From NCBI RefSeq assembly GCF_025766255.1, contig NW_026516756.1:62001-126000 (forward strand): a stretch of DNA of 64,000 nucleotides, written 5' to 3'. The notes below the pieces were generated by a model. The model was not told the origin of the DNA. It did not search any database and was given only the letters and a program-made list of their open reading frames with translations. Both the position numbers and the translations under genes were made by a program. The stretch is from Zychaea mexicana. Its lineage: Eukaryota > Mucoromycota > Mucoromycetes > Mucorales > Lichtheimiaceae. Of the stretch, positions 1-64,000 are shown in pieces. Every line of letters starts with the position of its first letter. The stretch's first letter is position 1.

Positions 1-419
1 CTATACAAATGGAGACACTATCAAACCGGCGACCACAGCCACTCCACAAAGTGTGAAGATCAGGCTATTGTCATCACCCACAAAGGTGGGCAATCAAGTC
101 AACTCAGAATGATTCCTCGCCCATGGTAGCTTGCCTTGCAGCAAGCTACGGCTATTGTCAGGAGACAGACAAAGAAGCCCGCCCACTCTAGTCCCAGGTA
201 CCTATTTGCAGATAATGATGTTAATGAACAAAGAAGAAAGACCACAGAAATGTCTGGTGATTACTTTCTTTTGATTTTTCTCCAGCCAATCAAAATAAAC
301 TTAACCGTAATCAGCTTGAAACAAAATAACCAAAATTACACCAGAAACCACAAGTAATGTATGTTCAATTGTATGAAAATACATAAGCACGACAAAAGAG
401 AATATAAAGAAATCAAGCT
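1..419. other. Unassigned left edge
   Basis: I see no gene that can be supported here. One 73-codon open frame (136-357, +) has no recognisable motif and is probably chance. The sequence lies downstream of the decayed gene that ends at 420 on the minus strand. Confidence 0.3.
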
Positions 420-1165
420 TTAGGGATCGTAGCCAGAGTGATTCTTGCGTTTTCTGTTTTTCTTGGTCAAAATTAACGCTTCATCACTTAGTGACAAGGA
501 AGGACGAGTCCAAGATTGAGGGTAGGCAGTGGTATCAGTTGCCTTTGAAATGCATTCATTGAGAAAGGCATGGATGACATTTTTCAAGGTTGTGAACTTG
601 TAAGGAAAGAAGGGATCTCGGACACAGCCATGGGAACATCCAGATGGGCCAATTCAGTTATGATATATAGGCCATGCGCTTGAATCTTGAGCAAATAGAA
701 GGTCAAAGTGGCACCAATAGCATGGATGGCTAGTGAAGCATGGGTATCAAAGCTTGTATCGTCGACGGTTTTTTTCGTGAACAATGCAAGGCGAATCAGA
801 TCCTAGTTGATCAGGTAATGGTTTCGTCGTTCGCTTTCTCGCTTGGCCTCCCCATATCCGATGTTCACGCCATCGTCTGTGTCTTCAGGGTACATGGTTA
901 TAAGACAATCCGGCCATCTGCTGGCAATTGTGCTTTTGCTTCCGTCAAGGGGTTCCGTCGCCGTCCAACGCATACGAATATGCTTTCCATCACTGCGCGA
1001 AAAACGAATTATCAAGTTCTTCAAAAACAGCTTGATAATTATCTGGCAAGGGGCAAGATTACAGATATGTACCTTATGGCACCTGCAGCTGCCACATTCG
1101 GTAGTTCTGTGCAAAAGTTTACAAAGCAACCTGATATGCAATTGGGAAAAAAAAAGTTGATGCAT
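420..1165 (-). pseudogene. Decayed uncharacterised gene, probable Mucorales-type family
   Basis: On the minus strand a coherent protein can be read from about 1165 to a TAA at 420-422. It contains the segments GKHIRMRWTA, WPDCLITMYPEDTDDG, IGYGEAKRE and, at the C-terminus, a basic tail (TKKNRKRKNHSGYDP). The frame is broken by an in-frame TAG at 803-805, where the sequence reads on unchanged in style on both sides, and by a frameshift around 600-625. A small inverted repeat at 1007-1040 lies inside the N-terminal part and may be an insertion. I recall this type of protein as a recurrent uncharacterised family in Mucorales genomes, but that is memory and not shown here. Upstream of 1165 further coding (to about 1310) is possible but unclear. 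No function is proposed. Confidence 0.5.
1007..1040. repeat. Small perfect inverted repeat, related to the MITE at 7359
   Basis: Arms AATTATCAAG (1007-1016) and CTTGATAATT (1031-1040) are perfect reverse complements around a 14-nt loop that includes AAAAACAG. The same words (AAAACAGCTTGATAAT) make the terminal inverted repeats of the MITE at 7359-7500, so this is likely a very short or deleted relative of that element, sitting in the decayed gene. Confidence 0.4.
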
Positions 1166-1606
1166 AAAATCATATAGTGAATGTCACTGCATCCTTTATG
1201 AAGGCATTAGCTTCCTCAAGATAGTCCCCCTCAAAAATATTTCTTCATACACAGTCCCCTCATCATCCTTTTTCTGGGGGATGAGGATTGCCATGCATCA
1301 ATACTACGCGGCTATGCAATGACCATATATGATTTTAATTTATCTCCTTAATTTTTTGCATATACACAAACTATGGAGACAGAAAAGAAAAGCAAAAAAG
1401 CAACTAGATCCCCTGATGCATTATTGTCGGTGCATAATGTCAAAGATAGCAAACTCACATACGGAAAAGTGCAGGACAATAACTATAGTAGCAACTAGAA
1501 AAAATACCAGGGAAAAACTTAAGGGTGCACTTGAGAGAATATAAGCGGTTTAGTGCTGGTGCTGGCTGCTCGCTCATTTGTCTTCGTTTCGTTTTTTTTT
1601 TTTATA

Positions 1607-4600
1607 ATGCAGCATGATCGCAACGAGCCTTTAGTTGCGTGTCTTTGCACGCGGTGTTCTTCGGCTGGTGGAGGCTATCAAATGGTGAGCCGCAGAATAC
1701 GCGAATATCACCGAAACCGCGATTTTGACCAAGCCAGAGACAGGCACTCGCACAATGGTACTTTTACAGAATCGTCTCATAGTATTGAAATGTCATAAGT
1801 CTCATTATTATGTGCTGTATATACAGTGAGTGCTATCGTTGCCGATATTGAGAGTACTTTACAGCAAGAAAATCCATCGCCATCCCCATCACCTTTAGGT
1901 GACAATTTGGATATGGATATAGACATGATCGATGATCCTCCCTCCTCCCCTGGTATGACGATGATTTGTAAATGCAATAAACATGGGAATAGACGATTCA
2001 CTATCATTAAGTAAATAGATACTGTTGCAGGCCGCCGTTTCACACCTTTTTCTGCCGAGGACAATGTGTTCTCGCTTGAAGAAACAGACGATTCCGAGAG
2101 AGATCTCGACGATGATCTTGTTGTAAATGCTGACGATGTTGAGTATGGCGATGATGAAGCCAACATTGGAAATGGCAATATCGAACAAGGTTGGTTTTGC
2201 AAAGAACGGTTTTATTATACGAAATGACAGAAATTAATGCTTTTTTTTCCCGAAAAAAAGACACTTACCTTGATCCTCCTCCTCCTCCTCCTACCGTCCC
2301 TCAGCTCCATACTTATCCGCATCCGTTCATCTTTGTCATTCTTTTCCTTGTGTTGTTCCAATTACACTTCGTCTCGGAGCATCTGTCGTGCACGATCATT
2401 GACTTTTGTATTTTACTTCTTGGTGATCTGCAACCCAATGTTTCCATTCCTGGCTCACTTGCAACTCTCCGTCGCCTTACTGGCTTCTCTGCGCTGACCG
2501 ACCGACTACGCATTTATGTGTGCTGCTCTCGTTGTCATAGCCTGTACCTTTTATCTGACCCTGTCTGCCCAACAACATGCACCAACGATGACATCCGTTA
2601 TGGTAATTTGTGCGGCAATGCATTGTTCAAGATCAGTGGCAATCGAAGGGTTCCCATAAAGGTGTATGCGTACCAGCCCTTATCTGCGAGTATCGAGAGG
2701 CTTTTTATGCGACCAGGATTTGAAGCAAAGATCGAGGAATGGCGAAACCGCAGACGAGTTGCAGACACATTTTTTGACATCTTTGATGGTGATATGTGGC
2801 GAGAGTTTCGAGACGGTGATGGCAGACCGTTTGTTGAGCAGCTTCGCTCCCTGTTGTTGACGTTGAATGTAGACTGGTTCGGCCCATTCCTAAACTCAAC
2901 ATACTCATGCGGTGCCATTTACTTATCTGTCAACAATCTTCCCCGGTCCGAGCGCTTCAAAACTGAAAACGTCATTCTCGTTGGTGTTATGCCGGGCCCA
3001 CGAGAAGCAAGTACATCTGACATGAATCATTTTCTCCGTCCATTAGTTGATGAATTGTTGGAATGGTACAATGGCAAATTGATCAGGACGTGTGAGCACC
3101 GACAAGGGACATTGGTCCGCTTGGCCTTGCTCATCAATGCTTGTGATATCCCTGCTGCACGGAAAACAAGCGGCTTCACGTCTCATGCCAGCCTTTGTGC
3201 CTGCCATAAATGCGATCGTCGATTCAATGTTTTTCCGGCCACGACCAACATCGATTACTCGGGATTCGACGTCGACAACTGGGCATTGAGGACGTACGAG
3301 GGAAATAGAGCCTGTGCTGAGCAGTGGCGTGCTGCGCCGACGATGACGGCAAGGCGGTCGCTTGAACGTGAGAATGGTACACGATGGTCCGAGCTTCACC
3401 GACTTCACTACTTTGATCCAGTCCGTTGCACGATCATCGATCCAATGCACAATCTGTTCCTTGGCACGACAAAGCGGATGACCAAAATATGGATCGATCG
3501 AGAACTGCTCACAAGAGCCGACTTGGAGCAAATGCAAGTGCTCGCAAACGGCATCGTCCTCCCGCCCGATTATGTTACCTTGAAGCGTAAAATCGAAAGT
3601 GGATTCTCGTTCATGACCGCCGACGATTGGAAATCGTGGTGCATCGTGTACTCGCCTTTGGTGCTCGATGGCCATCTCCCGCGTATGTATATGCAAAACT
3701 GGTTGATATTCGTGGACGCATGTCGTTTGTTGGTTAAGCCGTCAATAACTATGGACGAAATTGCAAAAGCAAGCACTCTGCTCCAGCAGTTTTGCACCGG
3801 TTTTGAGCGACTGTACGGCGCGGAGGAAGTCACACCTAACATGCACCTCCACATGCATTTGGACGCAACGATTGAAGATTTTGGACCCTTGTATGCTTAC
3901 TGGCTCTTTTCTTTTGAACGGTACAACGGGTATCTAAAGGAGATTAATACCAACCAGAAGGATGCTTTTGAGGTGACGTTCATGAAGAAGTTCTTGCAGA
4001 AGACCGGAGCTCGCGATTTTGTCCGATCGTTTGAAGCCCTCTTCGAAAATCGCCAACACCATTTCAGCTTTCTGAATGCTTTTCTGGACCTTGTGCAGCC
4101 GATCCCACAAGCCGTCAATGTTATGCAGCATCAGTTCGATGTCCATGCGTTTCTGGCTTTGTCTACCGATGTTAGAGTCACTTCTGTCACAGGAAGCGAG
4201 CCGCTACCGACAGACGCATATCCTTTGGATTACGGACGGATAGCATATATGCCTGCTCAACTGTATGATTTCTTGTTCGAATTCTACCAAGTAGCATATG
4301 GTGTGCCTTTCCGTCGTCATAACCAAGCTGGTGATGGGCAAGGTTTTGTCAGTGATCAATACTGGAAAATCAAGACAATAACAATGATGGGACAGACCTA
4401 CCGCAGTACCGAAGCGAGATCGCGACGGGGTGCATATGCGCAGGTTCTCTTCCATGCTGACGACCGTGGGGAAGTAATGGCTTGGCCTTGCGAAATCCAT
4501 TTTTCTTTCGCCATATGCAGCTTGTTCACGGTCAGCAACTGAGCATATTTTTGCGTACGTCCGTTGGTACGGCATCCACGGAGACAACGACGGCCAACGA

Positions 4601-4773
4601 TTCTCAGACCCTTTCATTGAAACTTGGCGTAGTCGTTTCGAGCTCCAGCGTGGGATTGCATTCTACCGGTTCATCGTTTGTATGGACAAATCGCTGTTGT
4701 AAAACTCGGCGCACAGTCAAGCGCAAACGCGCGAACAGTTGTTATCCCTTTGCCAAAAAAAATGTTGGCGTAA
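1607..4773 (+). pseudogene. Plavaka-type (CMC superfamily) transposase, copy 1, broken
   Basis: Multi-exon transposase. The first exon starts at ATG 1607 and encodes a Cys-rich head (CLCTRCSSAGG) followed by a VSRRIREYH motif. An acidic linker follows, with GT-AG introns near 1755-1825 (GTACTT donor), 1961-2030 (GTATGA donor) and after 2188. The catalytic core is open in 2191-4542. The first Asp lies in LNVDWFGPF, the second in IIDPMHNLFLG and the Glu in FSFERYNG, with a CxCxxC insertion (CACHKCDRRF) between the first two. The typical C-terminal AYVRWY block can still be read, but only by changing frame near 4500, 4540 and 4690; the original stop is TAA 4771-4773. It is therefore a pseudogene with about three indels. 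Cut-and-paste DNA transposition is inferred from the family; TIRs were not found. Confidence 0.75.
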
Positions 4774-5133
4774 TCATCCCACTCTTTGCTTTTCCTCTTT
4801 TTCTCGTCTTTTTCGTTTTAAAAAATTCTTCTTGACATACGCTTTCCATACAAAGTACGATTATGATCTGTTCCAGGGGCTGCGGTTGGGAAGAGCAAGT
4901 AGCCTTTTACCAGCATTTGCAAGTAATCAGTTTAATGGTGCGAATGTGAGTAAGTGTAAGAAAACAACGTGTGGATAATATGAAAGGTGAAAAGGGAAAC
5001 CCCGTTTTTTTTTAAAGTGGCTGAAAAATAAGTTGTGCCATCATTACCCCCCATTGCAACATCACTGTGTTTGTGCCCACCCCAAACCCACACGGCATAC
5101 AGCCATGTGACCATTTTATTCTTTTTATCAACT

Positions 5134-6189
5134 TTAAACATCTTCTACCCAACCGGCCAGCTTCTCACGAGCGCTGTCAGGCAAGGCAACAGGATCAACA
5201 CCATCCACTCTCGTCAACTTGTTGGCCTCAGTAGTAGGACTGTTCGCATTTAGATGCTATAAAAACAAATTGGCCTGCAAACAGTTTGTCAAAATCTCTG
5301 CCAAAGAAGCCACGACGAACCATTACAAAATACATACCCTTTCATTGCGCCATTGCTGCTTACGGACCACAACGCGCTTCCCTACTTCACCAGTGTATTC
5401 ACCGTCCATCTCTTCTTCAGACATAAACTCAACTTGGAGTAATGCCTCTCTCCTGGGTAGGACGCCTCCAACTGGACCTGATGCCGTCGGAAGACTGCGA
5501 GACGTCGCTTGAACTTCTACTCAACATATATCATGAGACTAATACTAACAGCATACATACTATATCTAATACCATATGACGACGACCATTGCGGCGGTTG
5601 ATCACCTTTCTTCGTGCTGCACGCTCAGCTGACTGACGATTACTCGTGCGCGTATTGTCAAAGTACGTGTACACCTTTTTGGCCAGTTCATCATACGTGT
5701 TTCCAAACTGACCGAGGCCTAGTACGTACTCGATGATACTGGCACGAACGCTACAGTTATAGGTGCTTCGAAAACCTTCGTTCCAACAAAAGCCTTCCTC
5801 TTTCAAAACGCTGTGATGATGGCGTATCGCATCCTTTATATAATTATATCAGGATATCATGCTAATTACTTCTATTAAGAAGATGTTATCAACTTTCTTA
5901 CAGAAATATCCGGTGCACGGGTCGTTTGCACGCCTTGGCCATGAGTACTGACCACAGCTAGGTTATCTGCAGCTTGTGTTGCTGCTTGTTGTTGCACCTG
6001 CGCCTGTTGAGCAACCACGTTTGCTATAGCCTGCAGTTGGTGATCTTGCGTGGCGCGATGTGCCTCCAGCGTTCTTATACGATCTTCCATCGCCAATATG
6101 GCATTGGCGGAATTTTCCCGCTCAACAGCAGCCCGACGTTCTTCGATGCGTTGCTGTCTGGCAGCATTGCGTTCTCCTATTGTGGGCAT
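5134..6189 (-). CDS. Multi-exon coiled-coil protein, probable transposon companion gene (copy A)
   Basis: Minus-strand gene convergent with the Plavaka-type transposase. Exon 1 (6189-5902) is rich in Arg, Glu, Gln and Ala (ERRAAVERENSANAILAMED) and is a likely coiled coil. It ends at a canonical GTAAG donor, and an in-frame acceptor joins exon 2 at 5833. Exon 2 carries a folded region (YNCSVRASIIEYVLGLGQFG) and a basic stretch (SAERAARRKVINRRNGRRH). A third exon in about 5512-5350 contains FMSEEEMDGEYTGEVGKR, and the last one, 5250-5134, ends in LAGWVEDV. Exon 3 may need a frameshift to stay open, so the gene could be inactive. I do not recognise the family. A gene with the same plan lies at 23828-24870 near the second Plavaka-type transposase, which suggests an accessory DNA-binding or assembly protein of a transposon. 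Confidence 0.5.
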
Positions 6190-8039
6190 CTACACAGTAT
6201 TTCAGTATACGGCACTCAATAACTATATGGTCAACGCTACTTATTTACGCTTACTATGTAGTAGTGTGGATTGAAGGTGTGGATAAGGTAAGATCTATTG
6301 GGATTAATTAATTAGGGGACGTTTTTATAGGGATACACAATGATCCTATGCAGGGTGGTGATGATGGAGTTGTGGACAGCAGGAACTTGCCTAAATGACT
6401 TTTTTTTTAGATTGATATATTTTCCCTGACTGCATGAATTGGTTATTCTGTCTCTTCTTTTCCCTTTTTTCTTCTTTTCATACTTCCACGTCGTATTTTA
6501 TCACCTACCATGAATATTTTTTTTTCTATGGTAAGAATCTATGTAACATGGTCATTTTCTATCTTTCACATACTTTCAACTTTGTACCGATGATGTTCTT
6601 TCAATCACTAACTGCATTCTTTATGAATCTTCAAGACATCATCACTGAGTAACAAGGAAACGGTGTAAGCTCTCTCTCCTCTTTTTACAGTCTTTTCTGA
6701 TGGTTGAGAGGTTCAGATACTAATAGTCCCTTATATTTTATTTGCCTACGCTTTCAACTATCTGAAGCTGTTAGCATTTATATCTTCTTATTTAGAGTCT
6801 TTGTTTGCACCTGACTGTTGCCACACAAGTAGTGCTATCTGTAAGTAAGTATACTTCTTTCTATCTTCGTTTCTACTTTTTTTCTCTTTATGTATCTCGC
6901 CTCTTAGACATTGCTGCTGAGTTCTCCTCTTACGATTTGGCCCTCTTATTTTTGCTAATCGCCTTGCTGTAGATTAGCAAATCTTTGTTGTCATGCCAAT
7001 GCCGCTCCAACACACCAACCAATATAGCACTTCCCTTTAGAATAGAAATTTTTGCTTAGTTTCATCTCTATAGCATGTTTTTATTTGTAATAATCGTCAA
7101 TCAATTTTTTAATAATAAAACCGGTTTCGATCAACCATAACATGTAATTTCACGATCCAAACAATAATTATACAACCAATTGCATTGCTGCTCTGATCAG
7201 TATGCATATAAAGAAGTACATTAAAATATGCAATGCAGAACTCTGTTGCGAATTTGACTGCACCTAGTATCCAATCCATATATAATGTGATATAGAACCC
7301 AACCACTACTGCATACATGATATCAAAAACCCCCATTTCCACGTACATATATGAGCAAATTATTAAGTGGTGAAAAACAGCTTGATAATAACAATCGAAG
7401 CTGTTTCTGCATAATTATCAAGCTGTTCAAAAACAACGTGATAACTTCATAGCAAGCTATTATCAAGCTATTATCAAGCTGTTTTTAACCACTTAATAAT
7501 AGCCTACACACCTAGTGTAGTACATGCTTTTTTTAAGAAAACAATTACCTTCATTTCGTTGTTTAATAAGTCCATGGACTGTGCCGTTTTGTTTTCTTTT
7601 TTTTATTCATCGTGAAGAGAGTAGGAGCCATTTACAAGTATGCGTCGCAGCTGTTGATTTGCCATGGTGAATGGTAATGTAAAAAAAAAACGGATCTTTA
7701 GTTGTTGTTTTTTTCCTCCCTACTGCTGCTAACAAACCCTACACTTTCCACCTACCTCAGCCACCAGCCTCCAATATGTTTTAAACTCAACCAGGGTGAA
7801 ATGAAATGAGGGGAAACGCTCAGGCCCTGTTCCCACAGCAGCAAAATAGACTTATGCGCACAGTGAGTCTCTGATGACGCACCCTTGCCATTTCCTGTAC
7901 ATTAGCCTACAAGCTTCTTGTCACGAGTGAAACAGCCATACTATATCTTGACATTGGCTTTGTACTGCTTAACTTCTATTATGTCTTGACTTGAGTTGAA
8001 AATCTTAAGTATTCAAATATTCTGCTCTGCTACACTTAA
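6190..8039. other. AT-rich intergenic stretch without recognisable genes
   Basis: Several pyrimidine-rich tracts and short chance ORFs but no coding region that I can support. The only structured feature is the MITE at 7359-7500. Confidence 0.5.
7359..7500. mobile_element. 142-bp MITE with ~32-bp terminal inverted repeats
   Basis: The ends are near-perfect reverse complements. ATTATTAAGTGG at 7359-7370 pairs with CCACTTAATAAT at 7489-7500, and the match continues inward through AAAAACAGCTTGATAATA with one or two mismatches. Additional internal copies of TTATCAAGCT in both orientations make the whole element fold on itself. A TA or ATTAT duplication at the ends is possible but ambiguous because the terminal sequence is itself AT-rich. 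It has no coding capacity and the superfamily is not determined. Confidence 0.7.
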
Positions 8040-8222
8040 CATATTATCTACTTCAACTTTTATTATGTCTTAGTTGACTGAAACTATATCCAGGTTGACT
8101 GTTATTATGTCCAGGTTGTCTATTATTCATGTTTAGATTGATTATTATTCTTGTCCGGATTGATTTTCATTCATGTACAGATTGATTATTATCTTGTCAA
8201 GATTGATTCTACTCATGTCCAG
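8040..8222. repeat. 22-bp minisatellite, left part (degenerate)
   Basis: Diverged tandem units of about 21-22 bp with the core ATTGATTATTATTCATGTCC. The array is the left half of the better-preserved array at 9024-9425; a LINE fragment lies between them. Confidence 0.7.
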
Positions 8223-8780
8223 TATAGAGAGCTCCTTCACTCCGTAAATCCTCCCACCAACATTGTCAACACAGTAATCGCACAAGCTCGTAATGGAGAA
8301 CTAGAGAAGCGCCGCCAAGCATCTATATCGGTCCAGTGTCTTCGGCCCACACGCACGATCGACCCCGTGCTGTACCTGCCAGCATCTCCGAATGACCGCC
8401 ATCGCTTGCTTAACTGGCGCCTGCATTGGCTACCTGGCTATTACCCACGCAAGGACTGTCGTTGTGGTGCACGAGCTGTCACCCGCGACCACTACAGTCT
8501 CGTTTATCCACTACTCCGTCCAATGTGGTAAGAGCTTACTGACGCCTACGGCACAGCTCCTATCGTACTGTCCGGGATGCATATCATTGATGTCATCCTC
8601 AACAATCTACCACGGACCGACGTCGGTTTGACCAACGGAAAATGGCAATCCATATGGCCAGCGATACTACGTATCCTCAGAGAAATCGACCAACTCTGTC
8701 ACCCCAAGGAACTTTTGCTGGATGGGACGTTCCCTGGCGACGACTTTTCACCACCATTGTCTTCAGAGCAAGATTAATGT
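8223..8780 (+). pseudogene. C-terminal fragment of a LINE reverse transcriptase polyprotein
   Basis: A single frame from 8223 to the TAA at 8775-8777 contains HRLLNWRLHWLPGYYP followed by CRCGARAVTRDHYS. This matches the arrangement at the C-terminus of fungal L1/Tad-like ORF2 proteins, where a conserved WRLHW-type motif precedes a Cys/His knuckle. One in-frame TAA at 8529-8531 interrupts it, and a Tyr stands where a knuckle Cys would be expected (SLVYPLL). The reverse transcriptase and endonuclease domains are absent because of 5' truncation. The fragment is non-functional. Confidence 0.6.
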
Positions 8781-9023
8781 GCCCTGACTATCCTTCTTTC
8801 TTCTGTCATTAATTTTAATTTATTTGTAACAACCTACACAGACCTTATCATACATGCACTACCACACTGGCTTAACTTTTTCCTCCTGACCATGGGGGGT
8901 TTTTTAAGTTCTTGCATCTATTCCTTATATATAACGTATCCACACAAACCGCAAGGAAGCGACCGCAATGTCTATTGGCGCAGGTCTACAGTCTGCCACA
9001 AACAATAAAACCAAAATTTTCAT
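8223..9023 (+). mobile_element. 5'-truncated non-LTR (LINE) retrotransposon inserted in the minisatellite
   Basis: An 801-bp block interrupts the 22-bp array. It is flanked by identical 14-bp sequences, CTACTCATGTCCAG, at 8209-8222 and 9024-9037. That exact variant with TCTACTC occurs nowhere else in the array, so it is a credible target-site duplication. The 5' end cuts into the coding region, as expected for target-primed reverse transcription. The last ~240 bp are non-coding 3' UTR ending in an A-rich tract (AACAATAAAACCAAAATTTT) rather than a clean poly(A). Confidence 0.65.
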
Positions 9024-9425
9024 CTACTCATGTCCAGATCGATTCTTATTCATGTCCAGGTCGATTTCTATTTATATCTAGATCGTTTTTTATTTGTGTC
9101 CAGATCGATCCTTATTCATGTCCAGATCAATCTTTATTCATGTCCAGACCAATCTTTATTCATGTCCAGATCGATCTTTATTCATGTCCAGCTCGATTTT
9201 TACTCATGTCCAGATCGATCCTTATTCATGTCCAGATCAATCTTTATTCATGTCCAGACCAATCTTTATTTATGTTCAGATCGATCTTTATTCATGTCCA
9301 GCTCGATTTTCTTTCATGTCCAGCTCGATTTTTATTCATATCTAGATCGATTTTCATTCATGTCCAGCTCGATTTTCTTTCATGTCTAGATTGATTTTTA
9401 TTCATGTCCAGTCAGATTAATATTC
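9024..9425. repeat. 22-bp minisatellite, right part (well preserved)
   Basis: About 18 tandem units of ATCGATCTTTATTCATGTCCAG with variants at a few positions. The unit length of 22 is not divisible by three and the consensus has no stop codon in the forward frames. All three + frames therefore stay open across the array and give the same 22-residue periodic peptide in different registers. These ORFs are artefacts of the repeat, not genes. Confidence 0.85.
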
Positions 9426-9494
9426 ATATCTACTCTGCCTAAAATTAAATCCCTTCTGCCTAAATAAAAGTTCAAACGTCTGCTAGGAGATGAA

Positions 9495-10154
9495 AAATCC
9501 AGTACGTACCTTTGAAGGAACACAATATCCTACTTTCAAAGCTGCAGCGCAAGCCCGTGGCTTACTACAGGATGACAATGAGTAGGACAGATGCTTTACT
9601 GAGGCTGCTGAAGTCACTACATCAGCATCGAGGCTTTGTGACCTATTCACCATTATCCTTGCGTTCTGTGATATTGTTTCGCCTGGAGAGCTGTGGACTA
9701 GTTATATCGATGAAATTGCTGCCGACTTCCTCAAGTATTGTTGCCGCCAAGTACAGCTTGAATCCGGTCAGCAGTATGTCGAGCTTTTAGATGACAATGT
9801 TGCAGCAGCACATTTACGCGTACTAGAGGAATTAGCATCTTTGCTACCTTAGGATAGGCACTCATTGATCGAATTCGCGGACATGCCACAGCTACCAAAG
9901 TTAGAACAGGACAATCGCCAGCATGCTTACGATAGACTTTTGGCTCAAGAAACACGATATAACTGTGTTCATCTCCGTGATGTCGTAAGGCGTGCAGAAG
10001 ATGACTTTAACGAGGCACAAACATATGCCTATGATCAAACTATCTAAGCAATTCAAGACAGCCAAAATCCTTCTGTAGCAGTACCAGAGCGCGGTCGAGT
10101 TTTTCTCCTTGATGGACCAGGTGGCAGAGGAAAAATGCTTGTCTATAACACATT
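9495..10154 (+). pseudogene. Helitron helicase, block 1 (linker and Walker A region)
   Basis: Reads TFEGTQYPTFKAA, then FCDIVSPGELW, and ends just after the Walker A region, here FLLDGPGGRGKMLVYNTL. Copy 3 has GPGGTGKT at this place, so Thr to Arg has damaged the nucleotide-binding loop. In-frame stops include TAG 9583-9585 (copy 3 has TGG there), one near 9850 and one near 10047. About 260 bp present here (9765-10022) are deleted in copy 3. The block ends at 10154, where a Harbinger element is inserted. Confidence 0.75.
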
Positions 10155-10411
10155 AGGGGGTTTCAAACTCCTGGCCAGCTGGCCAATTTTCGCCGGATAG
10201 ACCCAATTTTGAACCGAATTTTGCCAGCTGGGATGCTATCCAGTCAATTCTATCCTACGTCTCTGGAGGTGCAGGATAGAGCATCGAGCTGTTCCTGTCA
10301 TCTTGTCCAAATCCATATATTTTTAATTTTTGTCTCAACAATTTGTAATCTCACCTAATGCCCAAAACATCCGACTGCCAATAGACTCTGTCTCAAGTAG
10401 ACACTGCAATA

Positions 10412-11571
10412 ATGTTCTGCATGGCGCGTAAAATGCAATTCCGCTGGGACACAAAGGGAGAAAAAGCTGCACGTAAACGCCTGCGAGAACTGGCAAACAT
10501 CAAGGCTGGCATCCTCTGCCACCAAAATTTGAACCCTTCGAGAAGTATTCCCAAGCTCCTGGAGAACCGCAACTTTTTTTTCAAATGGTCTACCAAAGAG
10601 TTCAAAAAGATTGTTCGGATGAATAAGAAATCATTTCGTAAGTTAGAAGCACTGGTGACGGATACACCTACTTTCCGTGAGAGGTCGAGTCAACAAACGC
10701 CTGTATCGATTCAGCTTGCTGTTGCTCTAGAGTATTTAGCTTACAGTGGTACGGGTGCCGCGGTTGCCCAACTTGCGCGTGAATGGGGGGTTTCTGCCAG
10801 AACTATACCCTTGTTCAATGACAGAATCCATGAGGCCATCGACTATTTGGCACCGAGATTATTAGGTGGCCAGACACAGAAGAGCGTCGAGCCATGTCAG
10901 CACGGATCCAAGAGTTGCATGGCTTCCCCCATGTTGTTGGGTTTGTCGATGGCACACATGCTATCTTTTCGCAAATGCCTGCTATTGATGGATCCACGTA
11001 TTTTACTCGCAAGTGCACCTACGCGCTGAACGTACAGGCTATATGTGATGACCGCCGATTCATTCGCTTTCTTCAAACAGGATGGCCAGGTTCCGTAAGC
11101 GACTCTGCGGCATTCAAGGACACTTCTGTTGTGACTCAAGAGCAAGACTATTTCACCAATGAAGAGTATTTGATTGGTGATGCTGGATATGCTTTGAGCA
11201 CCAGGTTGCTCACACCTTACAGGCAGCCAGACACCGAAGGAAACGAACAAAATACAATGTTTAATGAAGATATTGCTTCAGCGCGCGTTGTTATCGAAAA
11301 CACCTTTGGTATTCTGAAAAACTGCTGGCAATGCTTAAAAAGAATGCATTTTCAAGTCAAAAAGAACGAAGACATGCCGAGAGTGATAAGGGCTATTGGT
11401 GTCACTGTGTGTCTTCACAATTTTTTGCTTGAAGAAAATGATGAGTGGCCTGCTGGCCAAGCAGCGGATGATACTAGAGTGGAGCGCATCGAACTATCAG
11501 TGAATGATGATACACCAGCATCACTATGGAGAGAAAGGATTAATGATTTCATTTCGTGTCAAAGAGATTGA
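10412..11571 (+). pseudogene. PIF/Harbinger DDE nuclease (transposase) with one frameshift
   Basis: The N-terminal part (10412 to about 10865) holds a predicted helix-turn-helix region (QLAREWGVSARTI). The nuclease core continues in another frame from about 10868 to TGA 11569-11571. A single indel inside GATTATTAGG joins IDYLAPRL to IRWPDTEERRAM. Catalytic residues are visible as Asp in GFVDGTHAIF, Asp in IGDAGYAL and Glu in VIENTFGIL, in the order expected for the DDE_Tnp_4 fold. Apart from the indel the frame is clean, which suggests fairly recent activity. It would cut at the TIRs together with the Myb/SANT-like partner encoded on the opposite strand. Confidence 0.85.
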
Positions 11572-11616
11572 TAGCATTTGTAGTATACAGATGTAGCGCA
11601 TTGATTTTATATATGA

Positions 11617-12918
11617 TTAAAGTTCGTTCTGAAAAAACTCATCCAAGAGATCACGGATCTTATCTTTATCCATTCCACTAAGAGCTAAGTCGCGAACGAA
11701 GTTTGCTTTGGTGGTAAGCTTCAATTTGTCCCAGTCGAAATCGAGACGAGCTTGCAAATGAGCTCTCTCCATTGAAAGTTTCTCATTTTCCAACTGGAGA
11801 CGCCTCTTTTCAAGCTTCAAATGCTCTTGTTCCGTTTCGGCGTAGGTGGCTGCAAAGTCCCGTTTCTTGGTGCGCTTTGGGGGCTCATCATCATCTTCTT
11901 CTTCTGACACGGGAAGCGATGATTCTCGAGAAGGAGCAAGCGTAGGAGCAGAGGTCGAAAGAGCACGCAATTGTCTGCGCGTCAGACTCGAGACAGGACT
12001 TAGTGTACGATTGGCGAAATCATCCATGTCCTGCAAGATTTGATCGAGATCCTCTGGCTGCAGTCTGTAACTTCGTTCGGGCTCGTTATCTTCTTGTTCG
12101 AAAGCTGGTGTACCTGGAACGGTCGAGGTTTCAGGTACCAAGGTAGATGCTGAGACGCCACCAAACTCTCTCACAAGGATCGGATTGACGTTATGCTTCT
12201 TGCCAAACAAAGCATCCATCCGCGCAAAGTAAGGACATTCGTACTCCTTGCGCTCATCAATCGTCTTTAATCCAGCCTTGATGTGCTTTGGCTCAAGACC
12301 ATATCCCGTGGCATTTCTCGATGCTCTTTCTTCTGCCTTATACTTGTCTTTAAAAGTTGAGAACCGGCCTTTGGCTGATTTTCCAGTCCAAAGTTGAAGA
12401 TGGTTGGGGATATTGACATGTTTGTTGACATATCCCGCAAGAAGTTCAAATCCAGTTTTGGGCTTCAACTTCTTACCACCAACCGGCTTGCCTTTAGCAG
12501 CATTACCTGTCACTAGGTCAAGGCTCCCCGGTTTCTCAAGCCAATCAACCATTGCTTCGTAGTGCTCTTTGGTTGTGCGCTTGTAAGCAATAGGTTTTTC
12601 TTGGCCTTGTGCATTACCACCTGTCTCTCCTTCGTCTTTTGTTTCACCTTCGCTTTCTTTCTCTTCTTCTTCTTCAAGGCCTTGATTCTCTTCTTCAATT
12701 CCAGAGACATCGCGTGAATCGGACACCACATCGGTGGGATTAGTTGCGGCAACGTGAACCCTGTGTTTGGCTGCGGGGGCAACAGGTGCATTGGAGCTAC
12801 TTCCAGCTGTCAAGTTGCCACTGTCAGCGTTTCTTTTTCTTTTCCCAGTTGCATTCAAAGAGCTGGTTCTTCTCATTGCAGGTTTGGAGATGGAAGAGGT
12901 AGATTTGGGTGTAGTCAT
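11617..12918 (-). CDS. Harbinger accessory DNA-binding protein (Myb/SANT-like)
   Basis: Intact 433-residue ORF. ATG at 12918 is chosen because it lies inside the element; the frame extends 95 codons upstream across the TIR into flanking Helitron DNA, which cannot be its natural start. The order of regions is a basic Ser/Thr-rich head (AMRRTSSLNATGKRKRN), a strongly acidic stretch (Glu runs), a central domain with HYEAMVDWLEKPGSLDL and KGRFSTFKDKYK resembling the trihelix-type partner of fungal PIF/Harbinger elements, another acidic patch and a C-terminal coiled coil. In Harbinger systems this second protein carries the nuclease into the nucleus and binds the TIRs. That role is inferred from the family and the convergent arrangement. 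Confidence 0.7.
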   Translation of the reverse strand: MTTPKSTSSISKPAMRRTSSLNATGKRKRNADSGNLTAGSSSNAPVAPAAKHRVHVAATNPTDVVSDSRDVSGIEEENQGLEEEEEKESEGETKDEGETGGNAQGQEKPIAYKRTTKEHYEAMVDWLEKPGSLDLVTGNAAKGKPVGGKKLKPKTGFELLAGYVNKHVNIPNHLQLWTGKSAKGRFSTFKDKYKAEERASRNATGYGLEPKHIKAGLKTIDERKEYECPYFARMDALFGKKHNVNPILVREFGGVSASTLVPETSTVPGTPAFEQEDNEPERSYRLQPEDLDQILQDMDDFANRTLSPVSSLTRRQLRALSTSAPTLAPSRESSLPVSEEEDDDEPPKRTKKRDFAATYAETEQEHLKLEKRRLQLENEKLSMERAHLQARLDFDWDKLKLTTKANFVRDLALSGMDKDKIRDLLDEFFQNEL

Positions 12919-13068
12919 GTTGATTAGAATAGAAAAAAAGAAGCGTATGTGTGTTCTGTACAGCCTATCTGGTGAAACTCGATCCCAGCTGGCAAATTTG
13001 GTTCTATCTGGCAAAATTGGGTCTATCCGGCGAAAATTGGTCAGCTGGCCAGGAGTTTGAAACCCCCT

Positions 13069-13779
13069 ATTATAAGCAAACGTTTGAGCTGAGGATGGAA
13101 TTGCCATACCCATTGCTTCTTCCAGTATTGCTGCAGCTCTGCTACGTGGTAGTCGTACAGCACATAGTCGTTTCGGGCTTCCTCTGGATCTCGATAGTGA
13201 CACTGTCTGTTCTATTCGAGTTCAAAGTCCTCAAGCCCGAATACTTCGACAAGCACAACTTATCATCTGGGATGAAGCACCAATGTGTTATAAATTTGCT
13301 TTCGAAAAAGTTGACTGACTGTTCAAGGAAATCATGGCTGTCACTGATCGTTGTTTACAGTGTATCCCATTCAGTGGAAAGACTATCGTCATTGGTGGCG
13401 ACTTTTGTCAAACTATACCAGTAGTTATTAAAGGCACTAAACCTGACATCCTCAATGCTTCTTTGACCAACTCCTACCTTTTCCACAACAATATTGTCTG
13501 CGTGCTCCGTCTTACCCAAAATATGCATGCTCAACAAAGCTCTGATCCAGTAATTGCCTGTGAACTTCAGCAATTCGCCGATTACCTTTTGCGTTTGGGT
13601 GACGCACGTGAGCCCGGTACATCCATTGCTGGCTCAGACGCTACAACAATCACCTTGCCTCCAGAATCCAGTGACATTACCGCCAGCCTGACAACAGTAG
13701 TTCGCGCAGCTTATTCTGACTTAGAGGAATAATACACCAGTCGCGACTACATGACAGGCTGTGCTATTTTAGCCCCTTA
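13069..13779 (+). pseudogene. Helitron helicase, block 2 (Walker B to motif III region)
   Basis: Continues the helicase after the first Harbinger insertion: QLIIWDEAPMC (Walker B, read with a frameshift), then KTIVIGGDFCQTIPVV and the LTQNMHAQQSSDP region. It agrees closely with copy 3 on the minus strand. In-frame TAA at 13730-13732 replaces the CAG found in copy 3. The block ends with LAP at the insertion site of the second Harbinger. Confidence 0.75.
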
Positions 13780-14001
13780 GAGCATCTCCAACAGTCGTTC
13801 TAAATTCTATTTTAGGATTCCGAAATAGAAAATTTCGAGTTCCAACGGTCGTCCTATTTCTATTCTATTTTAGAAAAGCGTCAAATTTTTTAGAATAGGC
13901 GTCCCAAAATTAGGGCAAGTTTTCTAAAATAAAATCGCGTTGTTGTACGCAGTAAAATAAAGCTCTCTCTTCTTTATAAATCACTTCCTTTTCCAACAAC
14001 A

Positions 14002-14929
14002 ATGTCTTCCAGTTCTTCTGCCCCGATCCCCATCACTAATGTCGAATCTTGTGTCGAATCGACCACCGTTCCCGAAGTTGTCGCAGAATCGTCGACAGCA
14101 GCAGCAGCAAAAGCTGGCAATCGCGGTCCGAGCTGGAGCAATGAAGAGGATGTGTGGTTGTGTCAATCCTGGCTTGCCACCTCCACTCGTTCGTCAAAGG
14201 GCACCAATGCTCCCCTCTAAATATTGTGGGAGACTATCTACAAAGATTTTCTTCAAAGAGGGGGAGATAAGGATGTACGAACTGGCCAGGGAGCCCTCTC
14301 GGGCCGCTGGGGTACCATCCAAAGAGAGGTGTCTAGATACTGCGGTTGTCTTGCAAAAGCTCTTGCGCGAAATAAAAGCGGAAACAACGAAGAAAATGAG
14401 GTTAGGGGATGTTAGTTTTCATAAACGATACGATACCAGTACTGATGAATATATGGGAGTGAAGAAAGACTACGCAGTAACGCCGTATAAGAAAGCTGCG
14501 AAATCTGCTTGGAAGTTTCAATACTGTTACAATGAGCTTCATGAGCAACCAAAGTTCAGTAGCAAGTATGTCAATGTGACAAATCAAAGCGCACCTGAGT
14601 ATGTGAAGCGCCCAATCGGTCGCAAGAAAGCCAAGGAGCAAGAGAAGGAGGATGGAACGCGCAAGCGTATATTGGACGATGATCGCGCTCGATTGGCGAA
14701 GGCTGAAGAGGAGCATGTCCAGAATAGCCGCAGGCGCATCGAGCTCCAGGAGAAAATGAACGACGATGAAGTGATGCGAGAACAGCTCGACAGATACTCA
14801 GGAGCTGAACTCGAGTACTGGATGCTGAGAAAAGGCGAGGCTTTGGCCAATGCAAAGGCCAGAATCGCAAAAGCCATTGTCCAGGACGTAGAAGTTCAAC
14901 AGACTACCGACGACGAAGTTGACGAGTAA
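14002..14929 (+). pseudogene. Harbinger 2 accessory Myb/SANT-like protein, broken
   Basis: ATG at 14002. The head is Ser/Ala-rich and is followed by a Myb-like segment (RGPSWSNEEDVWLCQSWL). An in-frame TAA (14218-14220) follows, after which the same frame continues with KDFLQRGGDKDVRTGQ and GALSGRWGTIQREVSRYCG, typical of the No-apical-meristem-like/trihelix DNA-binding partner. A frameshift near 14400-14420 leads to the C-terminal part, which has KRPIGRKKAKEQEK and a long coiled coil and ends at TAA 14927-14929. One nonsense and one frameshift make it a pseudogene. Confidence 0.7.
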
Positions 14930-14966
14930 TAGAAAACAATAAATAAAAAATATCTTTTGTGTTTTA

Positions 14967-16341
14967 CTAGATCATATTGCCTTGGTGCTGCCACAAATGC
15001 TTAACGAGGTCGTTCTTCAGTTGATCGTGGACCGCAACATCCTTGATCTCATCATAGCGATTCAAGTATTCGCTCATGGTGTTTGGATCCCTGCGAACTG
15101 TCAAAATGGGCGCCGATCCAACACTTCGCAATACTTCGGCTTCGTTGTCATCAGCAACATCCTCTCCTGGATTGCAGCGCTGATCTTCAACAATCATGTT
15201 ATGCAAGATTATGCATGCGCGCATAACCATTGACAGATCGTCGGGTTGCCATAGTCTTGCTGGGTGTCGGATCACAGCAAAACTACTTTGCAAGATCCCA
15301 AAGGCACGTTCGACATCCTTACAATACGCTTCTTGCATACAGGCAAACAACTATATAAGTAGTTAGAGTTGCTGCCCTCCATATGCATTGTTAAAATTTA
15401 CCTTTTTTTCTTCTCAATCGGATGCGTGATTGAATCCATAAACGTAGCCCATGGCGGGTAAATACCATCAACTAAATAATAGCCTTTGGTGTAGTTGTGG
15501 CCATTGACAGAAAAGTTGACGGGCGACGTAACATCAGACGCCAGATCATCGAAGATGGGGGAACGCTGCAAGACATTGATGTCATTCAGCGTACCCGGGA
15601 GACCGAAGAACGCGTGCCAGATCCATGTTTCGAAGACTGCTACAGCCTCAAGGATTACTGTAGCTTTCTTCTCTTTGCCTTGATATTGGCCTTTCCATCC
15701 AGCAGGACAGTTTTTCCATTCCCAATGCATGCAGTCCAAGGAACCGAGCATGCCAGGGAATCCGCGTTTTTCCGCCATATCAAGAAGCTGCTTGATATCA
15801 TCCTCGTTTGGTGAGCGCAGGTATTCGTCACCAAAGATGCGGCTGATTGCCAAGCAGAAGCGCTTTAGGCACTCAAGAGCAGTGCTTGCACCTAGGCGAA
15901 CATATTCGTCGGTCGCATCGGCAGATACGCCATATGCCAGTTGGCGAATTGCTGCCGTCGCTTTCTGCAGCGGTGTCAATCCAGGCGTATGAGCCGCGTC
16001 GTACTTCTGCGGAAAGAAGGCATCTTTCTGCTCCAATTCGCTTACGATCCGTTCGAAAAGCCGACGACTCATGCGAAAACGAGTACAGAACTTGTATTCC
16101 AGGTAACAGGATTGTCGCCAAAATAGTCATTGTATAAACGCCAATGACCTCCAACGCGATCGCGGTTAATGACGAGATGACCAGGAACAGAGCCTTTTCT
16201 GGGTTTTCTCACTTGATCGTCGTCTTGGTCATCAGCTGCAAAGATTCTCTGAAGACGCTCAACTCTGCGCTGACGTTGGCATTCTTCCTCAATGTCTTCA
16301 TCGAACATTTGTTTTAGGTTGCGAATATTTTGGCTTGACAT
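14967..16341 (-). pseudogene. Harbinger 2 DDE nuclease (transposase), broken
   Basis: Three pieces on the minus strand: an N-terminal basic region (16341 to ~16100), the core (16072-15398) and the C-terminal part (15350-14967). The core shows the first Asp in GSLDCMHWEW and the second in VDGIYPPWATF. The Glu lies in KDVERAFGILQ of the last piece. A frameshift around 16100 separates pieces one and two. A GTAAAT...TATATAG intron of about 50 nt separates two and three, but the phase does not fit at the poly-A run before the donor, so a one-base loss there is likely. The plant-like DxD...E spacing and the RKDVERAFG-type motif identify PIF/Harbinger. Confidence 0.8.
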
Positions 16342-16500
16342 TGTGAAATGAGTGGTTGAAGTAGAAAGAGCAGAGCAGTAAATTCAATAGCCAGTTTTAG
16401 AATAGCGCGACCGTTGGAAAAACCATGCCAATTCTATGGTCCTGCTAGGATAGCGGCGTTCCATTTTAGAAAAATTTTAGAACGACCATTGGAGATGCTC

Positions 16501-17190
16501 TTATAATGACGATGTCCACGCCCTGAATAATGCTGCACTGAATAACTTCCCTGGAGAAATGCACGAGTATCTTTCGTCTGTCAGAATCATCAACTCTGAA
16601 GCTTTGAGGCAACTCACCCGCCCAAATACTTACATACGATCACCTTAAGCAATTATCCACCTCACCGACTTTCCCTCAAACGACATCAACCTATCATGCT
16701 CCTTCGTAACATCAATCCTCAAAAGGGTCTTTGCAATGGAACGCGATTGAGATGTTGAAATTTCCTACCACATGTTCTTGAGGCTGAAATTGCCTAAGGA
16801 GATTTTGCAGGTACATATAATCTGCTTTCAAGTTTTTTTTTATTGTGTTGTCAGTATAGTTTTTTTCTTAACACTGCTATTTAGGTGAAATCGTGTACAT
16901 TCCCTGTATCAGCTTAGATTCTAAGGAAAGTGATCTTCCATTTAAATTGTGCCGTCATCAATTTCCTGTGGTTCCTGCCTTTGCGATGACAATCAATAAG
17001 TCGCAAGGTCAACCCCTCAGTAGAGCAGTACTGTGCTTATTTAAGCCAGTTTTTGCACATGGCCAGCTATATGTACATTCGCCCGCATACTCCCCCAGAA
17101 TCGTACAACATGTCTTCTCCATCCCAAACCACCTACTGCACAATTTGCTCCCACCACACTTAACATCGTTCACAGAAAAGCTTTGACTAC
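16501..17190 (+). pseudogene. Helitron helicase, block 3 (C-terminal motifs)
   Basis: After the second Harbinger the helicase resumes with YNDDVHALNNAAL. The C-terminal helicase motifs RHQFPVVPAFAMTINKSQGQ and VFAHGQLYV are still recognisable at about 16940-17080. An intron-like stretch (16810-16885) and several stops and frameshifts separate the parts. It matches copy 3 block by block. Confidence 0.7.
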
Positions 17191-17439
17191 TCTATCTACC
17201 TAACCTCAGTCATATAATAAAGGCCTTCCTTATCACGTATAACCCTCTTCGTTCCCTATCAACATCACTATATAGATTTCTTTTCCGTCTCTCTCTTTTT
17301 TTATTGTATGATACATAACGTTGCACAGAATGCTTTTCATTCAAACTGTAAGATGGTGATAACGGAGTAGGGTTTTGGGTCTTAGGGTTGTCTCGACCAT
17401 GCTTAAATAGTAATATCGTGTATAGATTCTGATACAGCT

Positions 17440-17630
17440 GCCTCTGCTCCAAAACAACTGATTCAGCCTTGATCTGGGCAGCCACTGGGGGTTTAGGGGG
17501 CTTGCCCCCCATGAAGGGGGTCTAGGGGAAGCCCCTAGCGAGCCGCCGAGCCATAGCTTTGGAGGTGTCGACCCGAAGCGAAGTGGAGGGGCTCAACACC
17601 GTAGGTGCGAAGGCGATAAAGGCTCGTATA
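17440..17630 (+). other. G-rich hairpin region at the Helitron 3' end
   Basis: Runs of 5-6 G and C alternate (GGGGGCTTGCCCCCC, CTAGGGGAAGCCCCTAG) and are followed by GCGAGCCGCCGAGC and GAAGCGAAGTGGAGG. The same arrangement closes Helitron copy 3 (minus strand, 52960-53045), and a similar block lies at 40675-40850. Similarity between copies 1 and 3 stops just after AAAGGCTYGT, which gives the probable 3' limit. A canonical CTRR end was not seen. Confidence 0.55.
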
Positions 17631-18849
17631 TATATAATGTAGCATATATGGTTCTACTATGAGGCTGACACAAAAAGAGCAGACCTATTTTCTTTATCAC
17701 CTTTTCTTTAAACCATCTCACACATCTGCTCCTCTATTAATTCCGCTAGTCGATCCAATGTTAATTAGCATGCAGTCATCAGATTTGTTAATCGCTTGTT
17801 GCAATTTCGAGCACTAAGTATGTTAGCTTTTAGGACTGGTTGCAGCACAGCGAAAGGAAAAGGCACTAAGACCCAGCTGCCCTATTCAAAAAAAGAACGG
17901 ACATAATATACATGCACGTTTTCTTATGAGCACTACTGATTCAAACAATTGAAATCGCATTCACATTATTGGATCTCTTTACTGCCGATCCTAGTAGTGC
18001 ATTTCTCGATTGGTTAAAACAGATTGAAAAAAAAAAGAAAACCTGCTCAGCTATAGCTCACCTTTTGCTTTTTGCTGCCTTTTTTCGCGCTGTACTTTTT
18101 TTCTCTGAGCCTCTTTGGAAAAAAGAAAAAAAACTAAAGAGCATTTCTGGTGCCAAGGTCTCCATAAAGCAGACATTGTGCTCATATGATTTGCGGTAGT
18201 TGGCTTGGTTTGTCATGACGAGCATGTAAATTGGCAAAAATCAGCTTGAGAAATTTTATAGTCAACATCACTCACAACTAACTTTGAAGTAAAATTTAAA
18301 CTTGGCGGGATCCATTTCTTATTTTTGGGGCAATATAAGGATATTGCTCGACGATGTGTTGTACATTATGGCAAAAATAAAAAGGGTGTATGTGTAGAAA
18401 AAAAAAAGCAAGAATTCATAATTAGCATAAAACAACTTCAGCTTTTCCCACTATGACATAAAAACCCGCTCTCCCCCTTGTTTACTTGGCAATCTTAGTA
18501 GATAATACGTTCAATTTGTCATAGATTTCTTGATTGAGTCTTTTAATGATTAAAACAGTACATTACCTTGAATTCCATTATCGAATTCAATTCATCTGAA
18601 TACTGTACGTCATTTATTCATGCTTTTCTTTTGCTTGCAATAAGAAGAGAAACGACTTTCGAGAATGTGCTTGTTAAATTCATGGTTGTTGATTCATCAT
18701 AATGAATGTCTCAAGATGTAAGGGAAAAAAAGATTTTAGTTTTTGTTTCTCCCTTTTACTAGCACAATACTTGGAGGCACTGCTCAGCTACTGACTACCA
18801 ATTTATTTCAAACTCAACCGGTAGAAAATAAGGGGATGTGAAAAAAAAA
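17631..18849. other. Intergenic stretch, nothing recognised
   Basis: AT-rich sequence with homopolymer runs and short chance ORFs (for example 17969-18199). No coding or structural feature can be supported. Confidence 0.4.
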
Positions 18850-19012
18850 TATTTCAGAGTACACTGAAAGCACTAGAGGACATCTATTATAGGTCTCATA
18901 TAACTTTTAAACTAAATCACTTATTAAAAAAAATTGAATTTTCTATCTAAAAATAAAAATAGTTGAAAACAGATGATTGAAAACTTTATAGAAAATATTT
19001 TTAAAATACGAA

Positions 19013-19885
19013 ATGTTTATAGAAAGTTACCATATATTAAAGAAAGCTTTTGATAATGAAGTTGATGGAATAAATTATTTACTAGATAATAAATATATAA
19101 AAAAAAGAGATATATGTGACGAATGTAAGAATAATAATATTAAATTTAATTATAAACGAAAATTATATGTTTGTAATTATTATAAATATAGAAAAACATA
19201 TTCACCATTTAAAGATACAATATTTTTAAAAATAAAACTACCAATTCATTACCAATTACATATTTTATATGAATTTTTAAAAAAAACACCAATAACTAGT
19301 ATTTCTAAAAGTTTAAGTATTGATCATAAAACAGCTATAAAATATCATAAAATGTTTGCAAAAAATATTGATAAAAATATAAAGATTGATAAAATTGGAG
19401 GTAGAAATTCAATAGTAGAAATAGATGAAACGAAGATTGCCAAAAGAAAATATTATAAAGGCCATAAAGTTGAAGGAGCATGGGTAATTGGTGGTATTGA
19501 AAGATCTAGATTAAAAAATAAAATTAAAAACGAAAATAAGAAATCTTTTTTAATACCAATTAATATTAGAAATAGTGAAAGTATAAATAAAATCATTAAG
19601 AAATATGTTAAAAAAGGAACAACAATATACACTGACTGTTGGAAAGGTTATAACAATTTAAAAAATATAGGGTATAAACATAAAATAGTAAATCATAAAA
19701 AATATTTAAAAGATCCAATTACCAAAGTTCATATAAATGGAATTGAAGGTACTTGGAGTGGATCAAAAAGAAGCATTAATATAAGAAATTGAACAACAAA
19801 TGGTATAGAATTACATTTAAAAGAATACCAATGGAGAAAACGATATAAAGAATATGATATATGGAAAAAGTTTTTAAAAATATAA
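19013..19885 (+). pseudogene. Merlin transposase (ISXO2/IS1595-like), one nonsense codon
   Basis: The ORF runs from ATG 19013 to an in-frame TGA at 19790-19792 and then continues in the same frame to TAA 19883-19885 (EYQWRKRYKEYDIWKKF), exactly as in copy 2. In the intact copy an Arg stands at the TGA position, so CGA to TGA is the likely change. Features: an N-terminal zinc ribbon that has lost part of its second Cys pair (CNYYKYRKTYS, compared with CKNYKCRKAYS in copy 2), a helix-turn-helix region, and the catalytic residues Asp in VEIDETKI, Asp in IYTDCWKGY and Glu in NGIEGTWSG. It is probably inactive by itself but could be mobilised by copy 2-type protein. Confidence 0.85.
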
Positions 19886-19967
19886 AAATAATTAAAAATT
19901 GAATTTATATATATATTACAATTAAACTATTAGACTTTATTAAACTACATCTAAAAATACATTTCAA

Positions 19968-20253
19968 ATGGAAGATTTTATTGATGAATCATTTAAACAT
20001 AATATCAAAAGAAATTTAGTAATTAAAGAAATGAAAAAATATAATATAAGAGAATATAAAAATTAAACAAAATAATGGATTTTTTGAGATATTTATGAAT
20101 TTTAATGGGTCTTTAGATAATTATAAAAAAGTATATTCTTTTAAAACATATAATAAAGTTCAAAATATTGATAGAGAAAGATTAAAAAGAAAAGCAAATA
20201 ATGATGATATTAATAAATTAGAAGAAAATATTAAAAAGATTAAATTAGATTAA
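19968..20253 (+). pseudogene. Merlin second ORF, frameshifted copy
   Basis: ATG at 19968 begins MEDFIDESFKHNIKRN. After about 30 codons a frameshift near 20055 leads to IKIKQNNGFFEIFMNF, then SFKTYNKVQ, and a Lys-rich tail ending at TAA 20251-20253. The same plan and length are found in the intact ORF at 46125-46400 of the other Merlin element, located at the same place downstream of the transposase. Function is unknown; see findings. Confidence 0.55.
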
Positions 20254-20759
20254 ATTATAAATATCTGTCCTTGGTAAAGATATAAAACTTACTGGTAGGA
20301 TAGATGGCAAAAATAAAAAAAAATTGTTGAATAATATTAATCACGTGATATGAAACCTATTTTCTATATAATCCAAAGCACTCTGAAATCAGGTTTTAAA
20401 TCTAGTGTAGCACTAGAGTTGGCAAGCGATTTCAGAAGCACTGAAAGCATACTGAAAGCGGTACTTTTAGAGTGCTTTCAGAGTACTTTCATGATAGCTT
20501 TCAGAGTACTTTCAGAGTACACTGAATGACTGTTTTGGCGCATATGCATTACCAACTGTTTTTATATAAAAACAATTAGTGGTAAGTTTTTTATTAATAA
20601 TAAAAATTTAAATTGATTATAAAATTGAATTTTTATTTTCTAAAAAAATAAATTTCTCAATAGATTTAATCAATTTTTATAATAGTTGCACTTAATAGTT
20701 TTCTTCCAATTAACCATATACAATTACGTAATAATCTATGTAATGAAATAGGTACTTTC

Positions 20760-21038
20760 ATGAAATCTGAATTTGACCATTTCTTAGAAAAAGAAAAAAA
20801 AATAGTTGAAAGAATACAAAAAAAAGTAAATAGAAAAATAATGGATTTATTTTCCTCTAATTATTTCTTATATCTATCTATAAATAATAATTTTTGTACA
20901 CATATATTTAGAAAGGGTAAATATGAAGGAGAATTTTGTGCCCATAAAATTAGAACAAATCTAAATAGTAAAAAACCAGATTATCTTTGTTGCAGACATA
21001 GTAAAAATCATATTCCAAAAAAAAAAAAAAAAATGTGA
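20760..21038 (+). CDS. Small Lys-rich protein with a Cys/His zinc-binding motif
   Basis: 92-residue ORF. An N-terminal charged helix (EKEKKIVERIQKKVNRK) is followed by a motif CTHIFRKGKYEGEFCAHK and then LCCRHSKNH, so Cys and His residues are arranged as C-H...C-H...C-C-x-H with a GKYEG turn. A poly-Lys C-terminus is made of an A-run (13 A), a slippage-prone site. Its Cys/His spacing resembles small zinc motifs seen in transposon and large DNA virus proteins; no precise family is recognised. It is convergent with the chromodomain transposase and about 170 bp from its stop, so it is probably the second gene of that element. Confidence 0.5.
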   Translation: MKSEFDHFLEKEKKIVERIQKKVNRKIMDLFSSNYFLYLSINNNFCTHIFRKGKYEGEFCAHKIRTNLNSKKPDYLCCRHSKNHIPKKKKKM

Positions 21039-21209
21039 AAAATGAGAAAATAGTTGAAAAAGAAATTGAGAAAAAAAAAGAAAAAAAGAAGAAAAAAACA
21101 AAAAAAGAAAACCCATAAAAATTACAATAGGAAATCCTTTTTTCTTATGCTTTAACAATATTTTTCCATAAATTTTTTATATAAATTCTATTATATATAT
21201 TATGTTCTT

Positions 21210-22730
21210 TTATAATATGCCTAGACTATGCTCTTCAATATATGCTTTCAATAAATCTTTTTGATTAAATATATCAATAGATAACCAACTACTACCATTA
21301 TTACTATATCCAACCCATTTTACCTCAAATAAATATATATTATTTTCTTTTTTATGTCTAATAATACTTTCTATTTCATATGATGTAGTTGAACGCTGTT
21401 TTCCTTTTATATTTCTTCTTCTTTTTCAAGTACGTTCATTAAAATTAGGTATATCATTATCACTTTCATTATTTTCTGAATTATCAGATTCAGTATTATC
21501 TATAGCCATTATATTATCTGATATAGTCATATTTAATAAATTATTTTGTATCTGCACCATTCTATCTAGTTTATTTTTATTTTGTTCATTATTGCTAACA
21601 ACTATATCCACTAGTTTTTTCTCAATAGGAAAATCAAAGTTATTACTATGCCATAATTTATGATGTGGCAAGATAGGAACATTAAATAATTCAACAAATT
21701 TATTTATATTTTTTAATAAACATACTACACGAAATTGAAGATTATAAAACTTAATATTATCTATCTTTACAATTGATGTATTATTGTTGAAACGATAAAA
21801 TTTATTACCAATTTCAGAAAATTGATTTTCAATTTTAGTTCTAAAGCTTCCAAATATATTATTAAACTGTTCTTCAGTAATTATTAAATTTTCATTTATG
21901 TTTTTACGAATTGGATAAACAAAATTATCATTACTAAATTCATACCCTTTTTCATTAAAAAGTTCAGTAAATTGTGTTATAAATAGAGTATATCCACCAT
22001 CAACTGCTAAAGTATCATTTTGATTCATCTTATTATAAAGTTTCATATTTAAAAACATGCTACCATCAGAACTATCTACACAGAATTCACTTTTGGATAT
22101 AAAAAGTATCATATCATTAATATCAGCAGCAAATTGAGTACGTAAACCATTTTTCTTAAATTTGTATGAATATAAACATGACCTATCTAAATCTATATCT
22201 GTATAACTAATTCGTGAGTCATGACCATCTAAAATAAGTGTTACATATTTAAATAAATCAGGATTGTATTTTCTAGTAGATAAGATACGCAACTTTATAT
22301 TTGAAGACATATTTATTAATGAATCATTTACTATTTTATTAATTCGTTTAAAATTTTCTTCATCCATCCAAAATTTTTTATTAAAAGTATGAAATGTACT
22401 TTGAGGTAAATACTTTTCAATATCATTCCCAGGAATTCCTGAAACTAAGTGATATAATAGAAATAATCCTTTTTCAATTTCAAAATATAGTGCTGGATAT
22501 TCTTTATTTGTATACAAAATAACTAAAAAGAAAAAAACAGCAGTATAACCTAATTTCTTTAATAATATATTTTTAATTTTTTCAATAAATTTAATATGCT
22601 TAATTTCTGCTCTATGTTTAAATCTATTATATATAATAGGCCAGTTCAAATCAAGAAAAGTCCAATAATTTGCAGTAATAAATTTTATTTCATCTGTAAT
22701 TAATGGTGTATAATCTATTTGATCCATCAT
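21210..22730 (-). CDS. DDE transposase (DDE_4/HARBI-like) with C-terminal chromodomain
   Basis: ATG 22730. An open stretch of 434 codons ends at TGA 21426-21428, and the same frame continues 71 codons to TAA 21210-21212. Domains: N-terminal helical region (1-90); nuclease core with Asp168 (ILDGHDSR), Asp244 (AVDGGYTL) and Glu301 (RTKIENQFSE), the order and spacing of DDE_4-type nucleases; Asp/Asn/Glu/Ser-rich linker (about 405-440); chromodomain (about 451-500) beginning YEIESIIRHKK and containing FEVKWVGY and SSWLSIDIF. The three cage aromatics (Tyr451, the Trp of VKW and the following Tyr) are present. The TGA lies just before the basic linker (KRRRNIKGKQR); CGA to TGA decay, or a separate shorter product, would explain it. 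A second diverged copy with the same fusion lies at 59934-61537. Confidence 0.75.
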
Positions 22731-22820
22731 TTTATTTATAATATAGAATTTAATTTATATAAAAAATTAATTACTTTTTATAAAAACAATTATATCTTTA
22801 TAGCTATATAAGTATTGCAG

Positions 22821-23827
22821 TACCTACTTTGTTTACGGGTGATACACGTCTCCTGTATGTCATTTGTAGCTTCTTACTAGCTGGAGAGATGTTTAAGCGA
22901 CACAGTGACATTGGCGAGTTCGTGGCTTCCTGTGCATTAGGGCTTACTAATGATTCGTTGGGAGAAACAAACTTCCATTCCCTTTATCCAATTCCATTTG
23001 CTCAAATACCACTCATACACGCCTTTTTATTTGCTCAAAATTGCTCACACATGCATATAATATATTGGTCTTACGTGCATATAGCCAATGATAGTGCTCT
23101 ATTAGACGACACGGCACTGACGGTGACGCGTCAGCACAGGTAGTAAATAACAGGATGTAAAAATAGTATACAAAAAATAGTAGGCGAAAAAAATACAAAA
23201 GAAGAGCCATTTAGAAACTATTCTATAAACTATACATGCTGATGGTATTCAAAAAGCAGCAGTACTAAGGGATTCTTGTTACAGCGATGTATATAGAGAT
23301 TTCCTATATATAAAAAAGAGAAAAAGTATGATCATTTAGAATACGTCCTATACTATATTGCTCTATGCTATTATAGCCCCCATCCTTAAACTTACCCTAT
23401 AGTACATCATCTTGTTTCGTTTTCATGGACCACTGTAGCCTAAGTAGGGATGAGATAGATGAGGTTATAGCGAGCTGGTTAGTAACATGAAAGAGGTTGA
23501 AGGAATAGCTAGTGAAGTGAACTCAATCTCATTGGCAGAAGTGAAAGGAAGTGAAGTTGCTCAAGTGACGGTGTTAGTATGAAGGACTTCAAGGAAGACA
23601 CATTCAGCACGAAGATGTGACGATCTGATGAGGCCATTCAAGTAAAAAAGCTCAAAGTACAAGTTGGAGATGCACAGCAAATGTAAAAAAAAGTGGGTAG
23701 AAGAGAAAAAGGTGACGAAATTGAGTGAGCAGAGCGGAATACTAAATAATCAAAAAGAGCGGCAAAAAGATACACGTAGAAGAAGCTTTTGAAGAAACAC
23801 GTCTTTCATATAAAAAAACTGCTTTAT
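22821..23827. other. Intergenic stretch, no supported gene
   Basis: An open frame at 22829-23143 (+) has no recognisable motif. Around 23480-23780 a Lys/Glu-rich pseudo-coding texture with many stops is visible on the + strand but cannot be assigned. Confidence 0.35.
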
Positions 23828-24870
23828 TCAATTCTTATATGTCCAGAGCGCAAGGCCATGACGAACTTTTTCATCTAATGTTCGATCGTTAAGTTCTATT
23901 GTAGGTCGTTCACGGGAGGATGTGTGGCCAGCTTCGCGGATTTTGTCTATCTCATGTAGAAAGCGTGTTGCCTATAAAGCTAATTTAGACTATGCTGCAT
24001 ATATCAAAATGAATAGAGTACGAGTGATCTCATGCTAGTCCTTACATTATCGGATCTCCAAGCTAGACGAGAGATCACTTCACTATCCTCAATATCGGAC
24101 ATGCATGCTGCAACAAAAATGTCTCCGGGATCTTAATACAAGGACAGTGCTGGATGGGTCTTGTTTGCGTTGTACGTTTTCTTACGCTTGTTCGCCAACT
24201 GTCAACCGAATATATATTGTATGTTATTGCGAATCCATGCTGTAAAGAGAAGTTGAAAATAAACTTACACTTGCATGCGCAGCTCGTTTCTTGCTTTTTT
24301 GTTGGCGAGCTTCTTTTATATGGTCCGGCTATGTTTCCCAATTTTTCTTATTGTAAAAAGAAACCCTGAGTGCCCTCTTCATAGCCTGGGTGCTCCAGTT
24401 AAAAAGCTGGTAATCTCGACTCTCCGTCACTGTCCTAAGAACTTGATTTATGATGGTACAGTTTGGTTCATCATTGATGCGTAGGCTGTAATCCCACGCG
24501 AGACCTTGGTGTCTGGATACAGAGGAATAGGCTTCTTGCAGAAGACTCTATATATCATAATTGATGAGATGTTTATAATAGCCCATGCAAAATAACTGTC
24601 GATTTATAAAGCTTCTACAAATACGTACCATCATACTACTACTGCTATTGCTCTTGGTACCACTTCTAGCACTGCTTGTATTGTGGCTCTGAATATATGC
24701 GCAACTCTCTGTTCTAGCTGTCCTACTTGCTGGCGTAATGACTGGATTTCATTGTTATTGACTGGAGAAAAGTTTTGTTGGTGGAATTGACCTGCTGGGA
24801 ACATGGTAGTAGAGAAAGTACTGACGATATAGATTGCTATGATGCCTATCAATGCTAGAGAATGGCCCAT
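23828..24870 (-). pseudogene. Multi-exon coiled-coil protein, transposon companion gene (copy B)
   Basis: Same plan as the gene at 5134-6189. The first exon (24870 downward) has a hydrophobic start and a coiled coil (NNNEIQSLRQQVGQLEQRV). The second region (about 24480-24280) contains DYQLFNWSTQAMKRALRVSF and a basic stretch (ARQQKSKKRAAHAS). The third exon has DPGDIFVAACMSDIEDSEV, and the last (from about 23965) contains RFLHEIDKIREAGHTSSRER and ends at TGA 23828-23830. GT-AG introns (GTGTAAG, GTAAGG donors; TATAG acceptor) fit. In-frame stops after NWET and after ALSLY indicate decay. The gene is divergent from the second Plavaka-type transposase; the pairing with such transposases in both places supports an accessory role, unproven. 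Confidence 0.45.
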
Positions 24871-26079
24871 CTATTTATACTTTAGTTGAAATGGATGATT
24901 CAGACACCAAGTTACCGAGCTCTCTACTAGATAAAAGTCTTGGCTAAATAAGTTGAGATGTCCGTTCTATGAATGAGCTGTTCGGTACAGGCCATCCGGA
25001 ACACTTTTGGATGATATGCCTTGATGTGTAAAATCTGTAAACAAGTCTCAGGAAAAGTAGACATATATTATAGACAGGGATGCATCTAATCGCGCGAGGA
25101 TGGTATTTGTTGTTTCTCTTTCTTAGCTATGTGATGCAGATATAGTTTTGCTTTGAAGTAAGTGAGACAGCATTGTCAGATTCAGGGCATGTCTGTTGTA
25201 TAACATCCATGAGTGCGTAGTACATGACAGAATACATAGATGCTTGGAAAGAAAGAGAGAAAATTATATATACCAAAAAGAGACGCTGCCCGCTGTACGC
25301 TATCTATTACTAAAGCCAAAGTCATGCATAAGAAAGATGGGATATGTTAGTGTAGGGACAACGATAAAACAAGCAAAGAAACAATACCAAATCGAGATGC
25401 TGTCCGCTGTATATTACCCATCATTTATCATCCGTCGTATTGAGGCAAAAGTATACATATCTCATTGTGCGGGAGAAAAAAAACATGCATAGACAAAGTT
25501 ACCAAATCCAGATGCTGCCCGCTGTAATATATATCAACTAGGTCAAAGCCTTGTTCGTGCATGTGCATTTCCTATTCTTTTCGTTCGCTGCTGTAAGCGT
25601 CATGCAGCTACCATTACACAATGGGACGTGGAATATGCACATCCTGGTTTTTCTATCGATTCGCGCCATCACATTATAATAAAAAAACACTATCAATCCA
25701 GTTGTGAGCAGCTGTTTTTTATTTCATTTTTCACGGAAAAAAGTTGTTACCCTCTGGTTACGGTGTAAGATAATTGTACCTGCAAAAAATTCATCTGCAA
25801 CTTACCGTTTTACATGAAGATGGCCGTGAAAAATTAAACGCACTTCAAAAAAGCGGTGTTTACTCTACCTGCATAGTAGCATTTACCAAAAACGACTACA
25901 CATCCACACCGGCATTGCTGTGCATTTCCAACAAGCAATATAGCATCCTCATCCGTCCAAAGTCCAAAGCAATAATAGCTTCCAAGTACTTTCTGCATAA
26001 GTTTTCTGCTTCGACTATATATAAGCTGGATAAAATAAGTTTTGAATCATATAACCATTTTTTTTCAAATACCTTCATT
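24871..26079. other. Intergenic stretch with three spaced direct repeats
   Basis: The word RATGCTGYCCGCTGTA occurs near 25282, 25395 and 25511, preceded in each case by an A-rich segment with TACCAAA. The spacing of about 115 bp marks a degenerate tandem repeat of that period. No gene is supported here. Confidence 0.45.
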
Positions 26080-29000
26080 ATGTCAACTCCCCCACGCTTC
26101 CATCCTTACACTGGATCCAAACAGAGCCGTACTGTGTCATTGCACAGTTGCTTTGTATCAAACGACTCGCACTGTAAGCTTGTGTCAGCACGAACAGAAC
26201 GTCGCCATCGTCACGACCACGGTATAGCCAAGTGTATGTTGTCATATATATATTGCTGCATATGTTGTTGTGTACATATTGTTGTATGGTTCCTGATACA
26301 TAAATGGCCATCCTTCTAGTTTCTGCATGGCGCGAAGGTCGTTCAAGCCTCCAGCTACTCTATTCGGATCAGCCAAGCACCGACGAAAGTTGTAAGTTGT
26401 CATTTGTCTTCAGAGTGGGAACGTCTTAGGTTGTTCGGTGCTAGTATCGACGATCAGACCAGTAACGTTATTGCCATTTGACCCGTTAGCTACACCAATG
26501 GAGCTCGATTCAAGCTTGAGTGAGAGCATGGCCAAGCTACAAGCACGATTGACTTGCTGCAACCGCCACCATCAGTTTGACATTCGACATTACTGTTGAG
26601 GGAGAAGAGGACGAAAACACTGATGGTAAATTCATGTTCTCGTATAAACTAAAGATAGTAGCAAGAAATTCAAATTATTAGTATCTCATACACTATGTTC
26701 TACATAGATATTACACGACCATCCGACTTCATTATCATGTTTTACCTTTTCCTGGCCTTGTTCCAAGATCGCTATTTGAGCAGGGCTGGTGGTGAGCTGC
26801 TCCTCCATTTTCTATCTGTCGTTTTTGCGGGTCTCTACATTCCAATCAGTATCCCACGGTCAATGGCTACTGTACGCCGCTTATCCGGTCTTAACGAGCT
26901 CTTGGATTGCGGTCAAGCAATCGTTATATGTCCCAGCTGCCACTGCCTCTATCCTAATGAACATATACCTACCGACTTGAAATGCTCGTTCCAGAAGTTC
27001 CCACACCATCCAATGACAGCACACCGAGCCTCATGCGGCATGAACTTGTTTCATTTCAGAAACAGAAACCTTGTACCTCCCAAACTGTATGCATATCATC
27101 CTGTGTCAGCAAGCCTTGCAATTATGATGCGTAGACCAGGATTCAGCGAAAAACTCCAGCACTGGAGGAAGCGAACCCCACGAGCAAATTCTTTGGATGA
27201 TGTATACGATGGTCGCAAATGGTGGTCGATAATGGCGCCAGAATCCACGGCAGAAAACCCTGTATCATTCGTTGGACGTGTCGGAAATCAACACTCACTT
27301 ATGTTGATGCTCAATGTCGATTGGTTCCAGTCATTCGATAAGCAGACTTCATATTCTGTCGGTGCACTATATATGACAATCAATAACCTGCCCAGATCTG
27401 AACGATTCAAGTCATCAAATGTCATATTAGTCGGTATAGCACCGGGACCCCATGAAAGTTCTAAAGGTACCAATTTGATTACACTGTTACTTATCTTTTT
27501 GCTCGTTGATTCTGGAGTCTCACATGTGTGGTTCTGATTTCCTTTCTTTTTTTTGTATTGATAGAGCAAATCAATAATTTCTTGCGTCCAATGGTCAACG
27601 ATCTGTTACAATTATATCACGGCAAAGATATGGTTATTGATGACGGCTCCTTGGTCAAAGTGCGAGCAGCTCTATTGTTCGTAGCATCGGACATACCGGC
27701 TTCAAGAAAGGTTTCTGGCTTTACAGGTCCAAACTCATTCTACGGATGTAACCATTGCGACATTTCCTGGCCATCGCAAGCAGAGAATCCAAGGCTGCGC
27801 GATTACTCCAACTTTGACTTTCCTTGGAGATTGCGCACAAAGGCAAAGAACTTGGCAGACGCAAAAGCTTGGAAGGCAGCAAAAACGGCTACCGAAAGGA
27901 CACAGTTGGAGAAGTCAAATGGAACACGCTGGTCCGAGTTGCATCGTCTTCTATACTTTGATCCCGTTTCGCAGACAATAGTCGACTGTATGCACAACAT
28001 GTTCTGCGGGACAGCCGAGCGCATGGCCACCATATGGAAAGATGACGGAACCTTGACCAAGGAGCATTTGACCGATATGGAGAGTTGCCTCGAAAAGAAG
28101 GTGGTGCCCCCATCATACAGCATCGCTCGCGGCTGTATTGCGACTAGATTTGCTGGAATGACGTCGGATGAATGGAGGTCGTGGACTGTTGCACTCTCGC
28201 CGTCGTTGTTGAAGGGAAGGTTGCTTGGAGAGAAGATGGCACACTGGTTGCTCTTTGTCGCAGCAGCACGTCTCCTGTGTAAGCCATTCATCACCATCGC
28301 CGAAAACGAGGAAGCCCACCAACTGCTGCTCAAATTTGGCCGCAACTTTTCAAGATTGTACTCTAGAGATCAAGTCACGCCAAATATGCATTTGCATGTT
28401 CACCTTCGCGACATGGTACTCAATTTTGGCAGCTGCTATAACATGTGGGTATTCAGCTTTGAGCGGTTCAACAAGATCATCAAGAACCAGCACACCAACC
28501 AAAAAGACTGTTTCGAGCTTACGTACATAAAGAAGTTCTTGAGTGTCGTGTTTGCCGATGACATGGTCCGACGAGTCGTGGTCGAGCGGTGCGGCAACAG
28601 CACGATTGCCAGACAGATTGCTGAGCTGTTGCTGCCACAATCAGAAGCCATGCAAGAGCATTACGATTATCAGCCGTTCTTGGATCAATCAGATTTCGAC
28701 TATGCCGCAGGAGTAAGTGTAGTTGGTTAGGAGCCGCTGCCACCATCATGTCTTCCCCTCAAGACGGGCAGAAAGGTGTACATGGATACACGCCACTACC
28801 ACTGTCTTGTCGAGTATTACTAATCGATGTTTCCAGACATAAACTTTGTGTCACTCGCCAGCACTAGTAGTAAGCAGGTCAGCGATCACCTCTACAAATT
28901 TGCAACAGTCGATCTCCTGGGCCAAGCGTTCATTTCCGAAATGTCTCGCCACATCAGCACTAGCACCTATTCCGAGTCGTTTGCCCAAGTACTCAGTTTC

Positions 29001-29311
29001 ATACTGAAGTGATCGTTCGTCCTGGGCGCATTTTATATTTCTTTGTCCACAACCTACGCAATCCCACCGACGGTAATTTCTGCCAATTCGTTTTTGCTTT
29101 TGTTGAGTACCTACGGCCAAATATGCAAGTCTTTAAGTCGTTTAGGATGCTAGGCATGGACGTCTACCATTTAGAAATCGAACTGTATATGTGGCAGTGT
29201 GTCGTTCCTTCGGGGAGGCTCCATTCCGGCGTTGTTGTTACCCCTATTCAAATAGACAATAGCTGTGCTCTTACATATTTACCACGAAAAATAAAAGTAA
29301 TCTACTCTTAA
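26080..29311 (+). pseudogene. Plavaka-type (CMC superfamily) transposase, copy 2, broken
   Basis: The first exon (ATG 26080) encodes LVSARTERRHRHDHG after a Ser/Cys segment, the equivalent of the zinc/VSRR head of copy 1. The core is in 26695-27466, then a 98-bp GT-AG intron (27467-27564), then 27565 onward. Catalytic residues: Asp in LNVDWFQSF, Asp in IVDCMHNMFCG and Glu in FSFERFNK; CNHCD is the Cys motif. An in-frame TAG (28728-28730) stands where copy 1 has a sense codon in GSEPLP. The same frame then continues with EPLPPSCLPLKTGRK, and after frame changes near 28830 and 29010 the C-terminal blocks DHLYKFATVDLLGQ and FAFVEYL are readable. It is related to copy 1 across its full length but clearly diverged, so it is a different family member. 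Confidence 0.72.
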
Positions 29312-29714
29312 AAGCATTATACCCTAGGTCAGGTCTTGGTCTTTTTCTTTTTTGGCTTCACGCTGTTGTAGTTGTAGTAGAGAATAAAATAAAAAACAAG
29401 CTTTGAATTATAGAAATCGCTTCAGATTTGAAAAGCATTTTGAAGAAATCTAATGTGATGGCGAATCAAGAAACTTGTAGATGGTCAAATAAATAAAAAT
29501 GTTGAAGAATTTTGATTTAGTAATTGGCAAAAAAAAACAAAAAAAAAAAAGGAGAAGAAAGCAAAGTGGTAGAGACAAGCATAGTGGCGGTAAAAGTCTC
29601 AGAGTGGGAAGAAGCACAGCAGTCCAGGTGGTGTAAAAAAGGGGTCATCCCAGATGGTTTTGGGGAAGAAGGATTTTAGTAGGGGAGCCAATTTTTATCT
29701 ATTTGCTGCATCAT

Positions 29715-29850
29715 GGCTCTGAAAGCGCACTAAAAGCGCTCTGAAAGAAGATTCTCACTGAAAGCACACTGAATGCACACTGAAAGAAAAATTTCAGAGT
29801 ACACTGAAAGCACTCTGAAATCGGGTTTTAACTCCAGTGCAGTTTTGTGT
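29715..29850. repeat. CTGAAAGCACT-type dispersed repeat (uninterrupted copy)
   Basis: Contains repeated CTGAAAGC and CACTGAA words, then TTTCAGAGTACACTGAAAGCACTCTGAAATC (29792-29822). The latter is the site into which Merlin copy 1 inserted in the other repeat copy. It lies 40 bp from the solo LTR at 29891. Confidence 0.65.
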
Positions 29851-29890
29851 AACCTCTGAAAACTACTTAGAACGTACTAAATAGCGGAAC

Positions 29891-30823
29891 TGACACATGT
29901 GGTGTTTGGAAAAGGACAAAAGGTAGTATATAAAAAGGGGAAAAGGTAGAAAGGGTTCAGAAGAATAGGGTTGATATGCGGTAAAATACAAATAGACAGA
30001 ATTCAGAAAATAAAAAGGAATCAGGGATATGATGAACGCGAAATACAAATATACAGATATACGATTACAATAACAGCAAGTTCCACTTCCGGTGTCAATT
30101 GTCAATCCATGAATATATATCTGAAAACGCTTGATCTTTATAAATTTTATCATGGGGTTAATCCCCTTTTATACACCTTGTCAACTGGGCGCACTCAGCT
30201 GAGAACGACGCCAGGCACAGAGGACAACGATCTCTATCAGGTAGTTTGGACGGAGTAGAAGACGGAAAAATAGGGAAATGGATATAGTAATGTCTATACG
30301 ACAGATAGAAACATAAGAGAGGGAGTACGACGGAAAATAAGAGGGGCCATGAAATTACAGGGTCATGGTAACAAGGTGAGGGTAACGAGGGAAAAGGACA
30401 ACGGAGAATAATATAAACTGCGTAGGGCAGGTAGCATGAGTACGTGAGAGAGTATAATACGGAAAATAAGGACGGATAGAAATATAAGGGACGGGTCCCA
30501 TTAAAAGAAGCATAAAGAAGATATAATATTCAGCGCCTATGGCTGGCACGATTTAGAGTTGAAGGAACGTAAAATGATGTGAGAGGAAATGACACTAAGG
30601 GAAATAAGAAAAATAAAGGGAACTGACAGAAAGGGAAAAAGAAGTATAATAATCCCCGGATGGGGGGTGCGAGAAGAATTGTGGGGAGTTGGGGGGGAAC
30701 CTGTGCATCGGATGACCATCGCCGGCAGAAAGATCCGCCATCGAAATCGCCCATGATTGGCCGAAGCCAGAATTCGTTCATCGGAAATGTTTAAGGCCAC
30801 ACAGTCTCACACACTTTGTGTCA
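29891..30823 (+). mobile_element. Solo LTR A, 933 bp, inserted upstream of tRNA-Val
   Basis: Begins TGACACATGTGG and ends TTTGTGTCA, so it has TG...CA termini within a 6-bp inverted repeat. GAAC is duplicated at 29887-29890 and 30824-30827. Its homologue is solo LTR B (62914-63859, inverted) over the full length. A TATATAAAAAGGGG box near 29928 could be the LTR promoter. No internal retrotransposon region adjoins it, so it is a solo LTR. It ends exactly 10 bp before the mature 5' end of the tRNA gene. Confidence 0.85.
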
Positions 30824-30833
30824 GAACAAGAGT

Positions 30834-30907
30834 GATTTCTTGGTGTAGTTGGTTATCACGTCTGTCTAACACACAGACGGTCGGCGGTTCGAGTCCGCCA
30901 GAAATCA
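30834..30907 (+). tRNA. tRNA-Val (anticodon AAC)
   Basis: A full cloverleaf can be drawn: acceptor GATTTCT/AGAAATC (7 perfect pairs), D arm GTGT...TCAC, anticodon stem TCTGT/ACAGA with loop CTAACAC (anticodon AAC), and T arm GGCGG/CCGCC with loop TTCGAGT; the last base is discriminator A. There is no intron, and CCA is not encoded. Box A (TGGTGTAGTTGG) and box B (GGTTCGAGTCC) are intact. A T5 run about 30 bp downstream can serve as terminator. It is identical in sequence to the copy at 62830-62903. Confidence 0.95.
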
Positions 30908-31405
30908 AATGTAATGGTATATCCCTTACTTTATCTTAATTTTTAAGAAATGTTGTCTAATCCTTTTAGTGGAGACACCGTAGCCAGGGGATAAGAGAAA
31001 AGGGATAGAAAAGAGAATGTAGATAATTGATTTATATCTTTATTACGATTGTTGATCAAAGGTATTTATACCTTTTGAACAACTTGAAAGAACTAATAAA
31101 ATTATAGTACTATTAATATTTTTAGTCAGACCTAAAGGTCTTAGCAGAACTTCGTTCTTAGGTTAAAATCAAAGATTTTAAGACTGGAAGGAAGAGGGAG
31201 AGAAGAGAATAATGTATATTATTTATATATTTTTATTCAATTTATTTTTTTGATTAATATAAATATTTAAATTTGAATATTATGTTTTTTAAAAATTAAA
31301 TATCTTCTATTAAAAATTGATTAGCCCTTACGTTATTGTATAAAAAAGGTAATAGTTGTGGCTGGCGTTGGTATCTATTGCCCAGCTTACTTTTTTTGTT
31401 ATATA
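30908..31405. other. AT-rich intergenic stretch with a cluster of three small hairpins
   Basis: Between 31128 and 31180 three perfect short hairpins follow one another: AGACCT-AA-AGGTCT (31128-31141), AGAAC-TTC-GTTCT (31146-31158) and TAAAATC-AAA-GATTTTA (31164-31180). The flanks around 31000 and 31195 share similar A/G-rich then AT-rich blocks (AGAGAATGTAGATAA and AGAGAATAATGTATA). No gene. Confidence 0.5.
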
Positions 31406-31593
31406 CAGTCAACCCCCGTTAACGTCAACCCCGATAATGTCAACCCTCAATAGCGTCAACTGATTCGCTGGTACCCTTTCAAATTTAATAGTTAAAGATT
31501 TTGCCTATTCTCTACCCCCGGTGGTCGTCAACCCTCAATATGGTCAACACTTTTACTAGTACCCTAAGGGTTGACATTAACGGGGGTCGACTG
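31406..31593. mobile_element. 188-bp pogo/Tigger-type MITE
   Basis: Starts CAGTCAACCCCCGTTAACGT and ends with the reverse complement of CAGTCGACCCCCGTTAATGT, flanked by TA on both sides (31404-31405, 31594-31595). Internal copies of GTCAACCCTCAATA repeat the TIR words. TIR sequence and TA duplication are those of the pogo/Tigger branch of Tc1/mariner. No coding capacity. Confidence 0.85.
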
Positions 31594-31631
31594 TAGCAAT
31601 TTGTTTCACCTGCAAGCTGTTTTTGCATAAT

Positions 31632-34600
31632 ATGAGTACTCAAGAGGTATTGCCCCAGAATCAGACAACTTATGAACACCAAATGTGTCGCTGGAAGCTT
31701 CATTCGAATTCAAATGGAACCAAATTCAGTCGCAAAAATGACTTCTTACAAAAGCCGGGTATTTTACTCATTTTTTTTAATTTTTTTTTCACAAAAAGCA
31801 ATCACTCGAAGTTCACACCTGTCGCTGCGGGTCGACTACTAACCAACGTGTTTCTTTCTATAGATGTCCTTTGAATGAGCACAATGTCCGGCGCAGACTT
31901 CTTGATTCTGAAAATGTATGCACCTGAACTAGCTTATATTGTCTATTTTTCCTTTCTTATTTCCTTTGAACGTAGGAACAGCAGGAAGACACTATGAATA
32001 TCATTATTGAGAATCCAGTGGAACAGGAAGCTAGCACCATTGAAGGTATTGCAGCTACTATACGCATAAGGCGTAAGAGAGAGAGAGAGAGCAACAAAGA
32101 GTGCGTGTTTCCTTGATAGGCGATCTATGTCATCCTTTAGGAAAAAGAAAGTTTACAAATGAAATTTCGAATAGTTGCTGAGGATAACATTATTGAGGAT
32201 GAGGACACTCCTGTCAGTGACTCAGCAACCAACGATGATGTGACAACAAGCACCAACACTACTACCAACAATAATAGTACTGCTTCTGTACACAGTTGCT
32301 CTAGATGTGGATCACCCGATCATTCGCGCTCTTCTAACCGCAGCTGTCCTTTCCATCCCAGTAACGTTGAATCCCAACATGGCACTCAATTCCAAAAAGC
32401 CTGCACTATTCCTTTCGTACCTGAACATATTTTCGGTCCAAACATCTGCTATATGCCCAGAACTTCGTATCGTCATCATATTTTCCCTCGAATGGACACC
32501 ACCTGCTCTTTTTGTCATGCTCGAATGTGGATAGATGAGCGTATCAAATCCTCCTCTCTCTTGAGACCACGCTTTAGCATTTGCTGTACTCATGGAAAGA
32601 TACGTCTCCCTCTTCCTCGCGCTCCTCCTGCACCACTTTGTGATCTTCTGATCAATCATGATCCAACGGACCGAGTAGCTGTGGATTTCCATACCAACAT
32701 TAGGGCTTACAACAATTTGTTTGCCTTCACCTCCATCCGCGCCAATTGGGATCGTGATCTGGCAAGTGGAAGAAATGGAGTTTCTACTTTCCGAATTAAT
32801 GGCACTATGTACCACTGTCTTAGTTCGTTGCGTGCACCTGAAACCGTACAGGCTCAATTCGCGCAAATATACTTTGCAGATGCATAGGAACAATTGGCGA
32901 GAAGAACGACATTGCGTTCTGGATTAAATCCGGACACGATTGCAACTTTGCAACGTGTGATGCAGGAACACAATCCATTTACATCAACTCTCATGACAGC
33001 AGCTGAAACACCTGGCGATCAACCCGTGGGATCTATCAGTGTTGTCATTCATACAGCGAGCGATTTGGGAAGGCGATACGATCAACAAGCTTATCCCGAA
33101 GTAGCAGCAATGGTCGTTGAAAATATAGTCGATGGTTCAGCAACACTACATGATATCGTGATCCATGACCGCACTGAAGGACTACGCCAAATAAGCTCCC
33201 TTCACCCATCCTATATGCCGCTCCATTATGTGCTTATGTTTCCTAATGGTGACAATGGATGGTATCACGGAATGAGGTGTCGATCAGCAGATAACCAAAC
33301 AGTTACTGTCACTTTGCTCAATTTCTGCGCATATATGCTGATGTTTCGTGGCGATGATCAAACGTTCCATCATCATTTCGGGCGTTTGTTTCAGCAGTTG
33401 GTCGTGGACAACTACGCCTGTATTGAGAGTGCCCAGTTGTTTTTCATTTCGACACATCAACAAGATCTTCGTGCTGAACTGTATAGCGGTGTTGGTGACG
33501 CTGTGGATCCACGTCAAGTCGGTCGCTCCATCATTCTTCCTTCTTCATTTACGGGAGGACCACGCTATATGAAACAAATGCTTCAAGACGGCCTTGCCAT
33601 TGTTCGTCAACGTGGAAATCCTACCCTCTTCATCACTTTCACCTGCAATCCGCAGTGGCCAGAAATCGTTGCTGAGCTGCTCCCTGGGCAAAAGGCGTTT
33701 GATCGACCGGACATTTGTTCTCGAGTTTTCAATATGAAGATCACCGAATTACTACACTATATTGTGGACTCAAAGTGCTTTGGTCGGGTTGAAGGGTATT
33801 TGGCAACTGTGGAATTTCAGAAAAGAGGATTGCCGCATGTGCATATCCTACTTATTTTAAACGAGCAAGACCGACCCCACACGCCAACTGATTACGACAG
33901 ATTTGTGTGTGCGGAATTACCTGATCCGTTGACTCACCCTCAATTGTATGCAATGGTCACTTCCTGCATGATACATGGCCCTTGCGGAGATGCTGCACCA
34001 GATGCTGTTTGTATGAAAAACAGTCGTTGTTCACAGCATTATCCCAAGCCATTTTCTCTAGAGACACACGTGAATCGTGATGGTTATCCTATGTATCGAC
34101 GACGCCAAAATCAACGCCAGCATACTTTTCAACGAAGCCGATTCACCGCCACCAACCGACATGTCGTTCCCTACAACCCGTATCTTAGCCAAAAGTATGA
34201 TGCTCATATTAACGTCGAAATCTGTACCTCTGCTCGAGCCATCAAATATTTGTGCAAGTACATCACTAAGGGATCCGACCAAGCGCAACTTGAAGCGAGA
34301 ACGCGGACTGCTACCACTGACACAGCTGCCCAACCTGATGCCATTGATGAAGTAGTCGAGTATCAGAATGCACGATACATAGGACCATGTGAGGCAGTTT
34401 AGAGAACGCTGGAATTCAGAGTGCATATGCACCATCCAACTGTAGTGCGCTTAGACATCCATCTGCCTGGCGAACAGCTGATGGTATTTCGGGGCGATAT
34501 GACACCTCAGGAATTCGAGTTAGCTCGCAATGCTGCAGCTACTGGGACCAGGCTACTCGGTTTCTTTGCTCTTTGTGCTTAGGATCCTACTGTATGTCAG

Positions 34601-36823
34601 TACACGTATACGCAAATTCCTTGCCACTATACTTGGGACGACCGAAACGATAGATGGAATCCTCGCACCAACCCACCAGTACAGAACGTAGTGTCTCGTA
34701 TATATGCTGCTTCAATTTCCAACATGCCATTATATGCCCTTCATCTCCTTCTTTTGCATGTCCGAGGACCAACAAGCTTCGAAGCGTTGAGGACAAAGGA
34801 TGGGGTTGTATATGCAACTTTTCAAGAAGCGGCCGTCGCCTATGGTTTTTTGGAGTCAGATCTGGAATGGGACGACTGTTTGGCTGAGGCATCCATTACC
34901 GGGCCATCTGCAGCTGCAATTCGAGTACTCTTTGGGTATATTCTCATCAATTCATCACCAACCGACCCACTTACCTTATGGAACAACCACCGTGATCGAA
35001 TGGCTGACGACTACTTTTTCGAAATGCGTAGAACGCTATCACTTTCCAATGAGAATGAGTTGCAACCTGATCAAATCGAGTAAATATATCAACGTGCACT
35101 CGGTGATTTAGAAATGCGATTGAATTCAACAGGCCACCATCTTACCGAATTCCCCTCCATACCACAAGAATTCGTTACCGAATTAGATCGTCTGCCACCA
35201 CTAGAAGCTCTGGAAATTGTAGAAAGGCGCGAGTACAATATAGAAGTACAGCACCAGCTAATTCAAGCTTTGCTTCCCACATTGAATGAAGGCCAACATC
35301 ATGCGTTCGATACCATTGCTGATGCCATAGATGCTCCTACAATTGAGTATAGTTCGCGTATTTTCTTTATCAATGGTCCTAGTGGTACTGGCAAGTCGCA
35401 GCTCTTCAAGGCACTCTTGAGCCACACTCACTCCTACGATCAGATAGCCTTGCCTGTTGCTTCTTCAGGTATTGCTGCTATTTTGTTACCCAGTAGGCGA
35501 ACTGCGCATAGTCGCTTTAAAATTCCCTTGAATGCCGACGAAAGCATGAGCTGCAATTTGCGTCTTGGTGGTCCACATGCATATCTCATACAGAGAGCAT
35601 CGCTTATTATTTGGGATGAAGCAGTCATGTGCAGCAAGCACAATTTTGAAGCAGTCGACAGATCCTTGAGGGATATCATGGGTGCTGTAGATCCCCACTT
35701 GGAACGTGTTTCGTTTGGAGGAAAAGTCGTTGTTTTCGGTGGTGACTTTCGCCAGCTACTCCCTGTCGTCAAAAGAGGGACACGGTCCCAAGTTGTTGGA
35801 GAATGCATTCGCTCTGCTTCTTTTTGGTCGGCAGTTCAAGTACTGTATTTGACTGTCAACATGCGAGTACTCAATGCAAGTCCTGATGCTGCAGCATTTG
35901 CCGATACCCTTCTCGCCATTGGGGATGGTCGTCCACTGTATACAACCAGTGTCGAGATACTACCAGAATGGCGCATCAACACAAGCAATCTAATGTCATT
36001 GATTAACGCCATCTACCCTACTATCTGCAATCCCGATCCTCAACTACATGAATTCAGCAACCAAGCTATATTAGCAGCAAAAAATATCGACGTCGACATT
36101 ATCAACGATGCAGCATTCTCTGTTTTCCCTGGCACAGCACGCATATATAATTCGAATGACCGCGTCATTGATCACGATGACCCAGAAGCTGCTGCTGCCA
36201 ACTATCCAGTTGAGTTCTTGAACAGCATTAGCGCAAGTGGTGTTCCAGCACATTCCCTGCAGCTCAAAGTTGGCATGCCATTGGTCATCTTTCGGAACCT
36301 TGATCCTGACGCTGGCTTATGCAATGGTACAAAAGTTTTTGTCACCAGACTTCTTGAATGGAGTGTTGGTATTAAGAGAATTGATGAAGGATATGAAGGT
36401 ACTGAGCATTATCTGCCACGGATTAATATGTGCACAACTGAGGGCGATTACCCATTCATCCTATGTTGCTGCCAATTTCCTGTCCGACCAGCATTTGCAA
36501 TGACCATATATAAGGCTCAAGGTCAAACCCTTTCGCATGTTGGCATCCGGCTTCAAGAAGACGTTTTTGCGCATGGCCAGCTCTATGTTGCTTTTTCAAG
36601 AGCAACAAATCCAATAACATTCGTGTTGCCATCGATCTGTCAGGGTCTGGACTACCACAAACCACCAACATCGTATACCAAGAAGTCCTCTTGCATCCGC
36701 CGGCCTCTATTCCTGAACAAGCCGAAAATTCACCACCAACCTCTCCCACTACAACAATCACCACATCTCCACCTCCATCACCCTAAACCCTTTTCTGCTC
36801 TTTTTCTTTTTGCTTTCTTCTAA
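31632..36823 (+). mobile_element. Helitron copy 2 (Rep-helicase element)
   Basis: Holds the N-terminal zinc exons, the Rep domain and the full helicase in order. The 5' and 3' ends were not located; a G-rich hairpin block at 40675-40850 like those at the ends of the other Helitrons could be its 3' end if the Crypton (37.7-40.5 kb) is inserted in between. It is a different family from copies 1 and 3, which resemble each other more closely. Confidence 0.65.
31632..36823 (+). pseudogene. Helitron Rep-helicase with four in-frame stops and no frameshift after 32159
   Basis: Short 5' exons begin at 31632 (MSTQEVLPQNQT) and at about 31795 (zinc-like CRCGSTTNQR and YRCPLNEH), with GT-AG introns. The main exon runs from 32159. 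Domains: Cys/His motif CSRCGSPDHS; Helitron N-terminal region; Rep core KRGLPHVHILLIL (HUH) near 33820; catalytic tyrosines in KYLCKYITKGSD near 34245; helicase Walker A NGPSGTGKSQ near 35375; Walker B IIWDEAVM near 35610; C-terminal AFAMTIYKAQGQ and VFAHGQLYVAFSRA near 36490-36600. In-frame stops are TAG 32885-32887, TAG 34400-34402, TAG 34580-34582 and TAA 35081-35083; the frame is otherwise continuous for 4.6 kb. It would catalyse rolling-circle transposition if open; now inactive. Confidence 0.85.
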
Positions 36824-37668
36824 ACTCTTATTTTAACTTAATATCGTTTAACGTAAAATAGAAATTCTTACCTTTTCACAGTATTTTTTTGTAAGTAGAT
36901 CTGCTGCGAAACAATAAGATATAGAACTGCGCGAAACTGCCGTCACCTTTCAGCAAATTACAACAAGCAGCAATAATGTACCACGATGTTCAAATGAAAG
37001 CAGACACATTGATGAACTTTCAAAAATATGTAAGAGCTGTCGATAGCAACAAATAAGTTATACTCATATTAACAGTGAAAATACCAGTCAAACGTTACTC
37101 TGTCGTTCCTTTTAAATTTAACAAACCAATGTGCAGTAGGGTTTCGTGTCATAGCAACAATGATAACGTTTAGGGTTATATGTAGAGCATATTAAACTGT
37201 GGACGCAGTGGGTCCTGGACCCCGGTCCCTAGCCACAAGCGGACCTTAATCTCATATGCGTATTTCCAAATTAGGCTCAACGACCGCGCGACAGCGTGGA
37301 AGCTCTTGATTCACTGTAATTTATGCATTAACGTCTATAATAAAAGTCAAAGCAAAGAAAAAAAAACTAAGACGACCCTATAGACAATAGCAGAAATAAT
37401 TTAGTATACGGGTAGCTAATATGAGATATATCAGAAATTTTCAAAAAGAAATCGCATAAATAGCGCAGACATGCTGAGCTGAATATGCACTTGCTGCTGA
37501 GCAAACCAACGCAGATAATACTTTTTGAAAGGAATAGAAGTATCTGTAGGATCATTTGCATTGGACAATGAAGAGTGTGCTAAGCTTGCTCAGCATTTAA
37601 AATAGTTGTTCGCACGTAGTCTTAGCATTCTATGTTTGAAAACTATATAAAGTAGGCTTGAAAAGAAC
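36824..37668. other. Intergenic stretch between Helitron 2 and the Crypton
   Basis: Mixed AT-rich sequence. GTGGGTCCTGGACCCCGGTCC near 37210 is a GC-rich palindromic word. No gene or repeat boundary could be established. Confidence 0.4.
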
Positions 37669-37719
37669 GTGTCATGTTTTTTGTCATATCAGTTTTTCTA
37701 CTACGCTTTCAATATCAAC

Positions 37720-40219
37720 ATGCCTCAACAACATCATAACTATTTGTCTCAAATCTACAATACCGGTTCCTCGTCATCCCAATCAGCTAACGAGTTTGCT
37801 AGTCAATCAAACAACAATGCCGTTCACGCTGCCGAATTGAATTTGGCCATGCTGCAATCCAGACAACGTACGCAAACAACTACGCAGGAGCTTCGTCCAG
37901 ACAACACTAAACACGCCTATTACCCAAAGATCAGCGAGTTTTGTAAGTGGTGCGACGAAAAGAAGTTTCCTGAATCCACTCATTATCAAGTAAATGGCGA
38001 CAAATTGCACTGGTTTCTTGAAAAAAAAGTAAGTAGTGGTATATTGACAATATTCAAAAGATCGCGTTAATTGTAAAGAGGTTGTATTAAACTAATTGTA
38101 CTACATTTTATGTTTAGGTCATTGGAAGAATCCGACGTCCTACTGGTAAAAAGCAACTACAAGCCAACGAAGATTCTGACCCGAATGACAATGATATCGA
38201 AACAGAACAAGAGGAAGTTGAGCGTTACATCGTCGGCTTTAGCACCATCGAGCAGTATGTCAGCGCCATCATCCAATTTTACAACGATCAACTTAAGCTT
38301 GGTATCAACACCATCAACAACTACCCACGAACCGCCGATGTCAAGGACTTACTAAAGAACGAAAGAAAGAAGGATAGCAAAAGACGCCGCACGAACTACG
38401 AAGATCGCGCTGCTGGGTCAATCTTGGACGGATACTCTACCATAGAAGAATTAGCCAGAATAATCGACTACTTCATTGGCAAGGACAAGTCTGAGCACTA
38501 TCGCAACGCAGTGATGATGTTGATCTCACACTTTGGTCTCATGCGTGGCGAGAACGTCCAGGAAATCGAGCTGGCCGACATACATACCATTCCATTGGAA
38601 AATGAAGGCCCTACTCCAGATATCGAGTTCCCCTGTTTGGTTTTGCTGCTGGACCATGGAAAGACAAACCAATTTGGTAAAATCCAGCATGGATCCGCCA
38701 TCCGCTGTGCATATGTCGAAACCTGTCTTTGGATGGCCCTCGGCCTGTATTTCTTCTGTCGTTGGCATGTTGAAGGCGAGGAATTCCCAGATATGTCGCG
38801 CCCACAATCCTGGTATAACATCAAGCTATGCAAGACCGACAACGGCGATCTCACCAAGAACATCACCCAGCCTGCACATTACAAGGCTCTGTCTAAGGCT
38901 TTCGAAGCATGTAGGATCAACTCAACAGCCATTACACATGCTGGTAGAAAATCTGGTAGTAAAATAGCAGATCTGGGTGAAGCTGGTGATTCGGCAATTC
39001 GACGTGCTGGAAGATGGACCACTGACTCCATGGAGGGATCGTACTTGACCAACTTACCACAGCGATTATTGCGCGCGATGGCAGCTTTCGATGCCAACGG
39101 TAAAAATTTCTGGCTACCGCGCGATAGCGTTCAGCCTCGAGAAGTCGAGAAGCTTTGTTCTGTAAAGTTTTCCCGTGGATTGAAAAGTGGCAAGAAAAGA
39201 TCGATCAAGGACTAGGAGACAAAAGTGTTGCGGCAGACAGATTCCTTCAGATGCTGCGTGTTCTTCGAAGGACCTTTTTGCAAGATTCAGTATTAATGAT
39301 GGAGCGACACCCAGATTTATCTGTTTGGAAGCAGCCTCTGTTCAGCGATCAAGATTATTTGGATTTCAAACTGTGTAAGTAATTGAAATATCATTAAAGA
39401 GGTTATTACATGGTGCGATTATATATATATGAGTTATTTACCAATCGTACCTTGATTATTTTTAGTATGTTGAAGACTGCCATTGAAACGGCACCACTAC
39501 CCGAGGAGCTCACTTTGCAGAAGTCGATGCCAGCTTTGCACAATTACATGCGCGAAATGTATCGCGATCTTTCACAGAAACTAGCTGTCCTTTCTCGAAC
39601 GGTCGAAGAACAAAATAGAACCATGAATCAATTCATGGGTGATCTGGCAAACGGACGACTGACTATCACGGTGCAATGGAACACACAACAGCAATCGCAG
39701 GCAGCTGCACTTTCTACAACAGCATCAACATCACATCCTACCTTTGCCGCCTCTCCTACATCATCATCCCATCCCGCTTTTGACCAATCTGCCACTAATG
39801 CCGCTTCAACTACCACTGCATCATCATCTTGTCCTATCCCTGCTAACTCGCCCGCGTCTCCACCAAATACAACCATGGTAGCCCCAGCCACGACATCCTC
39901 AAGCAGCCAAATGCCAAAGTACAGGATGAGCGAAAACGTCACGAGCATCCCGGATTTACACCGCGAATGGCATTATGGGCTATCCGGAAAACCTGCCATC
40001 AAAAAGCTGGAGGCTGATTACGGGAAAAAATGGCGTGGAGACAAGGCAAAATGGGTGTATCGCAGGCAACAAATAGTAAAAGGTATCGACGCGTTTATCG
40101 AGTGCCATGGTTTACAGCAGGATGAGCAGCGTGCTTTGGCTATGTTAGAATACTGGCGAAAGCACCCAAAGGCTGAATGGTGTGCTGGAGGAGTCATAAA
40201 ACCGAAATCCCTGGATTAG
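37720..40219 (+). pseudogene. CryptonF tyrosine recombinase with GCR1_C-like DNA-binding tail
   Basis: ATG 37720 (an upstream in-frame ATG at 37669 is possible). Exon 1 ends at 38028 with GTAAGT; exon 2 starts at 38118 in phase. The N-terminal SAM-like part (SEFCKWCDEKKFPES) is followed by a basic segment (KKDSKRRRTN) and the tyrosine recombinase core: Arg in FGLMRGENV, His/Arg in ITHAGRKSGS, Arg/Trp in SAIRRAGRW, and nucleophile Tyr in GSYLTN. A one-base frameshift near 39150 leads to VFPWIEKWQEKIDQ and a second intron (about 39377-39463). The last exon (39464-40219) has a coiled coil, a Ser/Thr/Pro-rich linker and a GCR1_C-like domain (YRMSENVTSIPDLHREW and EADYGKKWRGDKAKW). Cryptons integrate as circles by recombination; no TIRs are expected. 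One indel only, so recently active. Confidence 0.85.
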
Positions 40220-40878
40220 ATGAGCAAGAATGTTAAGTTGTGGGAACAAGTAGACAAAGTAGATTTCTAAATGTCAATAAATCTGTCATGCCAATATTTA
40301 GTTTGTTGTATTCTATGTATTCTATAAAAATCAAGAAAGAACACTTTTCTTTGAGAGTGATACAGTAGAAAGAATAACAATTTATTTTTTCATGAACAGA
40401 AAAAATCGATTAGTCTAATTATTACCATGATCGATCAGATTGATCAATGTATACGAAGGTCATTCAAAAAGCATCGATCATGCACGTCCTCCAACAAGAC
40501 ACAAGAGCTCAATGCTGGTTAAGTGAGTAAAATGGCTGAGGACCTCAGGGTTAAAAATGCACTTATTAGCTCGGTCATTGGGGTTTTTTATAAGAAAAAA
40601 CCCCGGAATTTTCGAGACCCGCTGGACCTGTGAGGACTTCAGCGGACCCACAGTAAAAATAAGTAGTCATAGCAATCAATAAGCTCGCGAAGCGAGCAGT
40701 TTCGGGTTTAGAAGGGGGGTGTGGGAGGGGACCCCCCACCTTGGGGTCTGGGGGGAACCCCCAGGAAACATCCAATCCATTGAATGACCCGGAGCGCAGC
40801 GAAGGAGCTCATTCAGCCGAGTGAAGCGAGGCAGGTGGATGTTATAATAAATAATAGAATATACTTTAAGATATATAA
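40220..40878. other. Crypton 3' flank with G-rich hairpin block
   Basis: Contains a hairpin GCTCGC-GAA-GCGAGC at 40683-40697, then G/C runs (GGGGACCCCCC, GGGGGGAACCCCC at 40718-40761), then GAGCGCAGCGAAGGAGC and GAGTGAAGCGAGGC. This order is the same as in the 3' ends of Helitrons 1 and 3, so the block is probably a Helitron 3' end. GCGGACCCACAG near 40643 has a near copy at 37205-37215. Confidence 0.45.
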
Positions 40879-41595
40879 GAGCAAGTCCAGTGGACTAGCT
40901 AAATTTTCCTCTATTTTCACCACTCGCTATCCCAATTATTCTTTTTAGCGAGTCAATTTTTACAGCGGACTAGCTATTATTGCTGACTAGCAATAGCGGA
41001 CTTAAATTGTGTGATTATCTTTTTGCGTTCCTACGTATTTGTTTGTTTCCTGCTTTCTCTCTCCCATCTTATATTAAATATGCCTAACTTGAAACACCTC
41101 ATGAACCTTATTGTTGACGAAGAAGAAGAAGAGCAGCGTCGCATCGCTGTGTTCAAACGTCGTATAGAAGAGATCAACCATATGATCCAACAGGAGTATG
41201 CGACAAAGAAGAAGCATCGTGGATCTGTCCCTAGCCGTCAAATGACTCACCGAGATCGCATTGCAATGGATGCATGTCTGTTCAAAGACTATTTTACCGA
41301 AGATCCAGTGTATCTGGCACATATGTTCAGAAACAGGTATCGAATAGATTGAGACCTGCTGTTGCACGTGATGGAGGGTGTGAAGCAGCAGGACGATTAT
41401 TTCGTCCAGAAACGCGACGCCGCTCACAAACTCAGCCTCTCGTCATATCAAAAAATTACTTCAGCGATGAGACAACTCGCGTATAGTGTCCCAGCAGATG
41501 CAACCGACGAGTATATGTGCACGGGCAAGTCGACGGCGCTCGAATGCCTCAAACGGTTCTGCGCTGCAGTTATTGCTTTGTCACTAGGTAATACT
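40879..41595 (+). mobile_element. PIF/Harbinger element 3, 3'-truncated
   Basis: Left end GAGCAAGTCCAGTGGACTAG at 40879, preceded by TAA (possible TSD). The terminal GAGCA-CTCC-type pattern resembles Harbinger 2 (GAGCATCTCCAACAG). Subterminal repeats (GCGGACTAGCTATTATTGCTGACTAG) follow. The transposase starts at 41080. The element is cut at about 41595, where Ty3 gag/protease sequence of the opposite strand begins; the right end is absent. Confidence 0.65.
41080..41595 (+). pseudogene. N-terminal part of a Harbinger transposase
   Basis: MPNLKHLMNL followed by an acidic/basic helix, GSVPSRQMTHRDR and FTEDPVYLAHMFRNRYR, then an in-frame TGA at 41351-41353 and, in the same frame, HVMEGVKQQDDYF and SAMRQLAYSVPADATDEY. 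The last segment is closely similar to the minus-strand transposase of Harbinger 2 (AIRQLAYGVSADATDEY). The DDE catalytic part is missing because of truncation near 41595. Confidence 0.75.
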
Positions 41596-43715
41596 TCCCG
41601 ACAAGGGCCTGGACCGTAACTCCAGTGCATTGGTATATCCCATATGGCATTCGAGTCATCCATTCTAGGGAACGTGATACGTTGCTGATAGGGTGTAACA
41701 CTTGCGCAAGTGTGGTACAGAAAATCATGACCTAGAATCAAGGGCGTGCTCTGATTTGCCACCACTACGAACCGATGGTAGACCACGAATCCTTCAGTGA
41801 GAGTGATGTCTATGTCGATGACTCCAATAGGATATTCCAAGCTACTGCCACCAAAATGAATGACGCGATCCGTCGGTTTTACATTAGCTACCAATTACAG
41901 CTTTTGGATCAATAGCAAAGGCAGAATCGACACATTGGCTCCACAGTCTATCAAGGCTTCTACTTATTCTTCGCCAATGATAGCATAGATGGCCTGCAAC
42001 TCGCGTAGCTCCTTTTTGTCTGTCGTGTCATATTCTCTTTCGCCATTTACAACCGAGTTGACCCACGTCATCGCATGCTCGCCTTTTCGCCTCACAGAGT
42101 GTGATGGTGCAGCTCCCATGGCATATAGTTCGTCTTGCCTCAAGGTGGGTGCATAATATAACAATCGTGGTAGTGGGACTTCAATTGATGTGTTCCACAG
42201 GGCGGCGGAAATGTCGAATAGCTTTACATATCCATCCTGGTCAAGGATCATTGGGAATTGTTGTTACGCCTTATGTTGTAATGATGCTGGGACTTCGCCG
42301 TGGGCTTTAGCCTCATCGTCTGCGCGTTTATACTCGGCTTTTGCATGTCGCGCTTTTTCCAAATTAGTTAGTAACTTGGTGTACCGCTCATCAGTGATTT
42401 AAGTAGGTTTTGTAGATTGTTGTGATGTAATGTCTTGTGGTTTATTTGCATCGACCTCCATGTTACTTTCGTGTTCCCGCTTGCGACTCCTTGTGTTTAT
42501 TGCGGGCGTAGCATTGTCGCTCACAGCATACACCCCTTGTATCAGATTGACAGAGCTTGGTGTTGATGTTGTTATAGGTGCGGCCGCTGTGCCTGCCTTT
42601 ACAGACGGCCGTCCTGAAAATCCGACGACTGACTCGCCAATTTATTGGCTCTCTTGCTTGACTCGGCTGTCGTCTCGGTGCTTCGTTTGGGACAAACATT
42701 AGCGTTATGCCCTTCCCCTGGGCATTTGCTGCATGATCTTGTGCAATCGCGCGCCATATGCCCATTTCGGTTGCAGTTGTAACATCGGATCGCCTGGTTA
42801 TGTGAGTACCTTTAGCCTGAACGTCTTTCGTTTTCGTCTAGTCTTTTCAAAATGTGTTTGGGGCTGGTGCTGGTTAAGAGGTAGCTTTCCATCATAGACT
42901 CTATTTTATCCAACGCATTAGCCAGGCTGTTGTCAAATTGCTCTTGTAACGTTGCAGACAATGATGCGTCTGGCTGCCTCAGCTGTTACTTTGTTGCACC
43001 ATTGCATGAAGTACTTGCATTTGCTGATCACGTGGTTGCTGCACTGATGGCGATGATGTATGCGGCATAGGATGCGGCAGGCTAGCAATACTGACAGTAT
43101 GCCAGATCACCTCCATATGGCGCTCTGCTGCTTGAACAGCCTCTTTAAGCTCACTCATGGTGGTAGGTCGTGTAGCATTGCTCAATTGCTCACGATACTC
43201 CATGCACAAGCCTTCAATTACATCAGCAATCTTGTCTATGCTCGCCAGGGTCGTATTACACCCTTTTTCGTATCAACTGGCTAGTGCCAATTTCTTGGTC
43301 GTATATTCTAATTCAGATTCCTAGTGCAGTTGGACTCTCTGCTGATACTCGATCCAATATCGTTCTTGCCATCTTGCAGTCAAGAATTCTCTTTTAAACT
43401 GAGCGACAAAGCAGTCTTCCGTATTATCGTCAAAAGCAGTGGTATCGTCGCCAGCATAGTCAAGGTCGAACCAATCTTTGGCATGAGCATATAAGGAGAG
43501 GCCTGCCATTTCGATTCGACGTTTATCACTCTGCTAGTTGTTGGCTGTAGCAGCATCCTTGAATGCCCGTATAAAGGTTACGGGGTCGCCTCTGTTTGGC
43601 TCTCCACAGAATTTCGGTGCTTCCACACGGGATGTCTCCATGTGTAGTATCACTGGATTTGTTTGTTCAGCTGACACTGCAGGCTGATCAGCTGTGTGTG
43701 CGGACATATTTTTCG
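41595..43715 (-). pseudogene. Ty3/gypsy gag and protease remnant
   Basis: From 43707 downward on the minus strand: MSAHTADQPAVSAEQ, a capsid-like region (WFDLDYAGDD; LTARWQERYWIEYQQR; MSELKEAVQAAERHM), two zinc knuckles near 42790-42715 (CYNCNRNGHMARDC and CSKCPGEGHNANVC) and an aspartic-protease region near 41890-41730 (VIDIDITL; STPLILGHDFLY). Many in-frame stops and at least one frameshift are present. Reverse transcriptase and integrase do not follow; the fragment ends against the truncated Harbinger. The plus-strand integrase piece at 44308 is not continuous with it. Confidence 0.75.
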
Positions 43716-44307
43716 TTTTGGAACTAGAGGAGCTAGTATGATACGACGCAGCTCGTCAAGATCTTTGGGTCTTTTTTTTCTTGTTTCGATGGATTAGCAG
43801 TGTGCTAGGGCCTTGCTCAGCTTCTCCACCAGTTTTATTGTATAGTTAAATAGATCAGAAAGGCGTCACAAACTGCCAAAGTAGAGCATACATAAGAGAA
43901 TTATATTGAAATACAATCATAATTAACGATAAAGGAACGAATATGTACCGTGAGTACAATCAATTAGGATGATAAAATGACTTGAGTACGGTCAAGTAGG
44001 TACAAAGAGTATAGTAGTTTGGGGATGCTAATAAAATTTTTAAGCTCCATCAATATCAGTGGTTTCTTGAACGAGCGGTTTGGCTTCTTATATCACTACA
44101 TACAGTATAACTTCGATATGGTCAGTTTGACTAAAACGGAGTCAAAGGGGTGTCAAAGAAGAAAAGCGAGAGAAAGAGTTCTGTCTTTTATTATTATAGG
44201 CATGTAAGTGTTTTATATTGCTTAATAGGTATGAGCGTGCATGTAGGCATACTAATGATTTTCTTAGAGATAATAGTCACACAATGTTGCATGACTACAG
44301 TACGTTA
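43716..44307. other. Stretch between two Ty3 fragments, possible LTR remnant
   Basis: Upstream of the minus-strand gag lies ACAATAAAACTGGTGGAGAAG (minus strand near 43840-43820), the kind of place where a primer-binding site and LTR would be. The repeat partner needed to prove an LTR is absent from the window. No gene seen. Confidence 0.3.
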
Positions 44308-45298
44308 TGTCTTGTTTGCTCGTTGGGCTGACCTCGTGGAGCAATTCCACAAGACTTTTGGGCATGCAGGAAAGACAACTGTGCATGATTTGATGCAGAA
44401 ACGTTGGTGGTGGCCTGACATGCGCTCGGATATTCAAGAATGGCTAGCCACTTATCACCAATGCCAGCTTGCTGCCAATACCATCTGCCACATCCATCAT
44501 GCACCTATGAAACCTTTGGAAGTGCCACCTATTTTTTTGCAATGGCATTTGGATTTCATGGGTGAGCTACCAACCACTGCCACTAGTAGCCGTTGGCTGC
44601 TTGTTGCTGTTGACTACCCCACGAATTGGACTATTGCCTGTACTGCTCCAGATAGGACCGGTGAAGCCATCTCCAACTTTATTTATAAGGAATATTGCTA
44701 CCATTCTCATACCCTGTTGGAATTTTGACGGATCGAGGTGCCAATTTCATATCAAAGGTGCTTACTTACTACCTGGGTCCTCTCAAGGTGAAGCATATTT
44801 TCACAACAGCCTTTCATCTACATACAAACTCCAAGGTCGAGCAAACCAATAGTATCCTCAAGCAAATGTTGCGCAAGTACACTCAAGGTCGTATCCATCA
44901 CTGGGATCAATTTGTGCAACCTGCTGTCTTTGCTTGCCGCATCCACAAACATCACACTTCTGGTTTTTCCCCTTACTTTTTAACATATGGTGCTGAACCA
45001 CACTTGCTAGGTAAGTAATTACCTCCCTTTGTGCTGCTCCCAGAGTCTGAACTTGAGGAATTGCCTACTATCGCTGGTCATGTTCCTAAAGTGCGACGCT
45101 TACAATAAGCGCGAGCCCTCACCGAAAGCGAACTTAAGGAAAATGCTGTCAAAGATAAAGCCTAATAGGATGCTTTGCTCAAGTCTCAAAAGTTTGCCAT
45201 TGGCAATCACGTTTTGATACATTATGAAAATAAATTAAGCCTTGAATTTAACTGGAAGGGACCCTACAAGATTCTGGCCATCATGCTGGATACAGATA
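44308..45298 (+). pseudogene. Ty3/gypsy integrase and pol 3' region, part 1
   Basis: Starts with the integrase zinc domain (EQFHKTFGHAG; YHQCQLAA, in which Tyr replaces the first Cys of the usual CxxC). The core follows: Asp in WHLDFMGELP, Asp in LLTDRG-type segment (ILTDRGANF, in another frame from about 44708) and Glu in SKVEQTNSILK. Then come YLTYGAEPHLL-like SPYFLTYGAEP and the linker to HYENKLSLEFNWKGPYKI. The fragment stops at LDTD (45298), where the foldback element is inserted; it resumes at 58949. Several TAG/TAA stops and one frameshift. Reverse transcriptase and RNase H are absent upstream. Confidence 0.8.
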
Positions 45299-46124
45299 GG
45301 GAGTTAATAATTAATAATTAAAGGTTCAATAAGTTTTAATTTGTTAGAACTTTAATTAATTTAACAGTGAATTATAAATAATACCAATAAAAAAATTAAT
45401 TTTTTAATTTTCTCTTATTATAATTCTAAATAATGTGTTTTATATAAACATGTTTAATCCAGAACGGATATAACTATTGATATTGATAAACACCAGGCTA
45501 GACCTTTACCAATTCCCTTATTCCGCTACAAAAATAAGAGTTGGTAGCCCCCCCCTCAATTTTTTGAATTTTAAGGTCAGCCGCCAGAGATACTGTACTG
45601 GGCAGCAGAGGGGCATTTGAGGGGAAGATAATCTTACTAAGTGCCTTATATTCCTTTACAAAAACGTTTTTTTTTCAGCTCATTTGAGAGCATTTTCTAA
45701 AGCAACAAAGAAACCATTCCTAATTGCAGATCTATATAAAAATGCTAGCAACTTGACCTAATTCAAAAGGTAACGGTTTTAAATCGAGGGGTGAAAAGGA
45801 ATGAAAAGTACTATTTATTTGTTTTATTCTATGTAACGCGGTAATAACAACAAACACGATGGTTGCTTTCTTAATGTTTCGGGTCATTATCAAGATAGTT
45901 CACAGATTTATTTTTTCAATCTCAGAAAACATTAAATAAATAATATTATTTAAAAGGAGAGAATATACTAAGAATACCACAAAATATATGGTGAATATAA
46001 AATGTAAAATGTAATTATCTATATGGCTATATTGAATCCCATAAATTCCTTCAACTCCTTTATTTTTTATCCAACTTTCCTCCAGCAGTTTATTGTCATA
46101 CAAAGGACATAGTCTATATATTTA

Positions 46125-46400
46125 TTAATCTATATCCATTTTTTGAAATTTATTTACCATATCAGATATTGCATCATTTTTATTAATTTGTTTTGTATAA
46201 TCAGATAATATATAAGTATATTCATATTTATTTCCATCTTCTGATTTGGTAATCATCTGTACTAGGTTATTCTTTTTTAATTTAAATTCTACATTTATGA
46301 TTTTATAATTATATTTATTTTTATTAAAAAGTTTTGATGGAACAAATGATCTTTTTATATCTTTTAAGAATTTTTTATTTATAAATGGATTATCATTCAT
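46125..46400 (-). CDS. Second ORF of Merlin element, unknown function
   Basis: Intact 91-residue ORF downstream of the transposase on the same strand (ATG 46400, TAA 46125-46127). It is rich in Lys and Asn: FLKDIKRSFVPSKLF, INVEFKLKKNNLVQM, then EYTYILSDYTKQ and a C-terminal amphipathic helix. A frameshifted homologue is found at the same relative position in Merlin copy 1 (19968-20253), with matching KDIKRS/KHNIKRN start and TYILSDYTK/YSFKTYNK middle. Retention of the frame in an AT-rich element suggests selection. I do not recognise a domain. Confidence 0.6.
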   Translation of the reverse strand: MNDNPFINKKFLKDIKRSFVPSKLFNKNKYNYKIINVEFKLKKNNLVQMITKSEDGNKYEYTYILSDYTKQINKNDAISDMVNKFQKMDID

Positions 46401-46458
46401 TGTAATGTTTATGTTGGATTATATTTTTATTATATAATTAAATTCAATTTTATAATAT

Positions 46459-47337
46459 TTAATCTTTTAAAAACTTTTTCCATAAATTATATTCTCTATT
46501 TTTTTTTCTCCACTGATACTCTCTCATATATAATAATAAATCTTTCTTTGTTCTACATCTAGGTATAATACTTTGTTTTAAACCATTCCATGTACCTTCT
46601 ATTGTATTTGTATGAACTCCTGTTTTTGGATCTTTAAAATGCTTTTTATGATTAACTGTTTCATGTTTATATCCTATATTTTTTAGATTATTATATCCTT
46701 TCCATTTATCAGTATATATAAAACTTCCTTTTTTGACATATTTTCTAACAATATTATCAATTCCATTAATATCTCTTTTATCAATTTGTAAAAGAAATAA
46801 ATTCTTATTCTCATTTTTTATTTTATTTTTTAAGGAACTTCTCTCAATTCCCCCAATTACCCATGCACCTTCAACTTTATGACCTCTATTATTCTTTCTT
46901 TTAGCAATTTTACTTTCATCAATTTCTACTATTTTATTTCTTCCACCAATCTTTCTATGTCTACTAAAATAAATTTTATTTTTTAAATATTTTCTATATA
47001 TTTTGTTATATGATGTTACTGTGTTTTTACTGATTTGTAATGTTGAGGCAATACTACTATATGGCATTTTCAGGATAAAATAATTTAAAATATGCAATTG
47101 TAAATTTAAAGGTAATTTCATTTTTGAAAATATAGTACCACGTAATAGTGAATATGCTTTACGACATTTATAATTTTTACACATAAACACTTTTTTATTA
47201 ATATATAATTTTGTATCTGAATTACATGTTAAACATTTATTAATTTTGTTTATATAATCATTTTCAATTAAGTATAATAATGCCTTTTCTTCATTATGAA
47301 ATAAATCTTTTAAATTTATATAAGGTTCTGTAAACAT
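46459..47337 (-). CDS. Merlin transposase (ISXO2/IS1595-like), intact
   Basis: 292 residues, ATG 47337 to TAA 46459-46461. N-terminal zinc ribbon with Cys35, Cys38, Cys53 and Cys58 (CLTCNS and CKNYKCRK); helix-turn-helix around 91-115 (SSIASTLQISKNTVTSY); DDE core with Asp140 (VEIDESKI), Asp210 (FIYTDKWKGY) and Glu247 (NTIEGTWNG), preceded by the family signature GHKVEGAWVIGGIER. All expected residues are present, and the length is that of the family. It is likely functional for cut-and-paste transposition with 8-9 bp duplications. Confidence 0.93.
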   Translation of the reverse strand: MFTEPYINLKDLFHNEEKALLYLIENDYINKINKCLTCNSDTKLYINKKVFMCKNYKCRKAYSLLRGTIFSKMKLPLNLQLHILNYFILKMPYSSIASTLQISKNTVTSYNKIYRKYLKNKIYFSRHRKIGGRNKIVEIDESKIAKRKNNRGHKVEGAWVIGGIERSSLKNKIKNENKNLFLLQIDKRDINGIDNIVRKYVKKGSFIYTDKWKGYNNLKNIGYKHETVNHKKHFKDPKTGVHTNTIEGTWNGLKQSIIPRCRTKKDLLLYMREYQWRKKNREYNLWKKFLKD

Positions 47338-47470
47338 ATTTCATGATTATTTTATTATAAATAAAAAATTCAATTTTTTGCTTTTTCAGTAATTAAGTTT
47401 AAATTTAATATTCTGTGAATTATGTTGGGATACATCCAATGTTTCTTTAGAACGTATTCATTATTGAGAA

Positions 47471-50400
47471 ACGCTCATTTTGAAGGGATCAATCGAAGCA
47501 GCATCGTTGGCATTAGCACACAGCTCATTTTACTCGAACGATTTGCTTGACCGACTTGGTATGAATTGTGAAAGCTTTTTTCTCCTTGCTTTTACAGAAC
47601 ATGGTTAAGAAACTACCACACACTTGCTCTTTGTTTGCGTTGCAAAAGCACGTTGTGAATGCATTTCTGGTAGTGGCATCGTTGGTAAATCATTTGAACT
47701 CTTATTTAATCACAGGAATCAAGACTCATTAGTTGATGGAAAAGGAAGAGGTCAGGGCGAGGGTCTTTTTCATTTATTCTTTATACAGTGCGGTAAAAAT
47801 ATTCAACACTTTTCTTGCCTGCTCTCAAGTCGCCCTTGCCGTCTATCCACTGTATTAAGTACCCACAAGCACTGCTGATACCTAAGGTTTGTTTCATTAA
47901 TAGAAAACTGACAAGCTATGGAAGGGAATAAGATATGTTGTATATGAAGTTAGCACTTGTAGGTTTGATTTCTTATTTCTATAGGTTCTGCGCCGCGTTT
48001 ATGTTATACCCTGCACCACACGTTACAAACACGATTCGCTATACATACACGATCCATACATTGTACAGCACATACGAATACGCATATATACATACGATCA
48101 CTTGCACATTTGCACGAAAACGAAACGATATTGTAGGCATGGAGCTAAAGGGAAGGGATGCTATTGTGGGATGGACGTCAGTACATCATTGGATGGAATT
48201 GAAGTATGCTTTTTGTTTCTTACACAACGACCTACCTTATGGATCGGCCATCACAGCATCCAGCCTTTGTATCTCAACCTTGCAACAATGGTCCACACAA
48301 ATACAAGATCAATGTAGCAACGATGATCGGATCCGTTCGTTATGGCCTTATCCATCACCAGTGTAGCTGCTTTGTACACGATGGAAGTAAGCAGTTGGAT
48401 GGACATAAATCGTTTGGAATAAAGACGTTCTTTGCTATAAAAATACTTCAATATATTGGGATATTTGGGAAATAAAGGGAGTAAGCATGCAAAGTATTGC
48501 ACCTCTAATATGGGCATGCATAGTTACTACAGCATCAAGCTTATATATTTAAAAGAATTGCTCTTTATCTCTAAAGTTTATGAAAACCACCCACAAGGCG
48601 TACACATCGAGCTGTAATTAACCTGTGTCACCTTTTTATACAAAGTCGCGCGTCAAAGCTGTGTCTGCTCCACCTGTCTACATCTCTCATTTAAATCTCG
48701 ATCTCGAAATCTAATTCTTTTTGTAACATGAGCGATCAGTAATCGTCCAACCCTCTCCTCATTCCTCCCAGTTTAAACTAAGAGCAGACCGTTAGTTTTG
48801 AAGAATACGAGGCTGTTATTAACAGACTCCCTCAAACAACTAGCGAGTGCTATGTTCATCATAGTACCAGTAGATTTGAGCGCAAGGAACGCACTGGTAA
48901 CAATCCTATCCCATATGATTAGACTAAGTAATGTTGCATGGCACTAAGCATAACATATAGAGAATGAAGATGAACATCCGGCGAAAAGGCGTAATGTTTA
49001 GCCAAGAGTTCTATGGACTGCGCGATACTTTTGTCACCGTGCTGACCAGGTAGATAGTAGGGATAGAAGTAGGAAGAACCAGATAGATCTGGCAGGCGCA
49101 CATATTGATAGCAGCAGTAATGGGATCAAACGCCGTCTAATCAAAAAGAAGTCCAAGCAAGCTGGCTGCAAAGCATATTTGCTTGCCACTTGTTATTTCA
49201 CAGATACCACCAAAGTTGTGTTAATGTTTAAAGGTGAGCACACAGGGCATACTCCTAGTAGCATTCAAGACGTCCAGTGTTTGCCAAACTCGGAGGAAGT
49301 GAAGGAATCCATCCGCTAGGAACTTCGCAAGGGATATAACGTCCAGGATGTTCATATATTTCTGCAGCATGAATATTATGACGCTCCTGAGAATCAGCGT
49401 GCAGCATATATTACAAGCACTGATGTGTACAACATCTTTTTCAAAATCCGGCAAGAAAAAAGCACCGAGAACCAGGACGACTTTGTCTCCATGAAAAAAT
49501 GGCTTGACGACCTTCAATCTAAAGTGTACCATGTATGGATCGGTACTGAAGACGGTTCACCTTCCTAGAGGCATCTTGGTGTAGACGGTTTCGCTTTTGG
49601 CTTCCTTTCACAATGGTAAAAGACGCTTCTCTACAGTGCCGAGTTCGTTTCCTTAGACGCCACTCATGACCTATGCCATTACAATGATGGTGTACTCTAT
49701 ACGATGGTTATTCAGCATCCAATCGCGGGCAGAGGTGCACCTGTTGCATATATGATAACTGACGACCTCTCTGCTGCCCCATTGGCTGACTGGTTCCGCT
49801 CTTTGGCGTCTCTTGGTTTCAATCCTTCACACATTACCATCAATTGTAGTTTGCCCGAAAATAAAGCGATCAGTCAAGTTTGGCCTAACTGCACAATCCA
49901 GTTCTGTGTCTGGCACGTTATGCGCGCTTAGATGCAGAACGTGCAAGCAAAAGTAGTCGAAACAGACACACAGTCAGCAAAGGAGACTAGAGCTATCATC
50001 AGGGACCGTTTGACAGCCCTAATGTATGAAGACGATCAAGTATGTTTCAGACGCGTCCTCAATGCTTCCTTTCTGACTTTGGCGCATCTCAATCTATTTT
50101 TGTGTCTTATTTCCAACGACAGTGGATAGACAGCGTTGGTGGTGAAGGTGTTGAGCGCTGGGCAGCATGCTTCCAGCACGAAGCCTTTAGCAATATGCAA
50201 ACAAACAACTACATCGAGTCTTGGCATAACTACCTCAAAACGCATTATCTGAAGCGCAAGAAAATCCATCGATTGGACTTGCTGATCCATATATTAGCTA
50301 AAGACGTTGCATTTGACATCATCAAGGAAATCAAAAGCTTGCTCGCTAATATTGGTCGTATGGGTGCATATGAGCATGCTCTGTGCGACCAAGAAATAAA

Positions 50401-52117
50401 AGCAGAAGCTATCGAGCATACAAAACTGCGCAGTATGGTTCAACAATTCTCATCCAGAGAATACTTGTTTACCTCGTTCACAAATGAATGTATTATTTAT
50501 ACGGTATGTAACCTGTGTTATTGACTAGCATACATTTGATTGTTTGATAAACAGGATACATTGTTTATCCTTAGATAACTACTGAAAGTAGCCAAATTGT
50601 TTCTTGCTCGTGCCCTCAATACCAAAAACACTACTTTCCCTGCAAACATATGTTCCTTGTCGAGCAGGCGGTGAGCAACATCACAGTGCGACCATCCCTA
50701 AAGGATTGGTTAGCAGCTGTCCAAAATACAAACAGCACTACATCAAGCACCCGCAATAGTATTACACGCCCACCCACCTAAGAGCAATTGCAACTCAATG
50801 ACGGACCAAAGGATAGCCTTAAGCGCGCATTAAAGAAGCATATTAGTAAGGCAAATGCCATGATGCGTCGCGTAGACAAATCTATATAGATAATAGCAAA
50901 GCTGATGAGGTTGCCCAGTTGCTCGCCACAGTTGAAAAATGGACAAACGACTTTGATACCTCCCTAAACAACATCCTTTCCACACCGCCGAATTCCAACT
51001 TCCAAAGGCAAAACCCATAGCCCTTTTCTTCATCTTCTTTCTATTCTATTATTATCGCTTCATGATCTTTTGTATAAAATATCATTGTATTTATGTCTGT
51101 TTGAGTATTCTCTTCTATAAAAAACCATCTTTCTATCCGTACACGATGCGCTCGATCTCCCAATACTCTACCTATAAATTTATGTCGATCCAACTGCTTA
51201 CTTCCATCGTGTACAAAGCAGCTACACTGGTGATGGATAAGGCCATAACGAACGGATCCGATCATCGTTGCTACATTGATCTCGTATTTGTGTGGATCAT
51301 TGTTGCAAGGTTGAGATACAAAGGCTGGATGCTGTGATGGCCGATCCATAAGGTAGGTCGTTGTGTAAGAAACAAAAAGCATACTTCAATTCCATCCAAT
51401 GATGTACTGACGTCCATCCCACAATAGCATCCCTTCCCTTTAGCTCCATGCCTACAATATCGTTTCGTTTTCGTGCAAATGTGCAAGTGATCGTATGTAT
51501 ATATGCGTATTCGTATGTGCTGTACAATGTATGGATCGTGTATGTATAGCGAATCGTGTTTGTAACGTGTGGTGCAGGGTATAACATAAACGCGGCGCAG
51601 AACCTATAGAAATAAGAAATCAAACCTACAAGTGCTAACTTCATATACAACATATCTTATTCCCTTCTATAGCTTGTCAGTTTTCTATTAATGAAACAAA
51701 CCTTAGGTATCAGCAGTGCTTGTGGGTACTTAATACAGTGGATAGACGGCAAGGGCGACTTGAGAGCAGGCAAGAAAAGTGTTGAATATTTTTACCGCAC
51801 TGTATAAAGAATAAATGAAAAAGACCCTCGCCCTGACCTCTTCCTTTTCCATCAACTAATGAGTCTTGATTCCTGTGATTAAATAAGAGTTCAAATGATT
51901 TACCAACGATGCCACTACCAGAAATGCAGTCACAACGTGCTTTTGCAACGCAAACAAAGAGCAAGTGTGTGGTAGTTTCTTAACCGTGTTCTGTAAAAGC
52001 AAGGAGAAAAAAGCTTTCACAATTCGTACCAAGTCAGTTAAGCAAATCGTTCGAGTAAAATGAGTTATGTGCCAATGCCAACGATGCTGCTTCAATTGAT
52101 CCCTTTAAAATGAGTGT
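47471..52117. mobile_element. MULE DNA transposon with 940-bp terminal inverted repeats
   Basis: The left TIR 47471-48410 and the right TIR 51178-52117 are each 940 bp and nearly identical in inverted orientation; the outer ends start ACGCTCATTTT and ACACTCATTTT. The 2.77-kb interior carries one transposase on +. The flanks belong to the left foldback arm, as the intact right arm shows. A target duplication could not be recognised, probably through decay. ORFs within the TIRs (for example 47935-48366 and its mirror) are mirrored in both arms, so they are not evidence of a gene. Confidence 0.88.
48729..51020 (+). pseudogene. Mutator-like (MULE) transposase with SWIM zinc finger, inactivated
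   Basis: N-terminal FAR1/WRKY-like DNA-binding region (RRLIKKKSKQAGCKAYLL with GEHTGHTP) around 49110-49250. The MULE DDE domain has Asp in VSLDATHDLCH near 49655. The second catalytic site reads TINCSLPENKA near 49840, with Asn in place of the usual Asp. Glu follows in TNNYIESWHNYL near 50210. A GT-AG intron (about 50500-50573) precedes the SWIM finger CSCPQYQKHYFPCKH near 50610. In-frame stops: TAG near 49317, TAG near 49566, TAA near 49615, TAG 49929-49931 and others; one frameshift near 50035. The changes are mostly transitions. Catalytically dead. Confidence 0.85.
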
Positions 52118-52147
52118 TGGTTAAATCCCAATATAAGCATAGTCATT

Positions 52148-52954
52148 TCGAAATGCAATTTCTCCATGACTTTTGATCTAATCAACGTACAATAATATAC
52201 TTCATAAATTTTAGATGCTACCAGATCAAATATAAAACTTCGTTTCCTGTTATAGTAATTATGGGAGACACTATAAGCTTTCAAAAATTACCAAAATTTA
52301 CAACGCTTGTAGTAGAATAAAAAAAGCTGCTATAGCTATAAAACTATACCATCAGATAACCCTAATTTTATAGCACTAGATAGTATACAGCAATTTATTA
52401 TATAAAAAGTACACGCCGAGATATTCAGCCTCGAACATGTTTCACCAACAGAACATATTAAATCGGGCTCCGCAGATGCGGGACCCTTTAATCCTACCGC
52501 AACGTTAGGCACGGCCCTGATTTGTTTAAAAGTAATAAATACTTATAACAACAACTTTTTATATCAAAGCTAGTAAATTTATTCTATATTATGATACTAG
52601 AATTTATTCTAAGGTTTTTTCAACTAATTTATAAAGAGATGATTAATAAAAGTAGTATAGTCTATTTTAATTAGTAATGAACTGGTAATTATTTCTTTTA
52701 AACCTATTAAAATAATAATTTTTAAATTTGTACCTGAAAAACTGGAAATATACCTGAAAAATTTCTAGAAAACATTACCTCCGCCTAAATTGAATGCAGG
52801 ACTATTGCTATGCAAACTACTTACCTTAAACAATACACTAACAAAGTAAACTTGACAAATCCAGCTTTTTAATTGTTAATACCCACATAAATTAGAGAGA
52901 ACAATGGCAGAAATTACTGGTTTTTGTGTAATATCTACACTTATTATAAATAAC
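52148..52954. other. Interior of the foldback element, AT-rich, no genes
   Basis: Sequence between the inner end of the left arm and the 3' end of Helitron copy 3. A word ATCGGGCTCCGCAGATGCGGGACC near 52455 is GC-rich against the background. Nothing coding is supported. Confidence 0.4.
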
Positions 52955-53399
52955 ACAAGCCTTTGTCGCCTTCGCACCTCCGGAGCTACAGCTCGGCGGC
53001 TCGCTGGGGGCTTCCCCCGGACCCCCTAGTGGCTGCCCAGAGCAAGGCTGAATCAGTTGTTTTGGAGCAGAGGCTGTATCAGAATATATACACGATATTA
53101 CTATTTAAGCATGGTCAAGATAACCCTAAAACCCAAAACCCTACTTCGTTATCACCATCTCACAGGTTGAATGAAAAGCATTCTGTGTAATGTTATGTAT
53201 AATAAAAAAGAGAGAGACGGAAAAGAAATCTATATAGTATGTTGATAGGGAACGAAGAGGGTTTTAGGTGATAAGGAAGGCCCTTATTATATGACTGAGG
53301 TTAGATAGATAGAGTTGTCAAAGCTTCTCTGTGAACGATGTTAAGCATAGTGGGAGCAGATTGTGCAGTAGGTGGTTCGGGAGGGAGAAAACAGATTGT

Positions 53400-55152
53400 A
53401 AGATTCTAGGGTGAGTGTACGTGGGAGAACGCTACATATAGCTGGCCATGTGCAAAAACTGGCTTAAATAAGCACAGTACTGCTCTACTGAGGGTTTGAC
53501 CTTACGACTTGTTGATTGTCATTGCGAAGGCAGGAACCATACGAAATTGATGACGGCACAATTTAAATAGAAGATCACTTTCCTTAGAATATAAGCTGAT
53601 ACAGGGAATGTACACGATTTCACCTAAGTAACAGTGTTAAGAAAAAACCGTACTGACAACGCAATAAAAAAAACTTGAAAGCAGATTATATGTACCTGCA
53701 AAATCTCCTTGGGCAATTTCAGCCTCAAGAACATGTGGTAAAAAATTTCGACATATCGATCGCGTTCTGTTGCAAAGACCCTTTTGAGGATTGATGTTAC
53801 GAAGGAGCATGATAGGTTGATTTCATTTAAGGGAAAGTCTGTGAGGTGGATAATTGCGTAAGGTGATCGTATGTAAGTATTCTGGCGGGTGAGTTGCCTC
53901 AAATGCTTCGGAGTCGACGATTCTATCAGACGAAAGATACTCATGCGTTTCTCCAGGGAAGATACTCAGTGCAGCATTATTCAGGGCGCGGACATCGTCA
54001 TTATAAGGGGCTAAAATAGCACAGCCTGTCATATAGTCGCGACTGGTGTACTGTTCCTCTAAGTCAGAATAAGCTGCGCGAACTACTGTTGTCAGGCTGT
54101 CGGTGATGTCGCTGGATTCTGGAGGCAAGGTGATTGTTGTAGCGTCTGAGCTAGCAATGGATGTACCGGGCTCATGTCCTTCACCCAAACGCAAAAGGTA
54201 ATCGGCGAATTGCTGAAGTTCACAGGCAATTGCTGGATCAGAGCTTTGTTGAACATGCATATTTTGGGTAAGATGGAGCACGCAGCCAATATTGTTGCGG
54301 AAAAGGTAGGAGTTAGTCAAAGAAGCATCGAGGATGTCAGGTTTGGTGCCTTTAGTAACTACTGGTAAAGTTTGACAAAAGTCGCCACCAATGACGATAG
54401 TCTTTCCACTGAATGGGATACGCTGTAAACAACGATCAGTGACAGCCATGATCTCCTTGAACAGTCGGTCAACTGCCTCGAAAGCAAATTTATGACACAT
54501 TGGTGCTTCATCCCAGATGATAAGTTGTGCTTGTCGAAGTATTCGGGCTTGAGGACTTTGAACTCGAATAGAACAGACAGTGTCACTATCAAGATCTAGA
54601 GGAAGCCCGAAACGACTATGTACTGTACGACCGCCTCGTAGTAGAGTTGCAGCAATACCGGAAGAAGCAACGGGTATGGCAATTCTATCCTCAGCTCGAA
54701 CGTTTGCTAACAATGCGTTATAGACAAACGTTTTTCCTGTGCCACCTGGTCCATCAAGGAAAAAAACTCGACCGCGCTCTGGTACTGCTACAGAAGGATT
54801 TTGGCTATCTTGAAATGCTTGGATAATTTGATCGTAGGCATGTACTGGATTCAAGCTGTACTTGGCGACGATGATGCTCAAGGAAGTCGGCAGCAATTAC
54901 ATTGATATACCTAATCCACAGCTCAGCAGGCGAAACAATATCACAGAATGCAAGGATAACGGCGAATAGGTCACGAAGCCTTGATGCTGATATAGTAACT
55001 TCAGCAGCCTCAGCAAAGCATCTGTCCCACTCATCGTCATCTTGTAGTAAGCCACGGGCTTGCACTGCAGCTTTGAAAGTAGGGTATTGTGTTCCTTCAA
55101 AGGTACATATGTCTTCAAAACTGGTAGCACCGCGAACATGCAACAACAATAG
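53400..55152 (-). pseudogene. Helitron copy 3 helicase part
   Basis: Reads LLLLHVRGATSFEDI, then, after the internal deletion at ~54840, DSQNPSVAVPERG, Walker A FLDGPGGTGKTFVYN, Walker B LIIWDEAPMC, KTIVIGGDFCQTLPVV and LTQNMHVQQSSDP up to TGA 53823-53825. The TGA corresponds to CGA in copy 1. The C-terminal motifs follow to about 53450 through further breaks. The core is in better condition than copy 1. It resolves 5'-3' unwinding during rolling-circle transposition in active elements. Confidence 0.82.
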
Positions 55153-57976
55153 TCACAAGCTATACTTTTCTAAGTCCTGTGGCTGTACAAAGTACATGTA
55201 GGATACTGGGGCAATACCACGATTGTGCGCTCTCCCACAACGATACCACCTGCATTGTCTGTTATGTATATATGCTGAATATATGTCGACATAAAGGCAC
55301 TGGCGAGTATCAAGATCACGTCGGTTTAAAGCAAACCAATCTGTCAATGTAGAACTTCTGTTGCGTGCCAAACGTTGCAGATCTCTAACATTTGCGTCTG
55401 CATCAAGGTACACTGGCTCCTCTGAAGGCAAATGGATATCCAAGTGCTTGACAGCAGGGAAGGGATCTTGCATATCCTTATTATAGATACGCCAGCAACT
55501 CTCTGCTGCAGAAACATAGCGAACATTGAGGTAAGCTTGGATCTCGTCGTGGACCTCTGGAGCGGATTGTGCAGATTGTGCGGCTTGTGTTGTAGTGTTT
55601 TGAGTGCCTATAGCGACTTGAGTGCGGTCGGAACCTTTGTAAACGTATTTATATAAATACTTTACAGCCTTGTTGCTTGCGCATATTTCGACGTTTATAT
55701 GGCCGTTGTACTTAGTGGTGAGGTAGAGATTATATGGAACAACCCACTGATTGTGGACTTGGTAAGTTGTACCATTGATTGTTTTTTCGATCGTGCGATC
55801 TGGCATGTTTCTGCGACGATAGGTCAAGTTGCCGTTTTCATCGAAGCGAGTTTCATTGGCGAAAGGATTTGGGTATCTTTTTAAGCATGAGCCATTAGTC
55901 ATGCATCGAGCACGCGAATTAAGTTGAGGACCGCAGGGTGTGTGAATCATGTTGCGGGTAACTGTGGCATATGCCTGTGGATAACGGTGTGGATCTGGGA
56001 TTACAGCCGAAACAATATCATCGACGTCTCCAACAGTGCATTTTTTCGAATCTTCATGCAATATCAAAATAATGTGTGCATAGGGAAGGCCGCGTTTTTG
56101 GAATTCAACAACTTGAACCCACACAAGAACATTTCCGAGAACATGTCGATCTTTGAGATCTGCCATAATGACTTTAAGCTTTTCTGAAAAAACACGGGCA
56201 ACCAAATCAGGGCGATCAGATGGCTGCTGACCATTAGGAGCCAGAGCTTCCCTGATTTCAGGCCACTTAGGATTACATGTTACAGTAATGAAAAGGTCCA
56301 GTTCTCCGAAATGGTGGACAATAGCCATTGCATCCTGATAAAGTTGTTGCATATACCTTTTTTCCATGAAAATATCGAATAAGCAATCTGCGATGTTTAC
56401 TGACTTCACACTCAATCGCTCTAGATCCTACATAAACCCCTACTGAACTTATGCTGTTTAATACTAATAACCTACCGTGGGCTGCTAGTGTGAGAAGAAG
56501 GAAGAATAACATGGCGTCCTAAGTTCTGGGCTGGTTCGGTATTATCATCTCCCACATCTTGCTGAAGTGCATCAGCCATTCCGTTGTACAGCTCAACGCG
56601 CAATTGTCTCTGGCTAGTTCGATAATAGTGCATACGTCGATGCTCAATCTTCGCATACATATTGACGATGAACTGATGCCAGAGCCGCTTAAATGCAATA
56701 GAGATGCATTGCGTTCTTGGATTCGATGGGCATAAAATTGACGAATGGAAACAGTTCCTTGACGACCATGGCGTTGCTCACCTAGCTCAGCTGGCACATG
56801 CTGACGACCATGAAGGGAGATTCCTTCACTCCATCCAGTCTCCCCATTCAGAAACATTAAAACATAATGAAGAGGGTCGTATAGATTGTTCGTCTCATTT
56901 ATGCTCTCCATTCTGCCATCATCACAGAACAAAACAACATCGCGATATGCAGGTTTTTCGCCTGGATTGTCAACAATAAGAACAGCAATTTCATTAGCAG
57001 TAGGGGCTGTATATTGTCTACCACGGCGTTGATCCCCCGAGATACGAATATTCAGGTTTACAGCAGGCGTCTCATATAGACGTTCAGCTGCTGTACGAAA
57101 CGTTTGTGCATGGCGATTGTGTTGATGAAGCATTGCATGCAGAGTAACCAACAAAGTGCGATCCAAGCTTGCTTCTGTAATGTTAGGATGAGATTAGAAA
57201 CACGCTAAATACCCTAAATACTACAGTGTATATATTATCCACCACCCAACCTAGAAAAATTGATTGTCTGATAGCTGCTTGCTCTTGAGGATCGTATATG
57301 TAAATCTGAGCAAAGCGGGGAGGATGGCCATTTTGTGGCATAATTGGTGCAATTCTGTGGTACACAGAACCTTGGATTCGAAAACAGTAAGCACCTCCTC
57401 TGGAGTTCGTATACTGCTGGTCAATATGATCCACACCAAGAGAAGCAAAAGCAAAAGCACTGTTGTAAAGCCGGATTTGCTTGCGAAATCTCAATGATTC
57501 ACCATTTGTTCCAGTAAGCAATGAATAAAGAGGTTCAGGCAGACGTGAAGTTAGTTGTAGATCAACAGCCCCATATCCACAACAAATGCTGTAAGAGTAC
57601 GTGCCATCTTCATATCTGCGATGCGCTTCCCAAGGCCACATGTGGGCACCACAAGAGTAGCATCGAGCACTCATTGCCAGCAAGACATGGCGATGGATAT
57701 GGTCTGAAGTAGGATCAGCAACCACGTTTTCTCCAGCAGTCAAGTTTTCTTCAAACTGGCTTTGAAAGCCAAGAGGAATGCGATTACGTCTAGTAGGTCT
57801 TCCTGCCCCACGACTACGGGAAGTGCCGAGATTAATACGACCAACCAAACTTCCATCAGCATGTACCTGAATACCAAGCAGTCAGTTTCAGTCGAATCCC
57901 AATTCTTAAATGTAGCAGCAGAAAAACTCACAATGGCTTCGGAAGTAGTATTATTTTGTTGATGATTTTGGCTCAT
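55153..57976 (-). pseudogene. Helitron copy 3 Rep and N-terminal part
   Basis: Exon 1 (ATG 57976) MSQNHQQNN, GTGAG intron, then exon 2 with CYSCGAHMWPWEAH and CFRIQGSVYHRI. A second intron lies near 57230-57180. The next part (57166-56519) has YDPLHYVLMFLNGETGW and shifts frame near 56640 into YRTSQRQLRVELYNG. An intron follows, then 56415-55153 with FITVTCNPKWPEI, the Rep motif GLPYAHIILIL (Tyr replaces the first His of HUH) and KYLYKYVYKGSD (catalytic tyrosines). A TGA at 55153-55155 separates it from the helicase part, which continues in the same frame. The Rep active site is damaged by the His to Tyr change. Confidence 0.8.
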
Positions 57977-58364
57977 TTGGAAGTATAATCAACAGAACGA
58001 CTATGTATACAAAGAAGTTTTTTTTTCTGCAGAAATGTGTAGCAATAGGAGCTCGTAGCAAGCAAAAGAGAAAAAAGGAGCGGCAGTTGAAAAACCAAGG
58101 GTGAATCCATATAAGGAAGGTAATTTTTGTGGATTGTCTATTATATTATAGAAATTTTGAATTCTAATAAGCTGAAGCAAACATTCTTTTTTCAGAATGA
58201 TAGTAAATCTGTAGAGATGTATTATTTTCATCATTCCCTCAGTTTCTACATTATATAACGGGGTTTGAAAATAGTGTGGCTGAATTCTGTAACGTCGATT
58301 TGTATATATGCATTTCAAACCCAGTTACTCTATATAATAATACTATATATATAGTAAAATACCT

Positions 58365-58948
58365 AATGACTATGCTTATATCAGGGTAGATCCTAAGTAT
58401 TTCTCAACAATGAATACGTTCTAAAGAAACATTAAGAAAGCAACCATCATGTTTGTTGTTATTACCGCGTTACATAGAGTAAAACAAAGAAATAGCACTT
58501 TTCATTCATTTTCACCCCTCCATTTAAAACTGTTACCTTTTGAATTAGGTCAAGTTGCTGGCATTTTCATATAGATCTGCAATTAGGAACGGTTTCTTTG
58601 TTGCTTTAGAGAATGCTCACAGATGAGCTGAAAAAAAAATGTTTTTATAAAGGAATATAAGGCACTTGGTAAAATTCTCTTCCCCTCAAATGCCCCTCTG
58701 CTGCCTAGTACAGTGTCTCTGGCGGCTGACCTTAAAATTCAAAAAAATTGAGGGGGGAGCTACCAACTCTTATTTTTGTGCCAGAATAAGGGAATTAGAC
58801 CTTTACAATCAACACCTTACTAGTCATATATTTTTTGATGAAATACAAAAAATAGTAGACGCTTGATATAAAATCAATTAATATAATTAAATTGCTGTTT
58901 ACAGCAAATTTAATTGTTAATAATTGAATTTCATATATACTAACTTCC
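58365..58948. repeat. Right arm of the foldback element
   Basis: Uninterrupted 584-bp inverted copy of the left arm (45299-45880 plus 47446-47470 and 52118-52147). Shared landmarks include GGTAACGGTTTTAAAT/ATTTAAAACTGTTACC, AGATCTATATAAAAATGC and CAGCCGCCAGAGA with its partner TCTCTGGCGGCTG. It provides the empty site for Merlin copy 2. Confidence 0.85.
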
Positions 58949-59200
58949 AGATACTCAAGGCTAAGTCTACAACTCCTAGGTTGACACAGATCGCCTCCGA
59001 CTAATTTATGTGGCTCCCAAGAATCTGGGTGACCCTTAGTATGATCCTACTGCAGCTCGTGCTACCGAACGCCGCTATCTCGATGCTGCTAGACAGATTG
59101 CTTTGCCGCTATCTCGATGCTGCTAGACAGATTGCTTTGTTATGAGGATGACTGACATTTTGAGGAGGGGATATTATCATAGTAAAAATGAACGGCCTTT
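58949..59200 (+). pseudogene. Ty3/gypsy pol 3' end, part 2
   Basis: Continues the pol frame interrupted at 45298: TQG, then VDTDRLRLIYVAPKNLGDP, then YDPTAARATERRYLDAARQI. This is the typical C-terminal end of fungal Ty3 polyproteins after integrase. TAA/TAG codons interrupt it (before VYNS, before VDTD, after LGDP). The polypurine-like GAGGAGGGGA at 59161-59170 could mark the start of the 3' LTR. A 28-bp direct duplication (GCCGCTATCTCGATGCTGCT) is present at 59070-59130. Confidence 0.75.
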
Positions 59201-59933
59201 AATTATTCCGTTTTGGTGACGCAACACTTTTGCCAGGAGGACTAATCGACTTAGCACTATCTAATTTACTAATAGAACTTTTTTAATTATCACCAGAATT
59301 TTAATTATCAGAAAGATAAAAAAAGATAACATTCTGTGTACAAATTAAAAAAAATACCTGATATATTTTTTACCAGAAAACAAAAATATTTTTTGAATTT
59401 TTTAATATACTATTTACAAAAGCCACTATTAGTTTAAATAATGATATTGTTATTATAGTATATTTTTATCATTTATCTCGGAATAAATAGCTGCCACTAT
59501 ATTCGTTTCATATAAAGTATACCATACTCTACAAGTGATAGTCTACCTAGTTGATTGCGCATTCATTTTAAGAGTTGTTCCAAATTAAGTTCCTAATGCT
59601 ATAGGCGGTAAAGTAAGCAAGCATAGCATTAGGAACTCCTTTATATATGCACTGTAATAATTGCTATATGATAGTAAGGACATTGTTTAGTGAATGGGCT
59701 ATTTCGAAATCTTATATAATGTTGAATTACCATAACTAACAATTTTCCGCCTTATTTGCTCTAATGATATAAAAATTATCACTATGAATTTATCCTAAAT
59801 ATACAATATATTGAACCTTATTTATATAGCTTTACAATTGCAACTAATCATTAAATATAGATTTATATTACTAGTATTAATTTTGAAATTATTTATTAAT
59901 TAAATATAATTAATAAAACATTTAATTTAATAT
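59201..59933. other. AT-rich stretch with a perfect 15-bp stem-loop
   Basis: AGTTCCTAATGCTAT (59588-59602) pairs perfectly with ATAGCATTAGGAACT (59623-59637) around a 20-nt loop. The surrounding sequence is AT-rich and shows no coding potential. Confidence 0.55.
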
Positions 59934-61537
59934 TTAAAATCTCATATTATTTTTTATAAAATATTTTATAATCAAATCTTTTTTGTTAAAGTCTTTTTCA
60001 TTAACCCAGGAGTTTTAAGATTCATCATAATCCTTCCACTTTACTAAAAATATGTAATCATTTAATTTATATTCTAATATGTTTTCTGTTTCATAAAAGT
60101 TGTTATTTTTATTTATATCCCTAATTAAATTTATATTTATTTTTCTAGCACTTTTTCCTTTTTTTACTCTTTTTCTTATTTATATTTTTATATGTGGGAA
60201 AATCAATTTCTTCTATTTCATTATTATAATTATTGCTATCAATTATATTTTTAGTATTTTCTAAATTTTCATTATCTATTATCATTTCATTATTATTTAT
60301 ATCTAAATCATCAAATTTTTTTTGTATTTCTGACATATATTTTATTTTATCTAATTGTTTTATTTCATTATTTAATACTATATTAATTAATTTATTATCT
60401 GTAGGAAACTCAAAATTGTTTTCTATCCATAACTTATGATGATCTTGTGTTATAATATTAAATGTTTCTGTAAATATTTTTATATTTTTTAAAAGAAAAT
60501 ACTACTTTCATTTGTAAATTAGCATATTTATAATCATCTGTTTTTAAAGTAGAACTATTATTTGAAAATCTTTTAAATGTATTTCCTAATTCACAAAATT
60601 GATTTTCTATACTTGACCTAAAAGAACCAAATACATCATTATAATGCTTTTCATATTTATTTAAATTTTCATTAGGCTCTTTCCTAATTGGATAAAAGAA
60701 ATTATAATCATTTAATTCTATATTTTTATTTTTACATAATTTTTCAAATTGATTTATAAATAATGTATAACCGCCATCAATAGCAATAACATCCCTTTTA
60801 TTAATTTTATTATAGATTTTCATATTTAGAAACATACCTCCATCACTACTCATACCACATAATTCACTATCTGAAACTGTAATAAGCATATTATTTATAT
60901 CTGATAATACCTATGTCCTTAATCCAGCTGTTTATAATTTATATGACTATCTTTTTTGACTTGAAATATCAGGTTTACTATAATCAATTGTACTATTGTG
61001 ACTATCCAATAATAATGTTATATTCTTAAAATTTTTAGGGTTTTTTAATAAAGCTGAATATACTCTTATTTTAATATTACTAAACATATTTTATAAGCAT
61101 AAATTGATATATTTATTTAAATGATCATAATTTTCAATCTAAAAATTTTCTATAAAAAGCATAATAACTTGCATAGGGAATATTTTGTTTTATATCTTTA
61201 CTAGTAATTCCTAATATAAGATAATAAATTAAATATAATCCTTTTTCAATTTCAAAATAAGGGGAAGGGTACTCTTTATTGGTATATAATTTAGTTAAGA
61301 AGAAAAATACAGATATATATGCTAACTTATTTAAATTTCTTTTTTTATAATATTAATTTCTTTTATATTTTTTAACTCAGTTCTATGTTTATAATTATTT
61401 AATTTTTTTTTCCAATTATCATTTAAAAAGTTCCACTCATTCAATATAATTTTATCAACCTCATGCTGTAATAGTTCTTGATATTCTTGTTTTTCATTTT
61501 TATTTAAAATAGTATTACTGTATTCTTCAAATAACAT
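59934..61537 (-). pseudogene. DDE transposase with C-terminal chromodomain, copy 2, broken
   Basis: Pieces on the minus strand: N-terminus from ATG 61537 (LNDNWKKKLNNYKHRTELK); a decayed middle with DSHNSTIDYS-like sequence near 61000; the core in 60889-60458 with SSDGGMFLNMK, AIDGGYTLF (second Asp) and SFRSSIENQF (Glu). After a frameshift at an A-run near 60480 come ITQDHHKLWIENNFEFP and the linker (60336-60145). After another A-run indel near 60150 the chromodomain is read (about 60085-59945): YETENILEYK, FLVKWKDY, NSWVNEKDF, with one in-frame stop. Residue order and architecture equal copy 1 (21210-22730), with substantial divergence. Confidence 0.72.
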
Positions 61538-62829
61538 CAGTGCATATTTTAATATATATATTAATTTAATTTTCTTTATAAATAGTATGCAAGATTATGT
61601 AATCTTATATTTATAATTTCTTTAAAAATATTATGATATTTATTATTTAAAAAAATTTTATTGTCTAAATTTAAAATTTTAAACTCTAAATTGATCATAA
61701 AAAAAATATTTAAAAATATTTAATTTCTATTTATATTAATCTATATATTATATCTAATTTATTAATTTTTTTATATTTAGTAATTATAAATTGATTCCGA
61801 ATATATCATATATATATAATATAAAAATTCAATTTTTATTTCTGATTTATACATAATCAAATTAAAAAGTTTAAAATTTATCAAATGTAACTTTTATTTC
61901 TAACAAAATAGATTTTCATTTTTGTAATATTTTATAAAATCAAATTAAAATAAACAAAATTTATTATATTTGAAATAGTAGATATAATAATTACAAATAA
62001 TGTTATATATCTGTATTTATAATGTAATATATCAAAAGTTCTATTTATTTTATAAAATACCTCTTCCATTTCAAACAAAATAATGTAAATGTTTTATTTT
62101 ATTGACTTTATTATATTTATGTAACTTTTAAAAAAAACATGTATAATCTAAACTTTGTTATTATTAATATAGCAATAAAATTAACTTTCTGAAACAATTA
62201 GATTATAAACCAGCAGTGTTTTCTAAAAAAATAAAACATGAACTTATAATAAAGTTTGCTTTAGTAAATTTTATGTTAATAAATAATCATATTTTTTTCA
62301 GCCAAAATCGACAGTCACATAGTAGAATTCCTTGTTGCTATGCTTGAAATAAAACAATATATTACTATGTACTATTTTCACCTAAAACTTACATAATTAC
62401 AACTTCATTTATTCCTATAGTAACTTAATTTAAAGCTACATTTGATTATCTAGTGTAAGTTATGCTTATGTTGATTATGATAAAATCTTTGTAACTGCGA
62501 TTTGTCCTCCAGACAGCAAATAATTACAACAGAATTCCGCCGCACTAAAATACGTTGACAACATACAATGAATACACAAACAATGAGTAGAAGGTGGCAT
62601 TTAACAGCATCAAAATTATATTATATGGTAAGCACTGAGGTATTTCATTAGAGAAAAAGATTATAAATAGCGGCACGATCACAAGCAATAAAAAGTATCT
62701 TTTAACAAACCTCTATGTTCTAACTACCTTTTGTTCTTATTCTTTCTTATTGGCTACAGAACCACCTATTAAAAAGCGACTCTATACAGTCATTTTTACA
62801 AAAAAAACATTTTGATAATACAATGAGTG
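61538..62829. other. Very AT-rich stretch, no supported gene
   Basis: Left part (to about 62300) has the composition of the chromodomain transposon and may belong to it. A T8 run at about 62804-62811 lies about 20-25 bp past the 3' end of the minus-strand tRNA and can serve as its terminator. Confidence 0.4.
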
Positions 62830-62903
62830 TGATTTCTGGCGGACTCGAACCGCCGACCGTCTGTGTGTTAGACAGACGTGATAACCAACTACACCAAGAA
62901 ATC
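62830..62903 (-). tRNA. tRNA-Val (anticodon AAC), second copy
   Basis: Sequence identical over all 74 bases to the gene at 30834-30907, with the same cloverleaf, anticodon AAC, box A and box B. Downstream and upstream flanks differ from the first copy, so the two loci are separate genes rather than one recent segmental duplication. Confidence 0.95.
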
Positions 62904-62913
62904 AGAGACATCT

Positions 62914-63859
62914 TAACACGAAGTGTGTGGGGTGTTTCGGCCTCATTAATTTCCGACGAACGAATTCTGGCTAATCATAGGCGATTTCGGTGGCGGATCT
63001 TTCTGCCGGCGATGGTCATCCAATGCACAGGTTCCCCCCCAACTCCCCACAATTCTTCTCGCACCCCCCTTCCGGGGATTATCATACTTCTTTTTCCCTT
63101 TCTATCAGTTCCCTTTATTTTTCTTATTTCCCTTAGCTCTTTTTTTTGGTAAATAATTCTATCATTTCCTCTCGCATTATTTTACGTTTCTTCAACTCTA
63201 AATCGTGCCGGCCATAGGCGCCGAGTATTATTTCTTCTTTATGCTTCTTTTAATGGGACCCATCCCTTATATTTCTATCTGTCCTTATTTTCCGTATTAT
63301 ACTCTCTCACATACTCATGCTACCTGCCCTGCGCAGTTTATATTATTCTCCGTTGTCCTTTTCCCTCGTTACCCTCACCTTGTTACCATGACCCTGTAAT
63401 TTCATGGCCCCTCTTATTTTCCGTCGTACTCCCTCTCTTATGTTTCCATCCGTCATATAGACATTGCTATATCCATTTCCCTATTTTTCCGTCTTCTACT
63501 CCGTCCAAACTACCCGATAGAGATCGTTGTCCTCTGTGCCTGGCGTTGTTCTCGGCCAAGCGCGCCCAGTTGACAAGGTGTATAAAAGGGGATTAACCTT
63601 ATGATAAAATAAAGATCAAGCGTTTTCAGATATATATTCATGGATTGACAATTGACACCGGAAGTGGAACTTGCTGTTATTGTAATCGTGTATCTGTGTA
63701 TTTGTATTTCGCGTTCATCATACCCCTGATTCCTTTTTATTTTCTGGATTCTGTCTATTTGTATTTTACTGCATATCAACCCTATTCTTCTGAACCCTTT
63801 CTACCTTTTCCCCTTTTTATATACTACCTTTTGTCCTTTTCCAAACACCACACGTATCA
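62914..63859 (-). mobile_element. Solo LTR B, 946 bp, inserted upstream of tRNA-Val
   Basis: Read on the minus strand it starts TGATACGTGTGG and ends CTTCGTGTTA, matching LTR A over its full length (for example TAGTATATAAAAAGGGG and the GGCACGATTTAGAGTTGAA region). The 4-bp AGAT (ATCT on +) is duplicated at 63860-63863 and 62910-62913. It ends 10 bp before the mature 5' end of the tRNA, exactly as LTR A does. No internal region. Confidence 0.85.
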
Positions 63860-63863
63860 ATCT

Positions 63864-64000
63864 GACACATTGTATGCAAGGTTCTTGCACCATATCCCCT
63901 TGGCAGACAGAAATCAAAGGCATGTGACTTTTCGAAGATGGATGGATCCTCGAGTGGGGCAAGAAATGACCATCCGCATATCTGACTACCGTTTTCCTAT
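63864..64000. other. Right edge, unassigned
   Basis: Unique sequence upstream of the second LTR insertion; no feature recognised in 137 bp. Confidence 0.3.

Follow-up and report, generated by a model that had tools for sequence, protein, structure and literature searches.

A DNA transposon of a Mucorales-type fungus whose DDE_Tnp_4 transposase is fused to a chromodomain

Chromodomain targeting of insertion is known from the integrases of retrotransposons. The window analysed here, a stretch of 64,000 nucleotides, raises the question of whether a cut-and-paste DNA transposon carries the same kind of domain on its transposase, and what the domain could be doing there. The original prediction described a minus-strand nuclease frame which runs past one TGA into a chromodomain-like tail, and proposed a heterochromatin-targeting DNA transposon. 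The frame, the single TGA and the tail are present at 22730-21210. The element is a cut-and-paste DNA transposon with two genes, from a Mucorales-type fungus; this copy has decayed, and its features in the window are as follows.

20537..22827, minus strand (transposase strand): full extent of the transposon copy, 2291 bp; ends placed by comparing copies and by empty sites
22828..22830: target-site duplication at the end where the transposase starts; AAA on the minus strand
20534..20536: target-site duplication on the opposite side, AAA on the minus strand
21429..22730, minus strand: transposase part, DDE_Tnp_4, 434 residues, with catalytic D168, D244 and E301
21426..21428, minus strand: in-frame TGA that disrupts the window copy, read through in intact relatives
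21210..21425, minus strand: C-terminal tail including the stop codon; 71 residues in the transposase frame (21425-21213)
21234..21380, minus strand: chromodomain, tail residues 16-64; Pfam Chromo match, and fold match of the nearest copy, L009
20670..21038, plus strand: second gene (ORF2), convergent, Cys/His-rich, open frame of 122 residues, conserved among copies
59943..61495, minus strand: second copy in the window, diverged and broken, with a tail; found by tblastn and in the sequence

The ends of the element, the target duplication, ORF2 and the repeat around the insertion are additions to the original prediction. When 21 copies were compared, a 3-bp duplication was found to flank the element in all eight in which both ends could be located. 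The duplicated triplet was ATT in four copies, ATA in two, AAT in one and AAA in one, and TWA in none of the eight. The ends were placed partly by eye, so that the count of eight out of eight is not independent evidence on its own. Empty sites are the decisive evidence for a transposon with defined ends. When the flanks of the window element are joined, they match 13 genomic places over 180 of 180 nt at 89-96% identity, and the empty sites of this element and of L013 agree with duplication of a single triplet. The copy L013 sits inside a further element of the family, and the uninterrupted relatives L021 and L036 show its junction base by base. Eight full-length empty sites were found for L014, seven matches spanning the junction for L015, and two poorer matches, one with a length change, for L011. 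Thus, in all five insertions tested among the eight copies with known ends (window, L011, L013, L014, L015) the target was repeated DNA. The site of the window insertion (20384-20533 and 22831-22977) is a dispersed repeat with 19 further genome matches, two short ones uncounted. Terminal inverted repeats are weak, with 9-11 of 17 positions in six copies and 6-7 of 17 in two, and random pairs did equally well in 1-49% of draws.

The second copy in the window consists of a transposase part (60247-61495) and a tail (59943-60125); it is about 42% identical to the first copy, and its tail also matches the tail of the first (tblastn, E 2e-06). Other mobile-element frames occur in the window as well. 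An IS1595/ISXO2-like transposase frame adjoins the element at 18992-19789 (plus strand; PF12762, 8.6e-16), and there are two Helitron-type frame pairs with Helitron_like_N and PIF1 helicase, at 32888-36820 (plus) and 53826-56427 (minus). Shortly 3' of a Helitron helicase frame, the frame 38118-39212 (plus) matches NDC10_II at 4.4e-28, which is a domain of Ndc10, a centromere protein of yeast. Transposase_21 (tnp2, CACTA-type) frames were seen at 2158-4539 (plus) and 27510-28727 (plus), the second slightly under the Pfam cut-off. The frame 13961-14926 (plus) has a NAM-associated match at 9e-08; NAM-associated proteins are partners of some Harbinger elements.

ORF2 lies between the stop of the chromodomain and the far end of the element, convergent with the transposase. 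In the window copy it is without the Met that is present near the start in relatives; open frames of up to 183 residues were found in other copies, and the gene is kept in several divergent ones. A conserved pattern, C-T-H ... K-G-K ... C ... C-C-x-H-S-K-x-H, is shared by the window copy, L009, L012 and L029-L034. Downstream of at least 49 of the 97 transposase copies, an ORF2 match lies within 1.5 kb on the opposite strand; among the matches listed, 2/97 copies had one downstream on the same strand, and the upstream control gave 5/97. These matches are the best 150 of 267 candidates, and 99 of the 150 are unpaired with a listed transposase copy, perhaps because they belong to non-autonomous elements or to further subfamilies. 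The ORF2 of the window copy had no Pfam match at E values up to 1, and a protein search returned only two homologues. The Cys/His-rich protein could be acting as a DNA-binding or nuclear helper, in place of the Myb-like protein of Harbinger.

The fusion itself was examined with the two pieces of the window frame scanned separately, and both are above the Pfam cut-off. The transposase piece matches DDE_Tnp_4 (PF13359) at 4e-07, and an alignment of 46 rows shows no variation at the predicted catalytic residues D168, D244 and E301. The tail piece matches Chromo (PF00385) at 7.1e-07, with 29.5 bits against a cut-off of 25.1. In L009, which is 94% identical over the transposase part, the two domains stand in one uninterrupted frame of 506 residues; both are above the cut-off there (PF13359 at 1.1e-08), and they are the only Pfam matches, with no rve integrase in the frame.

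The genome to which the window belongs amounts to 50.3 Mb in 305 contigs and contains transposase copies in at least 97 places, which rules out a single odd copy. This number is a lower bound, since the best 97 of 694 candidates were scored (99 matching rows, two of them second pieces of a copy). Besides the window copy, 28 copies were fetched, the 20 best-scoring and eight without a listed internal stop, so that intact copies are over-represented among them. The tail is far from being consistently absent genome-wide, as it lies downstream of the transposase in 28 of these 28 (tblastn; 20/20 and 8/8), wholly or partly frame-shifted in L023, L027, L032 and L036. By profile, all 29 loci including the window have a DDE frame and 26 have a chromodomain frame above threshold; L015, L023 and L032 do not, because their tails are broken. 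Both domains share one uninterrupted frame at 17 of the 29 loci. Eight of these 17, namely L009, L012 and six others of the same genome, are full-length two-domain frames of 506-540 codons from stop to stop, and copies without the TGA, which the original prediction proposed to look for, thus exist. A genome-wide Pfam Chromo search, which scored the best 150 of 429 candidates and in which the tail of the window was not among the matches listed, placed a match within 2 kb of at least 30 of the 97 copies.

Mean pairwise dN/dS (Nei-Gojobori) was 0.36 in the chromodomain and 0.22 in the transposase part. It was computed over 21 copies, broken ones among them, and 191 of the 210 pairs remained once close or non-finite ones had been dropped; these figures are rough, since silent sites approach saturation in many pairs. 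Judged from these substitutions, the tail evolves as coding DNA. The cage aromatics of the window tail correspond to Y451, W472 and Y475 of L009, so the proposed cage stands, except that the second tyrosine follows the tryptophan by three residues and not by two. Three aromatics occupy the cage positions in 68 of 74 tail-bearing proteins, and 57 of the 68 have Y-W-Y. With its Pfam match above the cut-off and its three-aromatic methyl-lysine cage, the tail belongs to the chromodomain family. Structure prediction likewise gave a confident chromodomain fold. The model of the tail superposes on methyl-histone-binding chromodomains at about 1 Å, and the L009 model matches solved chromodomains, the best-scoring being Polycomb-type CBX4, within a tie; by this similarity of fold, the transposon chromodomain might bind methylated histone tails. 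The linker between transposase and chromodomain is modelled with low confidence and is probably disordered. No structure named Harbinger or PIF occurred among the 50 matches listed in the fold comparison, and no transposase among the 60 of 82 matches listed in a sequence search of solved structures. The window tail had its best phmmer matches in Swi6 and MPP8 (E 0.001-0.003), both readers of H3K9me; their lead is slight, with unrelated proteins close behind.

A protein search reported 121 homologues, of which 120 were listed, and 73 of the 120 have the chromodomain. With the query added to the 120, a tail was present by profile in 74 of 121 proteins and absent in 47, the profile having been built from 46 of these proteins and many of the 47 being fragments. 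The closest named homologues among the matches listed are from Circinella minor (Mucorales), at 88%. The host of the window is probably a fungus of the Mucorales close to Circinella. Some Circinella proteins are labelled 'Chromo domain-containing protein' in databases, and the domain pair is thus visible to automatic annotation. Named tail-bearing homologues come from Circinella minor and Apophysomyces, and tail-less ones from Lichtheimia, Mucor hiemalis, Phascolomyces, Haplosporangium (Mortierellomycota) and, as a partial protein, Thamnidium. A tree built on the transposase part alone (87 rows, 65 with the tail and 22 without) needs at least eight changes, with tail-bearing rows on both sides of the midpoint root. 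In one clade of 11 (SH-aLRT 91) the tail is absent throughout. Together with the 47 of 121 proteins this indicates that the tail is dispensable at least sometimes. The simplest reading of these sequences would be an old fusion followed by repeated losses, some of which may be truncated gene models. It was also observed that the tail-less clade P0049-P0061 ends in a short hydrophobic peptide, for example KKPIVVVENLDR, behind a basic patch; the peptide presumably resembles HP1-binding PxVxL or SUMO-interacting motifs.

Could the tail be a frame of its own, or a fortuitous one, that follows the stop of the transposase, or could it resemble a chromodomain by chance? The stop between the two parts of the window copy would fit such a reading, but the uninterrupted two-domain copies refute it, and the recurrence of the domain pair in many homologues, the coding selection on the tail and the confident fold also stand against it, so that its chance is negligible. 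Our data from Pfam, copies, homologues, selection and structure support a real fusion of a DDE transposase and a chromodomain in a DNA transposon, and this part of the original prediction holds. A fusion of this kind suggests elements that direct their own insertion into other repeats, in the manner of some retrotransposons. In the mechanism that we consider fairly probable, a PIF/Harbinger-like transposase would excise the two-gene element, and its chromodomain would bind histone H3 in methylated form on silent chromatin, with H3K9me as the most likely mark. Strand transfer would thereby be tethered to repeat-rich heterochromatin, where new copies would do little harm. Heterochromatin targeting is plausible in that the methyl-lysine cage is kept and the five tested insertions all lie in repeats, a count which suggests targeting but does not prove it. 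H3K9me2 heterochromatin is described for Mucor in PMC12863538. The genome itself has one Pre-SET match; a search for a chromoshadow (HP1-type) protein gave no match, and its controls were equally silent.

The targeting part of the original prediction thus stays an inference, and it has to be set against two other roles for a real chromodomain. One is that its main job is to reach and mobilise copies in silenced chromatin, or to act in assembly or regulation, while the pile-up in repeats comes from selective loss elsewhere; the five repeat insertions could indeed reflect loss of insertions in genes. In keeping with such a role, 11 of 97 family copies lie within 10 kb of a Ty3-type integrase as against 14 of 148 mariner copies (p 0.67), both above the 4.4% upper bound for uniform placement, in which contig ends were ignored. 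The comparison used 97 family copies, 148 of 162 mariner matches (those left out include second pieces of one copy) and 125 integrases. At 20 kb, at 50 kb and after thinning of clusters there was likewise no significant difference (lowest p 0.14), so that by this measure placement in repeat-rich DNA is not special to the family. Family copies lie within 10 kb of one another less often (15/97) than mariner copies do (58/148). A clade without the tail also persists. On the other side stand the retained methyl-lysine cage and the insertions in dispersed repeats, where a sister transposon was the target in one case; on balance we find a non-targeting role rather unlikely. A further reading is that the mark recognised by the chromodomain is a different one, H3K27me3 or a methyl-lysine outside histones, in which case any targeting would be to facultative chromatin. 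The Swi6 and MPP8 matches speak against this, though by small margins, and we hold it to be improbable.

If chromodomain-guided insertion into heterochromatin is accepted, a wider history can be put forward tentatively. A lineage of two-gene cut-and-paste DNA transposons in early-diverging fungi, tail-bearing in Circinella and Apophysomyces and tail-less in other genera and in Mortierellomycota, may have evolved such insertion independently, convergent with Ty3 chromoviruses, and some branches may later have swapped the chromodomain for the short hydrophobic peptide, which might dock on a heterochromatin protein. If true, the family offers natural pairs with and without the domain for the study of its role in a DNA transposon. 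A DDE_Tnp_4 cut-and-paste transposase with a chromodomain would show the same solution arising on a different enzyme. With its intact copies, its relatives with and without the tail and its small elements, the family lends itself to a test of this question in a model fungus, and a DNA transposase that targets itself could serve as a tool for insertion directed to heterochromatin.

Searches of the open-access literature turned up no account of a chromodomain on a DDE_Tnp_4 transposase, and the known systems resemble the element in part. PIF/Harbinger elements have a 3-bp target duplication at a TWA triplet and a two-gene organisation in which the second gene is Myb/SANT-like. The element shares with them the DDE_Tnp_4 catalytic domain with D, D and E, a 3-bp target duplication and two genes. 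It differs in duplicating ATT, ATA, AAT and AAA and not TWA, in its C-terminal chromodomain and apparently weak terminal repeats, and in its Cys/His-rich partner, which has no Pfam match and is not Myb-like. Given its different triplet, and with no Myb-like partner identified, we call the element PIF/Harbinger-like and do not file it as a member. Maverick/Polinton elements are giant, with an rve integrase and a polymerase, whereas the present element is 2.3 kb long with two small genes. Both are DNA elements, and the Maverick integrase can carry a chromodomain according to PMC10799480, which places chromodomains on the integrases of Ty3 chromoviruses and Mavericks. Ginger1 transposases likewise have extra C-terminal domains, with a PHD finger in one family (PMC2836005); they differ in being integrase-like and in carrying PHD instead of a chromodomain, a word that is absent from the main text of that paper. 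Chromatin readers also occur on Gypsy elements of brown algae, as described in PMC12477816. Chromatin readers on the enzymes of DNA elements therefore have precedent in the PHD finger of Ginger1 (PMC2836005) and the chromodomains of Mavericks (PMC10799480). With Ty3 chromoviruses the element shares a chromatin-reader domain at the C-terminus of a DNA-joining enzyme, and differs in having DDE_Tnp_4 and not an rve integrase and in being a 2.3-kb DNA element with a target triplet and empty sites. The chromodomain on the transposase probably works like that of the Ty3 chromoviruses.
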